The translations under genes were made by a program, and so were the position numbers. Below are positions 1 through 64,000 of a stretch of 64,000 nt of DNA, piece after piece. The stretch is from Clostridiales bacterium (lineage in GTDB: Bacteria > Bacillota > Clostridia > Christensenellales > Aristaeellaceae), in the NCBI GenBank assembly GCA_015056205.1, contig SVGS01000002.1, forward strand, positions 124,001 through 188,000, in the 5' to 3' direction. Every line of letters begins with the position of its first letter. The first letter of the stretch is position 1. The notes beneath the pieces are model-generated. The model did not search any database. It was given only the letters and a program-made list of their open reading frames with translations, and was not told the DNA's origin.

Positions 1-132
1 GACGGGATCCACGGTGGCCACCCCGTCCGGGCTCCCATCCGCGCCGGCCGTGCCCATATTCAGCAGAATCGCGAGTACCAGGAGCAGATGCAGAAAGCAA
101 ATCCGCCTTCTGAGCTGCGTCTTCTTTTTCAC
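1..132 (-). CDS. Secreted or lipid-free exported protein, N-terminus only (cut by window edge)
   Basis: Only the first 44 codons lie in the window, running off position 1. The start is a GTG at 132, preceded by GGAGG eleven bases upstream. The peptide opens with KKKTQLRRR followed by a hydrophobic stretch (CFLHLLLVLAILLNMG) and an Ala/Gly-rich turn, so it looks like a Sec signal peptide. The short mature part seen (ADGSPDGVATVDPV) gives no family. The gene is divergent from the diguanylate cyclase gene to its right. The function is not recognisable. Confidence 0.6.
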   Translation of the reverse strand, partial: MKKKTQLRRRICFLHLLLVLAILLNMGTAGADGSPDGVATVDPV

Positions 133-201
133 AGTGAATCTTACCTCCCGTTTTGGACAGTATCTGTATTTTTTTAGGATCCTTTCCCGAGTTATCAGAT
201 C

Positions 202-231
202 ATTTTAACACGAAACAGGCCGGTTCTGCAA
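202..231 (-). promoter_or_regulatory. Possible promoter of the truncated secreted-protein gene
   Basis: On the minus strand TTGCAG (231-226) and TAAAAT (207-202) are separated by 18 bases, about 70 bases before the GTG start at 132. The -35 match is moderate and the spacing is one base long, so this is tentative. Confidence 0.35.
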
Positions 232-267
232 CCGCAGCCGCGCCGCGGCTGTAAACCGGTTTGCTTC

Positions 268-296
268 TTGCCCCGGCGTCCATTCTGTGGTATGCT
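268..296 (+). promoter_or_regulatory. Promoter of the LacI-sensor diguanylate cyclase gene
   Basis: TTGCCC (268-273) and TATGCT (291-296) are separated by exactly 17 bases. Transcription would begin near 303. This rules out the upstream in-frame TTG at 268 as the start codon and leaves an untranslated leader of about 140 bases before the ATG at 445. The rest of 133-444 holds only this promoter and the divergent one. Confidence 0.5.
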
Positions 297-444
297 GTAT
301 ATCGGTTTTTCACTTCAGTTTTACTTGTTCAGAAAGCATTCCGGCAAACCCGGAAAGCCGTCAGTCCGATCCGCCCCGCAGGCTGAAAGCCCCGGCGGCT
401 CTCCGGCTGATGACCGCCGGAGAATCAGAGAAAAGCATAAGAAG

Positions 445-2394
445 ATGACAAGGATGATCAAAAACGATTCCACAGCGGAGAGCGCCGGCCGGAAAATCTT
501 CCGGATCGGCCTGGTGACCTGCGCCTCCAATTTTGAAAGGCATCAGATCATGATCCAGGCGTTCCATCAGGTGCTGAAGAAAAAAGGCCCCTACGCACTC
601 TATGTGATCACCAATTACGGGATCTATTACGGAGATCATTTCTCCTGGCGGGGCGAAGCCGCGGATTATTCCCTGCTGGATCATATTCAGCTGGACGGAT
701 GCATTCTGGAGTCCAATCTCGCCAGCGAACGGATGACCGGTCAGCTTGCGGAACGGCTGCGGAAAAGGCGGATCCCCGTCATCGCCATGAACCTGAACAT
801 CGATGGCGTGCCTTCCGTGAACCTGAAGCTGGCGCAGGCTGGACGGCAGCTGATGAAGCATCTGCTGGAGGACCGCCGGTGCGAACGGATTGATCTGGTG
901 GTCAGTCCGGGACACAACGTGATCTTCCGGGATATGCTGGAAATGTACCGTGAAGAGCTGGAGGCGCACGGCCTTCCCTACGACCCCGAACGGATTCGGG
1001 AAACCACCGTTTCCGTTCAGAACGGAAGAAGGATGCTGAACCGCATCATCGAAGCGGATCCGGCCCCCGGCCTCCGGGCCGTAATCTGCGTCCATGACGT
1101 CTGCGCCATCGGCGTATCTCTCGAAGCGGAGGCGCTGGGCATCCGGATTCCCGAAGACCTGCTGGTCTGTTCCCTGAATTACAGCCAGAACAGCATGATT
1201 TTCCGCCCGGATATCACCGGCGTGGACCGGGCGGACCGGACGGCGGTCAGCCTCGCGTGCGATCTGATGGAAAAGATGATTTCCGGCGAGGCCGTTCCCC
1301 CGGTCAGCCATTATGAAGGGATTCTTCGCTACGGCGCCAGCACCGGCTGCGAAATCGACGAGGTCGCCGCGGAACGTCAGCGGCAGGCGCTTCAGCATCA
1401 GGCCGTCAACAAGATTGAAATGGGCGGCCAGGTCAGCCGCATGATGCAGTTCAATGACGATCTGGAGAAAGCGGAATCTCTCGGGGACTGGGCGCAGAGC
1501 ATGTATGACACGCTGCAGGATATCGGATGCCGGGGAGTTTACTGCTGTCTGAACCACGACGATCTGCCCTATATTGAAAGCAATCAGGAGGATCGCAAAA
1601 CGGAGGATTCTCCGGATTATGACAGCCGGATGACCGTCGTCACGGGCTTCTCGCAGCGGACCGGCGAAATCCGGAACCTGGACTTTCCTCTGGAAGAGCT
1701 GGTCCCGATTCAACCCGCCCCCGGGGATCAGTTTCTGGTTCTTCCGATCCACCACGCGGCCAGAAGCTATGGCTATATGGTGTATCTGAATGATGATCTG
1801 CCGATTGCGCGCTACGTTTTCCGCATTTTCCAGGAAAGCCTCGGCAGCAGCCTGGACAATCTGCATAAAAAGATGATGCTGAAGGGCAATATCCGGGAGC
1901 TGGACCGCCTGCATATGGAAGATCAGATGACCGGTCTTTACAACCGCTTTGCCCTCAACCGTTTCGCGCCGGAATATATCCGGGAAGGGGCCTATACGAC
2001 GGTGCTGGCGGATATGGACGGCCTGAAAACAATCAATGATACCTACGGCCATCTGGCCGGCAATAACGCGATCTGCATGATTGCCGAAAGCCTGAGGGAA
2101 GCTCTGTCCGAAGGCGACCTGCTCCTCCGGTACGGAGGAGATGAATTCCTGATTCTGTCAAAGAATACGGACCCGCTGTACTGGGAACGTTTCAGAAGCG
2201 GGCTGAACGGCCGGCTGAGCCGGAGCGGCGAAAAGCAGAAGCTCCCCTACGCGGTGGGAATCAGCATCGGATACTCCATCTGCGACGGAACCGGATCCTG
2301 CGCGATTGAGAAGCAGATTGAGCGGGCCGACCGGCAGATGTATGAAAACAAAAAAGCCCGGAAAGCGCTTTCCGGGCAAAAGAACCCTGTCTGA
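445..2394 (+). CDS. Diguanylate cyclase with an N-terminal LacI-type ligand-binding domain
   Basis: This is a cytoplasmic protein of about 649 residues that should make cyclic di-GMP in response to a small ligand. Residues about 18-310 match the type-1 periplasmic-binding fold used as effector domain in LacI regulators (it opens FRIGLVTCASNFERHQ and has the LLVCSLNYSQNS strand), but no helix-turn-helix precedes it. No signal peptide or membrane helix is seen. A poorly defined middle region follows, then a C-terminal GGDEF domain with ADMDGLKTIND and an intact RYGGDEF motif (GGDEF at 564-568), so catalysis is expected. No RxxD inhibitory site is visible before the motif. The start at 445 is chosen because the promoter lies at 268-296; ATG 454 is an alternative. 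A LacI-type ligand suggests sugar sensing; the ligand is unknown. Confidence 0.85.
   Translation: MTRMIKNDSTAESAGRKIFRIGLVTCASNFERHQIMIQAFHQVLKKKGPYALYVITNYGIYYGDHFSWRGEAADYSLLDHIQLDGCILESNLASERMTGQLAERLRKRRIPVIAMNLNIDGVPSVNLKLAQAGRQLMKHLLEDRRCERIDLVVSPGHNVIFRDMLEMYREELEAHGLPYDPERIRETTVSVQNGRRMLNRIIEADPAPGLRAVICVHDVCAIGVSLEAEALGIRIPEDLLVCSLNYSQNSMIFRPDITGVDRADRTAVSLACDLMEKMISGEAVPPVSHYEGILRYGASTGCEIDEVAAERQRQALQHQAVNKIEMGGQVSRMMQFNDDLEKAESLGDWAQSMYDTLQDIGCRGVYCCLNHDDLPYIESNQEDRKTEDSPDYDSRMTVVTGFSQRTGEIRNLDFPLEELVPIQPAPGDQFLVLPIHHAARSYGYMVYLNDDLPIARYVFRIFQESLGSSLDNLHKKMMLKGNIRELDRLHMEDQMTGLYNRFALNRFAPEYIREGAYTTVLADMDGLKTINDTYGHLAGNNAICMIAESLREALSEGDLLLRYGGDEFLILSKNTDPLYWERFRSGLNGRLSRSGEKQKLPYAVGISIGYSICDGTGSCAIEKQIERADRQMYENKKARKALSGQKNPV
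2345..2377 (-). terminator. Rho-independent terminator of the PAP2 gene, inside the neighbouring coding sequence
   Basis: A perfect 22-base palindrome (2356-2377, arms GCCCGGAAAGC / GCTTTCCGGGC) is followed on the minus strand by TTTTTTGTTTTC. It ends the leftward transcript from the PAP2 gene, yet it lies within the last codons of the rightward diguanylate cyclase gene. Confidence 0.75.
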
Positions 2395-2397
2395 GTC

Positions 2398-3357
2398 TCA
2401 CCGTTCCGGGGCCGCGGGCCGCTCCAGCCGCTTTATGAACCACGGGAAAAGGAAGGTAATATAGAACATCTGCAGGAAGCAGGTCACAATCGTGCCGGCG
2501 ACGCCCGGGATCCATTTTTTCAGCAGCGGCAGGAGGATCAGGCTCAGCGCGTAATAGCTCAGAAGCCCGGTCACGAGCCGTGTAGCCCGCCTGGCCATGG
2601 GGATCTCGGTCGTAAAACCAACCAGTCGTCTTTCCATCACCCATCCGGCCAGAAAGCCGATGCTCCAGCCAACGCCTTTATAGGTATCGTTGGCCATTTT
2701 TGCGCCGTCCACCAGGAGTTTCCCCTCGGCGTCATAATCCTGCGGATAGCTCTTCAGGGCCGCAAAGACGGCTACCAGAACCGCAATGCCGATCCCGACG
2801 CCCATCACCGCCAGATCTCTGCCGGGATGCGCCTCGACCCACTGAATCAGCCTGCCGGTCAGCGCCATCACCAGAACGCCCGCGAGCGCTCCCACCAGAA
2901 TATCCTGCGGCGTATGCACCCCAAGGAAAATCCGGCTGAACGCGATCAGCGCAAAAATAACGCCCATCACAATGCGCAGCGTCCGGGAAAACTCCTTCCG
3001 GACCACGCCGCCCCCAAAGAGCGACGCGGCGTTCATGCTGTGACCGCTTGGGAAAGAGTATCCCGTCGCCGTCCTCAGGGCTTCCGGTTCAGGGGCAATC
3101 CGGACATCCCGGATCCACGGGCGGTAGGCGCAGGCCGTCACCTTCAGCAGGCCGTTCACCACCCGGTTATTGCTCCAGCCCATCAGCAGATAGGTTCCGT
3201 ATGATTTGCTGACGCACCAGTAGAGAATCGCGATGATGATCAGCACAACATTCATTTCTCCGAAGTAGGTCATCTTGGAGAAGAAATCCGTCAAAGCTCC
3301 TCCGATCCCGTTCCGGAAATCCTGCAAGGCCAGAAGAATATCAATATCCACTTGCAC
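2398..3357 (-). CDS. PAP2-family membrane phosphatase
   Basis: This is a polytopic membrane protein of the PAP2 (phosphatidic acid phosphatase type 2) superfamily, about 319 residues. The three phosphatase signatures are present: K72 to RP 79-80 (KVTACAYRP), FPSGH at 102-106 and SRIFLGVHTPQD at 141-152, the last holding the catalytic histidine. About six to eight hydrophobic helices are visible. Substrates in this family are lipid phosphates or undecaprenyl pyrophosphate; the exact one cannot be told. The start is GTG 3357, or GTG 3351 two codons later, which fits the GGGGG ribosome site better. It lies 59 bases behind the PL11 lyase with no clear terminator between, so the two may be co-transcribed. 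The gene ends in a terminator that lies within the convergent neighbour. Confidence 0.88.
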   Translation of the reverse strand: MQVDIDILLALQDFRNGIGGALTDFFSKMTYFGEMNVVLIIIAILYWCVSKSYGTYLLMGWSNNRVVNGLLKVTACAYRPWIRDVRIAPEPEALRTATGYSFPSGHSMNAASLFGGGVVRKEFSRTLRIVMGVIFALIAFSRIFLGVHTPQDILVGALAGVLVMALTGRLIQWVEAHPGRDLAVMGVGIGIAVLVAVFAALKSYPQDYDAEGKLLVDGAKMANDTYKGVGWSIGFLAGWVMERRLVGFTTEIPMARRATRLVTGLLSYYALSLILLPLLKKWIPGVAGTIVTCFLQMFYITFLFPWFIKRLERPAAPER

Positions 3358-3416
3358 TGTTCCCCCGTTTCTTTTTTTATTTCAGCTCCTGTCCGGAAGA
3401 GAACCGTCCGTCCGGA

Positions 3417-6242
3417 TCAGAAGCAGATATCCGTGCGTTTCGCCGGCAGCGGCGCTTCATCTCCCAGATAGAAGGAAGCAAAGCCCACCTGATTGTAACA
3501 GATATTCTGGTTCGCCGCCGAATTGCGGTACCAGGGATCATGCATCAGGCAGCGAATGCCGTATTCCGTGGGCGCCAGCGTCCGTACAATCACAATATGC
3601 CGCTCCTCATCCGTCAGGATCAGTTCCTCGCGCCAGTCGCCGAACAGATCCGCCTTGAGCGTCGGCGTCCTTTTGCTGCCGGTGGAGATCAGCCCGGTTG
3701 TCAGATAAGGCCTGAACTTCAGGGTATCCTGATCCGGAATATGCACCTCGCTTCCGTTGCACGCGTAATGGGTCAGTCCCGGTCCGAACCAGACGGCGTT
3801 TTCGCCCTGGGGAATGCCCCGGGGGCTGTCCGTCTCCGTCAGGACGCGGCCGTCGACCAGGCTGCGCACCCGGCAGCCGCACTCCGAGCCTCCCGCCATG
3901 GCTCCGGGCCAGCGGTTGGAAAAGTTTCCGGCCACGGAACCTTCGTCATCATCTCCGGAGAACTCGCCGAAAACCAGCGAGCTTTCCCGGACCAGCTTCC
4001 CGTCCTTCCGGCGAAGGCCCCGGTTGGGATCATGAGCCTCCGGTCCCGGCAGCCAGCCAAACTGGCGCCCCGTATGCCGGTCGTCCAGCGTGTATTCTTC
4101 GGTTCCGGAATAAATCCGGATTTCGCCCGCCGCGTTGACGGGCAGCAGAGCGCTGCGGTCGCCGTGCTGCAGCCCGGCCCAGGCATTGCCGGCGGTCCGC
4201 CGGATTTCATCGGTGGCGATATTCTCCCCGAAGGCCGGCTGCCGTCCCGTTCCCGAAAGCATGGGCAGGATATCCCCGCACAGCACCCGGGGCAGCAGGT
4301 GTTTCCCGTCCTCCGACAGGCTGAGATTCATGCCCTTCAGCACCACCTCATCCCGCCCGTCGCCGTCCAGATCCGCCATATCGGTGAAATGGTTTCCCCG
4401 GGCCCGGTAAAGATCCGGTCCCTCTCCCAGCGTCCAGCAGGCGGGATCCTCGGAGTCAAAGGTCGCGGGCGGCATCAGCCTGGAACCCCGCATCGTATAG
4501 GCGGCGAAGGTGGTCCGCTGATAATAGCCGCGCTGGATCACCGCGTAATAGTTCTCTCCGTCCAGGCACGCGACGCCGCCCGCGTAGCGGTTGGCGCGGT
4601 TGCCCTGCCCGTCGCCCCATACCGGGTATTTCCACCGGTGTTCGAGGAAATACCCGTCCTTTTTCCGCATCACCTGCACCTTATAGCTGTCCATGGTATC
4701 CGCGCCGGGCAGCGGATCGGTGATCGTACAGAAATTCCCCCGCTGGGTCATGGGATCCAGCGCGAAACTGTCCCCGTCCGAAGCCACGGCGGTCCAGGGA
4801 AAGGCATAGTCCACGGTATCCAGAATCACGCCCTGTCTGCCGTCATATCCGACAGCGGACACATATTCCCGGTGTCCCGGGCCCATGGGACCGATGTGAT
4901 AGGATTTGATCCACGCCTTCTTTTCCGGATCGTTGGGCCCGTCGTTATCCTCCGAGCGGACCGGGGACCGGTAGCAGATATCAAAGCCGTTAAGCAGCGA
5001 CCACTTGCGGCGCAGCTCGTCGGCGTTTCCTTCCTCAAAGTCCCGGATAAACCGTTCGGTAACGCAGCAGAGGCCTTCCTCTCCGCCCACCACATGAGCC
5101 GGATCCTCCGGATAAACCACGCGGCCTTCCGCCTCGTCCCAATAGCCGACCCGGGTTCCCGGCGCGGTTTTCAGAATGATCTCCGCCCGGCCGTCCCGGT
5201 TGAAATCCTGAACATGCAGCATGGTTTCATGATCATTGGAGGATTTCACATTGTATCCCATGTCGATCCGCATCAGCAGCTTTCCGTTCAGCTTATAGAC
5301 ATCGATGTATTCCGGGGCGCTGAGATTGAAGTCAGACCGGTAAATCGGATCGGAAAACATGGGATCCGGGCTTTCCGCCCGCCACTTCACGACAATTTCA
5401 TACTCTCCGTCGCCGTCAAAATCCCCGACGCTCATATCCTGCGTCCGGTACTCCGCGGAAAGGGAGGTTTCAATGGCTCCGGACGGCGTGCGCGCAAAGG
5501 GCAGGCTTTCCCCGCTGTCGAGGGCGCGTACATAACGGATGAAGGCCTCTTCCAGCTCCCGGTACAGCGCCTGTGTAATCCGCCCGTTTTCCAGGCCGGC
5601 CTTCAGCTCCGGCGGCGCGCCGAGATATTCCGCAAGCCGGGCGCGGATTTCCTGAATCGTCCCTTCGCTCACTTCTTCTCCGTTTTCATAGGGTTCCCGG
5701 AAGGCGCGCAGCAGATCCATATCCACCCGCATCCAGTCCTCGCCGTTTTCCAGGCGGAAAACCGCCGGATCCGGCCTGCACCCCGGGCCGACCGAAACCC
5801 CGCGATAGGAAAAATGCGCCAGGGGCACCCGCTCCGGCGGCGGGCAAAGCGGAATGCGGTGAACCGCGGCCCTGAACGCCTGGCCTTCCCCGCCCGCAAG
5901 GGGCTCCAGCAGCGGCAGCACCGGCTGCTCGCGAACGCCCTCCGCCCCGTCGATAACGGGCGCAACGGCATAGCGGTCGCTCTCCAGGCCTTCCGGATCC
6001 ACATAGCAGCAGGGCGTCGTGTTCTTTTTCACGATGCCCGGATTTTCCGCGTAGCGGCTCTCCGGCGCGACATCCCGGGGCCGGATTTCCGTCAGCACTT
6101 CCCAGGGGCCCTCCGCCCGCTTCCGGTAAATCCGCCAGACAATCCCGTCCGGCTCGTCTCCCAGATACCGCCAGCTCAGATAGATCCCCTTTTCCGCCCG
6201 GGCCGCAATCAGCCCCCGGTTCAGCTTTTCCATTTTCCGCAT
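3417..6242 (-). CDS. Rhamnogalacturonan lyase, polysaccharide lyase family 11 (intracellular)
   Basis: The enzyme should cleave rhamnogalacturonan I by beta-elimination. After ATG 6242 the protein starts MRKMEKLNRGLIAARAEKG, the usual PL11 opening, with no signal peptide, so it probably works in the cytoplasm on imported oligosaccharides (as YesX does in Bacillus subtilis). Calcium-binding-type propeller repeats are plain: VGDFDGDGEYEIVVKW, VQDFNRDGRAEIILK, MADLDGDGRDEVVLKG and a LFGDWREELILTD end motif. At 941 residues it is much longer than the typical PL11 length of about 620; an insert near residues 140-290 carries a helical stretch. The start at 6242 is supported by GGAAG seven bases upstream and by a promoter at 6312-6340. 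A matching unsaturated-galacturonyl hydrolase (GH105) lies at 39286-40323. Confidence 0.9.
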   Translation of the reverse strand: MRKMEKLNRGLIAARAEKGIYLSWRYLGDEPDGIVWRIYRKRAEGPWEVLTEIRPRDVAPESRYAENPGIVKKNTTPCCYVDPEGLESDRYAVAPVIDGAEGVREQPVLPLLEPLAGGEGQAFRAAVHRIPLCPPPERVPLAHFSYRGVSVGPGCRPDPAVFRLENGEDWMRVDMDLLRAFREPYENGEEVSEGTIQEIRARLAEYLGAPPELKAGLENGRITQALYRELEEAFIRYVRALDSGESLPFARTPSGAIETSLSAEYRTQDMSVGDFDGDGEYEIVVKWRAESPDPMFSDPIYRSDFNLSAPEYIDVYKLNGKLLMRIDMGYNVKSSNDHETMLHVQDFNRDGRAEIILKTAPGTRVGYWDEAEGRVVYPEDPAHVVGGEEGLCCVTERFIRDFEEGNADELRRKWSLLNGFDICYRSPVRSEDNDGPNDPEKKAWIKSYHIGPMGPGHREYVSAVGYDGRQGVILDTVDYAFPWTAVASDGDSFALDPMTQRGNFCTITDPLPGADTMDSYKVQVMRKKDGYFLEHRWKYPVWGDGQGNRANRYAGGVACLDGENYYAVIQRGYYQRTTFAAYTMRGSRLMPPATFDSEDPACWTLGEGPDLYRARGNHFTDMADLDGDGRDEVVLKGMNLSLSEDGKHLLPRVLCGDILPMLSGTGRQPAFGENIATDEIRRTAGNAWAGLQHGDRSALLPVNAAGEIRIYSGTEEYTLDDRHTGRQFGWLPGPEAHDPNRGLRRKDGKLVRESSLVFGEFSGDDDEGSVAGNFSNRWPGAMAGGSECGCRVRSLVDGRVLTETDSPRGIPQGENAVWFGPGLTHYACNGSEVHIPDQDTLKFRPYLTTGLISTGSKRTPTLKADLFGDWREELILTDEERHIVIVRTLAPTEYGIRCLMHDPWYRNSAANQNICYNQVGFASFYLGDEAPLPAKRTDICF

Positions 6243-6311
6243 ACCGTTTCTTCCTTTCCGGTCTGCTTTTCTCTTCGCGCGCAGCTGTTCCGCCTGACAG
6301 CTCTCCCTGTC

Positions 6312-6340
6312 ATCATACTCTGCGGTTCCGGAGCGGTCAA
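6312..6340 (-). promoter_or_regulatory. Promoter of the PL11 lyase gene
   Basis: On the minus strand TTGACC (6340-6335) and TATGAT (6317-6312) are separated by 17 bases. The start codon at 6242 lies about 63 bases beyond the expected transcription start. Confidence 0.65.
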
Positions 6341-6413
6341 CAGGAGATTTCAGGGTTTCCGCCGGCTGTCCGGCCCGAACCGTTTTTCCCCTCTGTTTTA
6401 TCACAGGACGGGC

Positions 6414-6459
6414 CAAAAAACAAATCCATACATCCGCGCGCCGGCACGGCTGTATGGAT
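6414..6459 (-). terminator. Rho-independent terminator of metY
   Basis: Arms ATCCATACA and TGTATGGAT (6459-6451 and 6432-6424) enclose a GC-rich inner part and are followed on the minus strand by TTTGTTTTTTGG. It separates metY from the PL11 promoter. Confidence 0.8.
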
Positions 6460-6502
6460 CGGGTTAAATCAGGTTGCGAAGGCGGGGCGGGCTTTCCTTC
6501 CG

Positions 6503-7792
6503 TCAGAGAGCTCTGACCGCGCTGAAGCCCTTTTCCAGATCCGCGAGAATATCGTCAATATGCTCCGTTCCGATCGAAAGCCGGATCGTATTCGGCCGGA
6601 TGCCCTGGTCCAGCAGTTCCTCTTCGCTCAGCTGGGAATGGGTCGTGGACGCGGGATGAATCACCAGGCTCTTGACATCCGCCACGTTGGCCAGCAGAGA
6701 GAAGATCTCCAGATGATCAATAAACGCCCAGGCTTCCTTCTGGCCGCCTTTAATCTCAAAGGTGAAGATCGATGCCCCGCCGGTCGGAAAATACTTCTGA
6801 TACAGCGCGTGATCCGGATGCTCCGGCAGCGAGGGATGGTTGACCTTTTCCACCAGGGGGTGGTTCTGCAGATAGTCCACCACCTTCTTCGTGTTCTCCG
6901 CGTGCCGGTCCAGCCGCAGGGAAAGGGTTTCCACTCCCTGCAGCAGCAGGAAGGCGTTGAACGGAGAAATGGCCGCGCCGGTATCCCGCAGAAGAATCGC
7001 CCGGATATAGGTCACGAAGGCCGCCGGACCCACCGCGTCATAGAAGGAAATGCCGTGATAGCTCGGATTCGGTTCCGCGATGTTCGGATATTTTCCGCTC
7101 GCCTTCCAGTTAAACCGGCCGGATTCCACGATAACGCCGCCCAGGGTGGTGCCGTGTCCGCCGAGGAATTTTGTGGCGGAATGTACCACGATATCCGCGC
7201 CATGCTCAATCGGACGGATCCAGTAAGGCGTGCCGAAGGTATTGTCAATCACCAGCGGCAGCCCGTGCCTGTGGGCGATCTCCGCCACCGCGTCAATATC
7301 CGGAATGTCGCTGTTCGGATTTCCGAGGGTTTCCAGGTAAATCGCCCGGGTGTTCTCCCGGATCGCTCCTTCCACCTCCTGCAGATTGTGGGCATCCACG
7401 AAGGTCGTCTCCACGCCGTACTGCGGAAGGGTATGCTCCAGCAGATTGAAGCTTCCGCCGTAGATGGTTTTCTGGGCGACAATATGTCCGCCGTTCGCCG
7501 CGAGCGCTTCAATGGTGTAGGTGATGGCCGCCGCCCCGGAGGCCACCGCCAGCGCCGCGCTTCCGCCCTCCAGCGCCGCCACCCGTTTTTCAAGCACGTC
7601 CTGGGTGGAATTGGTCAGCCGCCCGTAGATATTCCCGGCATCCGCCAGGCCGAAGCGGTCCGCGGCATGCTGACTGTTTCTGAAAACATAGGATGTGGTC
7701 TGATAAATCGGGACGGCCCGGGCATCGGTTGCCGGATCGGGGGTTTCCTGGCCTACGTGAAGCTGCAGCGTTTCGAATTTATACTGACTCAT
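6503..7792 (-). CDS. metY: O-acetylhomoserine sulfhydrylase (Cys/Met metabolism PLP enzyme)
   Basis: This PLP enzyme makes homocysteine from O-acetylhomoserine and sulfide. The 429-residue protein opens [20 protein letters not shown], typical of MetY, followed by the family's [15 protein letters not shown] and [14 protein letters not shown] stretches. The PLP lysine is in [15 protein letters not shown], and the aspartate pairing with the cofactor is in [14 protein letters not shown] 7792 is preceded by AAAAGGAGAG. Transcription starts about 300 bases upstream from a promoter that shares its operator sequence with nifS, which points to control by sulfur or cysteine status. A cystathionine gamma-synthase or lyase role is less likely given the length and the N-terminal signature. 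Confidence 0.93.
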
Positions 7793-8096
7793 TTTTCTCT
7801 CTCCTTTTCTTTTCATCGCCTGATCCCATGAACCGGGACGCTTTGTTTTCTTTCTCACGGGAATTCCCCGGACGTACAGAAAAACCGGGGGCTTTCGCTC
7901 TGCTCCCGGGCACAGGACTTGCCGGACGCGGGCCCCCTGATCAGGCGCGCATCCCGGAGCAGCCGGATCGCGGCCCGGATGCCCCAGTCACAGAATCTGC
8001 CCGGGAGATAAGCATTCGACAGCCCATCCCCTTCATTTTGAGAATCATCCTTCCTGACATTCAGGTCCGCTCCTTTCCGCCGGATTCCTTTCGGTT
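7793..8096 (-). promoter_or_regulatory. Long transcribed leader of metY
   Basis: The promoter at 8103-8131 leaves about 300 untranslated bases before metY. No T-box sequence and no recognisable SAM riboswitch core was found. The leader contains a short ATG-started reading frame (7941-8060) and, in another frame, an open stretch from 8102 to 7855 (81 codons) whose third positions are rich in G and C, like real genes here. This is the stretch of over 300 bases between metY and the next gene. Its role, perhaps attenuation or a small protein, is an inference. Confidence 0.45.
7941..8060 (-). CDS. Candidate leader peptide upstream of metY
   Basis: An ATG at 8060 sits nine bases after AAAGGAG and opens a 39-codon frame ending at TGA 7941. 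In-frame ATGs at 8048 and 8036 would give shorter versions. The product contains GMGCRMLISRADSVTG and four more codons of interest: TGT and TGC, which specify cysteine, occur near the middle and end. Sulfur-related leaders sometimes use such codons for attenuation, but no clear terminator/antiterminator pair was found. A competing frame over the same bases has more gene-like codon use, so this call is weak. Confidence 0.25.
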   Translation of the reverse strand: MSGRMILKMKGMGCRMLISRADSVTGASGPRSGCSGMRA

Positions 8097-8102
8097 GACG
8101 GC

Positions 8103-8136
8103 ATCATATCACCATTCACCTACTATGTCAATAGGG
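8103..8136 (-). promoter_or_regulatory. metY promoter with Rrf2-type operator overlapping the -35
   Basis: On the minus strand TTGACA (8131-8126) and TATGAT (8108-8103) are exactly 17 bases apart. The -35 lies inside CCCTATTGACATAGTAGG (8136-8119), whose outer bases CCTA and TAGG are inverted. The same block, CTATTGACAT followed by T-GGT-AAT, recurs at the nifS promoter (19990-20021) with 17 of 21 bases identical. Placement over the -35 suggests repression. Confidence 0.65.
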
Positions 8137-8204
8137 TTATAGATGTTTTTTCCCTGTTTTTCGCTTCCCGGGTTTTTATTCCGTTTTCCGAATCCCGGCA
8201 GCTG

Positions 8205-8990
8205 TTACCGGGCCGCCCGGCCGGCGGATGTCTCCCGCCGGTCCGCCTCCGCTTTCCGGCTTTCATCCAGCAGATACTGGATCTCGATCTCGGAATCAAC
8301 AATATACCGCAGGAACAGGGTTCCCCCCTCCGCCTGCCAGCTGATGACGGGAATGGAACTCCGCTCTTCTGCCGGCGTGCCGTACTGCCGCGTAAGAGCG
8401 TTCAGCAGATTCCGGAATACCGGGCCCCGGTTCTCAAAGGTCCAGTTTTTTTCCTCCGGTTCCGTCAGGTAATGCAGAACAGCCCGCTGCTCTCCGCCTT
8501 TTCCGTCGTCCTGCAGCACGGCCAGACTGTATTCCGTCGTTTCTCCCCAGACCGTCGTCCCGTAGAACATCTGAAAGCTGCCTGCGGCATGCTGATAGGG
8601 GTCGCCCAGAGCCTGAAATCCAAAGGCCTCCATGCAGGCGGTCATTTCCCTCAGCGTCATGCCCGGCTGAATACCGCAGGAGGCGGAAAAAGGATTCGAA
8701 CGGCCCGAAAAGATTCCGGTCCGGGAATCCGTCCGCCGCTGCGCGATGAAAATGCCCGCGGCCGCGGCGGCGAACACCGTGATCACCGCGAAAAGCAGAA
8801 TCCGTTTGAAACGGGATTGGGCGTACGCCTTCTCCGGATTCCACAGCGCGCCGTCCTCCTTCCCGGAACGGGCGCCCGCGGCGTTCCCGGCCGGCCTGCT
8901 TTCGGCTCCCCGCAGAGGATTACCGCAAAAAATGCAGTACTTTCCCCTTGTGACCTCTCTGCCGCAAAAGGGGCACTTCATTTCCTTCAT
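8205..8990 (-). CDS. Zinc-ribbon membrane protein of unknown function
   Basis: This 261-residue protein starts with a zinc ribbon (CPFC at 6-9 and CIFC at about 19-22), followed by a charged linker, one membrane helix (RILLFAVITVFAAAAAGIF) and an extracytoplasmic domain of about 150 residues that I do not recognise. The order ribbon, linker, helix and outer domain is common in Bacillota sensor or stress proteins. Its ATG overlaps the TGA of the upstream REC-GGDEF-EAL gene (ATGA, 8987-8990), so the two are translationally coupled and probably act together. It may relay an outside signal or receive one from cyclic di-GMP; that is inference. Confidence 0.75.
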   Translation of the reverse strand: MKEMKCPFCGREVTRGKYCIFCGNPLRGAESRPAGNAAGARSGKEDGALWNPEKAYAQSRFKRILLFAVITVFAAAAAGIFIAQRRTDSRTGIFSGRSNPFSASCGIQPGMTLREMTACMEAFGFQALGDPYQHAAGSFQMFYGTTVWGETTEYSLAVLQDDGKGGEQRAVLHYLTEPEEKNWTFENRGPVFRNLLNALTRQYGTPAEERSSIPVISWQAEGGTLFLRYIVDSEIEIQYLLDESRKAEADRRETSAGRAAR

Positions 8991-11900
8991 GCCTGTTCCG
9001 CTTCCTTCTTCCGTCTTTTTTTGTCCTCATACATCGCGTTGTCCGCCCGGTCAAATACGGCTTCAAACCGGTCATCCAGCCCGGGCCGCCACTCGGACAG
9101 GCCGCAGGCAATTCCGGGCCCGCTGTTCCCGGGTCCCTTCCCGTTATTCTCCTGCATGGCTTCCATCAGCTCATTCCGCAGTTCATAATCCGCGCCGCGG
9201 AGAATGACGACAAACTCATCGCCGCCTACCCGATACACCGGGCTCCGTTTAAACACGCCGCAGATTTTCCTGGCCGCGTCGATAATCAGCTGATCTCCCG
9301 CCTGACGTCCCTGGGTCTCGTTGACCCGCTTCAGTCCGTTCACATCACAGGCCACCACCGCGACGGGCTGGATCTTACCCTGATCCACACGGGTGTTGAT
9401 TTCCGCGACGGCATCTCCGTAGGCATGACGGCTCTTGGTTCCGGTGAGCGGATCCCGGTTGGCTTTCTCCCGGATCCGGACCAGCTCCTGCTCCCGCTTC
9501 ATCTGCTCGTCCACATTGCTGACGCCGACCACGATATACCGGTTATCCATTTCATCCGTCATGCGGATCAGCTTGACGGAGATATAAACGGGATCCTCGT
9601 TCATCATCAGCCGGTAAGTGAAGGAGAAGGTCTTGCCGTGGTCCAGCTCGGGAAGCAGCCGGTTCTTGTCCCAGAGCGCCAGCACCCGCTCCAGATCTTC
9701 CCGGTGAGCCAGCCGCAGCAGGTTCTGTCTGCAGGTCCGGAAGAAGTCCGTACCCTTCTGCACCACCTGCAGCCGCTGATCCTCCGGGCCGAATGTGTAT
9801 TCGATAAACTCTTCTGTTTTTTCATGAATCAGATAGATGCTGTAATACTCTCTGCTCAGCGCCTGCGTAATCCGGGCATACATGTCGCTGCCCGCCCGGG
9901 CGATATCGGATTCCTGCTGCCGCCGCATCTGCGCGTTGATATTGTTCACGCCGATCACAAGATGCCTGTCATCCCGGTCTGCCAGCCGCACCGCTTTCAT
10001 GCTGACATAATTCGTTTTGTCCCCGGTCACCAGTCTGCAGCTGAGGGTAAAGGTTCCGCCGCGGTTCATTTCCGCCTTCAGGTTTTCCTTTGTAAAGGCC
10101 TCCAGAATGCTGTCCCGGTCCTCCGGATGCACCGTCCGCCCGAGATCGGCGCGGGCCAGCCCGAAGAAGCCGCTCCCCTCTTTGCGGACTCCTCCCGGCA
10201 TCCCGTCTCCGCCCTGAGCGGAGTACGCGGTAAAGCGATCGGTTTTCATATCCACGCAGATTATGCTGAAATAATCGGCCGCCAGCGCCTCCGCCATGGC
10301 GGCGAAACCGATCCGGCCGTCCTCCGCGGGCGCCGGCGTCTCCGCGCGCGTATACTCCGCGTCCACGTTGGCTACGCCGATAACCAGATACCGGCTGTTC
10401 TCCGCCAGCACGATTTTCATCCGGTGCCAGACCGGAGCGTTTTCAATCATCAGGCGGTAGTCGGCGGACAGGGACTGCCGCGCCGCCAGCTGCCGGAGAA
10501 TACTCTCCTTCTCCATCAGCGCGGTCACGCGTTCCTGATCCTCCGGGTAAAGCACCCTGACGATATTTTTGCGGCTTTCGTCAAAGAAATGGGTTCCGCT
10601 CAGATCCATTTTCAGATCCTGATAATGGCTTCCGGAGGTAAACTCCTGATAATCGTCCGTCAGCGTATCCACATAATAGGCGGTTTCAAAATCGCTGGAC
10701 AGCGCCTGCGCGATGGTCTGAAGCGTGCGGCGTTCCTCGCTTCCGACCCGCCCGCCGGTCTCATTCCGGCTTCCCGGATGCCTTTCGCGTATGCTCGTTT
10801 TCCGGTCCGTTCTCCGGTACACCGCTTCCTCGCCTTCCTCTGCGAGGCGGCGCTGCTTCTCTGTCAGGAACGTTTCAAAGACATCCGTCGGAACGGGTTT
10901 GGAGAAATAGTATCCCTGGACCAGATCGCATCCCATCTCCCGCAGCGCTTTCATCTGCTCCGCGGTTTCCACCCCTTCGGCGATCACGGGCACATTCAGG
11001 AAATCGGCAATATCAATGATGATTCCGATCAGGCGCATGTCTCCGTTTTCCGAAAAGGCCGTCCGGATAAAAATCATATCCAGCTTCAGGGCGTCGATCG
11101 GCAGCTCCGAAATCATATTCAGGGAGGAATACCCCGTTCCGAAATCGTCCATCTCAATATGGAAGCCGAGATTCCGCAGCTGCTTCACCTTTTCGATGAT
11201 CTGGGAGGAATCCCCCGTATAGGCGGATTCGGTTATTTCAAGATACAGGTCCTCCGGCGTCAGCCGGTACTCCCGCAGCAGCTGCAGGAGCATCTGAACC
11301 AGCTCCGGATCAAACATATCGATCCGGGATACGTTCACGCTCACGGGGACGGAGATCCCGAGCCGGTCCTTCCATTCCCGGATCTGGCGGGCCGTCTCCC
11401 GCCAGACATACTGATCCAGGCGGCTGATCAGGCCGTTCTGCTCAAACAGCGGAATAAACTTCCCCGGGCTGATGAATCCCAGCTCCGGATGAATCCAGCG
11501 TACCAGCGCTTCCGCGCTGGCCAGCACCGGCTTGTCCGGGCGTACGTCGACCTTCGGCTGAAAATACACCCTGAACTGTTTTTCCTGAATCGCCTCGTCA
11601 AATCCTTCCAGCAGTCTTTCCGAAAAAACCTCGTTTTCATGCAGCGCATGATCGTACACGGCGAAGGTAGTCCGATAACTGCCGATCAGGGTATCCGCCG
11701 CCATCTTGGCCCGGTCGAACCGCCGCTCCATGTCGATTTTCCGGTCCACCTCGGCATAAACGCCCATTCTGAGCCGTATCCGGCTGCCGTTGTTCCGGGT
11801 CGGCAGGGCTTTGATCACCCCGTCCAGAATCGCCTGATAATCCTCCCGGTGCGGGCAGTAAACCAGGAAGGTGTCCGCGTTCCGCCGGCTTACGATCCCG

Positions 11901-12544
11901 CCCTCGCTCCGGATCATCGACCGCAGGCTTTCGCCCATCTGAACCAGCACCTGATCCCCAAAGGCCTTGCCGTACCGCTCGTTGACCATATGGAAATGAC
12001 AGATATCCAGCAGCATGGCGTCCATCTGCCGATCCGGGCGGTGCAGATCAAACTGCTCCGCGTAGCGGTAGAAGTAATCCCGGTTCAGCAGCCCGGTCAG
12101 CCGGTCCCGCTCGGTAAACTCGATCAGTTCCCGGTCTTCCGCCAGCTCAATGGTCCGCTGGACCCGGGCCAGAATCACTTCCTGCGGCGGATACGGTTTG
12201 GTCAGAAAATCCACCGCTCCGGCCCGCAAGCTTTCCGTTTCGGCCTTCTGATCCGCCGTCAGCACAATGACGGGAATATGCTTCAGGGCCGGATCCTCCT
12301 GCAGCACGTGCAGAACCTCCAGTCCGTGCATTCCGGGCATCAGCAGATCCAGCAGGATCAGCGACAGCCTTTCGCTGTTTTCCCGAATGATGTCCAGCGC
12401 GCTTTCACCGTCCTGCGCGGTCAGCGTGTCATATTCCTGTTCCAGGATCATCTTCAGAATCTCCCGGTTCACCAGCTCATCATCCACAACCAGGATCAGA
12501 TGCTTCCCGGCCGCGGTGCGGGAGACAGCGCTGTTCTGCACCAT
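8987..12544 (-). CDS. Response regulator with GGDEF, EAL, three PAS-like repeats and a second GGDEF
   Basis: This is a 1185-residue cytoplasmic cyclic di-GMP enzyme. Order: REC domain (acid pair D21-D22, phospho-acceptor D66, K116); first GGDEF at about 147-300 with the motif decayed to NADTF (222-226), so inactive; EAL domain at about 305-565 with AEALVRW (344-350), EITES (436-440), DDFGTGYSS (466-474) and AEGVET (522-527), so phosphodiesterase activity is likely; three similar segments of about 127 residues (605-732, 746-872, 888-1014), each starting with an ALS/ALA-D/EY motif and ending in a V-x-N-V/I-D/N strand, which look like PAS domains; and a final GGDEF with intact RVGGDEF (1105-1111), so cyclase activity is likely. 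No RxxD inhibitory site is seen. No histidine kinase lies beside it. Its start at ATG 12544 follows GGAGG. Confidence 0.9.
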   Translation of the reverse strand: MVQNSAVSRTAAGKHLILVVDDELVNREILKMILEQEYDTLTAQDGESALDIIRENSERLSLILLDLLMPGMHGLEVLHVLQEDPALKHIPVIVLTADQKAETESLRAGAVDFLTKPYPPQEVILARVQRTIELAEDRELIEFTERDRLTGLLNRDYFYRYAEQFDLHRPDRQMDAMLLDICHFHMVNERYGKAFGDQVLVQMGESLRSMIRSEGGIVSRRNADTFLVYCPHREDYQAILDGVIKALPTRNNGSRIRLRMGVYAEVDRKIDMERRFDRAKMAADTLIGSYRTTFAVYDHALHENEVFSERLLEGFDEAIQEKQFRVYFQPKVDVRPDKPVLASAEALVRWIHPELGFISPGKFIPLFEQNGLISRLDQYVWRETARQIREWKDRLGISVPVSVNVSRIDMFDPELVQMLLQLLREYRLTPEDLYLEITESAYTGDSSQIIEKVKQLRNLGFHIEMDDFGTGYSSLNMISELPIDALKLDMIFIRTAFSENGDMRLIGIIIDIADFLNVPVIAEGVETAEQMKALREMGCDLVQGYYFSKPVPTDVFETFLTEKQRRLAEEGEEAVYRRTDRKTSIRERHPGSRNETGGRVGSEERRTLQTIAQALSSDFETAYYVDTLTDDYQEFTSGSHYQDLKMDLSGTHFFDESRKNIVRVLYPEDQERVTALMEKESILRQLAARQSLSADYRLMIENAPVWHRMKIVLAENSRYLVIGVANVDAEYTRAETPAPAEDGRIGFAAMAEALAADYFSIICVDMKTDRFTAYSAQGGDGMPGGVRKEGSGFFGLARADLGRTVHPEDRDSILEAFTKENLKAEMNRGGTFTLSCRLVTGDKTNYVSMKAVRLADRDDRHLVIGVNNINAQMRRQQESDIARAGSDMYARITQALSREYYSIYLIHEKTEEFIEYTFGPEDQRLQVVQKGTDFFRTCRQNLLRLAHREDLERVLALWDKNRLLPELDHGKTFSFTYRLMMNEDPVYISVKLIRMTDEMDNRYIVVGVSNVDEQMKREQELVRIREKANRDPLTGTKSRHAYGDAVAEINTRVDQGKIQPVAVVACDVNGLKRVNETQGRQAGDQLIIDAARKICGVFKRSPVYRVGGDEFVVILRGADYELRNELMEAMQENNGKGPGNSGPGIACGLSEWRPGLDDRFEAVFDRADNAMYEDKKRRKKEAEQA

Positions 12545-12587
12545 CCGTCATTCCTCCGTTTTCTGCTTCTGTATGGGCTCCGCTGCT

Positions 12588-12593
12588 ATTATA
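12588..12593 (-). promoter_or_regulatory. -10 element of the REC-GGDEF-EAL operon
   Basis: A perfect TATAAT (minus strand 12593-12588) lies 44 bases before the ATG. The hexamer 17 bases upstream of it (TTCCAT) matches the -35 consensus poorly, so an activator or an alternative -35 is possible. Confidence 0.4.
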
Positions 12594-12650
12594 CACTGAT
12601 CTTCCGGCGGATGGAACCCCCGGATCCGCATCGTCGCCTTTCCTGAAATC

Positions 12651-12691
12651 AAAAAAAGCGGCCGCTTCTCCGTCGGGAGAGAAGCGGCCGC
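12651..12691 (-). terminator. Rho-independent terminator of the Bax inhibitor-like gene
   Basis: A 13-base stem (GCGGCCGCTTCTC with its complement, 12658-12670 and 12679-12691) is followed on the minus strand by seven T residues. Confidence 0.9.
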
Positions 12692-12708
12692 TTCGGAACC
12701 GCGTCCGG

Positions 12709-13557
12709 TTATTTGTTGTCTTTTCCGGTCAGCCGGATCAGAATATCCAGAATCTTCAGATAGATCCAGATCACGGTAAACACCAGTCCGAAGGCAGCGG
12801 ACCATTCGTATTCCTTGGGATAGCCCTCCTTGACGCAGTTGTCGATCACGGTAAAGTCGCTGATCAGGAACAGGGCGGCAATCACCAGCCCGACCACATC
12901 CAGCGCGATCATCAGCACCGAATTCTGCATCATAGCCTGCACATAGGACCGGGTCGCGGGAATCAGAGACATGATAAAGGTCAGCACCCCGAAGCATACG
13001 GAGCCCAGCAGCAGGCTCAGCAGGATCATATGAAATTTCCGGTTCGCCTGAATCTTCCCGGAGGTGTAGAGCCAGCTCATCACCGCCACGACCGCGACTG
13101 TGAGCAGCAGCGCCTCCAGGCCGAGATACTCATATCCCTTCAGCACGTTGAACACCAGGAAGGAAATGAAATACCCCTGGCTGGCGGAATAGAGGGTTCC
13201 GGTCACAGGAATGGTCTTGCGGGCAAATATCCCCACCAGCTCGGCAATCAGACCCGCGCCGAGCACAATCCCCAAAATGACCGTTTCCTTCTGGGACAGG
13301 GTTACCGTAAATTTGTTGAAAACCTTTACGGTTTGCCAGACCGGCTCCGCGGACAGGGAAGCTTTCACCAGCAGCTGCACAATCATTCCCGCCAGGGTAA
13401 CCAGCAGGAAATAACAGGTCTTCGCGGAAATCCCGGCATAGGAAGCCGCATGGGTATCCGACCGTTCCGTTATTTTGCTCATCCGGGTCAGCACCGGATT
13501 GGAATGAAAAAGGGTGCGGGTGGGATTGGGTTTGTTTTCCCGGGACAATGTCGTCAT
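12709..13557 (-). CDS. Bax inhibitor-1/YccA family membrane protein
   Basis: This is a 282-residue polytopic membrane protein. It begins with a polar segment (TTLSRENKPNPTRTLFHSNPVLTRM) followed by about seven hydrophobic helices, the layout of the Bax1-inhibitor/YccA branch. ISAKTCYFLLVTLAG opens the first helix, and the acidic pair region near the last helix (FTVIWIYLKILDILIRLTG) is retained. Members are thought to be pH-sensitive calcium leak channels or modulators of membrane proteolysis; the role here is unknown. ATG 13557 is used because GGAGG lies at the right distance, whereas ATG 13563 is too close. It has its own promoter and terminator, so it is a single-gene unit. Confidence 0.88.
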   Translation of the reverse strand: MTTLSRENKPNPTRTLFHSNPVLTRMSKITERSDTHAASYAGISAKTCYFLLVTLAGMIVQLLVKASLSAEPVWQTVKVFNKFTVTLSQKETVILGIVLGAGLIAELVGIFARKTIPVTGTLYSASQGYFISFLVFNVLKGYEYLGLEALLLTVAVVAVMSWLYTSGKIQANRKFHMILLSLLLGSVCFGVLTFIMSLIPATRSYVQAMMQNSVLMIALDVVGLVIAALFLISDFTVIDNCVKEGYPKEYEWSAAFGLVFTVIWIYLKILDILIRLTGKDNK

Positions 13558-13672
13558 AAACATTCCTCCTTCATCTGAAAGGGATTCGGGGCTGCTTTCG
13601 GGAAGGCTGGATCCGGTTTCTCTCCGGCGCCCCTTCCGGCCGTAACCGCCGCGAAACAGATTGCGCTCCTTA

Positions 13673-13701
13673 ATATTAAAAAGTTCCGGTGCCGATGTCA
13701 A
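13673..13701 (-). promoter_or_regulatory. Promoter of the Bax inhibitor-like gene
   Basis: On the minus strand TTGACA (13701-13696) and TAATAT (13678-13673) are separated by 17 bases. The leader to ATG 13557 is about 110 bases. Confidence 0.7.
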
Positions 13702-13741
13702 TCCCGATTTTCCTGAAAAAGCGGCCTTTTCTCCGGCGGAC

Positions 13742-14359
13742 TCATACGTCCGCGAGGCCGCCCCTCCGGATCATGAGATCCGCCAGCTCCGCCATCTGTT
13801 CCGCCGGTTCCCGGCAGTTCCGGTTCACCCAGGCGCGGATGACGCCTCCGCAGCCGAAAATCACAAAATTATAATGGTATTCGAAGCTGACGTCATCCGC
13901 TTTCCGGAGGCCCGGCCAGGCCTGCAGGCATTTTTCGCGCACCACCTCGTTCAGCCGGTGAAGAAAATTCATATCCCCGTGCGGGCTGAGCAGCACCCTG
14001 CACATCTCCTGATTGTCCTCAATAAAGCGGAACAAATCGATCAGAATCGCCCCGGTCCGGGCGGCGGCGTCTTCATGCTCATGCAGGGAAAGGATCGTGT
14101 CCAGCGTTTCAAACATACTGTCCTCGATCTTCTCGAGCATGTCGAACACATCCTTATAATACAGGTAGAAAGTTCCCCGGTTCATATCCGCCAGATCCGT
14201 CAGCTCCTTCACGGTGATCTCGTTGATCTGTTTTTTCTGCAGGAGCTCCGTCAGGGCCTGGGTCAGCAGCTTTTTGGTGCGCCGTACTCTGCGGTCCTCT
14301 TTCTTCTCCGGTTCGTTCTTCTCCGCCGTCTCCATCCTGTCAGCCTTCTTTCTCAACAA
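13742..14359 (-). CDS. TetR-family repressor of the divergent exporter operon
   Basis: This is a 205-residue regulator. The N-terminal TetR DNA-binding domain runs over about residues 26-72, with a recognition helix region in MNRGTFYLYYKD. The C-terminal ligand-binding domain is all-helical and resembles the TetR_C group found beside lipid and drug exporters. It is divergent from the MMPL exporter gene. A near-perfect inverted repeat at 14411-14455 sits between the two starts and overlaps the exporter promoter, so it likely represses both the exporter and itself. The first 20 residues are unusually charged. Confidence 0.9.
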   Translation of the reverse strand: MLRKKADRMETAEKNEPEKKEDRRVRRTKKLLTQALTELLQKKQINEITVKELTDLADMNRGTFYLYYKDVFDMLEKIEDSMFETLDTILSLHEHEDAAARTGAILIDLFRFIEDNQEMCRVLLSPHGDMNFLHRLNEVVREKCLQAWPGLRKADDVSFEYHYNFVIFGCGGVIRAWVNRNCREPAEQMAELADLMIRRGGLADV

Positions 14360-14410
14360 TTTCGGTTTTTTTGTTGAATATCTCCTGTTATCCCGGGAAG
14401 ATGTTCTTTA

Positions 14411-14466
14411 ACGGACGATCGTTATCCAATCTGATTATTGAATTCGATCGTCTGTATCAATATAAT
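14411..14466. promoter_or_regulatory. Divergent promoter region with TetR operator
   Basis: An inverted repeat with 11-base arms (ACGGACGATCG at 14411-14421, CGATCGTCTGT at 14445-14455, 10 of 11 matching) is separated by 23 bases. The rightward exporter promoter has TTGAAT (14438-14443), a 17-base spacer and TATAAT (14461-14466); the right arm fills the spacer. A leftward promoter for the regulator is TTGATA (14460-14455), 17 bases, TAATCA (14437-14432). One bound TetR pair would therefore block both directions. Confidence 0.75.
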
Positions 14467-14529
14467 ACCAATCGTTGAGAAAGTCAACATGGTGTCCAAT
14501 ATTATGTTGAGTGTTGGGAGGAATCAAGT

Positions 14530-16596
14530 GTGAAAGGATTCGCCAGATGGCTGGTCAGCCACAGAGTACCGGTCATTCTCCTGTGTCTGGTTCTGTTGGT
14601 GCCCTCTGTGCTGGGCATGGCCGCAACCAAAACCAAATATGATCTGCTGTACTATCTGCCGCAGGATCTGGAAACGGTAAAAGGGCAGCAGATTCTGCTC
14701 GAAGATTTCGGAAAGGGCGCCTTCTCCCTTCTGGTGACCGAAGGCATGAGCCTGCAGGATCAGGAACAGATGGAGAATGCCCTGAAGAAAATCCCTCATG
14801 TGGATTCCGTCATCGGCTATGCCTCCGTCACGAAGGGAATGCTTCCGGTTGAAATGATTCCCGGCGACATCCGGGAAAAATTCCAGCGGGGGGACTGCAT
14901 GCTCTCCGCCGTCTTCTTCGATGAAGGCTCTTCCGCCGAAGAAACGATGGAAGCCATTCAGCAGGTCCGGAAAACCGCGGGAGAAAAATGCTTCGTTTCC
15001 GGCCTGTCCGCCGTCGTCACGGATACCAAGCAGCTGGTGGAGGAGCAGGAAGGCATCTACGTCGGCATCGCCGTCGCCCTGTGCGCCCTTGTGCTGATGC
15101 TGACGATGGACTCTTTCCTGCTGCCGCTGATTTTCCTCTGCTGCATCGGTGTCAGTATCCTGTGGAACATGGGAAGCAATTACTTCCTGGGCGAAATCAG
15201 CTATATCACCAAGGCCGTCGCCGCGGTTCTGCAGCTGGGCGTCACGCTGGACTACTCCATCTTCCTCTGGCACAGCTATAAGGAGCAGCAGGCCCTGACG
15301 GAAAGCAAGGATGAAGCCATGGCGGAAGCGATCTGCCAGACCTTCACCTCCATCATCGGCTCCAGTCTTACAACGGTGGCCGGATTCGTCAGCATCTGCT
15401 TCATGAGCTTTACCCTTGGCAGGGATCTGGGAATCGTCATGAGCAAGGGCGTCATCCTGGGCGTCCTGGGAACGGTGATCCTGCTGCCCTGCGTGATCCG
15501 TGTGATGGACGGACTGATCGAGAAAACCAGCCACCGTCCGATCCTCCCGAACGTCAGCGGGATCGGACGCTTTGTGGCCAGGCATTACAAGCTGCTTTGC
15601 CTGGTCCTGGTTCTGATCATCTTCCCCGCGTTCTACGGCTACAGCAATGTGAACGTTTATTACGATATGAGCCGGGTCATGCCGCAGAACCTGCTTTCTG
15701 TTCAGGCCAACCAGAAGCTGGAAAACACCTTCGGCATGGCCACGACGCATCTGCTCCTGGTGGACAGCGATGTCTCCCAGAAGGACGTGCGGGATATGGC
15801 GGAGGAAATGCGGAAGGTGGACGGCGTACAGGACGTGATCGGAATCGATACGCTGCTGGGCGCCGGCATTCCCGAATCCATCCTGCCGCCCGAGGTTCTG
15901 CGGATGGTCAGAAGCGACCGGTATCAGCTGATGCTGATCAACTCCTCCTATGTGATCTCCTCCGATGAGGTGAATGCCCAGATTGATACGCTGAACGGCA
16001 TCCTGAAGCGCTATGACCAGGGCGGCATGCTGATCGGCGAAGCGCCCTGCACGAAGGATCTGATCGCCTGCACGAATCACGACTTCACCGTCGTCAGCCT
16101 GATTTCCATTATCGCCATCTTTGTCATCATCATGCTGGTGCAGAAATCCATCTCCCTGCCGGTGCTGCTGGTGGCGGTCATCGAACTGGCCATTGCCGCC
16201 AACCTGTGCATCCCCTATTACAGCGGCACGAAGCTGCCCTTCGTCGGCCCCATCCTGATTTCCACCATTCAGCTGGGCGCCACGGTGGACTACGCGATCC
16301 TGATGACGACCCGCTATAAACAGAACCGTCTGTCCGGGATGAACAAAACGGAGGCCGTGGAAAAGGCAGTGGCCTCTTCCGCCCGGAGCATTCTGGTCAG
16401 CGGCTTCGGTTTCTTCGCCGCCACCTACGGGGTCGGCCTGTATGCGAAAGTGGATATCATCTCCTCCATGTGCCGTCTGATTGCCCGGGGCGCGTTGCTG
16501 AGCGTGGCGGTGGTTCTGCTGCTTCTGCCCGCCGTGCTGCTGCTCCTGGACAAGGTGATTGTGCATACCACCCTCGATATGAAAGCTCTCCGATAA
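14530..16596 (+). CDS. MMPL/RND-family exporter
   Basis: This 688-residue inner-membrane transporter has two halves of six helices. Each half carries a large extracytoplasmic loop and the MMPL core, seen as LGVTLDYSIFLWHSYKE in the first half and LGATVDYAILMTTRYKQ in the second; the Asp-Tyr pair in each is the expected proton-relay position. Such proteins export lipids, siderophores, drugs or cell-envelope precursors by proton motive force. The start is GTG 14530 after GGGAGG. It is followed 17 bases later by a repeat-rich secreted protein that is probably its extracellular partner, and it is controlled by the divergent TetR gene. The substrate is unknown. Confidence 0.9.
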   Translation: MKGFARWLVSHRVPVILLCLVLLVPSVLGMAATKTKYDLLYYLPQDLETVKGQQILLEDFGKGAFSLLVTEGMSLQDQEQMENALKKIPHVDSVIGYASVTKGMLPVEMIPGDIREKFQRGDCMLSAVFFDEGSSAEETMEAIQQVRKTAGEKCFVSGLSAVVTDTKQLVEEQEGIYVGIAVALCALVLMLTMDSFLLPLIFLCCIGVSILWNMGSNYFLGEISYITKAVAAVLQLGVTLDYSIFLWHSYKEQQALTESKDEAMAEAICQTFTSIIGSSLTTVAGFVSICFMSFTLGRDLGIVMSKGVILGVLGTVILLPCVIRVMDGLIEKTSHRPILPNVSGIGRFVARHYKLLCLVLVLIIFPAFYGYSNVNVYYDMSRVMPQNLLSVQANQKLENTFGMATTHLLLVDSDVSQKDVRDMAEEMRKVDGVQDVIGIDTLLGAGIPESILPPEVLRMVRSDRYQLMLINSSYVISSDEVNAQIDTLNGILKRYDQGGMLIGEAPCTKDLIACTNHDFTVVSLISIIAIFVIIMLVQKSISLPVLLVAVIELAIAANLCIPYYSGTKLPFVGPILISTIQLGATVDYAILMTTRYKQNRLSGMNKTEAVEKAVASSARSILVSGFGFFAATYGVGLYAKVDIISSMCRLIARGALLSVAVVLLLLPAVLLLLDKVIVHTTLDMKALR

Positions 16597-16613
16597 GAAA
16601 GGAAGGATTGATT

Positions 16614-18272
16614 ATGAAAAAATGGATCGCTTTGGGACTGGCTCTGATGGTGGCGCTGTGCGGCACGTCCGCATTCGCGGAAACATCCAGGCATGAACGG
16701 GTGTATGTGGTGGCCGGAGCGGACGGCACGGTAAAATCCCTGACCGACAGCATCCGGCTGGAAAACCGGGACGGCCTGGATGAAATCGCGGACCGGACCA
16801 TGCTGACCGGCATTCAGAACGTCAGCGGAACGGAATCCTTCACGCTGGACGGAGAATCCCTGACCTGGAAGGCCGAAGGAAAGGATATCGTCTATCAGGG
16901 AACCTCCGATAAAACGCCGGACCTGCTTCCGGTTGTCACCCTCACGCTGGACGGGGAAACGGTCACCGCGGACGAGCTGGAAAACCGCACGGGCGAAGCG
17001 GTGCTGACCGTTTCCTATCAGACCCCGGAGAAACAGCCTGCCCTGGCGCTTACGATTCTTCCCCTGCCGGAAGAAGGAATATCGGATCTGAAGCTGGAAA
17101 ACGCTTTCCTCTTCTCCGAGATGGGCCGGCAGATCCTGGCGGGCTGGGCGGTTCCCGGCCTGGATGAAGCCCTGAAGCTTCCCGCCTCCTTCACCGTTTC
17201 CTTCCACGCGGATCATGTCCGCCTGCCCTGGATGATGACGCTGGCTTCCTTCGATCCTCTCGATCTGGCTTATCAGGAACTGCAAAAGCGGATTCCGGTG
17301 GATCCTCATACGGAGCTGCAGGAAATCACTTCCCTGCTGACCGCGCTGCAGAACGGGGAAACCCTTCCCGTCGTCAGCGGAAAGGCCAATCTCCTCGTCG
17401 CGGGCATCAACACCCTGAATGACTCCCTGACCCAGTTAAACGATGGCGCCGTCTCTCTGGTAACCGGCGCGGACACGCTTGCCGGCGGAGCAGCGGGGGT
17501 GAAGGACGGAGCCGCTTCCCTGGCGTCCGGAGCCGCGTCGCTTTCCGAAGGAGCCGCCGGCGCTGAAACCGGAGCCGCTTCCCTGGAGGAAGGCCTGACG
17601 GCGCTGACCGGCAGCAACGAAACGCTGAACGCCGGCGCGCAGGCTCTGTTTGAAGGAATCCTGCGTGCCGCCAATCAGCAGCTGGCCGCCTCCGGACTGG
17701 ATCAGGCCGGCCTCACCCTCCCCGAACTGACCGCGGAAAACTACGCGGAAGTGCTGCAGGCCGCCCTGGATCAGCTGAGCTCCGACGCGGTGAAGGATCT
17801 CCCCATGGCGCAGGCCGCCCGCGAAAGCCTGGCCGCGCTGAAAGAGCAGCTGGATCAGACCAGCCAGTTTGTAACCGGCCTGAAGGCTTATACGGCCGGA
17901 ACGGAACAGGCTGCCGCCGGAGCCGCCACCCTGCATACCGGCCTGACCAGCCTGAACACCGGCGCGGCGCAGCTGTCGCAGGGCGCCGCCACCCTGTCCG
18001 CCGGCGCCGTCTCCCTGAATGAAGGCGCGGCCACCCTCCAGACCGGTGTCAAAACCCTTCAGGAAACCGGTACCCAGAAGATCCGGGATACCATCCTGAC
18101 CGTGGAAAAAACCGCTGCCGGATGGATGCTGCCCTACGTGCAGAACGATCTGACAAAAGCGCTCAGCCTCTATGACGAGCTGCACGGCAGCGTGGAAAAC
18201 GCCGGATATGATCTTCGTCCGGAAGGCATGCGGACCGTCACCCTGTATGTCATTCGCACCGATCTCCACTGA
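16614..18272 (+). CDS. Secreted Ala/Gly-repeat (YhgE/Pip-like) partner of the MMPL exporter
   Basis: This 552-residue exported protein has a clear signal peptide (MKKWIALGLALMVALC, cleavage near AFA-E at about 23). An N-terminal beta-rich domain of about 230 residues follows. Two blocks of seven-residue and longer repeats of the type L-x-x-G-A-x-x (about residues 272-330 and 429-487) should form long coiled or helical hairpins, like those in YhgE/Pip (phage infection) proteins. Unlike YhgE it has no C-terminal membrane helices and ends YVIRTDLH. It is co-transcribed with the MMPL gene (17-base gap, AAGGAAGG ribosome site) and the operon ends in a strong terminator, so it probably works as a periplasmic or wall-space adaptor. 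This is inference from position. Confidence 0.75.
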   Translation: MKKWIALGLALMVALCGTSAFAETSRHERVYVVAGADGTVKSLTDSIRLENRDGLDEIADRTMLTGIQNVSGTESFTLDGESLTWKAEGKDIVYQGTSDKTPDLLPVVTLTLDGETVTADELENRTGEAVLTVSYQTPEKQPALALTILPLPEEGISDLKLENAFLFSEMGRQILAGWAVPGLDEALKLPASFTVSFHADHVRLPWMMTLASFDPLDLAYQELQKRIPVDPHTELQEITSLLTALQNGETLPVVSGKANLLVAGINTLNDSLTQLNDGAVSLVTGADTLAGGAAGVKDGAASLASGAASLSEGAAGAETGAASLEEGLTALTGSNETLNAGAQALFEGILRAANQQLAASGLDQAGLTLPELTAENYAEVLQAALDQLSSDAVKDLPMAQAARESLAALKEQLDQTSQFVTGLKAYTAGTEQAAAGAATLHTGLTSLNTGAAQLSQGAATLSAGAVSLNEGAATLQTGVKTLQETGTQKIRDTILTVEKTAAGWMLPYVQNDLTKALSLYDELHGSVENAGYDLRPEGMRTVTLYVIRTDLH

Positions 18273-18282
18273 GATTTACAAA

Positions 18283-18323
18283 AGGGCCGGTTCCCGTGAG
18301 CTGAAATCACGGGAACCGGCCCT
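18283..18323. terminator. Bidirectional terminator between the exporter operon and nifU
   Basis: A 17-base perfect stem (AGGGCCGGTTCCCGTGA and its complement, 18283-18299 and 18307-18323) has T-rich sequence to its right (TTTCTAT) and, on the minus strand, TTTTG. It can serve both convergent units. Confidence 0.88.
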
Positions 18324-18367
18324 TTCTATATCATTTATCATTCGCCCGGGAAGATCCCGCGGCGGCC

Positions 18368-18742
18368 TCAGGCCTGCCTTTTGCGGTAATCCTCCAGGGC
18401 GGACTGAATGGCTTCCTCCGCCAGCACCGAACAGTGAATCTTATGCGCCGGAAGCCCGTCCAGCGCCTCCGTAACCGCCTGATTGGTCAGCTTCATCGCC
18501 TCGGAAACCGGTTTCCCCTTGATCATCTCCGTCGCCATGGAGCTGGAGGCGATCGCGCTTCCGCAGCCGAAGGTCTCGAATTTCACGTCCCGGATGATAT
18601 CGTTCTCGATTTTCAGATACATCTTCATGATGTCCCCGCATTTGGCGTTGCCAACCTCCCCGATGGCGTTGGCGTCCTCAATCACGCCGACGTTCCGCGG
18701 GTGCAGAAAATGATCCATCACTTTTTCACTGTATAATGCCAT
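18368..18742 (-). CDS. nifU: Iron-sulfur cluster scaffold protein, IscU/NifU type
   Basis: This 124-residue protein assembles Fe-S clusters on three cysteines, in GNAKCGD, the GCGSAIASSS loop, and IHCSVLAEEA. It opens LYSEKVMDHFLHPRNVG, the usual IscU/NifU N-terminus, and lacks the NifU middle and C-terminal domains. It lies 17 bases after the cysteine desulfurase gene that supplies its sulfur, so the two form one operon under the shared sulfur-type operator. The SUF-type scaffold SufU is less likely because of the GCGSAIASSS sequence. Confidence 0.94.
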   Translation of the reverse strand: MALYSEKVMDHFLHPRNVGVIEDANAIGEVGNAKCGDIMKMYLKIENDIIRDVKFETFGCGSAIASSSMATEMIKGKPVSEAMKLTNQAVTEALDGLPAHKIHCSVLAEEAIQSALEDYRKRQA

Positions 18743-18759
18743 TTGTTTTCCCTCCTGCC

Positions 18760-19947
18760 TTACAGAATAAACGGTGTTTTTCCGTTCTGCAGATCCCGCC
18801 AGACCGGCGAGAAGCTCCGCAGATAAGCGACGACATCCTTCACGGAAGCGATGATCGTCTCCACATCCTCCGGCGTATTGTCCCGCCCCAGCGTCAGGCG
18901 AAGCGAGCCGTGCGCCACGTCATGCACCCGGCCGATCGCCAGCAGCACATGGCTGGGATCCAGCGAGCCGGACGTGCAGGCGCTGCCGGAGGAGGCGCTG
19001 ATCCCCTTCTCGTCCAGCAGGAGCAGCAGGGATTCGCCCTCGATGCCTTCAAAGCAGAAGCTCACGTTGCCCGGAAGGCGTTTTTCCGCGTCGCCGTTCA
19101 GCGCAGAATGCGGAATCTCCCGCAGTCCGGCAATCAGGCGGTCCCGGAGCGCTTTCAGCCGTTCCGACTCCTGCTGCCGCACTCCGGCGCTTTCCTTCAG
19201 TGCCGCGGCCATTCCGAGAATGCCGGGCAGATTTTCCGTCCCGGCCCGTTTCCCCTTCTCCTGCGCTCCTCCCTGAATCAGCGGGAACAGCGGCGCGCCC
19301 TTCCGGGCATACAGAAAGCCGACGCCCTTCGGGCCGTAGAACTTATGAGCGGACGCGGAGAGATAATCCACATTCTCCGCCTGCACATCTATGGCCTGAA
19401 TACCGGCAGCCTGTACCGCATCCGTGTGGAACAGAACCTGATGCGCCCGGCAGACCGCGCCGATCTCCCGGATGGGCTGAATCGTGCCGATCTCGTTGTT
19501 GGCGTACATCACGGTAACCAGGCAGGTATCCGGACGGATCGCCGCCTCCACCTCTTCCGGCCGGACGAGGCCGTCCTCATGGACATCCAGCAGCGTGACC
19601 TCGAATCCTTCGCTCTTCAGCTGCCTCAGCGTATGCAGCACCGCGTGATGCTCAAACGCGGTGGAAATAATATGGGTTTTCCCGTGCTTTTTTCCGTCCA
19701 GCGCGGCGGAACGGATCGCCTGATTGTCGGCTTCGCTGCCGCCGGAGGTAAAGACGATCTCCCGCGGCTCCGCGTGAATCACGGAGGCAACCTCCTCCCG
19801 CGCCCCCTCCAGCAGCTCCTTCGCCCGCTGGCCCAGGCGGTACAGGCTGGACGGATTGCCGTAATCCTCCCGCATACATCGGATCACCGCCTCCATCGCC
19901 TTTTCACTCATCGCGGTTGTCGCCGCGTGATCAGCATAAATTGCCAT
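18760..19947 (-). CDS. nifS: Cysteine desulfurase, NifS/IscS class
   Basis: This 395-residue PLP enzyme takes sulfur from cysteine and passes it to the scaffold next door. Motifs seen: YADHAATTAMSEKA at the start, HTDAVQAAG, the PLP lysine in SASAHKFYGPKGVGF, and the persulfide cysteine loop SGSACTSGSLDPSHV. The long group-I loop with SSGSACTSG indicates IscS/NifS rather than SufS. ATG 19947 is preceded by AAGGAG. The promoter at 19990-20021 carries the same operator block as metY, which ties cysteine consumption to homocysteine synthesis. Confidence 0.95.
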   Translation of the reverse strand: MAIYADHAATTAMSEKAMEAVIRCMREDYGNPSSLYRLGQRAKELLEGAREEVASVIHAEPREIVFTSGGSEADNQAIRSAALDGKKHGKTHIISTAFEHHAVLHTLRQLKSEGFEVTLLDVHEDGLVRPEEVEAAIRPDTCLVTVMYANNEIGTIQPIREIGAVCRAHQVLFHTDAVQAAGIQAIDVQAENVDYLSASAHKFYGPKGVGFLYARKGAPLFPLIQGGAQEKGKRAGTENLPGILGMAAALKESAGVRQQESERLKALRDRLIAGLREIPHSALNGDAEKRLPGNVSFCFEGIEGESLLLLLDEKGISASSGSACTSGSLDPSHVLLAIGRVHDVAHGSLRLTLGRDNTPEDVETIIASVKDVVAYLRSFSPVWRDLQNGKTPFIL

Positions 19948-19989
19948 CTGGTGTACTCCTTCCCGGATCTTCGGATCCTTTGCCTGTCC

Positions 19990-20021
19990 ATTTTATGCCT
20001 ATTTACCCAACATGTCAATAG
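19990..20021 (-). promoter_or_regulatory. nifS-nifU promoter with the shared operator
   Basis: On the minus strand TTGACA (20018-20013) and TAAAAT (19995-19990) are 17 bases apart. The surrounding ACCTATTGACATGTTGGGT (20022-20004) has ACC and GGT at its ends and matches the metY operator at 17 of 21 positions starting from CTATTGACAT. Confidence 0.65.
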
Positions 20022-20041
20022 GTATTTGCCCTTTCCGGTTT

Positions 20042-20293
20042 TATCCCTATGACGCGGCGCGCTTCCCGGAAGCGGACGCGATCCTGCTCACATACTGGGG
20101 AAGCGCCATGCCGCAGCTGCCCGGGGAAGGCAGTTCCTGGTCCGCCAATCTGCCGGCCGGGCTGTTATCCTGCTTCGGTCTGGGCGAGACAAAAGGAACG
20201 CTTCCGGTCCATATCCCGGTCCTGAATGAAGAATACCAGCCGACGGATGAAATCCTGTGGGCCCGCGGACTGCCCGCCGCTTCTGATCCCTGA
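20042..20293 (+). pseudogene. C-terminal remnant of a GH3-type glycoside hydrolase
   Basis: About 84 codons remain. The stretch from YDAARFPEADAILLTYWGS through PAGLLSCFGLG to GTLPVHIPVLNEEY and TDEILWARG resembles the extreme C-terminal domain of large GH3 enzymes of Clostridia (DA-LL-Y-gs; LPA-L--FG; G-LPV-IP-L---Y--TDEIL-ARG). Everything upstream of the fragment is missing; the sequence just before it is the nifS promoter. The only upstream start, ATG 20012, lies inside that promoter. The fragment has no terminator of its own. It looks like what is left after a deletion or rearrangement. The family assignment comes from memory of motifs, so it is moderate. Confidence 0.6.
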
Positions 20294-20327
20294 CAGTCAA
20301 AACAAGAAGCAGGACAGATCCGAATCA

Positions 20328-20384
20328 CAAAAAGCGCCCCCGGCGTTCCCTGCCTTATGCAGAACCGCCGGGGGCTACGCTTTT
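20328..20384 (-). terminator. Terminator of the inositol operon
   Basis: A long hairpin (CCCCCGGCG at 20337-20345 pairing with CGCCGGGGG at 20366-20374, extended by AAAGCG/CGCTTT) is followed on the minus strand by GCTTTTTGTG. It lies about 50 bases after the iolE stop codon. Confidence 0.8.
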
Positions 20385-20434
20385 CATTCACTTCCTGCGG
20401 GTCACTCATTCTCCGGAAACCCGGAACCGGAACC

Positions 20435-21331
20435 TTACAGGCCCGTTTTTTCCCGGATGTATTTCCGGGCCATCTGCGCATATTCAAAGGGATTGGCCTT
20501 CGCCGGATCCTGTTCGGCTTCCACGACCACCCAGCCTTCATAGCCGCTCTCTTCGATCACCCGGAAAATCGGACCGAAATCCACGTCCCCGTCTCCGGGC
20601 ACCGTGAACACGCCGTTCCGGACCGCGGTCAGGAAGCTCCAGCCCTCCCGCTGCGCCTGATCCCGGATGGGCAGGCGGACATCCTTCAGATGGATGTGGC
20701 GGATCCGGCGGATATACTTTTTCAGCACAGGCAGCGGATCAATGCCGGCAAAGGTCAGGTGGCCGCTGTCGAAAAGCAGGAAAACCTTCTCCGGATCCAC
20801 CGCGTCCATGAAGCGGTCGATTTCCTCCGCCGTCTGGACCCCGGTGCCCATATGATGGTGCATGGTCAGGGTCATTCCCTTTTCCTGCGCCAGCGCGCCC
20901 AGCTCGTTATAGCCCTTCGCGATCAGCCGCCACTGCTCGTCCGTCCAGACCGGCTTCCGGCCGCCGAAGATATTGAGATCCTTTCCCTGGATGGAATCCC
21001 CCTGCTCGGAAGCTCCGATCACCCGGGCTCCCAGCGCGTACAGCCGGTCCCGGTGCGCGATGAAATTGCGGATCGTCACCTCATAGGGTTCGGATGTGAA
21101 CAGGGTGGAAAACCAGGCATTGCAGATCTGCAGCCCGCGGACATCCAGCTTGTGCTTCAGCACCTGCACATCCTGCGGATATTTATTGCCGATTTCGCTA
21201 CCCGTAAAGCCTGCCAGCGCCATTTCGCTGACGCACTGCTCGAACGTGTTTTCTCCGCCCAGATCCGGCATATCATCATTGGTCCAGCCGATCGGCGCGA
21301 TTGCCAGTTTTACCTTCCCGGGATCCAGCAT
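20435..21331 (-). CDS. iolE: Inosose dehydratase
   Basis: This enzyme dehydrates 2-keto-myo-inositol to 3D-(3,5/4)-trihydroxycyclohexane-1,2-dione, step two of the pathway. The 298-residue sugar-isomerase-like TIM barrel shows the IolE opening [19 protein letters not shown], metal ligands in [11 protein letters not shown] and [10 protein letters not shown], and the end motif [11 protein letters not shown], all typical. It is the last gene of the operon, 21 bases after iolD, and is followed by a strong terminator. Confidence 0.96.
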
Positions 21332-21352
21332 TGTTCCTTCTCTCCTTTTTCT

Positions 21353-23206
21353 TCAGAATTTCCGCGTATCCTTCACATGTTCCGTCAGATCCTCCCAGGC
21401 TTTCCGCACCCGGGGCTGGGAGGAAACCTCCGCCACGCCGACCCGCCACCAGCTCTCATAGCCGGGGGTCATCGTACCGGGAACCACCTTGATATCATAC
21501 AGCACCGGCCGGTCCTGCTTCAGCGCGTCCTCCAGGGCCGCCTTCAGCTCGTCCTCCGTCCGGATCGTGTAGGTTTTCAGCCCGTAGCCGGCGGCATTGG
21601 CCGCGAAATCCAGCGGAATGATTTCCCCGTCGAGGGCTCCGCTTTCCGGATTCCGGAAACGGAACACCGTGCCGAAGGTATCGCTTCCCTGATTATTCTG
21701 CAGGTTTTCAATGCATCCCCAGCCGGAATTGTCAAACAGGCAGAAATGCACCCGAAGATGCTCCTGCAGACAGGTCACCAGTTCCGAATGGGCCATCAGG
21801 TAGGTGCCGTCCCCGAAAAACGCGTAAACCTCGCTTTCCGGGCAGGCCAGCTTCACGCCCAGGGCTCCGTTCGGTTCATATCCCATGTTGGAAAAGCCGT
21901 ATTCCATATGGTAGGTATCCCGCAGGCCCGGCCGGAATAGCCGCTGCATATCCCCCGGCAGGCTGCCGGCGCTGCCCACCGCGATATCCTGCTCCCGCAT
22001 GAACGTGTTGATAATGCCCAGGGCCCGGGTCTGCGTCAGCCCGCGGGAATCCCGCGCGGCATACCATTCATCCACGGTCCGGTTCCAGTCCTCCCGGACC
22101 GCCTGAATCTTTTCCGGTTCCGCGTAACGGTATTCCTTCAGGGCCTCGGTCAGCGCCTTCAGGCCTTCCCGGGCGTCACAGATCATGGGTTCTCCGTCCA
22201 TCTTGATGGCGTCAAACGGACAGATATTGACGGACACGACCTTGCATTCCTCTCCCCAGAGCCACTTGGAGCTGGTGGTAAAATCGCTGAGGCGGGTTCC
22301 GACCGCGATCACGGCGTCGGCTTCCCGGGCGGTCACGTTTGCCGCCCGGCCGCCGGTTACCCCGATTCCGCCCAGGTTCAGGGGATGATCCCAGGGCAGC
22401 ACGCCCTTGCCCGCCTGGGTTTCGGAAAAGGGAATCCCCGTCGTTTCGCAGAACTGCTGCAGCGCGTCTCCGGCCAGCGAATAGCGGACCCCGCCGCCGC
22501 AGATCACCAGCGGATGCTTTGCCCGCCGGATGATCTCCGCGGCCCGCTCCGTCTGCCCCGCGGTGGGCGCCCTGCGGTCCAGATGCCACACCCTCTTCCG
22601 CAGGAAGGAAACCGGATAGTCATAAGCCTCCCCTTCCACATCCTGCGGCATGGCCAGGCAGACCGCCCCGGTATCCGCGGGATCCGTCAGCACTCTCAGC
22701 GCGTGAAGGGCCGCGGTCATCAGCTGTTCCGGCCGTTCGATCCGGTCAAAATAGTGGCATACGCCCCGGAAGGCATCGGTCACCGTCTGCCCGAAGGACT
22801 GAAAGAACTCCGCCTGCTGCAGCACCGGATCCGGCTGGCGGCAGGCAAAGGTATCCCCCGGCAGAAGCAGCAGCGGAATCCGGTTCGCGGTGGCACAGCC
22901 GGCGGCCGTGACCATATTCATGGCTCCCGGTCCGATGGAGCTGACGCAGGGAATAATCTCCAGGCGGTTTTTCTGCTTGGCGAAGGCGGTGGCCGCCAGC
23001 GCCATGTTCTGCTCGTTCTTTCCCTGCAGGAAGCGGATCTGATGCCCTCCCTCCTGCAGCGCCTGGCCGACGCCCACCACGCAGCCGTGGCCGAAAACGC
23101 CGAAGAGATTCCGCACAAATTTATGCTCCGTGCCGTCCAGCTCCACATACTGCTGATCCAGGAAACGAACCAGGGCCTGCGCCATGGTCAGACGAATGGT
23201 TTTCAT
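21353..23206 (-). CDS. iolD: 3D-(3,5/4)-trihydroxycyclohexane-1,2-dione acylhydrolase
   Basis: This thiamine-diphosphate enzyme hydrolyses the ring of the diketone to 5-deoxy-glucuronate. The length, 617 residues, is normal. The acetolactate-synthase-like layout is visible: N-terminal ThDP-Pyr domain (IRFLQGKNEQNMALAATAFA, with the catalytic glutamate of the NEQNMA stretch), central domain (RAKHPLVICGGGVRYS) and the cofactor-phosphate motif GDGTYLMAHSELVT ending in LFDNSGWGCI. It lies 19 bases after iolB. Confidence 0.96.
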   Translation of the reverse strand: MKTIRLTMAQALVRFLDQQYVELDGTEHKFVRNLFGVFGHGCVVGVGQALQEGGHQIRFLQGKNEQNMALAATAFAKQKNRLEIIPCVSSIGPGAMNMVTAAGCATANRIPLLLLPGDTFACRQPDPVLQQAEFFQSFGQTVTDAFRGVCHYFDRIERPEQLMTAALHALRVLTDPADTGAVCLAMPQDVEGEAYDYPVSFLRKRVWHLDRRAPTAGQTERAAEIIRRAKHPLVICGGGVRYSLAGDALQQFCETTGIPFSETQAGKGVLPWDHPLNLGGIGVTGGRAANVTAREADAVIAVGTRLSDFTTSSKWLWGEECKVVSVNICPFDAIKMDGEPMICDAREGLKALTEALKEYRYAEPEKIQAVREDWNRTVDEWYAARDSRGLTQTRALGIINTFMREQDIAVGSAGSLPGDMQRLFRPGLRDTYHMEYGFSNMGYEPNGALGVKLACPESEVYAFFGDGTYLMAHSELVTCLQEHLRVHFCLFDNSGWGCIENLQNNQGSDTFGTVFRFRNPESGALDGEIIPLDFAANAAGYGLKTYTIRTEDELKAALEDALKQDRPVLYDIKVVPGTMTPGYESWWRVGVAEVSSQPRVRKAWEDLTEHVKDTRKF

Positions 23207-23225
23207 GCTGCATTCCCTCCCCGTT

Positions 23226-24038
23226 TTACTTCCTGTCTCCCCAGTACACGCTGTCCGGTTCCATCACCCACAGATGCTCCTTCAGGAACACCGGGCATTC
23301 CGGCTGCTTATACGGCTGCCCCTCCAGATGGCGGATTGCCCAGAGATACCACAGGGCATATCCCGGCGCCGTGCAGTGCGGATGCGTCAGACCCGGCTCG
23401 ATAAACACGGTATCATTCTGCTGAACCTTGACGACCTCATCCCCCAGCTCGCCGTAGCCGAAGCCGTTTTCCGGATTGGTCTTGTAGTAGTAAATCTCCG
23501 GCTGGGGATGATGATGAGGCGGATAGCTGCTCCATTTGCCCGGGAACCCGATCACCTCTCCCAGCACCAGATTGGCGTCCGGCGCGTTGCTGTAGTCAAA
23601 GATGGTTCTCACGATCCGGGTGCTGGTTTCCCGCATCAGCCCGGCGCCCCGGAACTCATCCGGCGTATCCGCCGGCAGATACAGCTTCGACCCGAAAGCC
23701 TTTTCATTATCGGTGCGCAGAATGTTGATCTCCGCCTCTTCCGAGCGGCAGACCACCCTCACGGACGTGTTCCGGTCCGCGTGCAGGGCGGTCGGAGGCA
23801 CATCAAAGCAGTTGGCCCGGTTTTCCGTATGGCTCTGCTCCCCCCATTCAAAGGTGACTTCGCCGTATACGAGCAGCACGGCCTTTTCCAGGCCGGCGGG
23901 TTCCTCCCACGCGTCCCCTTTTTTCATCCGGTAAACGCCGAAATCCATCAGCATATCGGCATGGGGGCCGTCCATTTTCGCCAGCCATTTGAGCCCGAAA
24001 GGATGGGCGCCGTGCGCTTTGATGATATTCTGATTCAT
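23226..24038 (-). CDS. iolB: 5-deoxy-glucuronate isomerase
   Basis: This enzyme isomerises 5-deoxy-glucuronate to 2-deoxy-5-keto-gluconate. The 270-residue double-cupin protein shows the metal-binding cluster YPPHHHPQPEIYYYK and the second cupin end PGLTHPHCTAPGYALWYLWA. It lies four bases after iolG, so the two are surely co-translated from one message. Confidence 0.96.
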   Translation of the reverse strand: MNQNIIKAHGAHPFGLKWLAKMDGPHADMLMDFGVYRMKKGDAWEEPAGLEKAVLLVYGEVTFEWGEQSHTENRANCFDVPPTALHADRNTSVRVVCRSEEAEINILRTDNEKAFGSKLYLPADTPDEFRGAGLMRETSTRIVRTIFDYSNAPDANLVLGEVIGFPGKWSSYPPHHHPQPEIYYYKTNPENGFGYGELGDEVVKVQQNDTVFIEPGLTHPHCTAPGYALWYLWAIRHLEGQPYKQPECPVFLKEHLWVMEPDSVYWGDRK

Positions 24039-24042
24039 GGCT

Positions 24043-25062
24043 TTATCCTCCGCAGATCTCGCTGATTTTCACCGGCCGGTGCTCATCCAGCGATTTTTTG
24101 GCCGCCTTGGCCAGAACCACGCTCATCAGTCCGGCATGAATGCCGACCGGGACCTCTCCGTTTTCCCGGATCGCCCGGATAAACTGGCGCATTTCTTCCG
24201 TAAAGGACTGCATATAGCGCTCCAGGAAGAAGAACTGCGGCTTGTCCCCCACGACGCCGGCCGCCGTGGACACCCGCACGGTGGAATCGCCGTCGTTCTC
24301 ATCCGCGGCCATTCCCAGGCTGCCGAAAACCTCCACCCGCTGATCATAGCCGTAGGCCGCCCGCCGGCTGTTGTCAATCACGCCCAGCGCGCCGTTTTCA
24401 AAGGTCAGGGTGACGATCGCCGTATCCACATCCCCGGCTTCGCCGATCCGCTTGTCCACCAGGCTGGTTCCCATGGCATAGACCTCGGTCACATCGCTTC
24501 CCGCCAGGAACATAGCCATATCGAAATCATGAATCATCATGTCGATATACAGCCCGCCGGAGGAAGCGGCATATTCGGGAGACGGCGGTTCCGGATCCCG
24601 GGAAGTGATTTTGATAATCTCAATGCTGCCCAACGTTCCGTCCTGCGCCAGCTGCTGCACATGCCGGTGATTGTGATCGAACCGCCGGTTAAAGCCAATC
24701 TGCAGCTTCCGGCCCGTTTCCTCCGCCACCCGGGCAACCTCCCGGATCTTTTCAATGGAGGTATGCACCGGCTTTTCGCAGAAAACATGCTTCCCCGCCT
24801 TCATGGCCGCGATGGAAATGTCGGCATGGGTCGGGGTCGGAGAGCAGACCAGCACCGCGTCGATCGCCGGATCGTTCAGGATATCCATATAGTCGCCCGA
24901 GTATTTGGGCACGCCGAAGCGCTCCGCCAGCTTCCGGGCGCTTTCCTCCATCACATCCGTCACCATGGCCACCCGGGCATCCGGAATGTGATAGGTGATG
25001 GATTCCGCGTGTACGTTGCCGATCCGTCCGGCACCGATAATTCCGATATTGATGAAACTCAT
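24043..25062 (-). CDS. iolG: myo-Inositol 2-dehydrogenase
   Basis: This NAD-dependent enzyme oxidises myo-inositol to 2-keto-myo-inositol, the first step. The 339-residue Gfo/Idh/MocA-family protein has the Rossmann motif IGIIGAGRIGNVHAES, the conserved EKPVHTS strand with its lysine, and GGLYIDMMIHDFDMA with the catalytic Asp-His pair. The IolG identity rests on the operon context as well as sequence, since the family is broad. Only one copy is present here, whereas many inositol loci carry two or three (scyllo-inositol enzymes). Confidence 0.93.
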   Translation of the reverse strand: MSFINIGIIGAGRIGNVHAESITYHIPDARVAMVTDVMEESARKLAERFGVPKYSGDYMDILNDPAIDAVLVCSPTPTHADISIAAMKAGKHVFCEKPVHTSIEKIREVARVAEETGRKLQIGFNRRFDHNHRHVQQLAQDGTLGSIEIIKITSRDPEPPSPEYAASSGGLYIDMMIHDFDMAMFLAGSDVTEVYAMGTSLVDKRIGEAGDVDTAIVTLTFENGALGVIDNSRRAAYGYDQRVEVFGSLGMAADENDGDSTVRVSTAAGVVGDKPQFFFLERYMQSFTEEMRQFIRAIRENGEVPVGIHAGLMSVVLAKAAKKSLDEHRPVKISEICGG

Positions 25063-25091
25063 GGCAAAGACTCCTCTCTGTATTGTGCCTG

Positions 25092-26603
25092 TTATAAGGA
25101 ACCGTCCCAGGTGGAAACCTGCTCTTTTTTCATCTCTTCCTCATCGAACCAGCGCACGGTGACGGTCTTGCTTTCCGTATAGAACCGGAACGCGTCCTTT
25201 CCGTGGCAGTGCAGATCGCCGAAGAAGGATTTTTTGTGGCCGCTGAAGGGGAAGACGCCGATCGGTACGGGAATGCCGACATTCACGCCCACCATGCCGC
25301 CGTCGGTCCGCCGGGCGAACTCCCGGGCATAGTATCCGCTCTGGGTAAAGATCACCGATCCGTTCGCGAAGGGATTGCGGTTCATCAGCTGCAGCCCTTC
25401 CTCAAAGTTCCGGACCCGCTTGATGCAGAGCACCGGGCCGAACACTTCCCGGGTTCCGATGGTCATGTCCTCCGTCACATGGTCGAAGATGGTATGGCCG
25501 ATATAGTATCCGTCCTCATAGCCTTCGACCTTCACGTTCCGGCCGTCCAGGATCAGCTCGGCCCCTTCCTGAATGCCCTTTTCGATCCAGTCCAGGATGA
25601 ACCGCTGATGTCCCTTGCTGCCGACAGGGCCCAGATTGCTGGTTTTGTCATAAGCCGGGCCGATCTTCTGCTGTTTGCACAGGCGGACGATTTCCGCCAC
25701 CAGCTTGTCGGCGATTTCCTCCTCCGCGACCACCACCGGCAGCGCCATGCAGCGCTCCCCGGCGCAGCCGAAGGAAGAATTCATGATGCCCGCCGCCGTC
25801 CGGGTAATCGGGGCGTCCCGCAGCACCAGGGCGTGGTTCTTGGCTTCGCACAGGCACTGCACCCGCTTGCCGTGGGCCGCGGCCGTCGCGTATACATGCT
25901 GGCCCACGGAGGTGGAGCCGACAAAGGTGATTCCCCGTACGTCCTCATGGGTCAGGAAGATTTCCGCCTCGTTCCGGGAGCAGGGAACCACGTTGAAGAT
26001 GCCGTCCGGCACTCCCGCTTCCCGGTACAGTTCGGCGAACCGCAGGGAGGTCATCGGGGTGGTGGAAGCCGGCTTCAGCACGAACGCGTTGCCGCAGACA
26101 ATGCACAGCGGCGCCATCCAGCCCACGGGAATCATCGCCGGAAAATTCCAGGGCGCGATTCCGGCAAAAACGCCGATCGGCTCCCGATACAGCGTGGTGT
26201 CATAGCCGCCGGAGGTGTTCATCAGGCTCTCGCCCATCAGCAGGCTGGGCGCGGAGCAGGCCAGCTCCGTCATTTCCAGCGCCTTGCCCACATCACCGGC
26301 AGCCTCGCTCCAGCACTTTCCGTTTTCGGTCGCGCACAGAAGCGTCAGCTCCTCCATATGCTCCTCGATCAGGTTCCGCAGCTTCATCATGACCGCCGCC
26401 CGTTTGCGGACCGGCGTATCCCGCCAGGTCGGATATGCGGCCTTCGCGGCCGCGATCGCCTGCTCCACCTCCGCCTGGGTGCAGCAGGGCACCTTCGCGA
26501 TTTCCCGTCCGGTGGAGGGATCATAAATCATGTTGAATTTTTCGCTCTCGCTGTCAATAAACCGGCCGTTGATAAAGGGTTTCATCACTCGGATTTCTTC
26601 CAT
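25092..26603 (-). CDS. iolA: Malonate/methylmalonate semialdehyde dehydrogenase (acylating)
   Basis: This CoA-acylating aldehyde dehydrogenase turns malonate semialdehyde from the IolJ reaction into acetyl-CoA. The protein has about 503 residues from ATG 26603, chosen because AAGGAG lies nine bases upstream; longer versions from 26639 or 26660 lack such a site. It opens MEEIRVMKPFINGRFIDSES. The catalytic cysteine is in SSFGCAGERCMA, and the NAD-binding strand GITFVGSTSVGQHVY and the end IGVFPFSGHKKSFFGDLHCHG are typical of IolA/MmsA. It lies 53 bases after iolC and 29 before iolG. Confidence 0.95.
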   Translation of the reverse strand: MEEIRVMKPFINGRFIDSESEKFNMIYDPSTGREIAKVPCCTQAEVEQAIAAAKAAYPTWRDTPVRKRAAVMMKLRNLIEEHMEELTLLCATENGKCWSEAAGDVGKALEMTELACSAPSLLMGESLMNTSGGYDTTLYREPIGVFAGIAPWNFPAMIPVGWMAPLCIVCGNAFVLKPASTTPMTSLRFAELYREAGVPDGIFNVVPCSRNEAEIFLTHEDVRGITFVGSTSVGQHVYATAAAHGKRVQCLCEAKNHALVLRDAPITRTAAGIMNSSFGCAGERCMALPVVVAEEEIADKLVAEIVRLCKQQKIGPAYDKTSNLGPVGSKGHQRFILDWIEKGIQEGAELILDGRNVKVEGYEDGYYIGHTIFDHVTEDMTIGTREVFGPVLCIKRVRNFEEGLQLMNRNPFANGSVIFTQSGYYAREFARRTDGGMVGVNVGIPVPIGVFPFSGHKKSFFGDLHCHGKDAFRFYTESKTVTVRWFDEEEMKKEQVSTWDGSL

Positions 26604-26656
26604 GTTCGGACTCTCCTTCTTTTCCGCGTCTTTATTCATCGTCTGTCCGGAACCGG

Positions 26657-27688
26657 TCACAGGCTGAGATCCAGCGGGCTGATCACCGATCCGTACTGCG
26701 CCTTTTCCCGTTCGATAAACGCATCCAGCTCCTTCTCCGTGGGCATATCCTTGCTGCAGGCGTGGCTGGCCACCAGCATGGCCGCGGACGCGCTTCCGCG
26801 TTCGAGGGCCTCCGGCAGCGGCCGGCCGGCCATCAGCGCGTGAAGGAAGGAGGACGCGTATCCGTCCCCGCCGCCAAAGCCCTTCAGGGCGCTGACCGGG
26901 AAGGGTTTGACCTCCCAGCAGCCGTCCTCCAGGCTGTAGGCTCTGGATCCGGCTTTCCCGTGCTTGATCACGCAGATCTGCGCCCGGCAGTTCAGCCAGT
27001 AAGAAGCGGAAGCCTCGTCCGTTCCCTCCAGCCCGAGCAGCCGCTCCATCAGATCAAACTCCTCCCGGCTGCCCATGATGATATCCGCCTTTTCCGCCAC
27101 CAGGGAGGTATAGAGGGCGATTTCATCCCGGTTTTTCCAGGTATAGGCCCGGTAATCCGCGTCAAACACCACCGGCACCCCGTTCCGCAGCGCGAAGGTC
27201 AGCGCCTTCAGGGAGGCCTCCCGGGTCGGGGAGGTGCACAGCGCGGTGCCGGAAATCAGCAGGCACGCGGAACCCGCGATATAGGGTTCATCCACGTCAT
27301 CCACATTCAGCTGCAGATCCGCCACGCCTTCCCGGTACATCAGGATGGAGGACTGGGTGGGCGACAGCATTTCGGTAAAGGTCAGCCCCAGCTTCTCCCC
27401 GTTTTCGCAGCGGAAAATATGGGAAACGTCGATTCCCTCGTTTCTGAAATAATCCGTCACAAAGGTGCCGAACTGATCGTCGGATACTCTTCCCAGGAAG
27501 CCCACCCGGTTTCCGAGCCGGGCCATTCCGACGGCGATATTGGCAGGCGATCCGCCCAGATACTTATTGAAATTCGCGCTCTCATTCAGCGGCCGGTTGT
27601 AATCCGTCGGATTGAAATCAATAGCCACCCGCCCCACCGGAATGATATGCAGGGGTTTGCTCAGATCAAATGCAATCATGCGCCTCAC
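26657..27688 (-). CDS. iolC: 5-Dehydro-2-deoxygluconokinase
   Basis: This PfkB-family sugar kinase phosphorylates 2-deoxy-5-keto-gluconate. The 343-residue protein has the N-terminal sugar site VGRVAIDFNPTDYNRP, the first ribokinase signature GGSPANIAVGMARLG and the second signature GFGGGDGYASSFLHALMAG, whose Asp is the catalytic base. The GTG at 27688 overlaps the stop of iolJ by four bases (GTGA); ATG 27679 three codons later is an alternative start. The fixed gene order iolJ-iolC-iolA supports the assignment. Confidence 0.95.
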   Translation of the reverse strand: MRRMIAFDLSKPLHIIPVGRVAIDFNPTDYNRPLNESANFNKYLGGSPANIAVGMARLGNRVGFLGRVSDDQFGTFVTDYFRNEGIDVSHIFRCENGEKLGLTFTEMLSPTQSSILMYREGVADLQLNVDDVDEPYIAGSACLLISGTALCTSPTREASLKALTFALRNGVPVVFDADYRAYTWKNRDEIALYTSLVAEKADIIMGSREEFDLMERLLGLEGTDEASASYWLNCRAQICVIKHGKAGSRAYSLEDGCWEVKPFPVSALKGFGGGDGYASSFLHALMAGRPLPEALERGSASAAMLVASHACSKDMPTEKELDAFIEREKAQYGSVISPLDLSL

Positions 27689-28503
27689 GCCTTTCCTTCG
27701 CTGCCGAACAGCTTGATATATCGTGCCACCGTTTTCCGCACCGCCTCCACCGAGGCGGCGATATTCTGAAAGATATCCGTTCCCCGGCAGGCTCCCGCCT
27801 GCGCCATGAAGATATCCGTCGCGATATTGATTTTCCGCATTCCCAGCCGGATCACCCGCCGGAACTGCTCGTCCGTCAGTCCCGTTCCGCCGTGCATGAC
27901 CAGCGCCGCCCGGACCCGGCCGCGGATTTCCTCCAGCACGTCGTAACGGAGCCGCGGTTCCGCGGTATACAGGCCGTGGGCATTGCCGATCCCCACCGCC
28001 AGCGCGTCGATTCCGGTTTCATCCATCCGAAGGCAGTCTTCAAAAGAGGCGATCTGCTCCTTCAGCTCCGATCCGTCCTCTCCCCGGCCGACCCGGCCCA
28101 CCTCCGCTTCCACCGCCGCGCCGGTCCGCGAGGCCAGCCGGACCGTTTCCCGCGCCAGGGCCACGTTCCGGTCGATCGGCAGATCCGAACCGTCGCACAT
28201 CACCGAGGTAAAACCGAGCTCCAGTGCTTCCCGCAGGCATTCCATCGTCTTTCCGTGATCCAGATGGACCGCCACCGGAACGGAGGCCTGCCGCGCTGCC
28301 GCCAGCATCATCGGCCCGATCAGCGGGAGCGGCGAATAGGGCAGCCGGATTTCGGCCACCTGCAGGATCACCGGAGCCCGGCAGTCCTCCGCGGCCCGGA
28401 TCACTCCCCGGATGCATTCCATATTGGCCGCGCTGAAGGACCCGACCGCGTAATTTCCGGCTTCCGCCTGCCGCAGCAAATCCCTCATATTCACCAGCGC
28501 CAT
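27685..28503 (-). CDS. iolJ: 6-Phospho-5-dehydro-2-deoxy-D-gluconate aldolase (class II)
   Basis: This zinc aldolase splits the IolC product into dihydroxyacetone phosphate and malonate semialdehyde. The class II fructose-bisphosphate aldolase fold of about 272 residues shows VAVHLDHGKTMECL with the zinc histidine, AVGIGNAHGLY and LVMHGGTGLTDEQF. A true FBP aldolase cannot be excluded from sequence alone, but its place at the head of iolCAGBDE makes IolJ the natural call. ATG 28503 is preferred; GTG 28512 is possible. Four tandem repeats and a hairpin separate it from the binding-protein gene upstream. Confidence 0.9.
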   Translation of the reverse strand: MALVNMRDLLRQAEAGNYAVGSFSAANMECIRGVIRAAEDCRAPVILQVAEIRLPYSPLPLIGPMMLAAARQASVPVAVHLDHGKTMECLREALELGFTSVMCDGSDLPIDRNVALARETVRLASRTGAAVEAEVGRVGRGEDGSELKEQIASFEDCLRMDETGIDALAVGIGNAHGLYTAEPRLRYDVLEEIRGRVRAALVMHGGTGLTDEQFRRVIRLGMRKINIATDIFMAQAGACRGTDIFQNIAASVEAVRKTVARYIKLFGSEGKA

Positions 28504-28532
28504 GCCGCACACCGCCTTTCCTTTCCGGCATC

Positions 28533-28599
28533 AAAACATTCCGATGGACAAAACATTCTGACGGACAGAACATTCCAACAGAAAAACATTCCAATGGAC
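28533..28599 (-). repeat. Four tandem imperfect 15-18-base repeats between the binding-protein gene and iolJ
   Basis: Forward-strand units are AAAACATTCCGATGGAC (28533-28549), AAAACATTCTGACGGAC (28550-28566), a shorter AGAACATTCCAACAG (28567-28581) and AAAAACATTCCAATGGAC (28582-28599). They are contiguous with no spacers. They lie in a transcribed gap just after a hairpin and are A/T-rich compared with the surroundings. Confidence 0.8.
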
Positions 28600-28604
28600 A
28601 AAAC

Positions 28605-28630
28605 GGCCGTCCGGCCAGAACCGGACGGCC
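28605..28630 (-). terminator. Intra-operon hairpin (attenuator-like) after the binding-protein gene
   Basis: Arms GGCCGTCCGG and CCGGACGGCC surround a six-base loop and are followed on the minus strand by GTTTTGTCC. The short T run suggests partial termination. Such hairpins commonly make the binding protein more abundant than downstream enzymes. Confidence 0.65.
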
Positions 28631-28659
28631 AGATCGTTTCATTGCACGATCAGTCTGAA

Positions 28660-30189
28660 TCAGTTGCCGTTCACGCTGATATAGTACGCGTCACGGGCTT
28701 CGATGATCTCGTTCAGACCGGCGTTCACCAGGTTCGCGCGCAGCTCCGCCTCGAGGGAATCGAACTGATCCGTCGGGCAGGAGATCAGGCGGTATACATA
28801 GGTGATCATGTCGTTCTTCACGATGTCGCCCTTCTGAGCTTCCACTTCGGGAGCCATGGGCATGGTGGGATAGCGGAAGAAGCCGATCTGAATGGTGTCG
28901 TACAGCTTCGCGAACCACTCATGGGTTTCGAAGATGTTGCTGCCCTGATAGCCGGCGATCACGCCTTCCCGCTCTTCCGTCCAGGTGAAGTGCTTGTTCA
29001 GGATGTTGAAGTCGTCCAGCGTGGTCTTGTAGCCCATCGCGGACAGCTCGTCGCCGGTGAAGGGGATCGCGATGCCGTTTTCATCGTTCTTGTGTTCCGG
29101 CGCGTAGGCGATGTTCTCCGCCACCTTGGGATCGCACAGCCAGTTCAGATACACCGCCACGGCGTCCGCCTTGTCCGCGCTGGTCCAGGGGCACATGACA
29201 TACATGCCGTAGGCATACTCGAAGGGATTCCGGATGGAGCCGTCTTCCATGGTGAAGCAGGAGATCGGAACGAAGGTCGTCCGGACCTGGACGCCGTTCT
29301 CGCAGTTCAGCGCTTCCATGTAGTCGAAGATCCGGGTGTTGTCATCCAGCACGAAGCCGACGTTGCCGGAGGCCACAGCCGCCTTGAACAGGTCCTCGGT
29401 GGTGTCGGTGGCAAAGTCCTTGCCGATGATGCCGTCGTTGTACAGCTTGTTCAGCTGGCGGATGCCTTCCAGGGCGCCGTCATGCATCACGATGTAGGCT
29501 TCGGAATAGTCGTACTGATCCTTGACGTCGGTGAAGTTGACATAGGAGCCCACGAAGTTCAGATAGGTCTTCTCGGTGTCCGTCCGGCCGTTCATCGCCC
29601 ACGGGATGCAGTCCGGCTTGGCTTCCTTGAACTTGTACAGGGTGTCGATCAGTTCCTGCTTGGTGGTGGGCATCGGCAGATTCAGCTCTTCCAGCCAGTC
29701 CGCGCGGATGTAGGCGGTGTGGCGGGGGTTGGCGGCGCCGCGCTTGGACAGCAGGGCGTACTGTTTGCCGTCGATGTTGCCCATGTTCATCACGTCGCCG
29801 ACATAGGTCTCGATGTTGTTGCCCGCGCCCAGCTTCGCGATGGAGGGAGCCAGGTCCACCAGGCCGCCCTGGGTCGCAAAGTTCAGGAAGGTGCTCTGGC
29901 CGTAGGTGAAGATGATGTCCGGGGCGGAACCGCCGGCCATCCAGGTCACCAGCTTGTCATCGGAGCCGGAGCGGGGGGTGGAGACGAACTCGACCTGAAT
30001 GCCCAGGGGTGCAATCTGTTCGTTGATCCAGGTGGTCATTTTGCTGTTCTCAACGGTGCCGCCGGTCGGGGCGTCGCCGCGGTCCCACAGCATCACCTTC
30101 AGGGTGACGGTGTCATCCGCCAGGGCGGTGAAGCTGAACATCGTCAGCAGCAGCGCCATGGTCAACAGCATAGCAAGGAATTTTTTCAT
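28660..30189 (-). CDS. Extracellular sugar-binding protein of an LplABC-type importer
   Basis: This 509-residue exported protein has the signal peptide MKKFLAMLLTMALLLTMFSFTALA-DD; no lipobox cysteine is seen, which is odd for a Gram-positive binding protein. It matches the family-1 solute-binding fold of the large LplA/YtcQ type (WMAGGSAPDIIFTYGQ; AAVASGNVGFVLDDNTR). These large proteins usually bind oligosaccharides. It precedes the inositol enzymes in the same transcript and follows its two permease genes, so the ligand may be inositol or, more likely given the size, a glycosylated inositol or a related oligosaccharide. No ATPase is encoded nearby; such systems often share one, MsmX-type. 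ATG 30189 is preceded by AAAGGAGG. Confidence 0.9.
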   Translation of the reverse strand: MKKFLAMLLTMALLLTMFSFTALADDTVTLKVMLWDRGDAPTGGTVENSKMTTWINEQIAPLGIQVEFVSTPRSGSDDKLVTWMAGGSAPDIIFTYGQSTFLNFATQGGLVDLAPSIAKLGAGNNIETYVGDVMNMGNIDGKQYALLSKRGAANPRHTAYIRADWLEELNLPMPTTKQELIDTLYKFKEAKPDCIPWAMNGRTDTEKTYLNFVGSYVNFTDVKDQYDYSEAYIVMHDGALEGIRQLNKLYNDGIIGKDFATDTTEDLFKAAVASGNVGFVLDDNTRIFDYMEALNCENGVQVRTTFVPISCFTMEDGSIRNPFEYAYGMYVMCPWTSADKADAVAVYLNWLCDPKVAENIAYAPEHKNDENGIAIPFTGDELSAMGYKTTLDDFNILNKHFTWTEEREGVIAGYQGSNIFETHEWFAKLYDTIQIGFFRYPTMPMAPEVEAQKGDIVKNDMITYVYRLISCPTDQFDSLEAELRANLVNAGLNEIIEARDAYYISVNGN

Positions 30190-30249
30190 GGGGTTTACCT
30201 CCTTTAAAAATATGATTTAGCCCGTTCCGGGCGTCAATCCGTTTCCGGT

Positions 30250-31173
30250 TTATCCCTTCACGGCGCCCAGCATAATGCCCTGGGTGAAGAACCGCTGGAC
30301 GAAGGGATAAACGATCAGCATGGGCAGCATGGACAGGGTGATGCTGGCTGCCTTGACGTTTTCGGGGGTCATCTGGGTATTGGAGCCCTCTTCCGCGGAG
30401 ATGGCGATGGATTCGATCATCTGCTTCAGCGTCATCTGCACCGTGTAGAGATTCGAGGAGTTAATGTAGTAAATCTGATCCTCAATTCCGTTCCACCGGC
30501 TCACCGCGTAGAACAGCGCCAGGGTCGCGATGGTCGGTACCGTCAGCGGCACCGCGATCTGCCACATGATCCGGAACTCCGAGCAGCCCTCGATCCGGGC
30601 CGCCTCATAGAGGGATTCATCGATCGACCGAAAGGCCGTGCGCATGATGATCATGTTGTATACGCTCATCGCGCCCGGAACCAGCAGCGCCCAGATGGTG
30701 TTGATCAGGCCGAAATCCCGTACGTTCAGGAAGGTGGGAATCGTGCCCGGATTCAGATACATCGTCAGCACGCAGAAGGTCATGATCGCGCTGCCCAGCT
30801 TCAGATTCCGGCGGGCCAGCGGGAAGGCCATCAGGATCGTCATGACCATGTTGATCGCCGCGGCTTCCAGCATCAGCAGCACGGAATAGCCCATGGTGCC
30901 CAGGAAATTGCCGGTCTTCAGCGCCTTGGTATAGGCGTCCGTGTTGAAGCCGACCGGGAGAACAAACACCTCGCCCCGGACGATCGCGTCGCGGGAGGAG
31001 AAGGAAACCGAAATAACCCGCAGAATCGGAATGATGGCGATCACGGAGATCAGGATGAAGAAGACGGACCACAGCACCTGGTACCGCTTGCCGGCGGCGT
31101 TCAGGATTTCACCCGTGGATTCCTTCATCCTCTTCGGAGCCCGGCCGGAGGCGGCTTGCTTAACCTGACTCAT
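30250..31173 (-). CDS. Carbohydrate ABC importer permease, LplC/YtcP type
   Basis: This 307-residue inner-membrane permease has about six helices. The ATPase-coupling EAA loop is seen as YEAARIEGCSEFRIMWQIAVPLTVP. The C-terminus ends FVQRFFTQGIMLGAVKG, the usual LplC end. Its ATG overlaps the stop of the partner permease by one base (TGATG). Neighbouring genes indicate that it imports the ligand of the binding protein just downstream. Confidence 0.93.
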   Translation of the reverse strand: MSQVKQAASGRAPKRMKESTGEILNAAGKRYQVLWSVFFILISVIAIIPILRVISVSFSSRDAIVRGEVFVLPVGFNTDAYTKALKTGNFLGTMGYSVLLMLEAAAINMVMTILMAFPLARRNLKLGSAIMTFCVLTMYLNPGTIPTFLNVRDFGLINTIWALLVPGAMSVYNMIIMRTAFRSIDESLYEAARIEGCSEFRIMWQIAVPLTVPTIATLALFYAVSRWNGIEDQIYYINSSNLYTVQMTLKQMIESIAISAEEGSNTQMTPENVKAASITLSMLPMLIVYPFVQRFFTQGIMLGAVKG

Positions 31174-32123
31174 CAGATAATCCCCTCCTGTCCCATTTTC
31201 TTCGAGGCCTTGTTGGCAATCAGAATCAGAATGATACCGACCACCGACTGGAACAGGCCGACGGCTGCCGCGTAATCAAAGCGGCCGCCCTTCAGGCCCT
31301 TGTCATACACGAAGGTGGAGATGACCTGCGCCGCGTCCGTTACCAGCGCGTTCCGCATCATGAACGGACGGTCGAAGGAGATGGAGACCACCTTGCCCAC
31401 CTGCATGATCAGCAGGGTGGAGATGGTCGGCATGATCTGCGGTATCGTCACATGCCAGATCCGCTGCATCCGGGTCGCCCCGTCGATATAGGCGGCTTCC
31501 GAAAGGGAGGGATCGTTGCTCATCAGCGCCGCCAGATAAATGATCAGGCTGTAACCGGCGCTCTGCCAGATTCCCATGAACCAGTAGACGAACCGCCACC
31601 AGCCGGTCTGGTTCAGGAAGGGAACGGCCTCCCCGCCCAGTGCCCTCACAACGTTGTTGATCAGGCCGCTGGTCGCGAAAATCTGGGACGTGATCCCGGC
31701 GATAATGACCCAGCTCAGGAAGTTCGGCAGGTACAGGGAAAGCTGGGTGGCCTTCCGGATCTTGTTCGAACGGAGCTCGTTCAGGAAAATGGCCAGGAAG
31801 ATCGGGAACGGGAAGCCGAGGATCAGGTCGCCCAGGTTCAGGATCAGGGTATTGGCCAGGGATTTCCAGAACAGGGAATCGTTGAAAGCCTCCTGGAACC
31901 ACTGCAGCCCGACCCAGTCCATCTCCCACATGGAGCGGCCGCCGAAGGGCGTATACTTCTTGAAGGCCATGACAATGCCCAGCATGGGCTTGTACTTAAA
32001 GCAGATGATGTAGATGATGGGAATCAGCATCATGGCATACAGCTGCCACGTCCCGGCAATATAAGGCTTAAACCAGCCTTTCCGGTTCGGCCGCAGCTCC
32101 CTGCCCGAAGCTTTCGTGGTCAT
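31173..32123 (-). CDS. Carbohydrate ABC importer permease, LplB type
   Basis: This is a 316-residue permease with six predicted helices. The EAA loop is SEAAYIDGATRMQRIWHVTIPQ. The N-terminal part (YAMMLIPIIYIICFKYKPMLG) and the C-terminal AVGLFQSVVGIILILIANK are those of LplB. ATG 32123 follows AAAGGAG. It lies 87 bases after the unknown toroid enzyme, with no clear promoter between, so the transcript probably begins at 33925-33953. Confidence 0.93.
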   Translation of the reverse strand: MTTKASGRELRPNRKGWFKPYIAGTWQLYAMMLIPIIYIICFKYKPMLGIVMAFKKYTPFGGRSMWEMDWVGLQWFQEAFNDSLFWKSLANTLILNLGDLILGFPFPIFLAIFLNELRSNKIRKATQLSLYLPNFLSWVIIAGITSQIFATSGLINNVVRALGGEAVPFLNQTGWWRFVYWFMGIWQSAGYSLIIYLAALMSNDPSLSEAAYIDGATRMQRIWHVTIPQIMPTISTLLIMQVGKVVSISFDRPFMMRNALVTDAAQVISTFVYDKGLKGGRFDYAAAVGLFQSVVGIILILIANKASKKMGQEGII

Positions 32124-32210
32124 AAGCTTCCACTCCTTTTCTCTCGTCCCGGTCGTTCCGTCCGTACAATCCGTCGGGGTCTGTCCTTCAGACGGCTCCC
32201 GGCCGCCGGT

Positions 32211-33857
32211 TCAGAACCGGGGAACCGTGCCCAGAACCATGCTGCGTTCAAAGGGGGAAAAATCCGTAAAGAAAACGGTGAAGCGATCCCGGCTCAGGGG
32301 ATAGGCGCCGCCCATCCGGTTCCGCACGTCGTGGCGGCCGAAGGCCGGCCCCAGCGTGATCACCCCGCGATCCCCCGGCTCCGCCTGCAGGTTTCCGCCG
32401 CAGACCGTCATGCATCCGCCGGCTTCCGCCTGCAGAAGGAAGTGCTCATTGCGCAGCCTGCTCCCCGCGGCGAACCCCCATTCCAGCCGGACCGGAACGC
32501 CGCTCAGGCCCTCGGAGCGGAAGCGAATCTCCGCCCCGTCCTCCCGGAAGGCGACCTCCACGGAGGTCAGCAGCCGGTCCCGGATCTGCTTTTTCCGGGT
32601 ATGGGCGTTATCCATCGCCCACCAGTCGCTGGTTCCGGGGCCCTCGCCTTCGTACGGAAGATAGTACCAGCTGTCCGCGCTGCCGGTCAGCCGAAAGCCG
32701 GTCTCCGTCTTCTCCAGCGTTTCAGGAATAAAATTCCGCTCCGCGCAGACGTTCTGATAAACGGAAAGGCAGACGGTGTTCTCCCCGTGCTGGAAATAAA
32801 GGAAATTGGGCCGCCCGGTCATCACGGTGCAGGACCAGTCTCCCCGGCGGTACCGCCCGATTCCGGAAAGGGGGAACAGCCGGTTCACCTGCTCCGCCTG
32901 CCGGAGATCGCAGGCGCGGCGCTGTCCGTAGGCTTCCAGCTCCGGATACAGGGCCAGCCATCCCAGGAAGGCGGGCAACCTTCCGTGAGCCGCCGCCGTT
33001 TCCCAGCACCAGGCGCCCCAGGACGCCAGCGCTTCATCCTCCAGCAGGTATCCCGTCATCAGAAACAGGAAACAGTATCCGTCCGGATACACCTTCTGCC
33101 CGTTGTCCTGCCGGGTGGAATTTTGCGTAAACACCGATCCGTCGGGATCGATATAGCTCAGCATCATCCGCAGGTTGCTCGCGGCCGCCTCCAGATACGT
33201 TCTGTCTCCGGTGGCCAGAAACAGGCGGATCATCTGATCGTCATTCACCAGGTTGTAGATGCCGCCGCTGCGTTCCGCGAACTCCCCTTCCCGGTCAATA
33301 TCCAGGCCCTCTCCCAGATAGGTGTCCGCCCGGCGGGAAAAATCCTCCCTCCCGCAGATGGCGGCCGCGTGCTTCAGGCAGGCGGAAATGGCCCATCGGT
33401 GATTCGGGGTATGAAAGCCGCCGTTCATCACGCCTTCGCAGCATCCTTCAATCAGTTCCCTCATGGGATCCCGAAGCCAGGAGGAAGCTTCGCCCGCATC
33501 CTTCTCCAGCAGATACCAGGCGGTGATCACCTGGTTTATGGCGAAGGCCGTATCCGGGGCCGAATCGAAATTGCAGCTGGTCAGATCCAGGCATCCGCCC
33601 GGCCTCCGGTGAGCCGCCAGCCAGGCAAGGCCCCGTTCCAGAGCCTGCCTCACTTCCGGATGATGATAATACCGGCCGCCCGGAATCAGAAAGGCCTCCG
33701 CCAGATGGGCCAGATGGAACCCGCACCAGCGGGTATCGATCCGGAAATCCTCTTCCGCAAAAGCACCCTGATCCGCCGGCCCCAGGCCTCTGCCCTGCAT
33801 CGACAGCACATGCTCCGTTTTCCGCTCGTGCTGCTCCATCATCTTTTCAAAATACAC
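32211..33857 (-). CDS. Predicted alpha/alpha-toroid glycosidase or lyase of unrecognised family
   Basis: This 548-residue cytoplasmic protein has no signal peptide. The N-terminal 350 residues are helical with repeated hairpins and aromatic-rich turns, for example FRIDTRWCGFHLAHLAEAF, SCNFDSAPDTAFAINQV and GFHTPNHRWAISACL. This suggests a six-hairpin toroid as in many glycoside hydrolases and polysaccharide lyases. The C-terminal 180 residues look like a beta-sandwich. I cannot place it in a named family. Conserved-looking His/Asp/Trp positions in these turns are candidate active-site residues. It is the first gene of the importer-inositol transcript, starting with GTG 33857 after GGGAG, which suggests that it processes the imported substrate before inositol breakdown. 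Confidence 0.65.
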   Translation of the reverse strand: MYFEKMMEQHERKTEHVLSMQGRGLGPADQGAFAEEDFRIDTRWCGFHLAHLAEAFLIPGGRYYHHPEVRQALERGLAWLAAHRRPGGCLDLTSCNFDSAPDTAFAINQVITAWYLLEKDAGEASSWLRDPMRELIEGCCEGVMNGGFHTPNHRWAISACLKHAAAICGREDFSRRADTYLGEGLDIDREGEFAERSGGIYNLVNDDQMIRLFLATGDRTYLEAAASNLRMMLSYIDPDGSVFTQNSTRQDNGQKVYPDGYCFLFLMTGYLLEDEALASWGAWCWETAAAHGRLPAFLGWLALYPELEAYGQRRACDLRQAEQVNRLFPLSGIGRYRRGDWSCTVMTGRPNFLYFQHGENTVCLSVYQNVCAERNFIPETLEKTETGFRLTGSADSWYYLPYEGEGPGTSDWWAMDNAHTRKKQIRDRLLTSVEVAFREDGAEIRFRSEGLSGVPVRLEWGFAAGSRLRNEHFLLQAEAGGCMTVCGGNLQAEPGDRGVITLGPAFGRHDVRNRMGGAYPLSRDRFTVFFTDFSPFERSMVLGTVPRF

Positions 33858-33924
33858 GGGGTTTTCTCCCTTCCAGGACCCGGGGTGGTCAGATCACAAG
33901 GTTCTTTTGATATATTCTGGATTA

Positions 33925-33953
33925 ATTCTACACGTTCTGTTCCAAGTTGTCAA
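33925..33953 (-). promoter_or_regulatory. Promoter of the importer-inositol operon
   Basis: On the minus strand TTGACA (33953-33948) and TAGAAT (33930-33925) are exactly 17 bases apart, about 70 bases before the GTG at 33857. The -35 is part of a GTTGACAAC mini-palindrome that could be an operator half. The local sequence is clearly A/T-rich. Confidence 0.75.
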
Positions 33954-33984
33954 CACATTCTATTACTTTTTGATTTCTTTTTGG

Positions 33985-36900
33985 TTATCTTTTGAGCCAT
34001 TTTCTTCTTTTTCTTTTCCCGGGCCGATTCTTCCGCTCCGGCCGTACAGGAATCACCCGCAGGGTCTGAATCTCAAAGGGGCGGAAGGAAACCGGGAATT
34101 CGCGGCCCGTTCCCATCGTTTCGCCGTCCTTCTCATCCAGGGAGGCCATCCGCACCACCGCCTCGAAGGGCAGCTTCAGCACTCCGCGCTCCGCGGTGCC
34201 CAGGCTTTCGTACAGCCTGAGAATCGTTCCCTCCCCGTTTTCGGCGGGCTTGACGGTTTCCGTCAGGATTCCGCGGCTTTCGCAGGTGAACCCCTCCTGC
34301 CGGACGCACTGTCCCTCCGTCGCCCGGACAGGTTGATTCAGCTCATATCCGGCCCGGGCAAGCTCCGCCTCACAGAACGGAACGTCAAAGGGCCGCAGCG
34401 CGTAGGTGAAGCGGTGCTCCCCCCGGTCGCAGCCGTCGTCCGGCACCAGGGGCGCCCGCAGCAGCGTCAGCGCCATTTCTCCCCGGCCGGTGCTCAGTCC
34501 GTACAGCCCGTCGTTCAGCAGGGCGAAACCCCTTCCGGTTTCGCACAGCGCGCTGTAGCGGTGATTGCTGACCTCATACCGGTCCCGGGCAAAGGGATGG
34601 GAGCGGTGGCAGGGCCGCCGGACGAAGCCGAACTGAATCTCATGCACCGCGTCCTCGCAGATCAGATTGCTTTCAAAGTGAACCTTCAGCATCTTCCGGC
34701 GCTCCTGCCAGTTCACTTCCGTTTCAAAGGTCAGCTGTTCTTCCCGGGCCCGCAGGCGGATCCGCTGCCGCGCGGTGCTGCGGCCGAAGCGCAGCGCCAC
34801 CGTGATCTCCGCGCAGGCGGGCGTGTTCAGGGTCAGCCGGGCTTCCGCCTGAACCGCTCCCTCCAGCCGTTCCTCCGGCCAGTCCCGGTCCAGCTCCCAG
34901 GCGTCATAGACCGTCTGAATATTGCGGTACAGCCGCCAGTCATTCATCACCTGTCCCGGACACAGGAACTCCTCGGTTCCGTCCGCACCGCGAAGCCGCA
35001 GGGAAACGATTCTCCCCTGACGGTCCGCCACCGCTTCCAGCCGGTCATTCTTCAGATGAATTCCGTCTTCCTCCTCCGAAGCGGTCACGCCTTCCTCCGG
35101 AGAAAGGGGCCGTTCCGCCTGTTCCGCGTTCACCGCGCCGCCGGCCGGTACTTCCGCGTAGATTTCCCTGCCGTCCGGCAGTTCAACCCATCCGGACCGG
35201 TCCCAGTTCAGCGGATTGACGAGCACCAGTCCCGGGCCCGGCTGGATGCGGTACGCCATCTGCCGCAGGCGCCCGTTCAGGGTTTCCAGCGATTCCGTCA
35301 GCCGGACCAGGGCCTCCGTCGCTTCCTGATGAACCCGGGCGATCCCGACGCCTCCGGCGATATCGTGAAACTGATTCAGCAAAAGCGTCCGCCAGGCCTC
35401 CCGGATCGGATGCCGCAGCGGCACCCGGTCCTTCGGAGACAGCCGGGCCGTCAGGGCCTCCGTCTCCCGAAGGGCTTCCTCCGCCCGGCGCATCGCGGCC
35501 TTCTGCCGGCGCTGAACCGAATAGGTTCCCCGGTGCCAGGCCAGATACAGTTCACCGGTCCAGCGGTTCCGCACGGCCTGCCGCGACGTTTCCTCAAAGA
35601 ACTCCGGCAGCGTGCCCCAGCGGGTCCGGGGAACGCCTTCCAGATCCCCGACCCGGCGGATCATCTCCAGCGTGTCCCGGTTCGCTCCGCCGCCTCCGTC
35701 CCCGTAGCCAAAGGTATACAGCTGCGTGTCGATGTTTTCCCGCTGGGAGCGCTCCGTGTCCCATCTTTTCTGCAAAAGCGCCGGGCTGACCGGAGCGTTG
35801 GCCTTAAAGAAGGAAAGGGCTTCCACCGTGGATCCGTCCATACCTTCCCAGATGAAATTCTGATAGGGAAACCGCTCCGTCTCCGGATCCGCCCGGAGCA
35901 GTTTTTCCGTGGCAAAATAACGGATTCCCGCCTGTTTCAGGATCTGCGGCAGCGCCGCGCTGAAACCGAAGGTATCCGGCTGCCAGGCCACCGTCGTCTT
36001 CACGCCCAGCTGTTCCCGGAACCAGGCCTTCCCCGTCAGCACCTGCCTGATCAGGCTTTCCCCCGACGGGATATTGGTATCGCATTCCACATAGAAGGCG
36101 CCTTCCGGCGTCATTTTTCCTTCCCGCACCGCCTGCCTGACCCGGTCCCATACCTCCGGATCCTGCTTCCGGAGAAGATCCAGCAGAGCGGGTTCGCACA
36201 GCAGAAAACGGTATTCCGGGTATTCCTCCATCAGCGCAAGCTGATTCGCGTAGGTCCGGACGGATTTATGCCGGGTCTCCTCCAGCGGCCAGAGCCAGCC
36301 CAGATCGATATGGCTCTGCCCCAGCAGCCACATGACTGGCGCCGTCGTCCCGTTGACGCAGGCCAGCACCGGTTTCAGCGCTTCCCGGGCGGCCCGGAAG
36401 CTTTCCTCCCGTTCTCCCTCCGGCAGTTCAAAATCCGCGATATGCGTAAAGGCTTTCAGCGCCTCAGCCGTCCGCAGCGCCCGCAGGCTGTTGTCCCCGA
36501 GCGCCTGCTGCAGGGAATCCAGCGTCTCCACATCCAGCCACAGCTGATAGGCGTCCTCGTTCCAGACGGCCAGAACGGATTCCCCCACGACGCATTGGGG
36601 CTCCGTCACCTCCGGCAGCACCGGCCGCTCCTCCGGCCAGGGACCCAGCTCCTCCAGCCGCAGTCCATGGCCGGCATAGCTTTCGATCTGCACATGAAAG
36701 CGCTCGCCGGGAACGGCGTTCCGGGTCAGGGTGACATAGGCGTGCTGACGGTCGATGGATCCGGCCGCCCGGCCGTTCACATAGACCAGCTGTTCCCCGC
36801 CCGTCCCGGAGAAAAGTACGACCCGGCGGCCCGCCGCGGCTTCATCCAGGGTCACATCCGCCGTAAACCAGGCGTATTCCCATTTTTTCCCCCAGGGCAT

Positions 36901-37071
36901 GCCCACGGGCGCCGGAAGGCGGGGCTGCTCCTCCGCCTCCGCGGCGGTCAGGGCTTTCTCCGCGATACAGTATTCAAAAGATACGGTTCCCACCGGGGTA
37001 TAAAGATGGTTTTTCAGTTCCTCTTTCCATTTGCGGATCCGCTGATTCACCTGGCGTCCCAGATCATACAT
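33985..37071 (-). CDS. Alpha-mannosidase, glycoside hydrolase family 38
   Basis: This cytoplasmic enzyme removes alpha-linked mannose. The 1028-residue protein has an N-terminal beta domain (about 1-230), the GH38 catalytic barrel with the zinc motif GQSHIDLGWLWP (251-262) and the nucleophile D366 in WQPDTFGFSAALPQ, a helical bundle carrying LLNQFHDIAGG, and beta-sandwich C-terminal domains. It lacks a signal peptide. An odd feature is a very basic tail (about the last 18 residues, rich in Lys and Arg) beyond the usual end. ATG 37071 follows GAGGAG. It lies five bases after the small unknown gene 37077-37778, with which it must share a message. Confidence 0.93.
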   Translation of the reverse strand: MYDLGRQVNQRIRKWKEELKNHLYTPVGTVSFEYCIAEKALTAAEAEEQPRLPAPVGMPWGKKWEYAWFTADVTLDEAAAGRRVVLFSGTGGEQLVYVNGRAAGSIDRQHAYVTLTRNAVPGERFHVQIESYAGHGLRLEELGPWPEERPVLPEVTEPQCVVGESVLAVWNEDAYQLWLDVETLDSLQQALGDNSLRALRTAEALKAFTHIADFELPEGEREESFRAAREALKPVLACVNGTTAPVMWLLGQSHIDLGWLWPLEETRHKSVRTYANQLALMEEYPEYRFLLCEPALLDLLRKQDPEVWDRVRQAVREGKMTPEGAFYVECDTNIPSGESLIRQVLTGKAWFREQLGVKTTVAWQPDTFGFSAALPQILKQAGIRYFATEKLLRADPETERFPYQNFIWEGMDGSTVEALSFFKANAPVSPALLQKRWDTERSQRENIDTQLYTFGYGDGGGGANRDTLEMIRRVGDLEGVPRTRWGTLPEFFEETSRQAVRNRWTGELYLAWHRGTYSVQRRQKAAMRRAEEALRETEALTARLSPKDRVPLRHPIREAWRTLLLNQFHDIAGGVGIARVHQEATEALVRLTESLETLNGRLRQMAYRIQPGPGLVLVNPLNWDRSGWVELPDGREIYAEVPAGGAVNAEQAERPLSPEEGVTASEEEDGIHLKNDRLEAVADRQGRIVSLRLRGADGTEEFLCPGQVMNDWRLYRNIQTVYDAWELDRDWPEERLEGAVQAEARLTLNTPACAEITVALRFGRSTARQRIRLRAREEQLTFETEVNWQERRKMLKVHFESNLICEDAVHEIQFGFVRRPCHRSHPFARDRYEVSNHRYSALCETGRGFALLNDGLYGLSTGRGEMALTLLRAPLVPDDGCDRGEHRFTYALRPFDVPFCEAELARAGYELNQPVRATEGQCVRQEGFTCESRGILTETVKPAENGEGTILRLYESLGTAERGVLKLPFEAVVRMASLDEKDGETMGTGREFPVSFRPFEIQTLRVIPVRPERKNRPGKRKRRKWLKR

Positions 37072-37076
37072 CTTTC

Positions 37077-37778
37077 TTACTCCTCCCCGTACAGTTCATT
37101 CAGTCTCCGGCATTCCTGACGAATCCACCCGGGAATCTGCCGGAACAGCTCTTTCCAGGGGCGGTACAGGCTTTTCTCCAGCGGCCTCTCCCGAAACCGC
37201 AGCGTCGGTTCAAAGGCCAGCTGTTCCCGCAGATACCGGATGCTGTGCGCGTCGTCCCTCCGTTCCGGCACGAACAGATCCTTCCCGCCCGGCGCATACT
37301 CCGCGCTGAAGGGATTGCCGATCAGCACGGGGCCGCCGGCCTCCCGGCAGCAGCTGTCCCAGCCGGGAACGAGCCGGAACAGCGCGCCCGCCGGCAGGAA
37401 CGCATGCTTCCCCGGCTGGCAGAAAGCCTGAACCCGTTTTTCTCTCGGCCGCAGAGCCCCTGGAATTTCCGGCACCAGCAGGTTCAGATACTTTCCGTGA
37501 AAGCTGCCCTCCGCCGCCAGAGGTTCCCCGTCGTTCCCCACCGTCACCCAGATATGCTCCAGGTCGTACATATGCCCGATATCATAGTCAAAGTAATAGG
37601 CGTACTCAATGACGCAGGCCGCCCCTTCCGGCAGGGTGATGATCCTTTTCGGGAACGAATCGCTTTTCCGTTCCTCCCGGAAAACCGTCACCCCCACCGC
37701 CCGGGGAAAAATCGTTTCCGCCTCGTCAAAATAAAGAACGGGCGCATAGCGCAGCGCTGTTTCCGGATCGGTCCGCAC
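37077..37778 (-). CDS. Protein of unknown function upstream of the alpha-mannosidase
   Basis: About 233 residues from GTG 37778, chosen because GGAGG lies just before it; ATG 37838 in frame has no such site. There is no signal peptide or membrane segment. The sequence is notable for aromatic and histidine-rich strands: RYAPVLYFDEAETIFP, YYFDYDIGHMYDLEHIWV and EGSFHGKYLNL, then PGKHAFLPAG. The D-x-x-H and S-F-H-G-K elements look like metal-binding or catalytic residues of a beta-rich enzyme or lectin. I do not recognise the family. Tight coupling to the GH38 gene suggests that it acts on the same glycan. Confidence 0.65.
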   Translation of the reverse strand: MRTDPETALRYAPVLYFDEAETIFPRAVGVTVFREERKSDSFPKRIITLPEGAACVIEYAYYFDYDIGHMYDLEHIWVTVGNDGEPLAAEGSFHGKYLNLLVPEIPGALRPREKRVQAFCQPGKHAFLPAGALFRLVPGWDSCCREAGGPVLIGNPFSAEYAPGGKDLFVPERRDDAHSIRYLREQLAFEPTLRFRERPLEKSLYRPWKELFRQIPGWIRQECRRLNELYGEE

Positions 37779-37861
37779 CGTCTGATTCCTCCTGTCCTTT
37801 TTTGACTCCCTGATGGAATTATGATAAGATCCCCTCATGAACCCGAAGGGAGAATACAGGC

Positions 37862-38398
37862 ATGAGCGGACAAAAAAAGCGATTAATCATCATGACAGAT
37901 ATCGGCGATACCGTGATTGACGAAGGAACGGAGCAGCGCGGCGCGGACGAAGTTGTCCTCCGGGCGGACTGCATTCCCGGCGCCCGGGAAACATATCTCG
38001 CCCTGCACCGGGCCGGATTTCCCATCGTCATGGTCGCCGACGGGCTGGTGCGCTCCTTTCATAACACCATGGAGCAGCACGGGCTGGACGGGATTTTCTC
38101 CGCCTGGATCATTTCAGAGGAGGTGGGCGAAGACAAGCCCAGCCCCCGGATGTTCGCCGCCGCCATGAAGGCGATGGGGCTCACCGAGCAGGATAAAAAC
38201 CGGATCATCATGATCGGGAACAACGTGAAGCGGGATATCCGCGGCGCCAATCGTTTCGGCCTTCATTCCGTCCTGATCGACTGGTCCAACCGCCGCCCCT
38301 ATGACGAGGAGCTGCCGGAGGATCACGCGGAATACCGCATTCACCGTCCGGAGGAGCTGCTGCCCCTGGCGGAAAAGCTGGAACGGGAGCTCAGCTGA
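37862..38398 (+). CDS. HAD-superfamily hydrolase
   Basis: A 178-residue phosphatase-like protein of the haloacid dehalogenase superfamily. The nucleophile motif is MTDIGDTV with D13; the usual second aspartate two residues later is Gly15, as in the DIG(N/D)T variants. Later motifs are present: VADGL, K in GEDKPSPRMF, and the acidic metal motif MIGNNVKRDIRGAN. Known members act on sugar phosphates or nucleotides; the substrate is unknown. It reads away from the mannosidase operon and its stop overlaps that of the convergent DeoR gene. Confidence 0.82.
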   Translation: MSGQKKRLIIMTDIGDTVIDEGTEQRGADEVVLRADCIPGARETYLALHRAGFPIVMVADGLVRSFHNTMEQHGLDGIFSAWIISEEVGEDKPSPRMFAAAMKAMGLTEQDKNRIIMIGNNVKRDIRGANRFGLHSVLIDWSNRRPYDEELPEDHAEYRIHRPEELLPLAEKLERELS

Positions 38399-39173
38399 CT
38401 TCCGAAGGCTCCTTTTCCTCGCCGGCAATCTGCACATCGATGCCTTTTTCCTGAAGTTTTTCCAGGTATTCGGCAGGAACGGATGCGTCCGTGATCACGG
38501 TCTGGAACTGATCCAGCGTCGCGTAGGAAAACAGGCTGGTCACGCCGAACTTGTTTCCGGTCACCAGCAGCACGGTTTTCTCCGCCTGTTTCACCGCGGC
38601 CTTTTTGATGGCGTATTCCAGCGGGCTGGAATTGGTCACCCCCGTCATGGAAGCCCCCGTCGCCGCCATAAAGGCAATATTAATGTTCATGGTGCTCAGG
38701 AAGGCGGCGGATTCCTCTCCGGTAATGGAGTAGGTTTTCCGGTGAACCTCCCCGGGCACCACGATCAGGCGGATGTTCTCATAGGCCAGCGCCTGTAGCA
38801 TGATTTCAATGTTGTTGGTAATGACGGTAATATTTTTCCCCTTCAGGGTATCCATCAGATGCATGGTCGTGGTGCCGGAGTCGATAAAAATGATATCTCC
38901 GTCCCGGACCATCTGAGCGGCCTTCACGCAGATCGCCCGCTTCACCCCGCTGGGGCGGCTGGATCTTTCGGCATAGGGAACCAGCCCCTTGGGTTTCATC
39001 ATGGCCTGAACGCCGCCGTACACCTTCTGCACGCGCCCGCTCTTCGCCAGCTCAGCCACATCCCGGCGCACCGTATTCATCGATACGTCAAATACGGCGC
39101 AAAGCTCCTCCATTGAGGCTGAGGTATGCGAAAGAATATAGCTTTCCATTTCCATCAGTCGTCTGGATTTCAC
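38391..39173 (-). CDS. DeoR-family transcriptional regulator
   Basis: A repressor of about 260 residues. The N-terminal winged helix-turn-helix shows ASMEELCAVFDVSMNTVRRD and the DeoR tail GRVQKVYGG; the C-terminal sugar-phosphate-binding domain shows IDSGTTTMHL and ITNN. GTG 39173 is taken as start because GGAGG lies nine bases upstream; ATG 39182 abuts GGAGG. It probably responds to a phosphorylated sugar intermediate. IolR of Bacillus subtilis belongs to this family, so this gene is a candidate regulator of the inositol operon, but it could equally control the adjacent GH105 gene. It has its own promoter at 39247-39275. Confidence 0.9.
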   Translation of the reverse strand: MKSRRLMEMESYILSHTSASMEELCAVFDVSMNTVRRDVAELAKSGRVQKVYGGVQAMMKPKGLVPYAERSSRPSGVKRAICVKAAQMVRDGDIIFIDSGTTTMHLMDTLKGKNITVITNNIEIMLQALAYENIRLIVVPGEVHRKTYSITGEESAAFLSTMNINIAFMAATGASMTGVTNSSPLEYAIKKAAVKQAEKTVLLVTGNKFGVTSLFSYATLDQFQTVITDASVPAEYLEKLQEKGIDVQIAGEEKEPSEVS

Positions 39174-39246
39174 GCTGTTCATCCTCCTGTCAGTTTTCGG
39201 GCTCTCTTTGGCCGAATCCTGATAAACTTTCTCATTTCTTAACAGC

Positions 39247-39275
39247 ATTATATTCAGAACATGACAGAAAAGCAA
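39247..39275 (-). promoter_or_regulatory. Promoter of the DeoR gene
   Basis: On the minus strand TTGCTT (39275-39270) and TATAAT (39252-39247) are 17 bases apart. It lies just after the GH105 stop codon, with no clear terminator between. Confidence 0.6.
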
Positions 39276-39285
39276 GCTTTTTTCA

Positions 39286-40323
39286 TCATTCCTTTTGCAT
39301 CAGTTCCGTCAGCATCAGGAAGGTCAGCCCCTGTCCGTAGGCGGTGGGCCGCAGCGGAACCGACCGGTAGAAATCCAGGTCCATCCCCATGGGCGTGCCG
39401 TAGGAAACCCCTTCCACGAGGCCGTCCGGCTGAACGCAGCCCAGCACGCCTTCCGCGGCCTTCATCGCCTGCGCTTCGCAGTTCAGCAGGCCCAGCCGGC
39501 AGCCTTTCAGCAGGCCGTAGGCGATCGCCGCGCTGGCGGATGTCTCCAGATAGCTGTCCTCCTGGTCCACCAGGGTGTGCCACAGTCCCGTATCCGGATC
39601 CTGCGCCGCCAGCAGCGCCTCGCACTGCTCCTTCCAGGTGTTCAGCACCAGCCGGCGCACCGGATCCTCCTCCGGCAGCCACTCCAGGAAGTCCACTCCG
39701 CCCGCGGTAAACCAGCTGTTCCCCCGCGCCCAGAAGGCTTTCCCGAAATGATGCCTGCCCTCGAAGCACCAGCCGTGATACCACAGGCCGGTTTCGGCGC
39801 AGTGCAGATACTTGATATGCAGCAGGAACTGATACCGCGCTTCCTGCTGCCAGCTTTCCTGATTCAGCAGGACCCCGGCGCGGTACAGGAAGAGCACCGT
39901 CATGAACAGCGTATCGTCCCACAGCTGCTGGGCGTTGAAGCAGTCGCTGGTCACGTGCTGGAATCCGCCTTCCTCCGTTCGCGGCAGCTCCGTCATCACC
40001 CACCGGCCCCAGGCCTCCATCACGGGAAGATACTTTTCATCCCGGGTCTGCTCATACAGAAAGGTCATTCCCAGCATGGGAGCGGTAGTATTGATATTGG
40101 GCGCCGGCAGCCCGCGCTCCAGATGTCCGTCATACCATTCCCGGATTTCCCGCAGCAGAGAGGGATCCCCGTTCGCCAGATATACCTTCATCATGGCAGC
40201 CATCGCCACGCCCTGGGGCCATTCCCAGGTGGCCAGAGACAGATGATCGTCCCACCGGCCGTCCCCCCGGCTGGACTTCAGCCGGTTCAGCACCCGGTCC
40301 GCGGTTTCCTGATATCGATTCAT
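39286..40323 (-). CDS. Unsaturated rhamnogalacturonyl hydrolase, GH105
   Basis: This cytoplasmic enzyme releases the unsaturated galacturonate left at the end of rhamnogalacturonan fragments by lyases such as the PL11 enzyme at 3417-6242. The 345-residue (alpha/alpha)6 barrel shows DHLSLATWEWPQGVAM, the catalytic-aspartate turn QQLWDDTLFM (D137 probable), FWARGNSWFTAGG and EDSYLETSASAAIAYG, as in YteR/YesR. No signal peptide is present. It is divergent from the unknown gene at 40462 with overlapping promoters. Confidence 0.93.
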   Translation of the reverse strand: MNRYQETADRVLNRLKSSRGDGRWDDHLSLATWEWPQGVAMAAMMKVYLANGDPSLLREIREWYDGHLERGLPAPNINTTAPMLGMTFLYEQTRDEKYLPVMEAWGRWVMTELPRTEEGGFQHVTSDCFNAQQLWDDTLFMTVLFLYRAGVLLNQESWQQEARYQFLLHIKYLHCAETGLWYHGWCFEGRHHFGKAFWARGNSWFTAGGVDFLEWLPEEDPVRRLVLNTWKEQCEALLAAQDPDTGLWHTLVDQEDSYLETSASAAIAYGLLKGCRLGLLNCEAQAMKAAEGVLGCVQPDGLVEGVSYGTPMGMDLDFYRSVPLRPTAYGQGLTFLMLTELMQKE

Positions 40324-40361
40324 AGGATTCTCCTCTTTTCTTTTCGAATTCCGTCCGTCTG

Positions 40362-40424
40362 AGCATAGCAGGCAGGAAATGAAATGTCAAACCGGATTGA
40401 CAGGCAGGGGAAAAAACATATAAT
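40362..40424. promoter_or_regulatory. Divergent promoters of the GH105 gene and the unknown gene at 40462
   Basis: Leftward: TTGACA (40390-40385), 17 bases, TATGCT (40367-40362). Rightward: TTGACA (40397-40402), 16 bases, TATAAT (40419-40424). The two -35 elements are only six bases apart. An inverted pair TTCGAATTC (40343-40351) and GAATTCGAA (40431-40439) flanks both promoters and may be operator halves. Confidence 0.7.
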
Positions 40425-40461
40425 CGTACTGAATTCGAAGCGTCAAAGGAGTGTTCCGCCC

Positions 40462-42135
40462 ATGTCCCTGTACGATCAGCTGTCCCCCGAAGGAAAAACG
40501 CTTCTCCGTGAAGCGCACGGCTTTCTGCGGAAAGGATACGATCCGGTTACGCATCTGGTTTCCGTCGACAGCGAGGGCAGTTTTCATATCGGAATCCGGG
40601 AAAGCATGTATTACGCCCTCTCCCTGATGATCCTGGACCGGGAATGGGATACGGTCGAGGCCGTCACCCGGGCGGTGCTGGCGCTGCAGATGGACGCCCC
40701 CGGCGAGGTTTTTCACGGCGCCTTCCGGCATTCGCCTTCCGAGCCCGCCCCGGCGGCCGGCGTGCTGGACGCGGCCCGGCTGGGAACCGACGGACGCTAT
40801 TTCGCGGACCTGGCCTGGGAGCGGACCACCTCCCGGTTTTCCCGGCTGCTGGAAAGCCGGCCGGAGCTGAGCGGCCGCTCCGGTGAAATTGAGGCCCTGC
40901 TTCATCAGGCCCTGACGGAAAGCGTTCCGGTGGCCTGGGATTCCTATGAGCCCAATACCCGGGAGTTCATCCTCATGTGCCTGGCGATGCTGCTGGAGCA
41001 TGAGGGCGGCCGGCTGCCGAAGGCTCTGACGGAGGAAATCGCCCGCAGCGCCCGCCTGGGCATGGAAGGCGCCGTCGCCCGCAGCCTGTCCGGCTTCACG
41101 CCGCTGAACACCAATATTCTCTGCATGCATATTTTCCTGCTGGATTACTTCGGCCGCAGGCTCGGAAACGAGGAATGGACCGCGCTGGCGCTGACCGATG
41201 CGGAGGCCATGCTCCGGCAGTACCGGGAATACCATGCCTGCGCGGAATTCAATTCCCCCACCTACTGCGGGGTGGATCTGTCCACCCTGGGCTTTGTGCG
41301 CCGCTACAGCCCACGGCCGGAGCTGGTCCGGCTGGCTGACGAGCTGGAGGAAGGTATCTGGCAGGATGTGGCGGAGTTTTACAACCCGGCCATGCGGAAT
41401 TTCTGCGGCCCCTATTCCCGGGCTTATGAGCTGGACTGCGCGGTCCACACCTGTTTTTATGATCTGATGTATCTGGGGCTGGGGGAATCCCTCTTCCCCT
41501 GGCATCCCTTTTCCGTGGAGAGCGTATGCAACCCGCTGCTGCTCCTGGGCGACGTCCGGATCCCGGAAGCCGTCCGGCCCGCGCTGTTTGAAGACAAGCA
41601 GGACGTCCGGCTCCGTCATTCCTTCCGGGAACTGTCCGAGCGCGGAGATCCGCGGCGGAACAACGCCCTGTGCACCGCCACCGGCTGGATTTCCCCGCGC
41701 CTGATGACCGGCGCCCTGGCCGGAAGCGAAAACCCCAGCTATCAGCTGCATCCGCTGGTCATTTTCTGGCGTTCCGGCGAAGCGCTGGGCACTGTCAGCC
41801 TGCACCGCTGCCTGCCGGACGGCCGGATGCAGCATATGCGGACCGTGCTGTTCAACGGACAGGCGGACCGGAACCGCCTGACGATGGATGTGGAAGCCCG
41901 GGTCACCCGGGATGTGGATGTCTTCTTCGAGATTTTCTGCCCCGGGCTGGATCCGGAGCAGCTTCGGGAATCCTGCTGGACGCTGCCCGGCCTGACGGTC
42001 CGCCTTTCCGCCCGGGCTCCCCGCCCCGAAATCCGGCGGGTGGACGAACACACGCTCCGCGTGGTGTATCCCGCGCGCCAGGAGGATCCCGCCAGCCTGC
42101 GTATGCATTTTGATCTGGAAGCGGAGCTTACCTGA
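40462..42135 (+). CDS. Predicted helical-toroid carbohydrate enzyme of unrecognised family
   Basis: The protein has 557 residues from ATG 40462 (AAAGGAG ten bases upstream), with no signal peptide. The first 390 residues are helical with aromatic-rich turns: FHIGIRESMYYALSLMI, SYEPNTREFILMCLAM, FNSPTYCGVDLSTLGF and NFCGPYSRAYELD. This suggests an (alpha/alpha) toroid as in heparinase- and alginate-lyase-like or GH enzymes; a beta-rich C-terminal domain follows. No named family can be assigned. It is divergent from the GH105 gene and ends in a strong terminator, so it forms its own unit; co-regulation with GH105 points to uronate-containing glycans. Confidence 0.65.
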   Translation: MSLYDQLSPEGKTLLREAHGFLRKGYDPVTHLVSVDSEGSFHIGIRESMYYALSLMILDREWDTVEAVTRAVLALQMDAPGEVFHGAFRHSPSEPAPAAGVLDAARLGTDGRYFADLAWERTTSRFSRLLESRPELSGRSGEIEALLHQALTESVPVAWDSYEPNTREFILMCLAMLLEHEGGRLPKALTEEIARSARLGMEGAVARSLSGFTPLNTNILCMHIFLLDYFGRRLGNEEWTALALTDAEAMLRQYREYHACAEFNSPTYCGVDLSTLGFVRRYSPRPELVRLADELEEGIWQDVAEFYNPAMRNFCGPYSRAYELDCAVHTCFYDLMYLGLGESLFPWHPFSVESVCNPLLLLGDVRIPEAVRPALFEDKQDVRLRHSFRELSERGDPRRNNALCTATGWISPRLMTGALAGSENPSYQLHPLVIFWRSGEALGTVSLHRCLPDGRMQHMRTVLFNGQADRNRLTMDVEARVTRDVDVFFEIFCPGLDPEQLRESCWTLPGLTVRLSARAPRPEIRRVDEHTLRVVYPARQEDPASLRMHFDLEAELT

Positions 42136-42164
42136 TCCGCTTAGGCTCACAGCAGTGCTTTTCG

Positions 42165-42192
42165 CCGCCTTCCGCCGGAAGGCGGTTTTTTT
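42165..42192 (+). terminator. Rho-independent terminator
   Basis: CCGCCTTCC, loop GCC, GGAAGGCGG, then seven T residues, about 30 bases after the stop codon of the unknown gene 40462-42135. Confidence 0.92.
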
Positions 42193-42194
42193 AT

Positions 42195-44234
42195 TCAGAA
42201 TGCGTTTTGAAGCGGAACCTGTCCCCTCAGCCTGCGGCACATCTCCTCGTCGCTCAGCTGCGTCGTCCGGTGGGACTGCAGCGTCACGCGGGTTTCCTCC
42301 GCGGGAATCAGATACTGCTTCTCCCATCCGAACAGGCGTTCGCTGTCCCCCCGGATCCGCAGCCAGGCCCGAACGCCTTCCAGCGTCCGCACCGTCACCC
42401 GCACGCCGGCGAAGCAGTCATTGTCATAGTAGTGGGCGAACCTTCCGGAAACGGCGTCCATCGCCTCAAGCGCCTTTCGGCTCGCCTGCAGCGCGCGGTC
42501 GGTCCAGAGATACGCCTGCAGATCGTCCCCGTTCAGGCAGTGCAGGCAGGCCTGGCAGAAGGAATACAGGCCCTCGCAGCCCGACGCGTGGATCAGTCCC
42601 TGCAGGCCCATCGTCTGCTCCAGGCGCTCCGCCTCTTCCTCCGGCAGAGCGGCCTCCAGATCCCGGATCCGCTTCAGATAAGCCTTCCAGGAAGCGATGC
42701 CGGGCTGAACGTTTTCTCCGAAAATCCGGACCTGCTCCGGAAAAGGAACGTTTCCCGCCGCCCAGATCATACTCTCCACCGGCCGGCCGGTTTCGCCCCG
42801 CAAAAGCGCCCGGGCCAGCGCCCGCAGCGGCCAGTGATAATACTGATCCCCCGCCAGGTCGTCCTCATGGGGGCCGTATTTCACCGCGCACGCCGAATAA
42901 CCGGTCAGCACGCCGGCGGCCTGCCCGCCGCCGTAATAATCCGCCGCGAATTCCCGGGCCGCTTCCTCCGGATCGCAGCGGCCGTCCTGCCACATCCGGC
43001 GGACAATCTCCAGCATGAACAGATGGGGGCGGACAGATCCCACGTTGATGTTCCACAGCGTATCCGCCTTCCGCTCCAGCACCCGCTCCAGTTCCCGGAT
43101 GACCAGGGATACCGGTACCTGCAGCATCGTGATATGGTTGGCCGCCTGCAGATCATAGAAGCTGACATGATAATAGATCCCGTGCCGGCCGGTTTCCTCC
43201 GGCCCCGGCATGGCGTCCACCCGGGGATTCAGGTTTTCCTGCCGCCGGGAGATCATCCGGCCGAATCCGTTGTCCCCCCAGATCTTCACGACCTCCTCCG
43301 GAACCGTCAGGAATCCCTGGCGGTACAGCCCCATCAGCTCGCCGTACAGATTCGTGGAAAAGAGGGCGTCCGGATCCTTCGCCCTGGTCAGCTCCATCTG
43401 CCTGCGCATCACGGAGGAAATAAAGCGCCCCCGTTTCTCATCCGTATCGAAACCGGCGCCGTCATCGTCCCAGAAAGCGTGATCGCCCTGGCCCCTGAAG
43501 CCGATGCACCACAGAATCCGCTTGCCGGCATACCGGTCAATCGCTTCCTGCCAGAGCGCTTCGTACTTTTCCGGATACAGGACATAGGAGGGCGTCAGGT
43601 CCGGATACACCCGTCCGAACATCCGGGCGCCCAGCAGCTCGCTGTGGTGCTGCGTCACCCACAGGCCCATCTCCAGCGCCATATCCGTCAGCACCCGTCC
43701 GTCATATTCCCGGTCCGTACCCGGAATCACCATGTTCCCGCCGCAGCGCAGAATGGTTTCAAAGGTCCGCTTCCATACCTGGTACCGGAGCGCTTCCTCC
43801 ATATGCCAGCCGGTGAACAGCACCTCGTCATTCACAAACCAGCTGCGGAACCGCACACGCCAGACCGGCGCTTTCCACTCCTGCGCGGGCACGGAAACCG
43901 TCTCCCGCTGTTCCGGCCGGCGCTCCATCCACCAATCCAGGGGCTTCACTCCGAGCAGCCGTTCGCTCAGGGAGAGCAGGCCGTAAACAACGCCCAGATC
44001 GTCCCCGCCGGTGATCCGGATTTCCGCCGGACAGACCTCCGCCCGGTACGCCTCCGCCGCCAGCCGGGGATCGATCTCCGCCCGGATCGTGTTCTCCGGG
44101 CCGCGGCCCGTCAGCGCTTCCCGCATATCCCGCTTCAGAATCTCCGCCGCGTTCCGGATCGGGGCGTTTTTTTCGTCCGCCTCCACCCTTGTATTCAGTG
44201 AAAAAACGAAGGTCTCCGTTGATTTGTCTGACAT
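42195..44234 (-). CDS. GH115-like alpha-glucuronidase (distant)
   Basis: This 679-residue cytoplasmic protein shows an N-terminal beta-alpha domain with ITGGDDLGVVYGLLSLSE, as in GH115, GH67 and GH20 enzymes, then the GH115-like active-site region SWFVNDEVLFTGW (132-143), IWGDNGFGRMISRRQENLNP and RHGIYYHVSFYDLQ. A helical C-terminal part follows. GH115 enzymes remove alpha-1,2-linked glucuronate or its 4-O-methyl form. The match is partial and the protein is shorter than xylan-acting members (over 800 residues), so the substrate may differ. It lies 111 bases after the AEC carrier gene with no promoter seen between. Confidence 0.75.
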   Translation of the reverse strand: MSDKSTETFVFSLNTRVEADEKNAPIRNAAEILKRDMREALTGRGPENTIRAEIDPRLAAEAYRAEVCPAEIRITGGDDLGVVYGLLSLSERLLGVKPLDWWMERRPEQRETVSVPAQEWKAPVWRVRFRSWFVNDEVLFTGWHMEEALRYQVWKRTFETILRCGGNMVIPGTDREYDGRVLTDMALEMGLWVTQHHSELLGARMFGRVYPDLTPSYVLYPEKYEALWQEAIDRYAGKRILWCIGFRGQGDHAFWDDDGAGFDTDEKRGRFISSVMRRQMELTRAKDPDALFSTNLYGELMGLYRQGFLTVPEEVVKIWGDNGFGRMISRRQENLNPRVDAMPGPEETGRHGIYYHVSFYDLQAANHITMLQVPVSLVIRELERVLERKADTLWNINVGSVRPHLFMLEIVRRMWQDGRCDPEEAAREFAADYYGGGQAAGVLTGYSACAVKYGPHEDDLAGDQYYHWPLRALARALLRGETGRPVESMIWAAGNVPFPEQVRIFGENVQPGIASWKAYLKRIRDLEAALPEEEAERLEQTMGLQGLIHASGCEGLYSFCQACLHCLNGDDLQAYLWTDRALQASRKALEAMDAVSGRFAHYYDNDCFAGVRVTVRTLEGVRAWLRIRGDSERLFGWEKQYLIPAEETRVTLQSHRTTQLSDEEMCRRLRGQVPLQNAF

Positions 44235-44345
44235 GGGTTTTCTGAATCCTCCGTATCGTTTGATTTCCGTCTTCTCCGGCTCCGTCCGGCGACGCCGCGG
44301 CGCCCGGTTTCCTCCTCCGTTTTCCCGGTTCCGGCGCCCGGGATC

Positions 44346-45281
44346 TCAGCCGATTCCCGCGGCCGCCAGCACCGTGAACCCGATAATCGCGACCAGCGTG
44401 GACACGGAAAGCGCGGCGGACACGTAAGCCCGCTGCTCCGTGCCCTTCGCGAACACCGGCAGCACAAAAGGCGGCGGCATCAGGAACATGACCAGCACCG
44501 CGGCGTCCGCCTTCATCTCCGGCCAGAGCGCGTGCAGCGCCAGCAGCAGCAGGCCGCCCAGAACCGCCATGATGGCCAGCCTCAGGCCCACGACGGCGCA
44601 GGTGGCTTTCCAGGGAATATCGTCCAGCACCAGATCGTATCCGATCGCCAGCAGAATCAACGCGCTGGTGGGTGCGGAGACAAAGTCCGTACACGCGTCC
44701 AGAATTCCGCTGATGCCGGAGGGAACCAGCGCCTGATAGAGGCCGGTCGCCCCCAGCAGCACGCCGGCGGCGATCGCCGCGATAATCGGGGAGCACAGCA
44801 TCTCCCGGACCAGCTGACCCGTTCCGGCCTTCCCGCCCTCCTCCCGGGTCAGGAGGATCTTGTACAGGGTGAAAACAAACAGCACCTGTCCCAGATCGAT
44901 GCGGGAGAACTCCGCGACCCGCTCCCGGCCGTACAGCAGGGTAAACAGGGCGTAACCCAGCATGCCGGCCTCAAAGCCCGTCGTCAGAAACGGCACAAAG
45001 GGGCTCTTCATGCCCAGCCGGGGCCCCAGCGTCTTTCCCATGGCGTAGGCGGCGACGCAGACGGCAAACATCATCAGCGGGATGATCACGTCCGAAAGCG
45101 TGTAGTGCGTGACCGCGAAGGTGTGCAGCAGAACAGCCGGCAGCGCAATCTGCACGGCGACGGTTTTCAGGGCCTGAACCCCTTCCCGGGTAATCAGCCG
45201 CTTTCTCCGGCAGATCACCCCCAGAAACAGCATCAGCAGGACGGGAAGGATCGTCCGCAGAGCATCCGCAACAGGATTCAA
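44346..45281 (-). CDS. AEC-family (auxin efflux carrier-like) membrane transporter
   Basis: This 311-residue transporter has about ten helices. It opens NPVADALRTILPVLLMLFLG, and PSGISGILDACTDFVSAPTSALILLAIGYDL is the mid-domain start of the second five-helix half. Bacterial members move malate, malonate and other organic acids. The start is TTG 45281 after GAGGGGG. It leads the GH115-like gene, so it may move a uronate or an acid product. An operator-like palindrome lies just upstream at 45300-45313. Confidence 0.88.
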   Translation of the reverse strand: MNPVADALRTILPVLLMLFLGVICRRKRLITREGVQALKTVAVQIALPAVLLHTFAVTHYTLSDVIIPLMMFAVCVAAYAMGKTLGPRLGMKSPFVPFLTTGFEAGMLGYALFTLLYGRERVAEFSRIDLGQVLFVFTLYKILLTREEGGKAGTGQLVREMLCSPIIAAIAAGVLLGATGLYQALVPSGISGILDACTDFVSAPTSALILLAIGYDLVLDDIPWKATCAVVGLRLAIMAVLGGLLLLALHALWPEMKADAAVLVMFLMPPPFVLPVFAKGTEQRAYVSAALSVSTLVAIIGFTVLAAAGIG

Positions 45282-45299
45282 ATGGAATTCCCCCTCTTC

Positions 45300-45313
45300 C
45301 GCAATCGCTTACG
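45300..45313 (-). promoter_or_regulatory. LacI/cre-like operator before the AEC carrier gene
   Basis: The minus strand reads CGTAAGCGATTGCG, with a central CG and near-symmetrical arms (CGTAA/TTGCG), 19-32 bases before the TTG start. It resembles the stronger site at 47545-47558. Confidence 0.4.
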
Positions 45314-45475
45314 CCTGCCCGGTTCCGTTTATCCCAAAGGCTTTTCCGTGCCCCTACTCTATCATTTTTTCCTCCGTTCCGTCAATCGTTCCGCCCGCGG
45401 AACTCGCAGGCGGAACCGGCCTCCGTCTTTTTTCCGCGGCGGCGGTATGCTATACTGAGAGGGGGGATCAATACC

Positions 45476-45814
45476 ATGAATTACGTTTATCTGCTCCGGT
45501 GCGCGGACGGCACCCTCTACTGCGGCTGGACCACCGACCCGGAAAGCCGGGTCCGCGTCCATAACAGCGGCCGGGGCGCAAAATACACGCGCTCCCGCCT
45601 CCCGGTGGAGCTGGTCTATACCGAGGCATATGAAAACCGGCATCAGGCGCTGAGCCGGGAATGGCAGCTGAAGCGCCTGAGCCGGAAAGAAAAGCTGGCT
45701 CTGATTAATTGTTCTCCGGCCGGATCACCCGATACAGTTCATAAGCTCCCGGCTGCGTCCGGGTCTCAAAAACCGTCTCCCCGTCCTTCCGGTACAGAGG
45801 CTGAAGGCGGATAA
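45476..45814 (+). CDS. GIY-YIG nuclease-domain protein
   Basis: A 112-residue protein of the small GIY-YIG family (UPF0213/YhbQ-like). The motif is NYVYLLRCADGTLYCGWT, with the catalytic arginine in DPESRVRVHN and the glutamate in LSREWQLKRLSRKEK. The domain ends near residue 78; the remaining 34 residues are read opposite the 3' end of the convergent gene (45705-45814) and have no domain character, so they may be a by-product of a lost stop codon. The role, DNA or RNA maintenance, is unknown. ATG 45476 follows GAGAGGGGGG. Confidence 0.85.
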   Translation: MNYVYLLRCADGTLYCGWTTDPESRVRVHNSGRGAKYTRSRLPVELVYTEAYENRHQALSREWQLKRLSRKEKLALINCSPAGSPDTVHKLPAASGSQKPSPRPSGTEAEGG

Positions 45815-47492
45815 CGCCGCCCGTATGCCGGTCTTTCCGGACGGGCATCTCCAGCGTGTCGGCTTCTCCCGTCACGTGGATCCGGAGAATGGCCGGCTGG
45901 GAGGTACCGGTGGCATAGGGATAAACGATAAAGGCGTCGTTGTCATACGCGAAGAGGCTGGTTCCCGACCCGCACTCCAGATACACGCCGGCGGCGGGGA
46001 ATTCGCTGCGCAGGCGGGTCAGGGCTTCCGCCGGCACCTTGTACAGATCCGGGAAGCTGTCCGGCACCGCCAGGGTCAGCATCTGTCCCTTTCCGTAGGT
46101 ATCCCGCAGCAGCACGCCGAAGCTCTCCTCCGTGTCCCCCACCTTGACGAGGGCCCAGGCGGAATTGTTGCGGAACTCGCACACCGGAATCCCGATCTCC
46201 TCCGTTCCCCGGGGGAAGGTCAGCGACGGCTGAGGCTGTTCAATCCCCTCGATCCGGTACTGCCGGCCCCGGATCCTGCGCCCGGTGAAGCGGATGGAGG
46301 TCATCCGCTGAATACCCCGGTCCATCGTATCCTCCAGGAACCCGCTGGTGACCAGGGCTTTGCCGCCTCCCGCCACATAGGCTTCCAGCCGCTCCACGAT
46401 CTCCGGATCGCAGGCGGCGGCGCGGGTCAGCAGGATGGAGGGAGCGGACTCCGGCCAGTAGGGGCTGCAGACGACCGGCAGTCCGCACATACCGAGGAAA
46501 TCCTGCACGTTGTCCTCTCCCTGGCTGTTGTCCGGCAGATAGCAGACGGTGCCCACGGGCGTTCCGCAGTGATCCAGCACCGCGTCCAGCTTGTCCAGAT
46601 GATATCCCAGAGGCGGGATATACGGGCTGTCCGCCAGCGCCTGGAAGCAGAACAGCATCAGCTCCTTCGGTTTGGAGAACGCCGTCAGGTACGCCTGCTC
46701 CAGATACTGCTCCGTCAGATGGAAATCAAAGGGATCGAACCAGCCGCCCCCGTTATGCCCCGGCCACATGTTTTCAAAATAGGTCATCAGGGAATAGCTC
46801 AGATACCGGGGCAGATGCTGATCCGTGGTCACGGTATCCCGGGCCTCGGTGCCGGTATAGATCCGGTCGAACAGCTTCCGCTGCTCCGCCGGGTTATAGC
46901 CGGTCTCCTGATAGCTTTCCGCCCAGTTCGGATACTTGATGGTGATCCGGCAGTCCGGATTGGCCGCCTTTGCCGGGGCGATAATACAGTCCCGGCTGAC
47001 CTTTTCCATCAGGGCCAGGCGGTAGGCCTTCCAGCTTCCGTCGGTAATCCCGTGCGCCCTGTTGAACAGATCCCGCTCCCGGCGGCAGGTGTCGCAGGTA
47101 CAGTTCGTGAAGAAAAAGTCATCGATAATGAACTCGTTAAAATGCCTGCCGAGGAAATCGCACACTTCCTTCAGCCGGTCCGTCATCGCCGTGTCGTTAT
47201 AGCAGAAGGTGTCAAACAGGCGCTGTTTCGGCTCCGCTCCCTCCGGCGTGGGAATGGTGGTTGTCAGGCCGCCGGCCACCTCGACCCCGTGCTGTTCAAA
47301 AACCTCCCGGCACAGCGCCACCTGATCCTCCCCCGCCATGACGCCGGAGCGGAAAGGTTCCAGATAAACCTTGTCGGGGCGCAGATACTTTTCAAAGAAA
47401 GCGATCTCCTTCTCCAGCTGCTCCCGGTTCGCCCGGGCCGTCCCGGCAGCCACAAAATAGTAAACGAGCTTAAAGTTCCGGTAGTTCCCCAT
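45705..47492 (-). CDS. Predicted TIM-barrel carbohydrate enzyme of unrecognised family
   Basis: About 595 residues from ATG 47492 (GGAGGAGG upstream), with no signal peptide. The N-terminal 330 residues look like a glycosidase-type barrel: KVYLEPFRSGVMAGEDQ, FIIDDFFFTNCTCDTC (121-136) with an acidic pair and a C-x-C-x-x-C cluster that could bind zinc, DCRITIKYPNWAESYQ and YIPPLGYHLDKL. A segment around 345-400 (SILLTRAAACDPEIVERLEAYV then GGGKALVTSG) resembles the glutamine-amidotransferase-like middle domain of GH42-type enzymes. The C-terminal part is beta-rich. I cannot assign a CAZy family. It lies after the second importer operon but has its own operator and terminator-isolated start. 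Confidence 0.65.
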   Translation of the reverse strand: MGNYRNFKLVYYFVAAGTARANREQLEKEIAFFEKYLRPDKVYLEPFRSGVMAGEDQVALCREVFEQHGVEVAGGLTTTIPTPEGAEPKQRLFDTFCYNDTAMTDRLKEVCDFLGRHFNEFIIDDFFFTNCTCDTCRRERDLFNRAHGITDGSWKAYRLALMEKVSRDCIIAPAKAANPDCRITIKYPNWAESYQETGYNPAEQRKLFDRIYTGTEARDTVTTDQHLPRYLSYSLMTYFENMWPGHNGGGWFDPFDFHLTEQYLEQAYLTAFSKPKELMLFCFQALADSPYIPPLGYHLDKLDAVLDHCGTPVGTVCYLPDNSQGEDNVQDFLGMCGLPVVCSPYWPESAPSILLTRAAACDPEIVERLEAYVAGGGKALVTSGFLEDTMDRGIQRMTSIRFTGRRIRGRQYRIEGIEQPQPSLTFPRGTEEIGIPVCEFRNNSAWALVKVGDTEESFGVLLRDTYGKGQMLTLAVPDSFPDLYKVPAEALTRLRSEFPAAGVYLECGSGTSLFAYDNDAFIVYPYATGTSQPAILRIHVTGEADTLEMPVRKDRHTGGVIRLQPLYRKDGETVFETRTQPGAYELYRVIRPENN

Positions 47493-47544
47493 AGAGCCTC
47501 CTCCTGACCGAGTCATCGTTTTTTACCATTTGTCCATTCATATT

Positions 47545-47558
47545 TGCAATCGTTTGCA
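47545..47558 (-). promoter_or_regulatory. LacI/CcpA-type operator before the gene at 45705-47492
   Basis: The minus strand reads TGCAAACGATTGCA, a near-perfect palindrome with a central CG. With the preceding A it matches the catabolite-response consensus at all but one fixed position. It lies 53-66 bases before the ATG and overlaps a likely -35 (TTGCAA). Either CcpA or an unlinked LacI-family regulator could bind. Confidence 0.6.
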
Positions 47559-47605
47559 TTTCTTTGTTCTCATTATACCCGCTTTCCCCGGTTTGCGCAA
47601 CATCT

Positions 47606-47640
47606 GAAAAAAACAGCCCCGCCCGTTTCCGGGCGAGGCC
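47606..47640 (-). terminator. Terminator of the second importer operon
   Basis: A GC-rich stem (GCCTCGCCCG with CGGGCGGGGC, GAAA-type loop) is followed on the minus strand by TGTTTTTTTC. Confidence 0.88.
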
Positions 47641-47681
47641 GCTTCTTTTTTCGTCAGGCCGAAGCCTGTCGGGAATCTGAA

Positions 47682-49298
47682 TTACTTGACAGCAGGCGCT
47701 TCGTTGTAAACAGCCTGCAGCTTCTCGGCACGCTCGTCGATGATCGCCTGTCCGCCGGAAGCCAGATAGTCGGCCATGCCGGCATCGTAGACGGCGTCGA
47801 ACTGATCCACGGAAGCGGAAACCGCCTGGGTCAGCATGGCGTCGCGCTTCGCGGTCAGGCTGGTGCCGACGTCGGTCTCGGCGGTGATGTCGCCCACGTT
47901 GTAGTGCTTCGCGGTCCGTCCGTTGGCGATGGCAGCCTCATGAGCGCCAATCACGATCTCGGCGGGAACGGAAGAATAGTTCAGGGCGCGGGAAGCCTCG
48001 GTGGCTTCGCCGATGTTCAGGCCGTTCACGGTGATGGTGTAGTCGATGTTCATGCCGGAGTTCATGACCCACTCGCCGGTGGCCGGCAGGGTCTTGTAAG
48101 CGCCGTCCGCGGTGATCTCGTGGTTGACGCCTTCCTTACCGGTCTGCAGGAACTTGATGGTATCGGGGTTGGAGATGAAGTTCACATACAGCAGGGAGGC
48201 CAGGGGCTCCTTGTTGGTGGCGGGGAAGAAGACCTTCCGGTCGATCCGGTCCGCCAGATACTTCCGGGTGATGCCGGCTTCATTCTTGAAGCAGTCCACG
48301 GCCACAAACGCGGCGTCGGGGCCCACGTTCCGGACCAGGTTGGCTTCGATGGAGTCGTCATTGTTGCGGAAAGGATAGTCCCAGTTGTGGATGAAAGCGC
48401 CCACATAGCCGGCCTTCATCATGTCGTCCTCGGCGGTGCTGTCGGTGTAGAGGCCGAAATCCTTCCAGACCAGGCCTTCGTTGTACCACTTGTTCAGCAC
48501 GCGGATGCCTTCCTTGTAGTTCGGATACAGCAGATGACGGTCATCGTAGCCGTATACGTACAGGGTCGCGTCGTCCACATCTTCCGGAACCTTGCTGATG
48601 CTCAGCAGGTCGTTCCGCCAGCCGATATCGGTGGAGGTGCTGTAGGGAACCATCTTGGCAGCGTCGGCGCCCAGCAGGGTTTCGGCGTTGTCACGGAAGG
48701 CGACCAGGCAGTTGTAGAACTCTTCCTCGGTGGTGGGCAGGGCCAGACCCAGCTTGTCCAGCCAGTCCTTCCGGATGAAGGTGTTCAGACGGGCACGGTC
48801 GGCCAGCACGGCTTCCAGGGCCCACACGGTCTTGGTTTCCGGATTCTGATCGTAGTAGATGTTGTAGTCTTCCAGCAGGCCCCACAGATCGCCCAGCTGA
48901 TCCTTGTACTCGGTCAGATAGGGGTTCAGATCGATCACGCCGCCCATGTCGGCGAAGGTCTGAATCGTCGGATAGGAGTAGGTCACGCAGATGTCGGGAG
49001 CTTCGCCGGTGGCCAGCAGATTGTTGATGTCATCCACTTCCGTCCAGCGGCCGACAGATACGTATTCCACTTCGACGTTGTACTTCTCGAGCATGCCCTT
49101 CTTGATGTAGTCCGTGAAGGGATTGTTGGTGGGATCGCTTCCGCCGTCGTTGTTACGGTTGAAGATTTCCACCTTGATGTGGCGGGTTTCGGTGAACTTG
49201 CCGTCCACGAAGCCGTCGTCCGCCGCGAGCGCGGTGGAGAAGATCCCCATGGCAGCTACCAGGGCCAGGACCAGGACCAGTGACAGGAACCGTTTCAT
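47682..49298 (-). CDS. Extracellular sugar-binding protein of the second LplABC-type importer
   Basis: A 538-residue exported protein with the signal peptide MKRFLSLVLVLALVAAMGIF and likely cleavage after STALA; again no lipobox. The family-1 binding fold is of the large LplA type (VEYVSVGRWTEVDDINNLLA, GEAPDICVTYSYPTIQ, TFIRKDWLDKLGLALPTTEEE). ATG 49298 is favoured because GGAGG lies six bases upstream; ATG 49304 abuts it. It is the last gene of its operon, followed by a terminator. The ligand is probably an oligosaccharide processed by the neighbouring GH115-like or barrel enzymes. Confidence 0.9.
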   Translation of the reverse strand: MKRFLSLVLVLALVAAMGIFSTALAADDGFVDGKFTETRHIKVEIFNRNNDGGSDPTNNPFTDYIKKGMLEKYNVEVEYVSVGRWTEVDDINNLLATGEAPDICVTYSYPTIQTFADMGGVIDLNPYLTEYKDQLGDLWGLLEDYNIYYDQNPETKTVWALEAVLADRARLNTFIRKDWLDKLGLALPTTEEEFYNCLVAFRDNAETLLGADAAKMVPYSTSTDIGWRNDLLSISKVPEDVDDATLYVYGYDDRHLLYPNYKEGIRVLNKWYNEGLVWKDFGLYTDSTAEDDMMKAGYVGAFIHNWDYPFRNNDDSIEANLVRNVGPDAAFVAVDCFKNEAGITRKYLADRIDRKVFFPATNKEPLASLLYVNFISNPDTIKFLQTGKEGVNHEITADGAYKTLPATGEWVMNSGMNIDYTITVNGLNIGEATEASRALNYSSVPAEIVIGAHEAAIANGRTAKHYNVGDITAETDVGTSLTAKRDAMLTQAVSASVDQFDAVYDAGMADYLASGGQAIIDERAEKLQAVYNEAPAVK

Positions 49299-49386
49299 AG
49301 TCATTCCTCCTTCTTATTTCTTTCAGAGGGTTTCCGCCCTCAGAAATTCGCAGTTGCCGCTTTCCGCCGCCGGCGGACCGCGGAGA

Positions 49387-50304
49387 TCAGCCCTTGACCG
49401 CGCCGATCGTCACGCCGGTGACGAAATAGCGCTGCAGCCAGGGATAAACCACCAGGATCGGCACCGTGGCAAACATGACGGTGGCCATCTGAATGGTCTT
49501 GGATACGCCGTTGTTGAAGAAGCCTTCCTGCGCCACCTGCTCGCTGGTCTGCGTGGAGTTCTTGATCACGTTGTACAGCAGCAGCTGGATCGGCCAGTAC
49601 TTTTCGCTCTCGCTCTTTTTCAGATACATCAGGGCGTCGGAGAAACCGTTCCACCGGCCCACGGCGTAGAACAGCGCCAGGGTCGCCAGCACCGGCAGGC
49701 TCAGCGGCAGATACACCTTGAACAGCACCCGGATCGGGCCCGCCCCGTCGATTTCCGCCGCTTCCCGCAGGCTGTCCGGCACGCCGTAGAAGAAGCTGCG
49801 CATGATGATGACGTTGAACACGCTGATACAGTTCGGCACGATCAGCGCCCAGGGGGTGTTCAGAATGTGCAGGTTATTCAGCAGGATATAGGACGGAATG
49901 GTTCCGGCGCTGAAATACATGGTGAACAGGATAATGAAGTTGATCACCTTGCCGCCCCGCAGGTTGGAGTAAATCAGCGGATAGGCGGTGCAGACCGTCA
50001 GGAACAGGGACAAAAGCGTGCATCCCACCGTCAGGATCGCCGTCCACCCGAGGCTCCGGGTATACTTCTCCGTCGTCAGCACGGTCTGATAGGCTTCCAC
50101 GTTCCAGCCCTTCGGCCAGATAAACACATCGTTGCGCACCAGCGCGTCCGCGGAGGAAAGGCTGCAGGCCAGCACATGCACCATCGGCAGCAGGCAGACC
50201 AGCATGGCCAGCAGGCAGATGAGGGCAATGACCAGATCCCCCACGCGGGTTTTCCGGGATTTAATCATCCCGTCGTGCAGTTTCTTATTCTGTACGCTCT
50301 GCAT
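49387..50304 (-). CDS. Carbohydrate ABC importer permease, LplC type (second system)
   Basis: About 305 residues with six helices. The EAA loop is LREAAEIDGAGPIRVLFKVYLP. The end LQRYFVTGVTIGAVKG is nearly the same as in the first system's LplC. ATG 50304 fits GGAGG at eight bases; the upstream GTG at 50313 is too close. It lies 13 bases after its partner permease. Confidence 0.93.
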   Translation of the reverse strand: MQSVQNKKLHDGMIKSRKTRVGDLVIALICLLAMLVCLLPMVHVLACSLSSADALVRNDVFIWPKGWNVEAYQTVLTTEKYTRSLGWTAILTVGCTLLSLFLTVCTAYPLIYSNLRGGKVINFIILFTMYFSAGTIPSYILLNNLHILNTPWALIVPNCISVFNVIIMRSFFYGVPDSLREAAEIDGAGPIRVLFKVYLPLSLPVLATLALFYAVGRWNGFSDALMYLKKSESEKYWPIQLLLYNVIKNSTQTSEQVAQEGFFNNGVSKTIQMATVMFATVPILVVYPWLQRYFVTGVTIGAVKG

Positions 50305-50317
50305 TTCCTTCACCTCC

Positions 50318-51268
50318 TTACCAGATCCCGCGCTCGCCGAACCGCTTCGCCAGCGAGTTCGACAGCAGCAGGAAGATCACGCAGACCACGCTCTGGAACA
50401 GGCCCACCGCGGTGCTCAGGCTGAACTGGCTGCCCTGAATACCGCGCTCGTAAACGAAGATGGAAATCGTCTTGCTGGCGCCGACCACCAGCGGGTTGCT
50501 CAGGGTGAAGGGGCGGTCGAATTCAGAGCCCAGGATATGGCCCAGGTTCATGATCAGCAGCACGATAATGGTGGAGCGGATTCCCGGCAGCGTAATGTGC
50601 CAGATCTTCCGCAGCCGGCTGGCGCCGTCCACCTCCGCCGCCTCGTACAGCTCGGGGCTGATCCCGGTCAGCGCGGCCAGATAGATGATGGTGTTCCAGC
50701 CGCATTCCTTCCAGATGCCCAGAACGATATACATCGCCCGCCAGTTCCCCTCCGTCCCCAGGAAGGGTATGGAGGTTCCCATCAGCTTGTTGATCATGCC
50801 GTCGTTGGTGGCAAAGAGTCGCAGGGAGATGCTGGAAATGATGACCCAGCTCAGGAAGTGGGGCAGATACAGAATCGTCTGCGTCACCCGCTTGTACTTC
50901 GGGAAGGCCAGCTCATTGAGGAGCAGCGCCATGATAATGGGCATCGGCGTCCCGATTACCAGATCCAGCAGGTTCAGGAAAATGGTATTCCGGAGGGCGG
51001 CCAGGAAGTTCTGGTCCTGGAAAGCCTTGATGAACCATTCAAAACCGTTGTTCTTCGCCCACGGAACCTGCCACGGCGGCACAAGAATATTGTTCTTCTT
51101 GAAAGCCAGCAGGATATAGCTCATGGGGGTGTAACGGAAAATCACAAAAAAGGCGATCGGCAGAATTAAAAGCAGATAAAGCGTCCCGTACCGGCGCATA
51201 TACGTACCCCAGGACATTTTGTGCGGACGGATATCCCGACTTAATCCGACCTGTTTTACTTGACTCAA
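50318..51268 (-). CDS. Carbohydrate ABC importer permease, LplB type (second system)
   Basis: A permease of about 316 residues. The EAA loop is YEAAEVDGASRLRKIWHITLPG and the C-terminus AVGLFQSVVCVIFLLLSN is typical. A TTG at 51268 gives the N-terminus LSQVKQVGLSRDIR; the other system's LplC also starts MSQVKQ, and AGGAAG lies six bases before this TTG, whereas the ATG at 51274 abuts the ribosome site. It is the first gene of the second importer. No ATPase gene is nearby. Confidence 0.9.
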   Translation of the reverse strand: MSQVKQVGLSRDIRPHKMSWGTYMRRYGTLYLLLILPIAFFVIFRYTPMSYILLAFKKNNILVPPWQVPWAKNNGFEWFIKAFQDQNFLAALRNTIFLNLLDLVIGTPMPIIMALLLNELAFPKYKRVTQTILYLPHFLSWVIISSISLRLFATNDGMINKLMGTSIPFLGTEGNWRAMYIVLGIWKECGWNTIIYLAALTGISPELYEAAEVDGASRLRKIWHITLPGIRSTIIVLLIMNLGHILGSEFDRPFTLSNPLVVGASKTISIFVYERGIQGSQFSLSTAVGLFQSVVCVIFLLLSNSLAKRFGERGIW

Positions 51269-51450
51269 GAGCATCTTCCTTTCCCTGTGAAATTCCCGGA
51301 CAGCAGAAAATGGAGCATCCTGATTTTCCGTTTTATGTATATTGATTCGACCGCTGTTTTCCGAAATCCTGCCAAAGAGCGAAAAATATGATCGTACAAT
51401 TTCACTGCCGGCCGTTTTTTTGCTTTATCGGTATCTTCGCTGTTTTTTGC

Positions 51451-51479
51451 TTTACAGAGAGCAGGCAGTTTGATAAAAT
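51451..51479 (+). promoter_or_regulatory. Promoter of the rnf-nrf operon
   Basis: TTTACA (51451-51456) and TAAAAT (51474-51479) are 17 bases apart. Transcription would start near 51486. The divergent importer promoter was not clear in 51275-51450; the rest of that gap shows nothing else I can support. Confidence 0.6.
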
Positions 51480-51492
51480 AATTTAATAGGAA

Positions 51493-51543
51493 ATGAAAGA
51501 TGAAGTGACCTGGTCACGGGGAAAGGAGTCGTCATCTAAGTGA
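51493..51543 (+). promoter_or_regulatory. rnfC leader: 16-codon upstream frame and GTGACC-T-GGTCAC palindrome
   Basis: ATG 51493 opens a 16-codon frame ending in TGA 51541-51543, which overlaps the rnfC GTG by four bases (GTGA). Within it lies a perfect 13-base palindrome GTGACCTGGTCAC (51505-51517), about 20 bases after the transcription start, that could be an operator. The rnfC ribosome site AAAGGAG (51522-51528) is also inside this frame. Confidence 0.4.
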
Positions 51544-52889
51544 AAAATACGTTCCGCGGCGGTGTGCATCCGCAGGATCATAAGGATCTGAGCCGCGATG
51601 TGCCGCTGCGTCTGTTCAACCCGACGGGGGAAATGGTTTATCCCCTGAGCCAGCATATCGGCCGGCCCGCCAAGCCCCTGGTGAAAAAAGGAGATCCGGT
51701 GCTGGTCGGCCAGCGGATCGCGGAGGCGGACGGGTTTGTTTCCGCCCATATCCATTCCAGCTGCTCCGGCACGGTGAAGGCCGTGGAAAACCGCCGGATT
51801 CTGACCGGGCAGATGATGGACTGCATCGTGATCGATAACGACGGGCAGTTCACCCAGGTGGAAAGCTACGCCTCCCGGGATGACGCGAGCACCCTGAGCG
51901 ACAACGAGCTCCTGCAGCGGATTCAGGACGCGGGCATCGTCGGCCTCGGCGGAGCGGGGTTCCCCACCCACGTCAAGCTGAAGCCCAAAGATCCGGCCGC
52001 CATCCGCTACGTCATTGTCAACGGTGCGGAATGCGAGCCTTATCTGACCTGCAACGATCAGCTGATGCGCTCCCGCGGGCCGGAAATCATCACGGGCCTC
52101 GAGCTGGTGCTGCGCCTCTTCCCCAACGCGAAAGGCGTCATCTGCATCGAGAACAACAAGCCCGAAGCCATCAAGGCCATGAAAGAAGCCGTCAAGGGCA
52201 GGGCGCGGATGTCGGTGCGGCCGATGATCACCAAATACCCTCAGGGCGGCGAGCGCAGCCTGATTGAAGCGATCGCGGGCGCCAATTTCCCGGTCAGCAA
52301 GCTGCCGGCGGACGTCGGCTGCATCGTGGACAACGTGGGCACCCTCTACGCGATTCAGCGGGCGGTGCTGTACCGGGAGCCCCTGTTCAGCCAGGTCTTC
52401 ACCCTGACCGGCGAAGCCGTCGCTCAGCCGGGGAACTTTATTGTCCGCGACGGAACCAGCTTCCGCGAGCTGCTGGAGGCAAACGGCGGCGTCAGGCCCG
52501 GCGTCCGGGCCGTGAAGGCGCTGGTGGGCGGCCCCATGATGGGCATCGCCACTGGAAGCCTGGATGTGCCGATCCAGAAGCAGAACAACGGCCTGACCCT
52601 GCTCGCGGAGGATCCGGTGGAAAAGGCCGAAGCGCTGATGACCGCCTGCCTGCACTGCGGGCGCTGCACCACCGTCTGCCCCATGGGTCTCATGCCCCAG
52701 ATGATGTGCGACGCGGCGGACGCGGAGAACTGGGAGCGCTATGAAAAGAAGCTGTACGGTCTGGAATGCATCCAGTGCGGCAGCTGCACCTTCGCCTGCC
52801 CGGCGAAGCGGCCGCTGACCCAGACCTTTAAGAAAGCCAAGGCGGAAATCCTTGAGCGGAAAAAACGGGAAGGGGGGGACCGGAAATGA
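51540..52889 (+). CDS. rnfC: Rnf electron transport complex subunit C
   Basis: RnfC takes electrons from NADH-linked or ferredoxin-linked partners on the cytoplasmic side. The 449-residue protein has the RnfC N-terminus FRGGVHPQDHKDLS, a lipoyl-like SAHIHSSCSGTVKAVE segment, the NADH/FMN-type loop GLGGAGFPTHVKL and NGAECEPYLTCNDQLM, and two [4Fe-4S] motifs at 370-380 (CLHCGRCTTVC) and 410-420 (CIQCGSCTFAC). The start is GTG 51540. Its stop overlaps the rnfDG start (ATGA). Confidence 0.95.
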   Translation: MKNTFRGGVHPQDHKDLSRDVPLRLFNPTGEMVYPLSQHIGRPAKPLVKKGDPVLVGQRIAEADGFVSAHIHSSCSGTVKAVENRRILTGQMMDCIVIDNDGQFTQVESYASRDDASTLSDNELLQRIQDAGIVGLGGAGFPTHVKLKPKDPAAIRYVIVNGAECEPYLTCNDQLMRSRGPEIITGLELVLRLFPNAKGVICIENNKPEAIKAMKEAVKGRARMSVRPMITKYPQGGERSLIEAIAGANFPVSKLPADVGCIVDNVGTLYAIQRAVLYREPLFSQVFTLTGEAVAQPGNFIVRDGTSFRELLEANGGVRPGVRAVKALVGGPMMGIATGSLDVPIQKQNNGLTLLAEDPVEKAEALMTACLHCGRCTTVCPMGLMPQMMCDAADAENWERYEKKLYGLECIQCGSCTFACPAKRPLTQTFKKAKAEILERKKREGGDRK

Positions 52890-54457
52890 ACACCGATGTC
52901 ATGAACCTTTCCTCCGCGCCCCATCTTCGGGACCGGTGGACCACGCCCTTCATCATGCGGGTGGTTTTCCTGAGCCTGCTGCCAACCACCGTCGTCGGCA
53001 TCGTCGTTCACGGATGGCACGCGGCGGCGATCATCCTGCTGAGCATCGTCAGCGCGGTGCTGTCGGAAGCGGTTTTCTGCAAAATCTGCCGGAAGCCCCT
53101 GACCGTCTGGGACGGCAGCGCCGTCATCACCGGCCTTTTGCTGGCGCTGAGCCTGAGTCCCTCCACCCCGCTCTATATTCCGGTCATCGGTTCCGTCTTC
53201 GCCATCGTGGTCGCCAAGTGCTTCTTCGGCGGCCTGGGCAAAAACTTCATCAACCCGGCTCTGGCCGGCCGCTGCTTCCTGCTGATCAGCTTCGGCCGGG
53301 CGATGAGCACCTTCGCTGTGGACGGGGTTTCCTCCGCCACCCCGGTGGCTGAACTGGCCGCGGGCAACGCAGTGGATCTTACCGGCATGTTCCTGGGAAC
53401 CAGCAACGCGGTCATCGGGTCCAGCATTCTGGCCCTGCTGGTCGGCGGCCTGGTGCTGTGGAGCATGGATATCATTCACGGCCAGATCTGCTTCAGCGTG
53501 CTGGGAGCCTTCACGGTGTATCTGGGGCTTTTCGGCGGACAGGGTTTTGATCCCCTGTATCTGGCGGCTCATCTGTGCGGCGGCGGCGTGGTCATGGGCG
53601 CCTTCTTTATGGCGACGGACTATGTAACCAGCCCGGTCAGCCGCCTGGGGCAGTTTATTTACGGCTCCGTGATCGGTATCCTGGGCGCGATGTTCCGCCT
53701 CCACGGCTCCGCCGCGGACTCCTTCAGCTACAGCATCATTATCGGAAACCTGCTGACGCCCCTCATCGACACCTATATCGTCCAGAAACCCTTCGCCTAC
53801 CGCAAAAACGCGCTGCGCGGCCTGACGGCGGACAAGCGCCCCCTCTGGCAGCGGATTCCGAAGCCGGTTATCGCGCTGGTCGTGATCACAATTCTGGCCG
53901 GCCTGGCGCTGAGCGGCGTTTATACGGTGACCAAGGATACCATCGACGCGCAGCAGGAAGAAGCACGGCTGGCCAGCTACAAGGTGGTCTGCTCCGGGGC
54001 GGAAACCTTTGAGGCGATTCCCGCCGCGCAGGAAGCCATCGGGCAGCTGGCCGGCGGAACCTACGGCTCCTCCTTCGGCCGCGTCACCATCAACGAAGCC
54101 TACGCCGGCAAAACCGCCTCGGGCGAACTGGCCGGCTATGTGCTGAGCGTGACCAGCGCCGACGGCTTTGACGGAAACATCACGCTGGCCCTGGGCCTGA
54201 CGCCGGAAGGCGCCGTCACGGGCATCAGCTTTACCCAGCTGACGGAAACGCCCGGCATGGGCATGCGGGCGGATGAGGACAGCTTCAAGAGCCAGTTCAC
54301 CGGCAAGAACGCCGTGCTGAAGCTGGTCAAGGGCGACGTCTCCGCCGATAACGAAATCGCCGCCATCTCCGGCGCCTCGATTACCAGCGGCGCGGTCACA
54401 AACGCGGTCAGCGCCGGTATTGACTTCTGGCAGAATATCATCAGGGAGGCGAAATGA
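52886..54457 (+). CDS. RnfD-RnfG fusion protein of the Rnf complex
   Basis: One 523-residue chain carries two Rnf subunits that are normally separate. Residues about 10-305 are RnfD: many helices, NFINPALAGRCFL, and GVSSATPVA (147-155), the place where RnfD carries covalent FMN on Thr152; the usual SGATP is SSATP here. After a linker with KRPLWQRIPK comes a membrane helix (326-348) and then RnfG: ETPGMGMR (454-461) and the flavinylation motif SGASITS (495-501, probable FMN on Thr500). RnfG is on the outer face, so the fusion places the two covalent flavins in one polypeptide. It overlaps rnfC by four bases, and rnfE starts one base after its stop. A separate rnfG gene is absent from the operon, which supports a real fusion. 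Confidence 0.93.
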   Translation: MNTDVMNLSSAPHLRDRWTTPFIMRVVFLSLLPTTVVGIVVHGWHAAAIILLSIVSAVLSEAVFCKICRKPLTVWDGSAVITGLLLALSLSPSTPLYIPVIGSVFAIVVAKCFFGGLGKNFINPALAGRCFLLISFGRAMSTFAVDGVSSATPVAELAAGNAVDLTGMFLGTSNAVIGSSILALLVGGLVLWSMDIIHGQICFSVLGAFTVYLGLFGGQGFDPLYLAAHLCGGGVVMGAFFMATDYVTSPVSRLGQFIYGSVIGILGAMFRLHGSAADSFSYSIIIGNLLTPLIDTYIVQKPFAYRKNALRGLTADKRPLWQRIPKPVIALVVITILAGLALSGVYTVTKDTIDAQQEEARLASYKVVCSGAETFEAIPAAQEAIGQLAGGTYGSSFGRVTINEAYAGKTASGELAGYVLSVTSADGFDGNITLALGLTPEGAVTGISFTQLTETPGMGMRADEDSFKSQFTGKNAVLKLVKGDVSADNEIAAISGASITSGAVTNAVSAGIDFWQNIIREAK

Positions 54458-54458
54458 G

Positions 54459-55262
54459 ATGAAGAAGTATCTCGAACGGATAACCAACGGCCTCCTGAAG
54501 GAGAATCCGGTTCTGGTGCTGATGCTGGGCATGTGTCCGGCGCTGGCGGTATCCACCCGGGCTCTGAACGGAATCGGCATGGGTCTGAGCACGCTGGCCG
54601 TGCTGGTGCTGAGCAATCTGGTCATCAGTCTTCTGCGGAAGGTGATTCCGGATCAGGTCCGGCTTCCCGCCTACATCGTGATCGTCGCCAGCCTCGTCAC
54701 AGTGACGGAGCTGCTGATCAAGGCCTATCTGCCCAGCCTGTATGAATCCCTGGGAATCTATATTCCCCTGATCGTGGTCAACTGCATCATTCTCGGCCGG
54801 GCCGAAGCCTACGCCAACAAGCATACGCCGCTGCTCTCCGTCATGGACGGCATCGGCATGGGGCTTGGCTTCACGGCCGCCCTGACCCTGGCTGGCGCCC
54901 TGCGGGAGCTGCTTGGAGCCGGTACCATCTTCGGGGCGCGGGTCATGCCCGCGGGCTATGAACCCATGCTGATCTTCATTCAGCCTCCGGGAGCCTTCAT
55001 GATCTTCGCCCTGATCATCGCCGTAATGAACGCGATCGGGATTAAAACGCGGCAGCGCCAGCTGGTCGAAAGCGGCTGCGACGGAAACTGCGCCCTGTGC
55101 GCCACGGGCTGCGATCAGCCGAAAGCCGCCGCGGCTCAGCCGGCCGGAAAAATCACGGAGGCTCCGAAGGCCGTCAGTCCGGCCGGAGCCCAAAAGGCTG
55201 AAGCGAAACCGATTGAAACAAAACCGGCTGATGCGAAGAAGGAAGGGGGTGTGGAAGCATGA
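54459..55262 (+). CDS. rnfE: Rnf complex subunit E with a cysteine-containing C-terminal tail
   Basis: A 267-residue protein. Residues 1-200 are a six-helix RnfE/NqrD-type membrane protein: MCPALAVSTRALNGIGMG, NCIILGRAEAYANK and SVMDGIGMGLGFTAAL, with the membrane cysteines that hold an iron centre between RnfA and RnfE (C26, C109). Beyond residue 205 is an added tail: C207, C211, C214 and C218 in GCDGNCALCATGC, then about 45 residues rich in Ala, Pro and Lys. The four-cysteine group could bind a metal or cluster on the cytoplasmic side. ATG 54459 is used; its end overlaps rnfA by four bases. Confidence 0.93.
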   Translation: MKKYLERITNGLLKENPVLVLMLGMCPALAVSTRALNGIGMGLSTLAVLVLSNLVISLLRKVIPDQVRLPAYIVIVASLVTVTELLIKAYLPSLYESLGIYIPLIVVNCIILGRAEAYANKHTPLLSVMDGIGMGLGFTAALTLAGALRELLGAGTIFGARVMPAGYEPMLIFIQPPGAFMIFALIIAVMNAIGIKTRQRQLVESGCDGNCALCATGCDQPKAAAAQPAGKITEAPKAVSPAGAQKAEAKPIETKPADAKKEGGVEA

Positions 55263-55840
55263 ATCAGAGTCTGATCCTGATCATCGTAACCGGCGCCCTG
55301 ATCAACAATGTGGTGCTGAACCAGTTCCTGGGCATCTGTTCCTTCCTGGGCGTCAGCAAGCAGATGAAGGCCTCCGTCAGCCTGGGAGGCGCGGTCATCT
55401 TCGTCATCACCATCGCCTCGGCCGTAGCCAGCCTGATGTATGATTACATCCTGAAGCCCCTGAATATCGAGTACATGCGCACCATCATCTTTATCCTGGT
55501 GATCGCCGCGCTGGTGCAGATCGTGGAAATGTTCCTGAAGAAAAAATCCCCCGCGGTCTATCAGGCGCTGGGAATCTATCTTCCCCTGATCACCACCAAC
55601 TGCGCCGTGCTCGGTGTGGCGCTGAACAACGTGCAGGACGGCTACAATTTTATCCAATGCGTCGCCAGCGGATTCGGCACAGCCGTGGGCTATACCATCG
55701 CCATCGTACTGCTGGCCAGCATTCGCAGCCGGATCAACGAGAAGGACATTCCCGCTCCCCTGCGGGGCGCCCCCATCGTCATGATCGCTGCCGCCCTGAT
55801 GTCCATCGCGTTCATGGGCTTCGGCGGTCTGAGTTTCTAA
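55259..55840 (+). CDS. rnfA: Rnf complex subunit A
   Basis: This 193-residue six-helix membrane protein is homologous to RnfE and NqrE. It shows LINNVVLNQFLGICSFLG with the conserved cysteine, and TTNCAVLGVALNNV with the second. Together with RnfE it forms the membrane core that carries electrons and couples them to sodium or proton export. ATG 55259 overlaps the rnfE stop. Confidence 0.96.
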   Translation: MNQSLILIIVTGALINNVVLNQFLGICSFLGVSKQMKASVSLGGAVIFVITIASAVASLMYDYILKPLNIEYMRTIIFILVIAALVQIVEMFLKKKSPAVYQALGIYLPLITTNCAVLGVALNNVQDGYNFIQCVASGFGTAVGYTIAIVLLASIRSRINEKDIPAPLRGAPIVMIAAALMSIAFMGFGGLSF

Positions 55841-55856
55841 GAGGAGGGTCCGGAGA

Positions 55857-56654
55857 ATGACCATTCTGAGTACGACCCTGGTGATTGCCGCGGTGGGACT
55901 GATCGTCGGCTGCGGCCTGGTGTTCACCGCGAAAAAATTCGCCGTGAAAGTGGATGAAAAGGAAAGCGCCGTACGGGCCAAGCTGCCCGGCAACAACTGC
56001 GGCGCCTGCGGCTACGCCGGATGCGACGCGCTGGCAGGCGCGATCGCCCGGGGCGAGGCGCCGGTCAATGCCTGCCCGGTCGGCGGAAGCCCCGTGGCAA
56101 AGGAAATCGGCGCCATCATGGGCGTGGACGCCGCCGATGTGGAGCGGAAGGTCGCCTTCATCGCCTGCAAGGGCTCCTGCGAGGTGACCAAAAATCAGGG
56201 CAACTATATCGGGATCCGGGACTGCCGCGCCGCCGTCATGAGCGGAATCAGCGTAACGGACTGCAGCTATGGCTGCCTGGGCTTCGGCTCCTGCGCGGAG
56301 GTTTGCCCGGAAAACGCGATTGTGGTGAAGAACGGTGTGGCGGCGGTGAACCGGAACCGGTGCGTGGGCTGCGGGCTGTGCACCAAAGCCTGTCCGCGGA
56401 AACTGATCAGCCTGATCCCCGTCAGCAAAGTCGTTCAGGTTCAGTGTTCCAATCATGACAAAGGTCCCGCCGTGAAGAAGATCTGCTCCGCCGGCTGCAT
56501 CGGCTGCACGCTCTGCGTCCGCCAGTGTGAATTCGGCGCCATGACCTTCGACGGCAACCTGGCCCGGGTGGACAGCGAAAAATGCACCCTCTGCGGCAAA
56601 TGCGCCGCGAAGTGCCCCTCGAAGGTTATTACGACGACCGTCGGTCCGGTGTAA
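55857..56654 (+). CDS. rnfB: Rnf complex subunit B (ferredoxin-type)
   Basis: A 265-residue protein with one N-terminal helix and a cytoplasmic Fe-S arm. The order is: membrane anchor (5-25), the four-cysteine cluster with NNCGACGYAGCDALA and NACPVGG, then GSCAEVC (145-150) and three ferredoxin-like motifs CVGCGLCTKACP (169-180), CIGCTLCVRQC (214-224) and CTLCGKCAAKCP (243-254). It is the entry point for low-potential ferredoxin electrons. It lies 17 bases after rnfA and 17 before nrfA. Confidence 0.96.
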   Translation: MTILSTTLVIAAVGLIVGCGLVFTAKKFAVKVDEKESAVRAKLPGNNCGACGYAGCDALAGAIARGEAPVNACPVGGSPVAKEIGAIMGVDAADVERKVAFIACKGSCEVTKNQGNYIGIRDCRAAVMSGISVTDCSYGCLGFGSCAEVCPENAIVVKNGVAAVNRNRCVGCGLCTKACPRKLISLIPVSKVVQVQCSNHDKGPAVKKICSAGCIGCTLCVRQCEFGAMTFDGNLARVDSEKCTLCGKCAAKCPSKVITTTVGPV

Positions 56655-56671
56655 AGGAAAGAGGAAACAGC

Positions 56672-57973
56672 ATGAATCATTTCGAAAAAAAGCAGTGGAT
56701 CCGCCTGGCCTGCTGCGCGCTTGTCGTCCTGGCGGCAACCCTCTGGCTGTGCGGCGTATTCGGCGGCGGAAACGTCCGGTATCATCTGCGCAACCGGGGA
56801 AGCCTGGGGCCGCTGACGCGGGAGAACATCGCTTATCTGGATACCGCGGCTCCCGCGGCCACCGGGAAGGACGGAACGGTCAGCGCTTCCGACTGGGCGG
56901 AAACCTATCCCCGGATTGTGGCCACCATGGGGGACAACAGCAAAAACAGCTACGTCACCAGCTATCTGGAGCAGGATCCGTATCTGGTCAATATCTATGA
57001 AGGCTACGGCTTCGCGAAGGACTACGGCAGCGCCCGCGGCCATGCCTACACGCTGGAGGATGTGGCGAAAACGGAACGGCCCCATGCCAAGGCCAACTGT
57101 CTGACCTGCAAAACGCCGAACTTTGCCAAACTGGTGAACGATGAAGGCGTGGGGGTCTACAGCCGCCCCTTTGAAGAGGTCATGCCTCTGATGGAAGAAA
57201 ACATCTCCTGCTATTCCTGCCACGGCAACGACGCGGGAAACGGCGGCGCCATCGTCATCACCCACAGCTATGTGCAGAAAGCCCTGGGGGATCAGACGGC
57301 TTCCGTCTCTCCCAGCGTGCTGAGCTGCGGCCAGTGCCATATCGAATACTATTTCACCCCGGAAAACAGCGAAACCATGATGCCCTACCACAGCGTGGCG
57401 GAAATGACGCCGGAGGCGATCCTCGCCTACTATGACGCCATCGGCTTCAGCGACTGGACACAGCCAGGAACCGGCACGCCCATGCTGAAGGCGCAGCATC
57501 CGGAAATGGAGACCTTCCTGCAGGGCAAACACGCCGCCCTGCTGAACTGCGCCGACTGCCATATGGCGCTCACGATGGATGAGGACGGCACGGTATACCA
57601 CAGCCACTATCTGGACAGCCCGCTGAACGATCCCGCGCTGCTGGCCACCTGCGTCCGCTGCCACGGCGATACGGATATGAAGGCCATGGTGCAGAATCTG
57701 CAGGGCCGGATCACCGCGAAGGAAACGGCCGTCGGAAATAAGCTCAGCGCCCTGAAGGACAGGCTGACCGAGGCCGTGTCCGCCGAAAAGCTTTCGGACG
57801 AGGAACTGAACACCGTCCGGAAGCTTCATCGGGAAGCCCAGTGGTTCTTCGATTTCTGCTATGTGGAGAACAGCGAGGGCGCCCACAACAGCGAGCTGGC
57901 CATGCGCTGCCTGGAAACCTCGGAAAACCGAATTCAGGAAGCCATGAATCTGCTGGAAGGAAAAGCGTTTTGA
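56672..57973 (+). CDS. nrfA: Ammonia-forming cytochrome c nitrite reductase
   Basis: This enzyme reduces nitrite to ammonium with six electrons on the outer face. The 433-residue protein has five heme sites: the catalytic CLTCK (143-147) with its lysine ligand, and CYSCH (180-184), CGQCH (219-223), CADCH (293-297) and CVRCH (327-331). Active-site strands CHIEYYF and KAQHPEMETF are present. The N-terminal helix (10-30, ending CGVFGGGN) lacks a signal-peptidase site, so the protein is probably membrane-anchored. No nrfH or nrfB partner is in the operon; the genes before it are rnf and those after it mature cytochromes c. It is slightly shorter than the Escherichia coli enzyme (478). Confidence 0.95.
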   Translation: MNHFEKKQWIRLACCALVVLAATLWLCGVFGGGNVRYHLRNRGSLGPLTRENIAYLDTAAPAATGKDGTVSASDWAETYPRIVATMGDNSKNSYVTSYLEQDPYLVNIYEGYGFAKDYGSARGHAYTLEDVAKTERPHAKANCLTCKTPNFAKLVNDEGVGVYSRPFEEVMPLMEENISCYSCHGNDAGNGGAIVITHSYVQKALGDQTASVSPSVLSCGQCHIEYYFTPENSETMMPYHSVAEMTPEAILAYYDAIGFSDWTQPGTGTPMLKAQHPEMETFLQGKHAALLNCADCHMALTMDEDGTVYHSHYLDSPLNDPALLATCVRCHGDTDMKAMVQNLQGRITAKETAVGNKLSALKDRLTEAVSAEKLSDEELNTVRKLHREAQWFFDFCYVENSEGAHNSELAMRCLETSENRIQEAMNLLEGKAF

Positions 57974-57977
57974 AAGC

Positions 57978-58001
57978 ATTGAGGCCCGAAAGGGCCTCAA
58001 T
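57978..58001 (+). other. Intercistronic hairpin between nrfA and resB
   Basis: ATTGAGGCCC, a GAAA tetraloop, and GGGCCTCAAT form a perfect 10-base stem five bases after the nrfA stop. No T run follows (TGCTTGTC), so it is not a normal terminator. It may protect the 3' end of the rnf-nrf message or lower downstream expression. Confidence 0.65.
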
Positions 58002-58019
58002 TGCTTGTCAGCGATCACG

Positions 58020-59321
58020 ATGATGAAAGCACTGCGAAAAATCGGACGGTTCCTTTCTTCCATGCCCTTTGCCATCGGCCTCCTCTGCCTGCTGGCGGCC
58101 GCCTGCGCCCTCAGCAGCCTGGTGACCCAGGGGCAAAGCTATGACTGGTATGCGCAAACCTATGGCGAGCGGACCGCGGCCGTCATTCTGGCGCTGCACG
58201 CGGATGACGCCTATCACAGCGTCTGGTTCATCGCCATCAGCGGATTTCTGTGCCTGAATCTGCTGCTCTGCAGCCTGACCCGTCTGCCCGGCCTGATCCG
58301 GCGCGTCCGGGCCGGGCGGGATCCGCTCTCCCTCTCCGCCGGTGAAGCCACCGCCCGGGTTTCCGGCCTGCGGGATCCGGAAGCTTTCTTTCTGCGCCTG
58401 GGGCTGCGCCGGATCCGGAAAGGACAGGATCCGGAAGGCCGGGAGCTGCTGGCCGCGGCGCGGAACGCCGCCGGATACGCCGGTCCCTGGATCTGTCATC
58501 TCGGCGTACTGCTGCTGATCGCCGGCTTTGCCCTGGGGCAGATGACCAAACAGGAATCCGCGGTCTGGGGCCTGCCCGGTCAGACCCGGATGATCGAAGG
58601 CACCACCCTGTCCGTAACCATCGACGATTTCCAGGCCGCCAGGGGGACCGCGGGGCAGGTATCCCAGTATACCACAGCCTTCACGGTAACGGATCTTTCC
58701 GACGGCCGCCGGGAAAGTGCGTCCGCGGCCGTCAACGCGCCCGCTTCTCTCTTCGGCCGTAAGTTTTATCAGAACAGCACCGGCTGGGGCGCGGATGTCC
58801 GCGTGCTGAAGGACGGCAAACCCTGCCAGCTGGAACCGCTCTGCGTCGGCGAGGGGCTGGATATCAGGGATAAGGAAGGCCTGACCGTTCTTCTCCGGGG
58901 TTTCTATCCGGATTACCGGCCCGGAGCAGGCGGTATCCCCGGAAACGCCTCCGAAGAAATCCGGAATCCGGCCTATCTGTATATGGCGGTCTATCAGGGC
59001 CGCGTTCTGGGAATGAACGTGCTGACCGCCGGGGAGGAACTGACCATCGATGAATATACCGTCACCTTTGAAAATCCCAGGCTCTATACCCTGCTGGCCG
59101 TGAAACAGGATCGGTTTACCCTGCTGGCGCTCCTGGGAGGCGCCGTCACACTGGCCGGACTGGGGCTGGCCCTGTATTTCAGGCCCGAAAAGCTTCAGGC
59201 TGTCCGGGAACCGGACGGTTCCTGGACCGCTGCCGGCTGGTGCAGAAAGGGCGGCGCACTGTACGAGGAACGCTTCCTCGCCGCCGCGAAGGAAGATACG
59301 AAGGAGGTGCATCCGGAATGA
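58020..59321 (+). CDS. resB: Cytochrome c biogenesis protein ResB/Ccs1
   Basis: This 433-residue membrane protein works with CcsA to deliver heme to apo-cytochromes (system II). Three N-terminal helices and one near the C-terminus flank a large outer domain. FLSSMPFAIGLLCLLAAACALSS and YHSVWFIAISGFLCLNLLLC are the typical first helices. The best start is ATG 58020 (or 58023), although no clear ribosome site precedes it; a TTG at 58005 is also in frame. It overlaps ccsA by four bases. Its substrate is evidently the five-heme NrfA encoded just upstream, including the unusual CxxCK site. Confidence 0.9.
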   Translation: MMKALRKIGRFLSSMPFAIGLLCLLAAACALSSLVTQGQSYDWYAQTYGERTAAVILALHADDAYHSVWFIAISGFLCLNLLLCSLTRLPGLIRRVRAGRDPLSLSAGEATARVSGLRDPEAFFLRLGLRRIRKGQDPEGRELLAAARNAAGYAGPWICHLGVLLLIAGFALGQMTKQESAVWGLPGQTRMIEGTTLSVTIDDFQAARGTAGQVSQYTTAFTVTDLSDGRRESASAAVNAPASLFGRKFYQNSTGWGADVRVLKDGKPCQLEPLCVGEGLDIRDKEGLTVLLRGFYPDYRPGAGGIPGNASEEIRNPAYLYMAVYQGRVLGMNVLTAGEELTIDEYTVTFENPRLYTLLAVKQDRFTLLALLGGAVTLAGLGLALYFRPEKLQAVREPDGSWTAAGWCRKGGALYEERFLAAAKEDTKEVHPE

Positions 59322-60133
59322 CGCAGGCTGAAAACATCCTCTTTGTGATCGTTCTGACAGGCTATGCGCTGCTGATGGGGCTGAATTTCGCCTTTCTGGC
59401 GCTGAAAAAGGAGAAGCTCGCTTCCATAGCCCTGATTCTCCAGACAGCCGTGCTGGCGCTGCATACTGTCATGCTGGTGCTTCGGGGCATCGCCGCCGGC
59501 CGGCTTCCCATGACCAACCAGTATGAATTCGCCTCCTGCTTTGCCTGGGCGCTCTGCCTGACCAGCCTGATTTTTATCCGCAAATACCGTTTCCCGGTTC
59601 TGGGCGCCTTCGCGGCGCCGGTCATCCTGCTGATGATCGGCTATGCCGCCATGCAGAGCCGCGAAATTCATGAGCTGATGCCCGCGCTGCGCAGCAACTG
59701 GCTCGCCTTCCATGTCAGCACCGCCATTATCAGCTACGGTTCCTTCGGGGTCAGCTTTGTGCTCGGACTGCTGGAGCTGGCCCGCGGCAGGATGAAAAAG
59801 GACGGCTTTCTGGATCAGCATATGCCCGCGCCGGAAAAGCTGGATCTCATTGCCTACCGCAGCGTCAGCCTGGGAATGCTCTTTCTGACCATGACCATGC
59901 TGACCGGCGCGATCTGGGCGGAACAGGCGTGGGGCAGTTACTGGAGCTGGGATCCGAAGGAAACCTGGAGCCTCGTAACCTGGATTGTCTACGCGGTCTA
60001 CCTTCACCTGCGTCTTCGGCGAAACTGGCGCGGACGGGCGGCCGCCATCTTTGCCGTCGTCGGCTTCATCTGTGTGATCTTCACTTATATCGGCGTCAAT
60101 ACTTTCCTGCCCGGCATTCACAGCTACGCCTGA
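59318..60133 (+). CDS. ccsA: Cytochrome c assembly protein CcsA/ResC
   Basis: A 271-residue protein with eight helices. The heme-handling signature WGSYWSWDPKETW is at 205-217, and external histidines are in LAFHVSTAIISY (H132) and near the C-terminus (H268). With ResB it forms the system II cytochrome c synthase. ATG 59318 follows GGAGG and overlaps the resB stop. NrfA catalytic hemes sometimes need a dedicated CcsA-type enzyme (NrfI in epsilonproteobacteria), so the pairing with nrfA here is meaningful. Confidence 0.94.
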   Translation: MTQAENILFVIVLTGYALLMGLNFAFLALKKEKLASIALILQTAVLALHTVMLVLRGIAAGRLPMTNQYEFASCFAWALCLTSLIFIRKYRFPVLGAFAAPVILLMIGYAAMQSREIHELMPALRSNWLAFHVSTAIISYGSFGVSFVLGLLELARGRMKKDGFLDQHMPAPEKLDLIAYRSVSLGMLFLTMTMLTGAIWAEQAWGSYWSWDPKETWSLVTWIVYAVYLHLRLRRNWRGRAAAIFAVVGFICVIFTYIGVNTFLPGIHSYA

Positions 60134-60149
60134 AGAATCCGTGATTTTC

Positions 60150-60178
60150 TTGCAAATCCGCCCGATTTACGGTAGAAT
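60150..60178 (+). promoter_or_regulatory. Promoter of the anti-sigma/phosphatase pair
   Basis: TTGCAA (60150-60155) and TAGAAT (60173-60178) are 17 bases apart, about 44 bases before the ATG at 60222. Confidence 0.65.
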
Positions 60179-60221
60179 AAAAGGCGGTAAAAAACTGAAA
60201 GCGGTATGAGAGGAAAATATC

Positions 60222-60623
60222 ATGATTCTGGATGCATTGATCAGTAATCTGCCGGATGTGCTGGCGTTTGTGGACGAGTCGCTGGAAAAACGGGATTGTC
60301 CCATGCGGGTTCAGATGCAAATTGATATCGCCGTGGAGGAGATTTTTGTCAATATCGCTTCCTATGCGTATACTCCGGAGATCGGAAAAGCGGAAATCCT
60401 GATTCAGGAGGATCATGATCCCGAGGGAATCACCATCACCTTTATTGATACCGGCATCCCCTATGATCCGCTCGCCAAGCCGGATCCGGATGTTACCCTT
60501 TCCGCCAACCAGCGTCAGATCGGCGGTCTGGGGATTTATATGGTGAAAAAGAGCATGACGGACATGACCTACCGTTATGAGGAAAACCGGAATATCCTGA
60601 CCATTCGGAAGGAGTTTGCCTGA
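60222..60623 (+). CDS. HATPase-domain protein, anti-sigma factor (RsbW)-like
   Basis: A 133-residue stand-alone GHKL ATPase of the RsbW/SpoIIAB type. The N-box is VEEIFVNIASYAY, the G1 box DTGIPYDP and the G2 box IGGLGIYMVKK. Such proteins phosphorylate an anti-anti-sigma (STAS) partner or hold a sigma factor. Its stop overlaps the start of the SpoIIE-type phosphatase by one base, so the two form a partner-switch module. No STAS or sigma gene lies in the window. Confidence 0.9.
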   Translation: MILDALISNLPDVLAFVDESLEKRDCPMRVQMQIDIAVEEIFVNIASYAYTPEIGKAEILIQEDHDPEGITITFIDTGIPYDPLAKPDPDVTLSANQRQIGGLGIYMVKKSMTDMTYRYEENRNILTIRKEFA

Positions 60624-63118
60624 TGCTGGATCTTCTTCTGCGCATGTCCGGGGCAACGCTCTTCTATGTGCTGGTTACCGTGACGACCTGGCGGTTTACC
60701 TCCCGCCGGAAGCTGCGCCTCGGCGGAAAGATTCTGCTTGGGCTCCTTTTCGGCGGCTGTTCCGTTCTGTCCACTCATTTCGGCGTCAATTATGACAACA
60801 TGGTTCTGAACGTCCGGGACCTGGGGCCTTTGGCCGCCGCTCTTTTTTTTGACCCCCTTTCCGGAATCATTGCCGGCGTCATCGGCGGCGTGGAGCGGTA
60901 TCTGGCCAGCGTCCTGTGGAACATCGGAAACTATACCCGGGTCGCCTGCTCCGTCTCCACCGTTCTGGCCGGCCTGCTGGCCGCGCTGCTGAACCGCTTT
61001 ATTTTCCGCGGCAAAACGCCCCGGGCGCTGAACAGCTTCCTCATGGGCGCCGTGGTGGAAGTCTTCCATATGTACGCGGTCTTCCTGACCCACCGGGATG
61101 ACGTAACCACCGCTTATACGGTGGTCCGGACCTGCGCCCTCCCCATGATTGTCTTCACCGGTCTGGGGCTGGCCGTCTGCTCGATGATCATCAACGCGCT
61201 CTCCGGAAAGCGCCCGCTGAACTTTCGCCGGCAGGCCCCGGAACAGAAGGAGCTCTCCTATCAGTTCCAGTACTGGATGCTTGTCGCCACGAGCATCGTA
61301 TTCCTGATCAACTTTGCGATTTCCTACAGTCTGTCCACGCAGACCGCCATGGAAGAAGCCCGCTACAAACTGAACGAGTGGACCGAGGATATTAAAAAGA
61401 ATATAAACGCGTCCGCAAAAAGTCTGAGCGGACTGTCTGACTTTCTGAAGGACAGGATCAGCACGGACGCCAAGCTGGTTTCCCAGGGAATCCAGATCGC
61501 GGGCGGGGTGCGTCAGGCTTCGCCCGAACTGCTGGAGAAATACCGGATACTGACCAGCTCAACCGGCCTCTATACCATGGATTCCGACGGAAAGATGATT
61601 GCCGGCACAGGCGATCCGTGGTCGAATCTGAAAAATCCGGAGAGTCCCGATGATCCCCTGGGGCGCCTGCGCTCCGGCGGATTAACCGCCGATGTGATGT
61701 GGGATGACTCGAGCGAGAGCTGGTATAACGCGGTTGTTCCCTGCGGAGACGGATATGTCCGGCTCGCCTTTGATTTTTATCAGCAGGTCGAGAATTTCCG
61801 TTTTACCCAGCTGCAGGGGCTTTTCACCAATTATGAACTGACGGATGAGGCGGATTTTTATCTGTTTACCCGGTATCAGCTGGATCCCGCGAATCCGTCC
61901 GATTATGACACGTACCTCCTGGCCTCCTCGATGGCCGATCCGGTGACCTTTAATCTGACGGAGGCGCAGGAAGAACAGCTGCTGAAGCATGTGGGCGAAC
62001 CCGTCTTCTCTTCCGATCTCTTCGGCTATCCCGCGCTCTGCCGCTTCTCCCGGATTGACGATTTGCAGTATTCGCTGGTTCTGTATGACGCGGAGGAAGC
62101 TTTTTCGAGCCGGGACGCCCAGGTCTATGAAAACGCTTTTTCGGATCTGCTGGTCTTTGCCGCCATCTTCATCATGGTCACCATCCTGATGGAGTCCATG
62201 GTGGATGCTCCGCTGCATTCCATCAACGCCTCCCTGAACCGGATCATCAGCGGTGATCTGGACGAAACCCTTTCCGTTAATACCTCGATTGAATTTGATC
62301 ATCTTTCCAAAGATATTAACCAGACGGTCAGCACGCTGAAAACATATATCGGCGCCGCCGAGCAGCGGATGGCTCAGGAACTGCTGATGGCCAAAAACAT
62401 CCAGGCCGCGGCGCTGCCCCGGGCTTTCGATATTCCCCGTGATGAGGTCAGACTCTACGCGCTGATGGATCCGGCGAAGGAAGTAGGGGGAGATTTCTAT
62501 GACTTCTTCTTCGTCGGCCCCAACCGGCTGGCGCTGGTGATCGCCGATGTTTCCGGCAAGGGCATTCCCGCCGCCCTCTTCATGATGCGGTCCAAAACCG
62601 CGATCCGGAATCTGGCGGAAAACGGCAAATCCCCCGCGGAGATTTTTTCCCAGGCCAATCATCTTCTCTGCGACGGCAACGACGCGGAGATGTTCGTGAC
62701 CGCCTGGATCGGCATTCTGGATCTGAAAACCGGCGACATGGTCTGCGCCAACGCCGGCCATGAATATCCGGCCATTCTTCGGGCCGGCGGCGATTATGAA
62801 CTGCTGAAGGACAAGCACTCCCTGGCGCTGGCCGCCATGGACGGGATTCCCATGAAGGAGTATTCGCTCCGGCTGAATCCCGGGGACAGCCTCTTCGTCT
62901 ACACCGACGGCGTTCCGGAGGCGATCAACGAAGCGGTGGAACAGTATGGCACGGACCGGCTGCTGGAAGAGCTGAACCTGCATAAGGACAAGCCTCCGAA
63001 GATCCTGCTGCCCCTGGTACGGGAGAATCTGCGCCGCTTCGTGGGCAAGGCGGATCAGTTCGACGATATTACCATGCTGGGCGTCTCCTTTCTGGGGCAC
63101 ACGGAAAACCCGCTCTGA
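60623..63118 (+). CDS. Membrane-sensing PP2C/SpoIIE-type serine phosphatase
   Basis: An 831-residue protein. Residues 1-200 form a six-helix membrane domain resembling the 5TM-LYT sensor (LGPLAAALFFDPLSGIIAG, GVERYLASVLWN). A second transmembrane pair flanks an extracytoplasmic sensor of about 270 residues (250-515), then a HAMP-like linker with NRIISGDLDETL, and the SpoIIE/PP2C domain (about 590-825) with EVGGDFYDFF (620-629), ADVSGKGIPAA, YTDG (760-763) and DDIT (814-817), all the metal-binding acids. It should dephosphorylate a STAS protein and oppose the HATPase encoded just upstream. The outside signal is unknown. Confidence 0.9.
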   Translation: MLDLLLRMSGATLFYVLVTVTTWRFTSRRKLRLGGKILLGLLFGGCSVLSTHFGVNYDNMVLNVRDLGPLAAALFFDPLSGIIAGVIGGVERYLASVLWNIGNYTRVACSVSTVLAGLLAALLNRFIFRGKTPRALNSFLMGAVVEVFHMYAVFLTHRDDVTTAYTVVRTCALPMIVFTGLGLAVCSMIINALSGKRPLNFRRQAPEQKELSYQFQYWMLVATSIVFLINFAISYSLSTQTAMEEARYKLNEWTEDIKKNINASAKSLSGLSDFLKDRISTDAKLVSQGIQIAGGVRQASPELLEKYRILTSSTGLYTMDSDGKMIAGTGDPWSNLKNPESPDDPLGRLRSGGLTADVMWDDSSESWYNAVVPCGDGYVRLAFDFYQQVENFRFTQLQGLFTNYELTDEADFYLFTRYQLDPANPSDYDTYLLASSMADPVTFNLTEAQEEQLLKHVGEPVFSSDLFGYPALCRFSRIDDLQYSLVLYDAEEAFSSRDAQVYENAFSDLLVFAAIFIMVTILMESMVDAPLHSINASLNRIISGDLDETLSVNTSIEFDHLSKDINQTVSTLKTYIGAAEQRMAQELLMAKNIQAAALPRAFDIPRDEVRLYALMDPAKEVGGDFYDFFFVGPNRLALVIADVSGKGIPAALFMMRSKTAIRNLAENGKSPAEIFSQANHLLCDGNDAEMFVTAWIGILDLKTGDMVCANAGHEYPAILRAGGDYELLKDKHSLALAAMDGIPMKEYSLRLNPGDSLFVYTDGVPEAINEAVEQYGTDRLLEELNLHKDKPPKILLPLVRENLRRFVGKADQFDDITMLGVSFLGHTENPL

Positions 63119-63132
63119 TCCCGTTTTTCGTC

Positions 63133-63161
63133 TTGTCAGCGTCTGACAGATCCCGTATAAT
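63133..63161 (+). promoter_or_regulatory. Promoter of the truncated GGDEF-like gene
   Basis: TTGTCA (63133-63138) and TATAAT (63156-63161) are 17 bases apart. A short inverted repeat TGTCAG-CGT-CTGACA (63134-63148) overlaps the -35 and could be an operator. Confidence 0.65.
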
Positions 63162-63214
63162 TATCCTGTCGCCGATTCCTTCCCCAACTCCCGGTTTGAA
63201 AGGAGAGAACCGAT

Positions 63215-64000
63215 ATGCGCCTTCCTTTTCTGGAGGATCTGATCCGAAAAACCCCTCCGGATCAGCTTGTCTCCGCCCTGCAGCTGACTCCCTTTGACGA
63301 GCTGATGGTCATTCACCTGGATACCGGGCGGTACGAATCCCGCTTCCATCGGGAAGGCAAATTCTATTCTCCCGTGCTGGACGGAACCTTTGCGTCTCTG
63401 ATGAAATACAGCGCCGATCATCTGGTCTATCCGGATGACCGGAATCTGCATGCCGCCTTCATGGATCTGTCGACCCTTCGGGCCCGGATGGCCGCCGCGT
63501 CGCCTCCCGGCCTCCTGAACGCGGAAATCCGGTATCTCTCCATGGACGGCAACTGGCTGTCGATGGCCCATCTGCTGCTGTACGGAGCCTCCTACGGCCT
63601 GCCGGAGAATCAGGTCTATTTCTATCTCTACGACATCCGGGAACTGGACCGGCGGATCAACGGAAGCACAGACAACCGGGTCGTCACGGAGCATATGCTC
63701 GACCTGATGCCCGATATCCTGACGGAGGAGCAGTTCTTCGCCATCGCCCAGGAGCGGCTTCCCTCCCTGGAGGGAACCTGGTGCATGATTGCCGTCGACA
63801 TCAAGCACTTCAAGCTTTTTAAGGAATTAAACGGCCAGGAGAACGGAGACGCTCTGCTGATCCGCTTTGCGGAGATTCTGCAGTCCCTGGCGCAGAGCAA
63901 AGACGGCATCGCCGGCTATCGCGGCCAGGACGATTTCGGTCTGCTGATTCCCTTTGACAAAGGCGCGATGGACCGCCTGTTCGCGGAGCTGTGCAAGGCG
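63215..64000 (+). CDS. PAS-like plus degenerate GGDEF protein, N-terminal 262 codons (cut by window edge)
   Basis: ATG 63215 follows AAAGGAGAG. Residues about 20-145 look like the same PAS-like module that is repeated three times in the 1185-residue protein (FDELMVIHLDTGRYES, then YPDDRNLHAAF). From about 180 a GGDEF-type domain begins, with MIAVDIKHFKLFKELNGQENG, but the signature is RGQDDF instead of GGDEF, so cyclase activity is doubtful. The frame is open at the window end; an EAL or other output domain may follow. Confidence 0.8.
   Translation, partial: MRLPFLEDLIRKTPPDQLVSALQLTPFDELMVIHLDTGRYESRFHREGKFYSPVLDGTFASLMKYSADHLVYPDDRNLHAAFMDLSTLRARMAAASPPGLLNAEIRYLSMDGNWLSMAHLLLYGASYGLPENQVYFYLYDIRELDRRINGSTDNRVVTEHMLDLMPDILTEEQFFAIAQERLPSLEGTWCMIAVDIKHFKLFKELNGQENGDALLIRFAEILQSLAQSKDGIAGYRGQDDFGLLIPFDKGAMDRLFAELCKA

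Follow-up and report, generated by a model that had tools for sequence, protein, structure and literature searches.

An rnf-nrfA operon in a Clostridiales bacterium and a possible quinone-free route for electrons from Rnf to nitrite

Gene content of the operon

The window, ie the whole 64,000-nucleotide stretch of DNA that was analysed, contains eight genes arranged head to tail on the + strand between 51540 and 60133: rnfC, a fused rnfDG, rnfE, rnfA, rnfB, nrfA, resB and ccsA (Table 1). Adjacent genes overlap by 4 bases or are separated by gaps of up to about 46 bases. Gene identities were obtained with Pfam for all eight and with NCBIfam for all but resB; coordinates are those of the open reading frame list, and the start codons inside the frames were our choice. 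The arrangement given in a preliminary description, one direction with overlaps or short gaps, was thereby confirmed. The single promoter proposed there was not: a candidate lies ahead of rnfC, yet a scan of the region gave 5 promoter-like matches where shuffled sequences gave 2.9 +/- 1.8, a count not above chance.

Table 1. Features of the rnf-nrfA operon. Positions are those of the window.
Feature	Position	Strand	Evidence
Promoter-like site, candidate operon promoter	51451..51479	+	TTTACA-17-TAAAAT with TG; promoter scan
rnfC	51540..52889	+	TIGR01945, 493.8 bits; GTG start after AAAGGAG
rnfDG fusion	52886..54457	+	PF03116 (RnfD/NQR2) and PF04205 (FMN_bind) in one frame
rnfE	54459..55262	+	TIGR01948, 249.9 bits
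rnfA	55259..55840	+	TIGR01943, 255.8 bits
rnfB	55857..56654	+	TIGR01944, 102.6 bits; FeS and Fer4 domains
nrfA, pentahaem nitrite reductase (by family)	56672..57973	+	PF02335, 263.9 bits, 3.6e-78
resB, cytochrome c maturation	58020..59321 (or TTG 58005)	+	PF05140, 145.9 bits; no NCBIfam match
ccsA (CcsB-type), cytochrome c haem lyase	59318..60133	+	PF01578, 185.8 bits; TIGR03144, 262.4 bits

All six Rnf subunits, RnfABCDGE, were recognised in the operon by Pfam and NCBIfam. RnfD and RnfG shared one open frame here and in each of the 70 related loci in which this could be tested. The RnfG model TIGR01947 scored 87.9 bits, under its cut-off of 102, and the FMN_bind model scored above its own. 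The fusion protein has candidate flavinylation sites, judged by motif, at SSATPV (residue 149) and SGASIT (residue 495). The operon rnfC was the only RnfC_N match in the source genome. The preliminary description had called for a search for the flavin transferase ApbE; the genome encodes one, outside the operon (G000:C5), with an N-terminus that looks by eye like a signal peptide.

The nitrite reductase

Four CxxCH motifs and one CxxCK motif are present in the window NrfA. With these and its PF02335 match it is a member of the cytochrome c nitrite reductase family, and since its scores fall below the curated NCBIfam NrfA cut-offs (220.3 bits for a cut-off of 595, and 185.5 for one of 692.5) it is a divergent one. 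Its N-terminus, read by eye, is hydrophobic and a putative membrane anchor. The motifs ARGHAY, IEYYF and KAQHPE were found; their Arg, Tyr and His correspond to active-site residues of NrfA, and the KxQ to its calcium-site motif. The Arg, the first Tyr and the His were identical in all 139 aligned NrfA segments. Among near and same-genus sequences the Arg, first Tyr, Lys, Gln and His were conserved in 105 of 105, with one substitution at the second Tyr; the Lys of CxxCK is conserved by construction, the segments having been picked by that motif. The protein also matched the NrfA structures 3ubr, 2vr0, 2j7a and 1gu6 in the PDB. Another multihaem family in place of NrfA was ruled out by the haem and active-site motifs together with these matches.

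Recurrence in related genomes

The rnf-nrfA adjacency was surveyed, as the preliminary description had proposed, in the 80 NrfA genes of GTDB contigs that are nearest to the one in the window, here termed the near set. The adjacency was upheld: in 76 loci nrfA was preceded on its own strand by rnfB, with a median gap of 51.5 bases, and in 69 the two were within 300 bases of each other. Two of the four loci lacking an upstream rnfB start at contig ends. All nine segments occurred in the window order in 62 loci; of the other 18, 15 are broken by a contig end, one (L088) has no resB or ccsA, and two (L093 and L095) have no rnf, none being found within the 2.6 and 3.9 kb upstream of their nrfA. 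Recurrence on this scale rules out a chance neighbourhood of rnf and nrfA and places the gene order beyond chance. Going by their record titles, the near relatives come mostly from ruminant gut metagenomes (assemblies from goat, sheep, cattle, roe deer, water buffalo, yak and rumen).

A different neighbour was found in other classes of the phylum, where 29 of 30 loci, out of the 77 phylum-survey genomes with an NrfA match, had an adjacent NrfH-like reading frame with three or four CxxCH. Within the class NrfA was found in only 4 of 392 genomes, source included, which is too sparse to quantify rnf adjacency there. The rnf-type NrfA formed one clade with a support of 0.958 in one tree, a single FastTree run on segments that had been excised automatically, with one NrfH-type tip as the root. 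The truncated G005 pieces L140 and L141 were excluded from it, and the longer L194-L196 stood in for L173-L175. The NrfA set includes at least two probable duplicate genes (L028/L130 and L044/L132).

No rnf was found in the 6-17 kb analysed at the more distant NrfA genes of the same-genus genomes G009, G013, G023 and G032, and a further three genomes of the class had four NrfA loci with neither an NrfH-like frame nor rnf in the 4-14 kb analysed. Those three genomes carry RnfC elsewhere, and one (G622) has no UbiA. In the wider clade, then, the supply of NrfA does not require an adjacent rnf, a point against the electron path proposed below.

Quinol donors, quinones and haem

Nitrite respiration normally depends on quinones. 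The preliminary description had proposed searches for nrfH and for quinone genes; the source genome, which is 91 percent complete, gave neither an NrfH/NapC nor a UbiA-family match, and the proposal was thus not refuted by the tests it had set. The NrfH/NapC family (PF03264) gave no match in 100 genomes, source included; of 14 control genomes only E. coli matched. NrfD (PF03916) was absent from 9 genomes including the source and present in 4 of the 14 controls. All 14 controls have a UbiA-family (quinone) prenyltransferase and the source genome has none. Of the 20 same-genus genomes with an rnf-adjacent nrfA, 17 had no UbiA, and five of these (G001, G002, G022, G035 and G044) are each 97-99 percent complete; the UbiA-family protein in the remaining three (G011, G033 and G038) counts against a quinone-free reading.

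Codon patterns for CxxCH were not in excess in the source genome: 124 were counted, with places given for the first matches listed, and the reversed pattern used as a control gave 134. A second frame with at least three CxxCH was seen in none of the 80 near loci, within 3.3-21 kb of DNA per locus. A hidden quinol dehydrogenase was accordingly ruled out by the two family searches, and a hidden multihaem donor by the pattern count and the locus scan. No ferrochelatase was found in the 9 genomes searched, a point against the proposal in view of the haem that NrfA would need. A molybdopterin oxidoreductase (PF00384) was likewise found in none of 9, so that supply would depend on external nitrite.

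NrfA fusions and the position behind rnfB

Pfam recognised no FMN_bind domain in the window NrfA, so that a flavin-to-haem step would have to cross between proteins. In relatives the two are joined: 17 of the 20 same-genus genomes with rnf-adjacent nrfA have FMN motifs inside the NrfA frame itself, and in an 18th, G005, NrfA is broken at contig ends. Among ten such fused proteins analysed with Pfam nine had 2-5 FMN_bind domains and one (L135) had a single domain. Two further fusions, L101 and L139, stand apart in the tree. It seems that such fusions have formed on at least three occasions. The joining of NrfA to FMN_bind domains beside rnf points to a flavin as the donor to NrfA.

The slot behind rnfB varies in other ways. 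Other relatives have there multi-FMN proteins together with fumarate-reductase-like enzymes, a single polypeptide that combines the two reductases, or nothing recognisable as a reductase; NrfA would be one occupant of an exchangeable slot. One near relative, G037, lacks the nrfA body, resB and ccsA jointly and retains rnf; Rnf without nrfA occurs in others (eg L177, L178, L183 and L185). RnfC was present in 17 of the 21 NrfA-negative genomes of the genus, so that the proposed NrfA branch is optional and Rnf probably retains a ferredoxin:NAD role.

Comparison with known systems

Meheust et al. (2021, eLife, PMC8238504), in the part of the text available, described multihaem, multi-flavinylated RnfGs in Christensenellales, without naming them as nitrite reductases, and suggested that the Rnf path bifurcates towards acceptors outside the cell. 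Those RnfGs are probably the same-genus fused form, in which FMN_bind repeats and a multihaem domain lie beside rnf; a partner of that type has more than one FMN_bind domain, against zero in the window NrfA. 'NrfA' and 'nrf' do not occur in the main text. The nitrite reductase in the available part is NirS, with NapH-like systems, and neither an unfused rnf-nrfA operon nor the missing NrfH and quinone genes was found in that part. It also covers flavinylated extracytosolic reductases of the fumarate-reductase-like kind (FMN_bind with FAD_binding_2), in which an exported reductase receives its electrons from a domain with covalent FMN. In relatives the slot behind rnfB is taken up wholly or partly by proteins of this kind, whereas the window reductase is a cytochrome next to a complete Rnf.

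That Rnf can pass electrons to a multihaem cytochrome has a precedent in MmcA of Methanosarcina acetivorans, a c-type cytochrome encoded in the rnf operon that accepts Rnf electrons (PMC11024163, seen in part). According to that part of the source MmcA has seven haems, is related to the octahaem tetrathionate reductases, passes electrons on to methanophenazine or metals, and does not occur in Bacteria. The window partner differs, being a PF02335 protein with five haem motifs and by family a nitrite reductase. With NrfHA and NrfABCD it has in common the catalytic subunit family with the CxxCK haem, and relatives of resB and ccsA adjoin nrfA in about 4-5 of the 30 NrfH-type loci (L161, L167-L169, L172); the window system differs from both in having no NrfH, NrfD or UbiA match.

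Proposed electron path and alternatives

Taken together, the gene content and its recurrence make it likely that this Rnf has an optional extracytosolic branch, in which covalent flavins lead to an interchangeable terminal reductase (NrfA in the window) and quinones have no part. Reduced ferredoxin, or NADH if the complex ran in reverse, would deliver electrons to Rnf; these would travel to the FMN bound covalently to the RnfG portion on the outer side of the membrane, and then to the pentahaem NrfA anchored there, with neither quinone nor NrfH, for the reduction of external nitrite to ammonium. ResB and CcsA would mature NrfA, its CxxCK haem included, and ApbE would attach the FMNs. Gene content and order, the lack of matches to known quinol-linked donors, the conserved residues, the fusions and the joint absence of the nrfA body, resB and ccsA from one near relative are observations; the path and direction of the electrons, direct contact between the proteins, attachment of haem and flavin, and any upkeep or building of an ion gradient are inferred from them. 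The quinone-free transfer from Rnf to NrfA put forward in the preliminary description is partly supported, by the absence of NrfH, NrfD and UbiA, the presence of ApbE, the adjacency in the near set and the fusions; the single transcript, the RnfG-NrfA contact and the coupled ion export that belong to the same proposal are hypothetical.

It is unlikely that Rnf serves only as a ferredoxin:NAD+ oxidoreductase while co-expressed NrfA detoxifies nitrite through an unrelated donor, such as an unrecognised exported flavoprotein, an extracellular reductant or a soluble carrier. NrfA-negative loci that keep Rnf and the wider-clade NrfA with no adjacent rnf would fit such a division, but the searches for NrfH, NrfD and CxxCH patterns turned up no other donor family, and the fusions suggest a flavin. 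An ordinary quinol-linked route to nitrite, in which neighbouring organisms supply menaquinone and an NrfH was missed or has diverged, is very improbable: the three genomes with UbiA and the incompleteness of the source assembly leave it some room, against the absence of the NrfH family from all 100 genomes searched, the five near-complete NrfA-positive genomes with no UbiA, and the lack of a second multihaem frame in the near loci.

A dissipative branch, draining excess ferredoxin or NADH electrons to nitrite with no energy stored, differs from our favoured explanation in the energy step only and is compatible with its electron path. We regard it as a distinct possibility, held with some doubt. 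By our reasoning outward movement of electrons costs membrane potential unless ions leave too, and NrfA would consume protons outside; the dependence on external nitrite and the absence of the nrfA-resB-ccsA block from a near relative agree with a drain of this kind. Against it, the Methanosarcina Rnf feeds an outside cytochrome through MmcA and is called sodium-translocating in the title of a paper cited there (reference list of PMC11024163), and every Rnf subunit has been retained here, although possibly for the NAD branch.

Implications

None of the listed full-text matches, judged by titles and abstract openings, reported an rnf-nrfA operon; a description may exist. If the proposed path is correct, nitrite respiration would proceed without quinones or NrfH, fed directly by the ferredoxin/NADH pool. 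We suggest tentatively, and with less assurance than the path itself, that for many anaerobes of the rumen and gut, as a large group, Rnf could be a quinone-free respiratory hub, an exchangeable flavin-wired slot behind rnfB coupling ferredoxin oxidation to nitrite, to fumarate-like acceptors, or to both in one polypeptide, with energy conserved at Rnf. Marker-gene studies of the ruminant gut would count the rnf-type nrfA as ordinary nrfA, and the system would be relevant to the feeding of nitrate, to poisoning by nitrite and to the competition with methanogens. It would also be a natural system in which to ask whether Rnf pumps ions when electrons exit at RnfG.

Operon and encoded proteins

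All eight genes from rnfC to ccsA run on the plus strand, almost without gaps, and open reading frames together with family profile searches bore out this arrangement, which the preliminary description had given. It had also proposed one promoter; a promoter-like site is present upstream, and, given that matches in a scan of the operon region were not above chance, the single promoter is an assumption. Within rnfDG a single frame encodes both the membrane domain of RnfD and an FMN_bind domain, with the sites SSATPV and SGASIT found by motif search. The NrfA, a PF02335 match at 3.6e-78, carries five haem motifs (four CxxCH, one CxxCK) and aligns with solved NrfA chains, among them 3ubr, 2vr0 and 2j7a. 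It does not reach the NCBIfam NrfA cut-offs and is therefore a divergent member.

Directly 3' of ccsA are an anti-sigma-factor-like HATPase and a 5TM-LYT/SpoIIE phosphatase, possibly a partner-switching unit. These genes pick up again behind rnfB in L178, a related locus without nrfA-resB-ccsA. Divergent from the operon are genes for a large protein, a solute-binding-like protein and two permease-like proteins, named by reading translations.

Coordinates of the features discussed (L### are compared loci)
Locus	Position	Strand	Feature
Window	45705-51274	-	divergent gene group
Window	51451		promoter-like site
Window	51540-60133	+	rnfC to ccsA
Window	56672-57973	+	nrfA
Window	60222-63118		HATPase and phosphatase genes
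L074	6504-7838		tatA and tatC
L080	9974-12424		tandem nrfA
L084	11735-12552		ccsA match
L088	10001-21278		rnf-nrfA locus
L101	8231-11200		FMN_bind + FAD_binding_2 + NrfA, single polypeptide
L126	2241-5924		FMN_bind + FAD_binding_2 + NrfA, single polypeptide
L135	8267-11218		FMN_bind + FAD_binding_2 + NrfA, single polypeptide
L139	5856-9113		NrfA-flavin fusion

Donors, quinones and haem

The window's own genome (G000, 2.94 Mb, 91 percent complete) encodes one NrfA, one RnfC, namely that of the operon, and one ApbE, whose N-terminus is signal-like by eye. The gene content agrees with the supposition that no quinol dehydrogenase or quinone takes part: at this completeness there was no match to NrfH/NapC, a family found in 1 of 14 control genomes, to NrfD (4 of 14) or to UbiA (14 of 14). 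Common quinones require UbiA-type prenyltransferases, therefore menaquinone synthesis is not expected and the cell, judged by its genes, should make none. The molybdopterin oxidoreductase domain of nitrate reductases (11 of 14 controls) gave no match, and nitrite would reach the cell from outside. Ferrochelatase (8 of 14 controls) likewise gave no match, and haem would be obtained by uptake or a ferrochelatase-free route. That enzyme was found in none of nine genomes searched (G000, G001, G002, G006, G022, G035, G037, G044 and G068), all with NrfA except G037; these cells presumably take up their haem or have a different way of making it.

Of the 45 genomes in the genus, G000 counted, 24 have NrfA, and it adjoins rnf in 20 of the 24, the case of G005 being pieced from two contigs. 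The NrfA of G009, G013, G023 and G032 is more distant, at 43-46 percent identity, and rnf is missing from the 6-17 kb examined. UbiA is absent from 17 of the 20 genomes with rnf-adjacent nrfA, including G001, G002, G022, G035 and G044, each 97-99 percent complete; G011, G033 and G038 have a UbiA-family protein. PF03264 was found in none of 100 genomes searched. RnfC occurs in 17 of 21 NrfA-negative genus genomes, that of G017, G018, G025, G031 and G039 belonging to a more distant Rnf (39-58 percent).

The contrast set comprised 30 loci outside the class, drawn from the 77 of 348 phylum genomes with an NrfA match. In 29 of these NrfA adjoins an NrfH-like ORF that contains three or four CxxCH, and UbiA is present in all three NrfH-type genomes tested. 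Across the class, NrfA was found in 4 of 392 genomes, G000 included; the four NrfA loci of the other three showed neither an NrfH-like ORF nor rnf in the 4-14 kb examined, and RnfC is present in each genome.

Gene order in relatives

The rnf-nrfA adjacency proved recurrent. From 272 relatives of NrfA found in GTDB contigs the best 80 were compared; picked for their similarity to the window's own protein, they describe one clade rather than NrfA at large. An rnfB on the same strand precedes nrfA in 76 of the 80 (median gap 51.5 bases), and does so within 300 bases in 69. In two of the remaining four the contig starts 4 and 66 bases before nrfA; L093 and L095 have no rnf in 2.6 and 3.9 kb upstream. 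All nine segments keep the same order in 62 of the 80; 15 of the other 18 end at a contig edge. L088 has no resB or ccsA match in the 10 kb downstream, so NrfA maturation must be encoded elsewhere there. RnfD and RnfG share one frame in all 70 testable loci, and a second ORF with at least three CxxCH was found in none of the 80 (3.3-21 kb examined each). MAG titles, which may be wrong, range from Clostridia, Lachnospiraceae and Oscillospiraceae to Solobacterium and Spirochaetales. In L084, a Spirochaetales contig, the ccsA match falls into three overlapping pieces, perhaps through a frameshift or sequencing error, and L080 has an 817-aa single open frame with two successive NrfA matches.

The gene position behind rnfB is variable. 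In L178 (G037), whose Rnf proteins share 85-98 percent identity with those of the window, it holds a 39-codon nrfA start and then a stop; window bases 56799-60190 (the rest of nrfA, resB and ccsA) have no counterpart, and downstream genes resume past 96 unmatched bases. There is no NrfA elsewhere in G037 (84 percent complete). Since resB and ccsA are absent together with the nrfA body, they are tied to NrfA. L179 and L180 have a multi-FMN protein followed by an FMN_bind + FAD_binding_2 reductase, and L182 a multi-FMN protein followed by a GDSL-type protein; an NrfA-like start is detectable in the multi-FMN protein of L179 and present in that of L182. An FMN_bind + FAD_binding_2 protein lies between rnfB and nrfA in L098, L099 and L074, accompanied in the last by tatA and tatC. 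By motif reading, L177, L183 and L185 have no ORF with an FMN motif or several CxxCH in the stretch examined behind rnfB. Because the slot varies or lacks nrfA, its filling by NrfA is optional, and Rnf must also serve some other purpose, presumably ferredoxin:NAD+.

NrfA tree and flavin fusions

A single tree was built from 139 segments of NrfA. Its 109 sequences from outside the set of 30 phylum loci fall together (support 1.0), and this group contains a smaller one (101/101, support 0.958) made up of the 80 contig loci, the window and 20 loci from the genus and kin. The smaller group takes in the four contig loci where rnf is unseen and probably two genes counted twice. Arg, the first Tyr of EYY and His, which we take to be active-site residues, are identical in all 139; CxxCK and CxxCH are no test, because the segments were picked by these motifs.

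FMN_bind motifs occur in NrfA's own open frame in 17 of the 20 rnf-adjacent genus loci, where they precede the haem domain, follow it or flank it on both sides. The G005 NrfA, interrupted by contig ends, likewise bears them; those of the window and of G006 (L130) have none. Pfam gave 2-5 FMN_bind stretches in 10 of 12 fused proteins and one each in L135 and L101. In several, FMN domains sit between a window-like NrfA N-terminus and the haem domain, and three (see table) additionally contain a fumarate-reductase-like FAD_binding_2 domain, making two reductase domains per protein. The 17 fused genus sequences form one group (support 0.901). L101, the only motif-bearing fusion among the best 80 of 272, has a separate place in the near clade, and L139 falls outside that clade, so flavin domains seem to have been fused to NrfA on at least three occasions. 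In L139, where the 17 kb examined contain no rnf, an NrfA of a different clade is joined to five stretches of FMN_bind. The strongest argument for flavin as donor to this NrfA comes from the fusions.

Earlier work and proposed electron path

The fused form had already been glimpsed: in the parts consulted, Meheust et al. 2021 describe RnfGs of Christensenellales that are multi-flavinylated and carry a multihaem domain, draw a bifurcated path, and mention nitrite only with NirS and NapH-like systems (PMC8238504). In the portions available, a 2024 flavinylation preprint has no occurrence of 'nitrite' (PMC10979944), and rumen surveys use nrfA as a marker gene, with hosts given as Selenomonas, Wolinella and Bacteroidetes and 'rnf' absent (PMC6776011), as Prevotella and Bacteroides (PMC12918512), or unnamed (PMC10811737). 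The nearest precedent in the texts seen is Rnf-MmcA of Methanosarcina (PMC11024163). The accessible parts of the full-text literature searched yielded neither the assignment to NrfA nor the unfused operon, and neither the setting free of NrfH and quinones nor the exchangeable slot.

The observed parts, their order and recurrence, the lack of known quinol donors and the fusions fit a path in which electrons would pass from ferredoxin through RnfB to the RnfA/E iron-sulphur centre, then to the FMN of RnfG, and might from there enter the NrfA haems and reduce nitrite. Ferredoxin lies at about -0.4 to -0.5 V and nitrite/ammonium at +0.34 V, an ample drop. Because electrons moving outward lower the membrane potential, an energy gain would require the outward half of the Rnf path to export ions.
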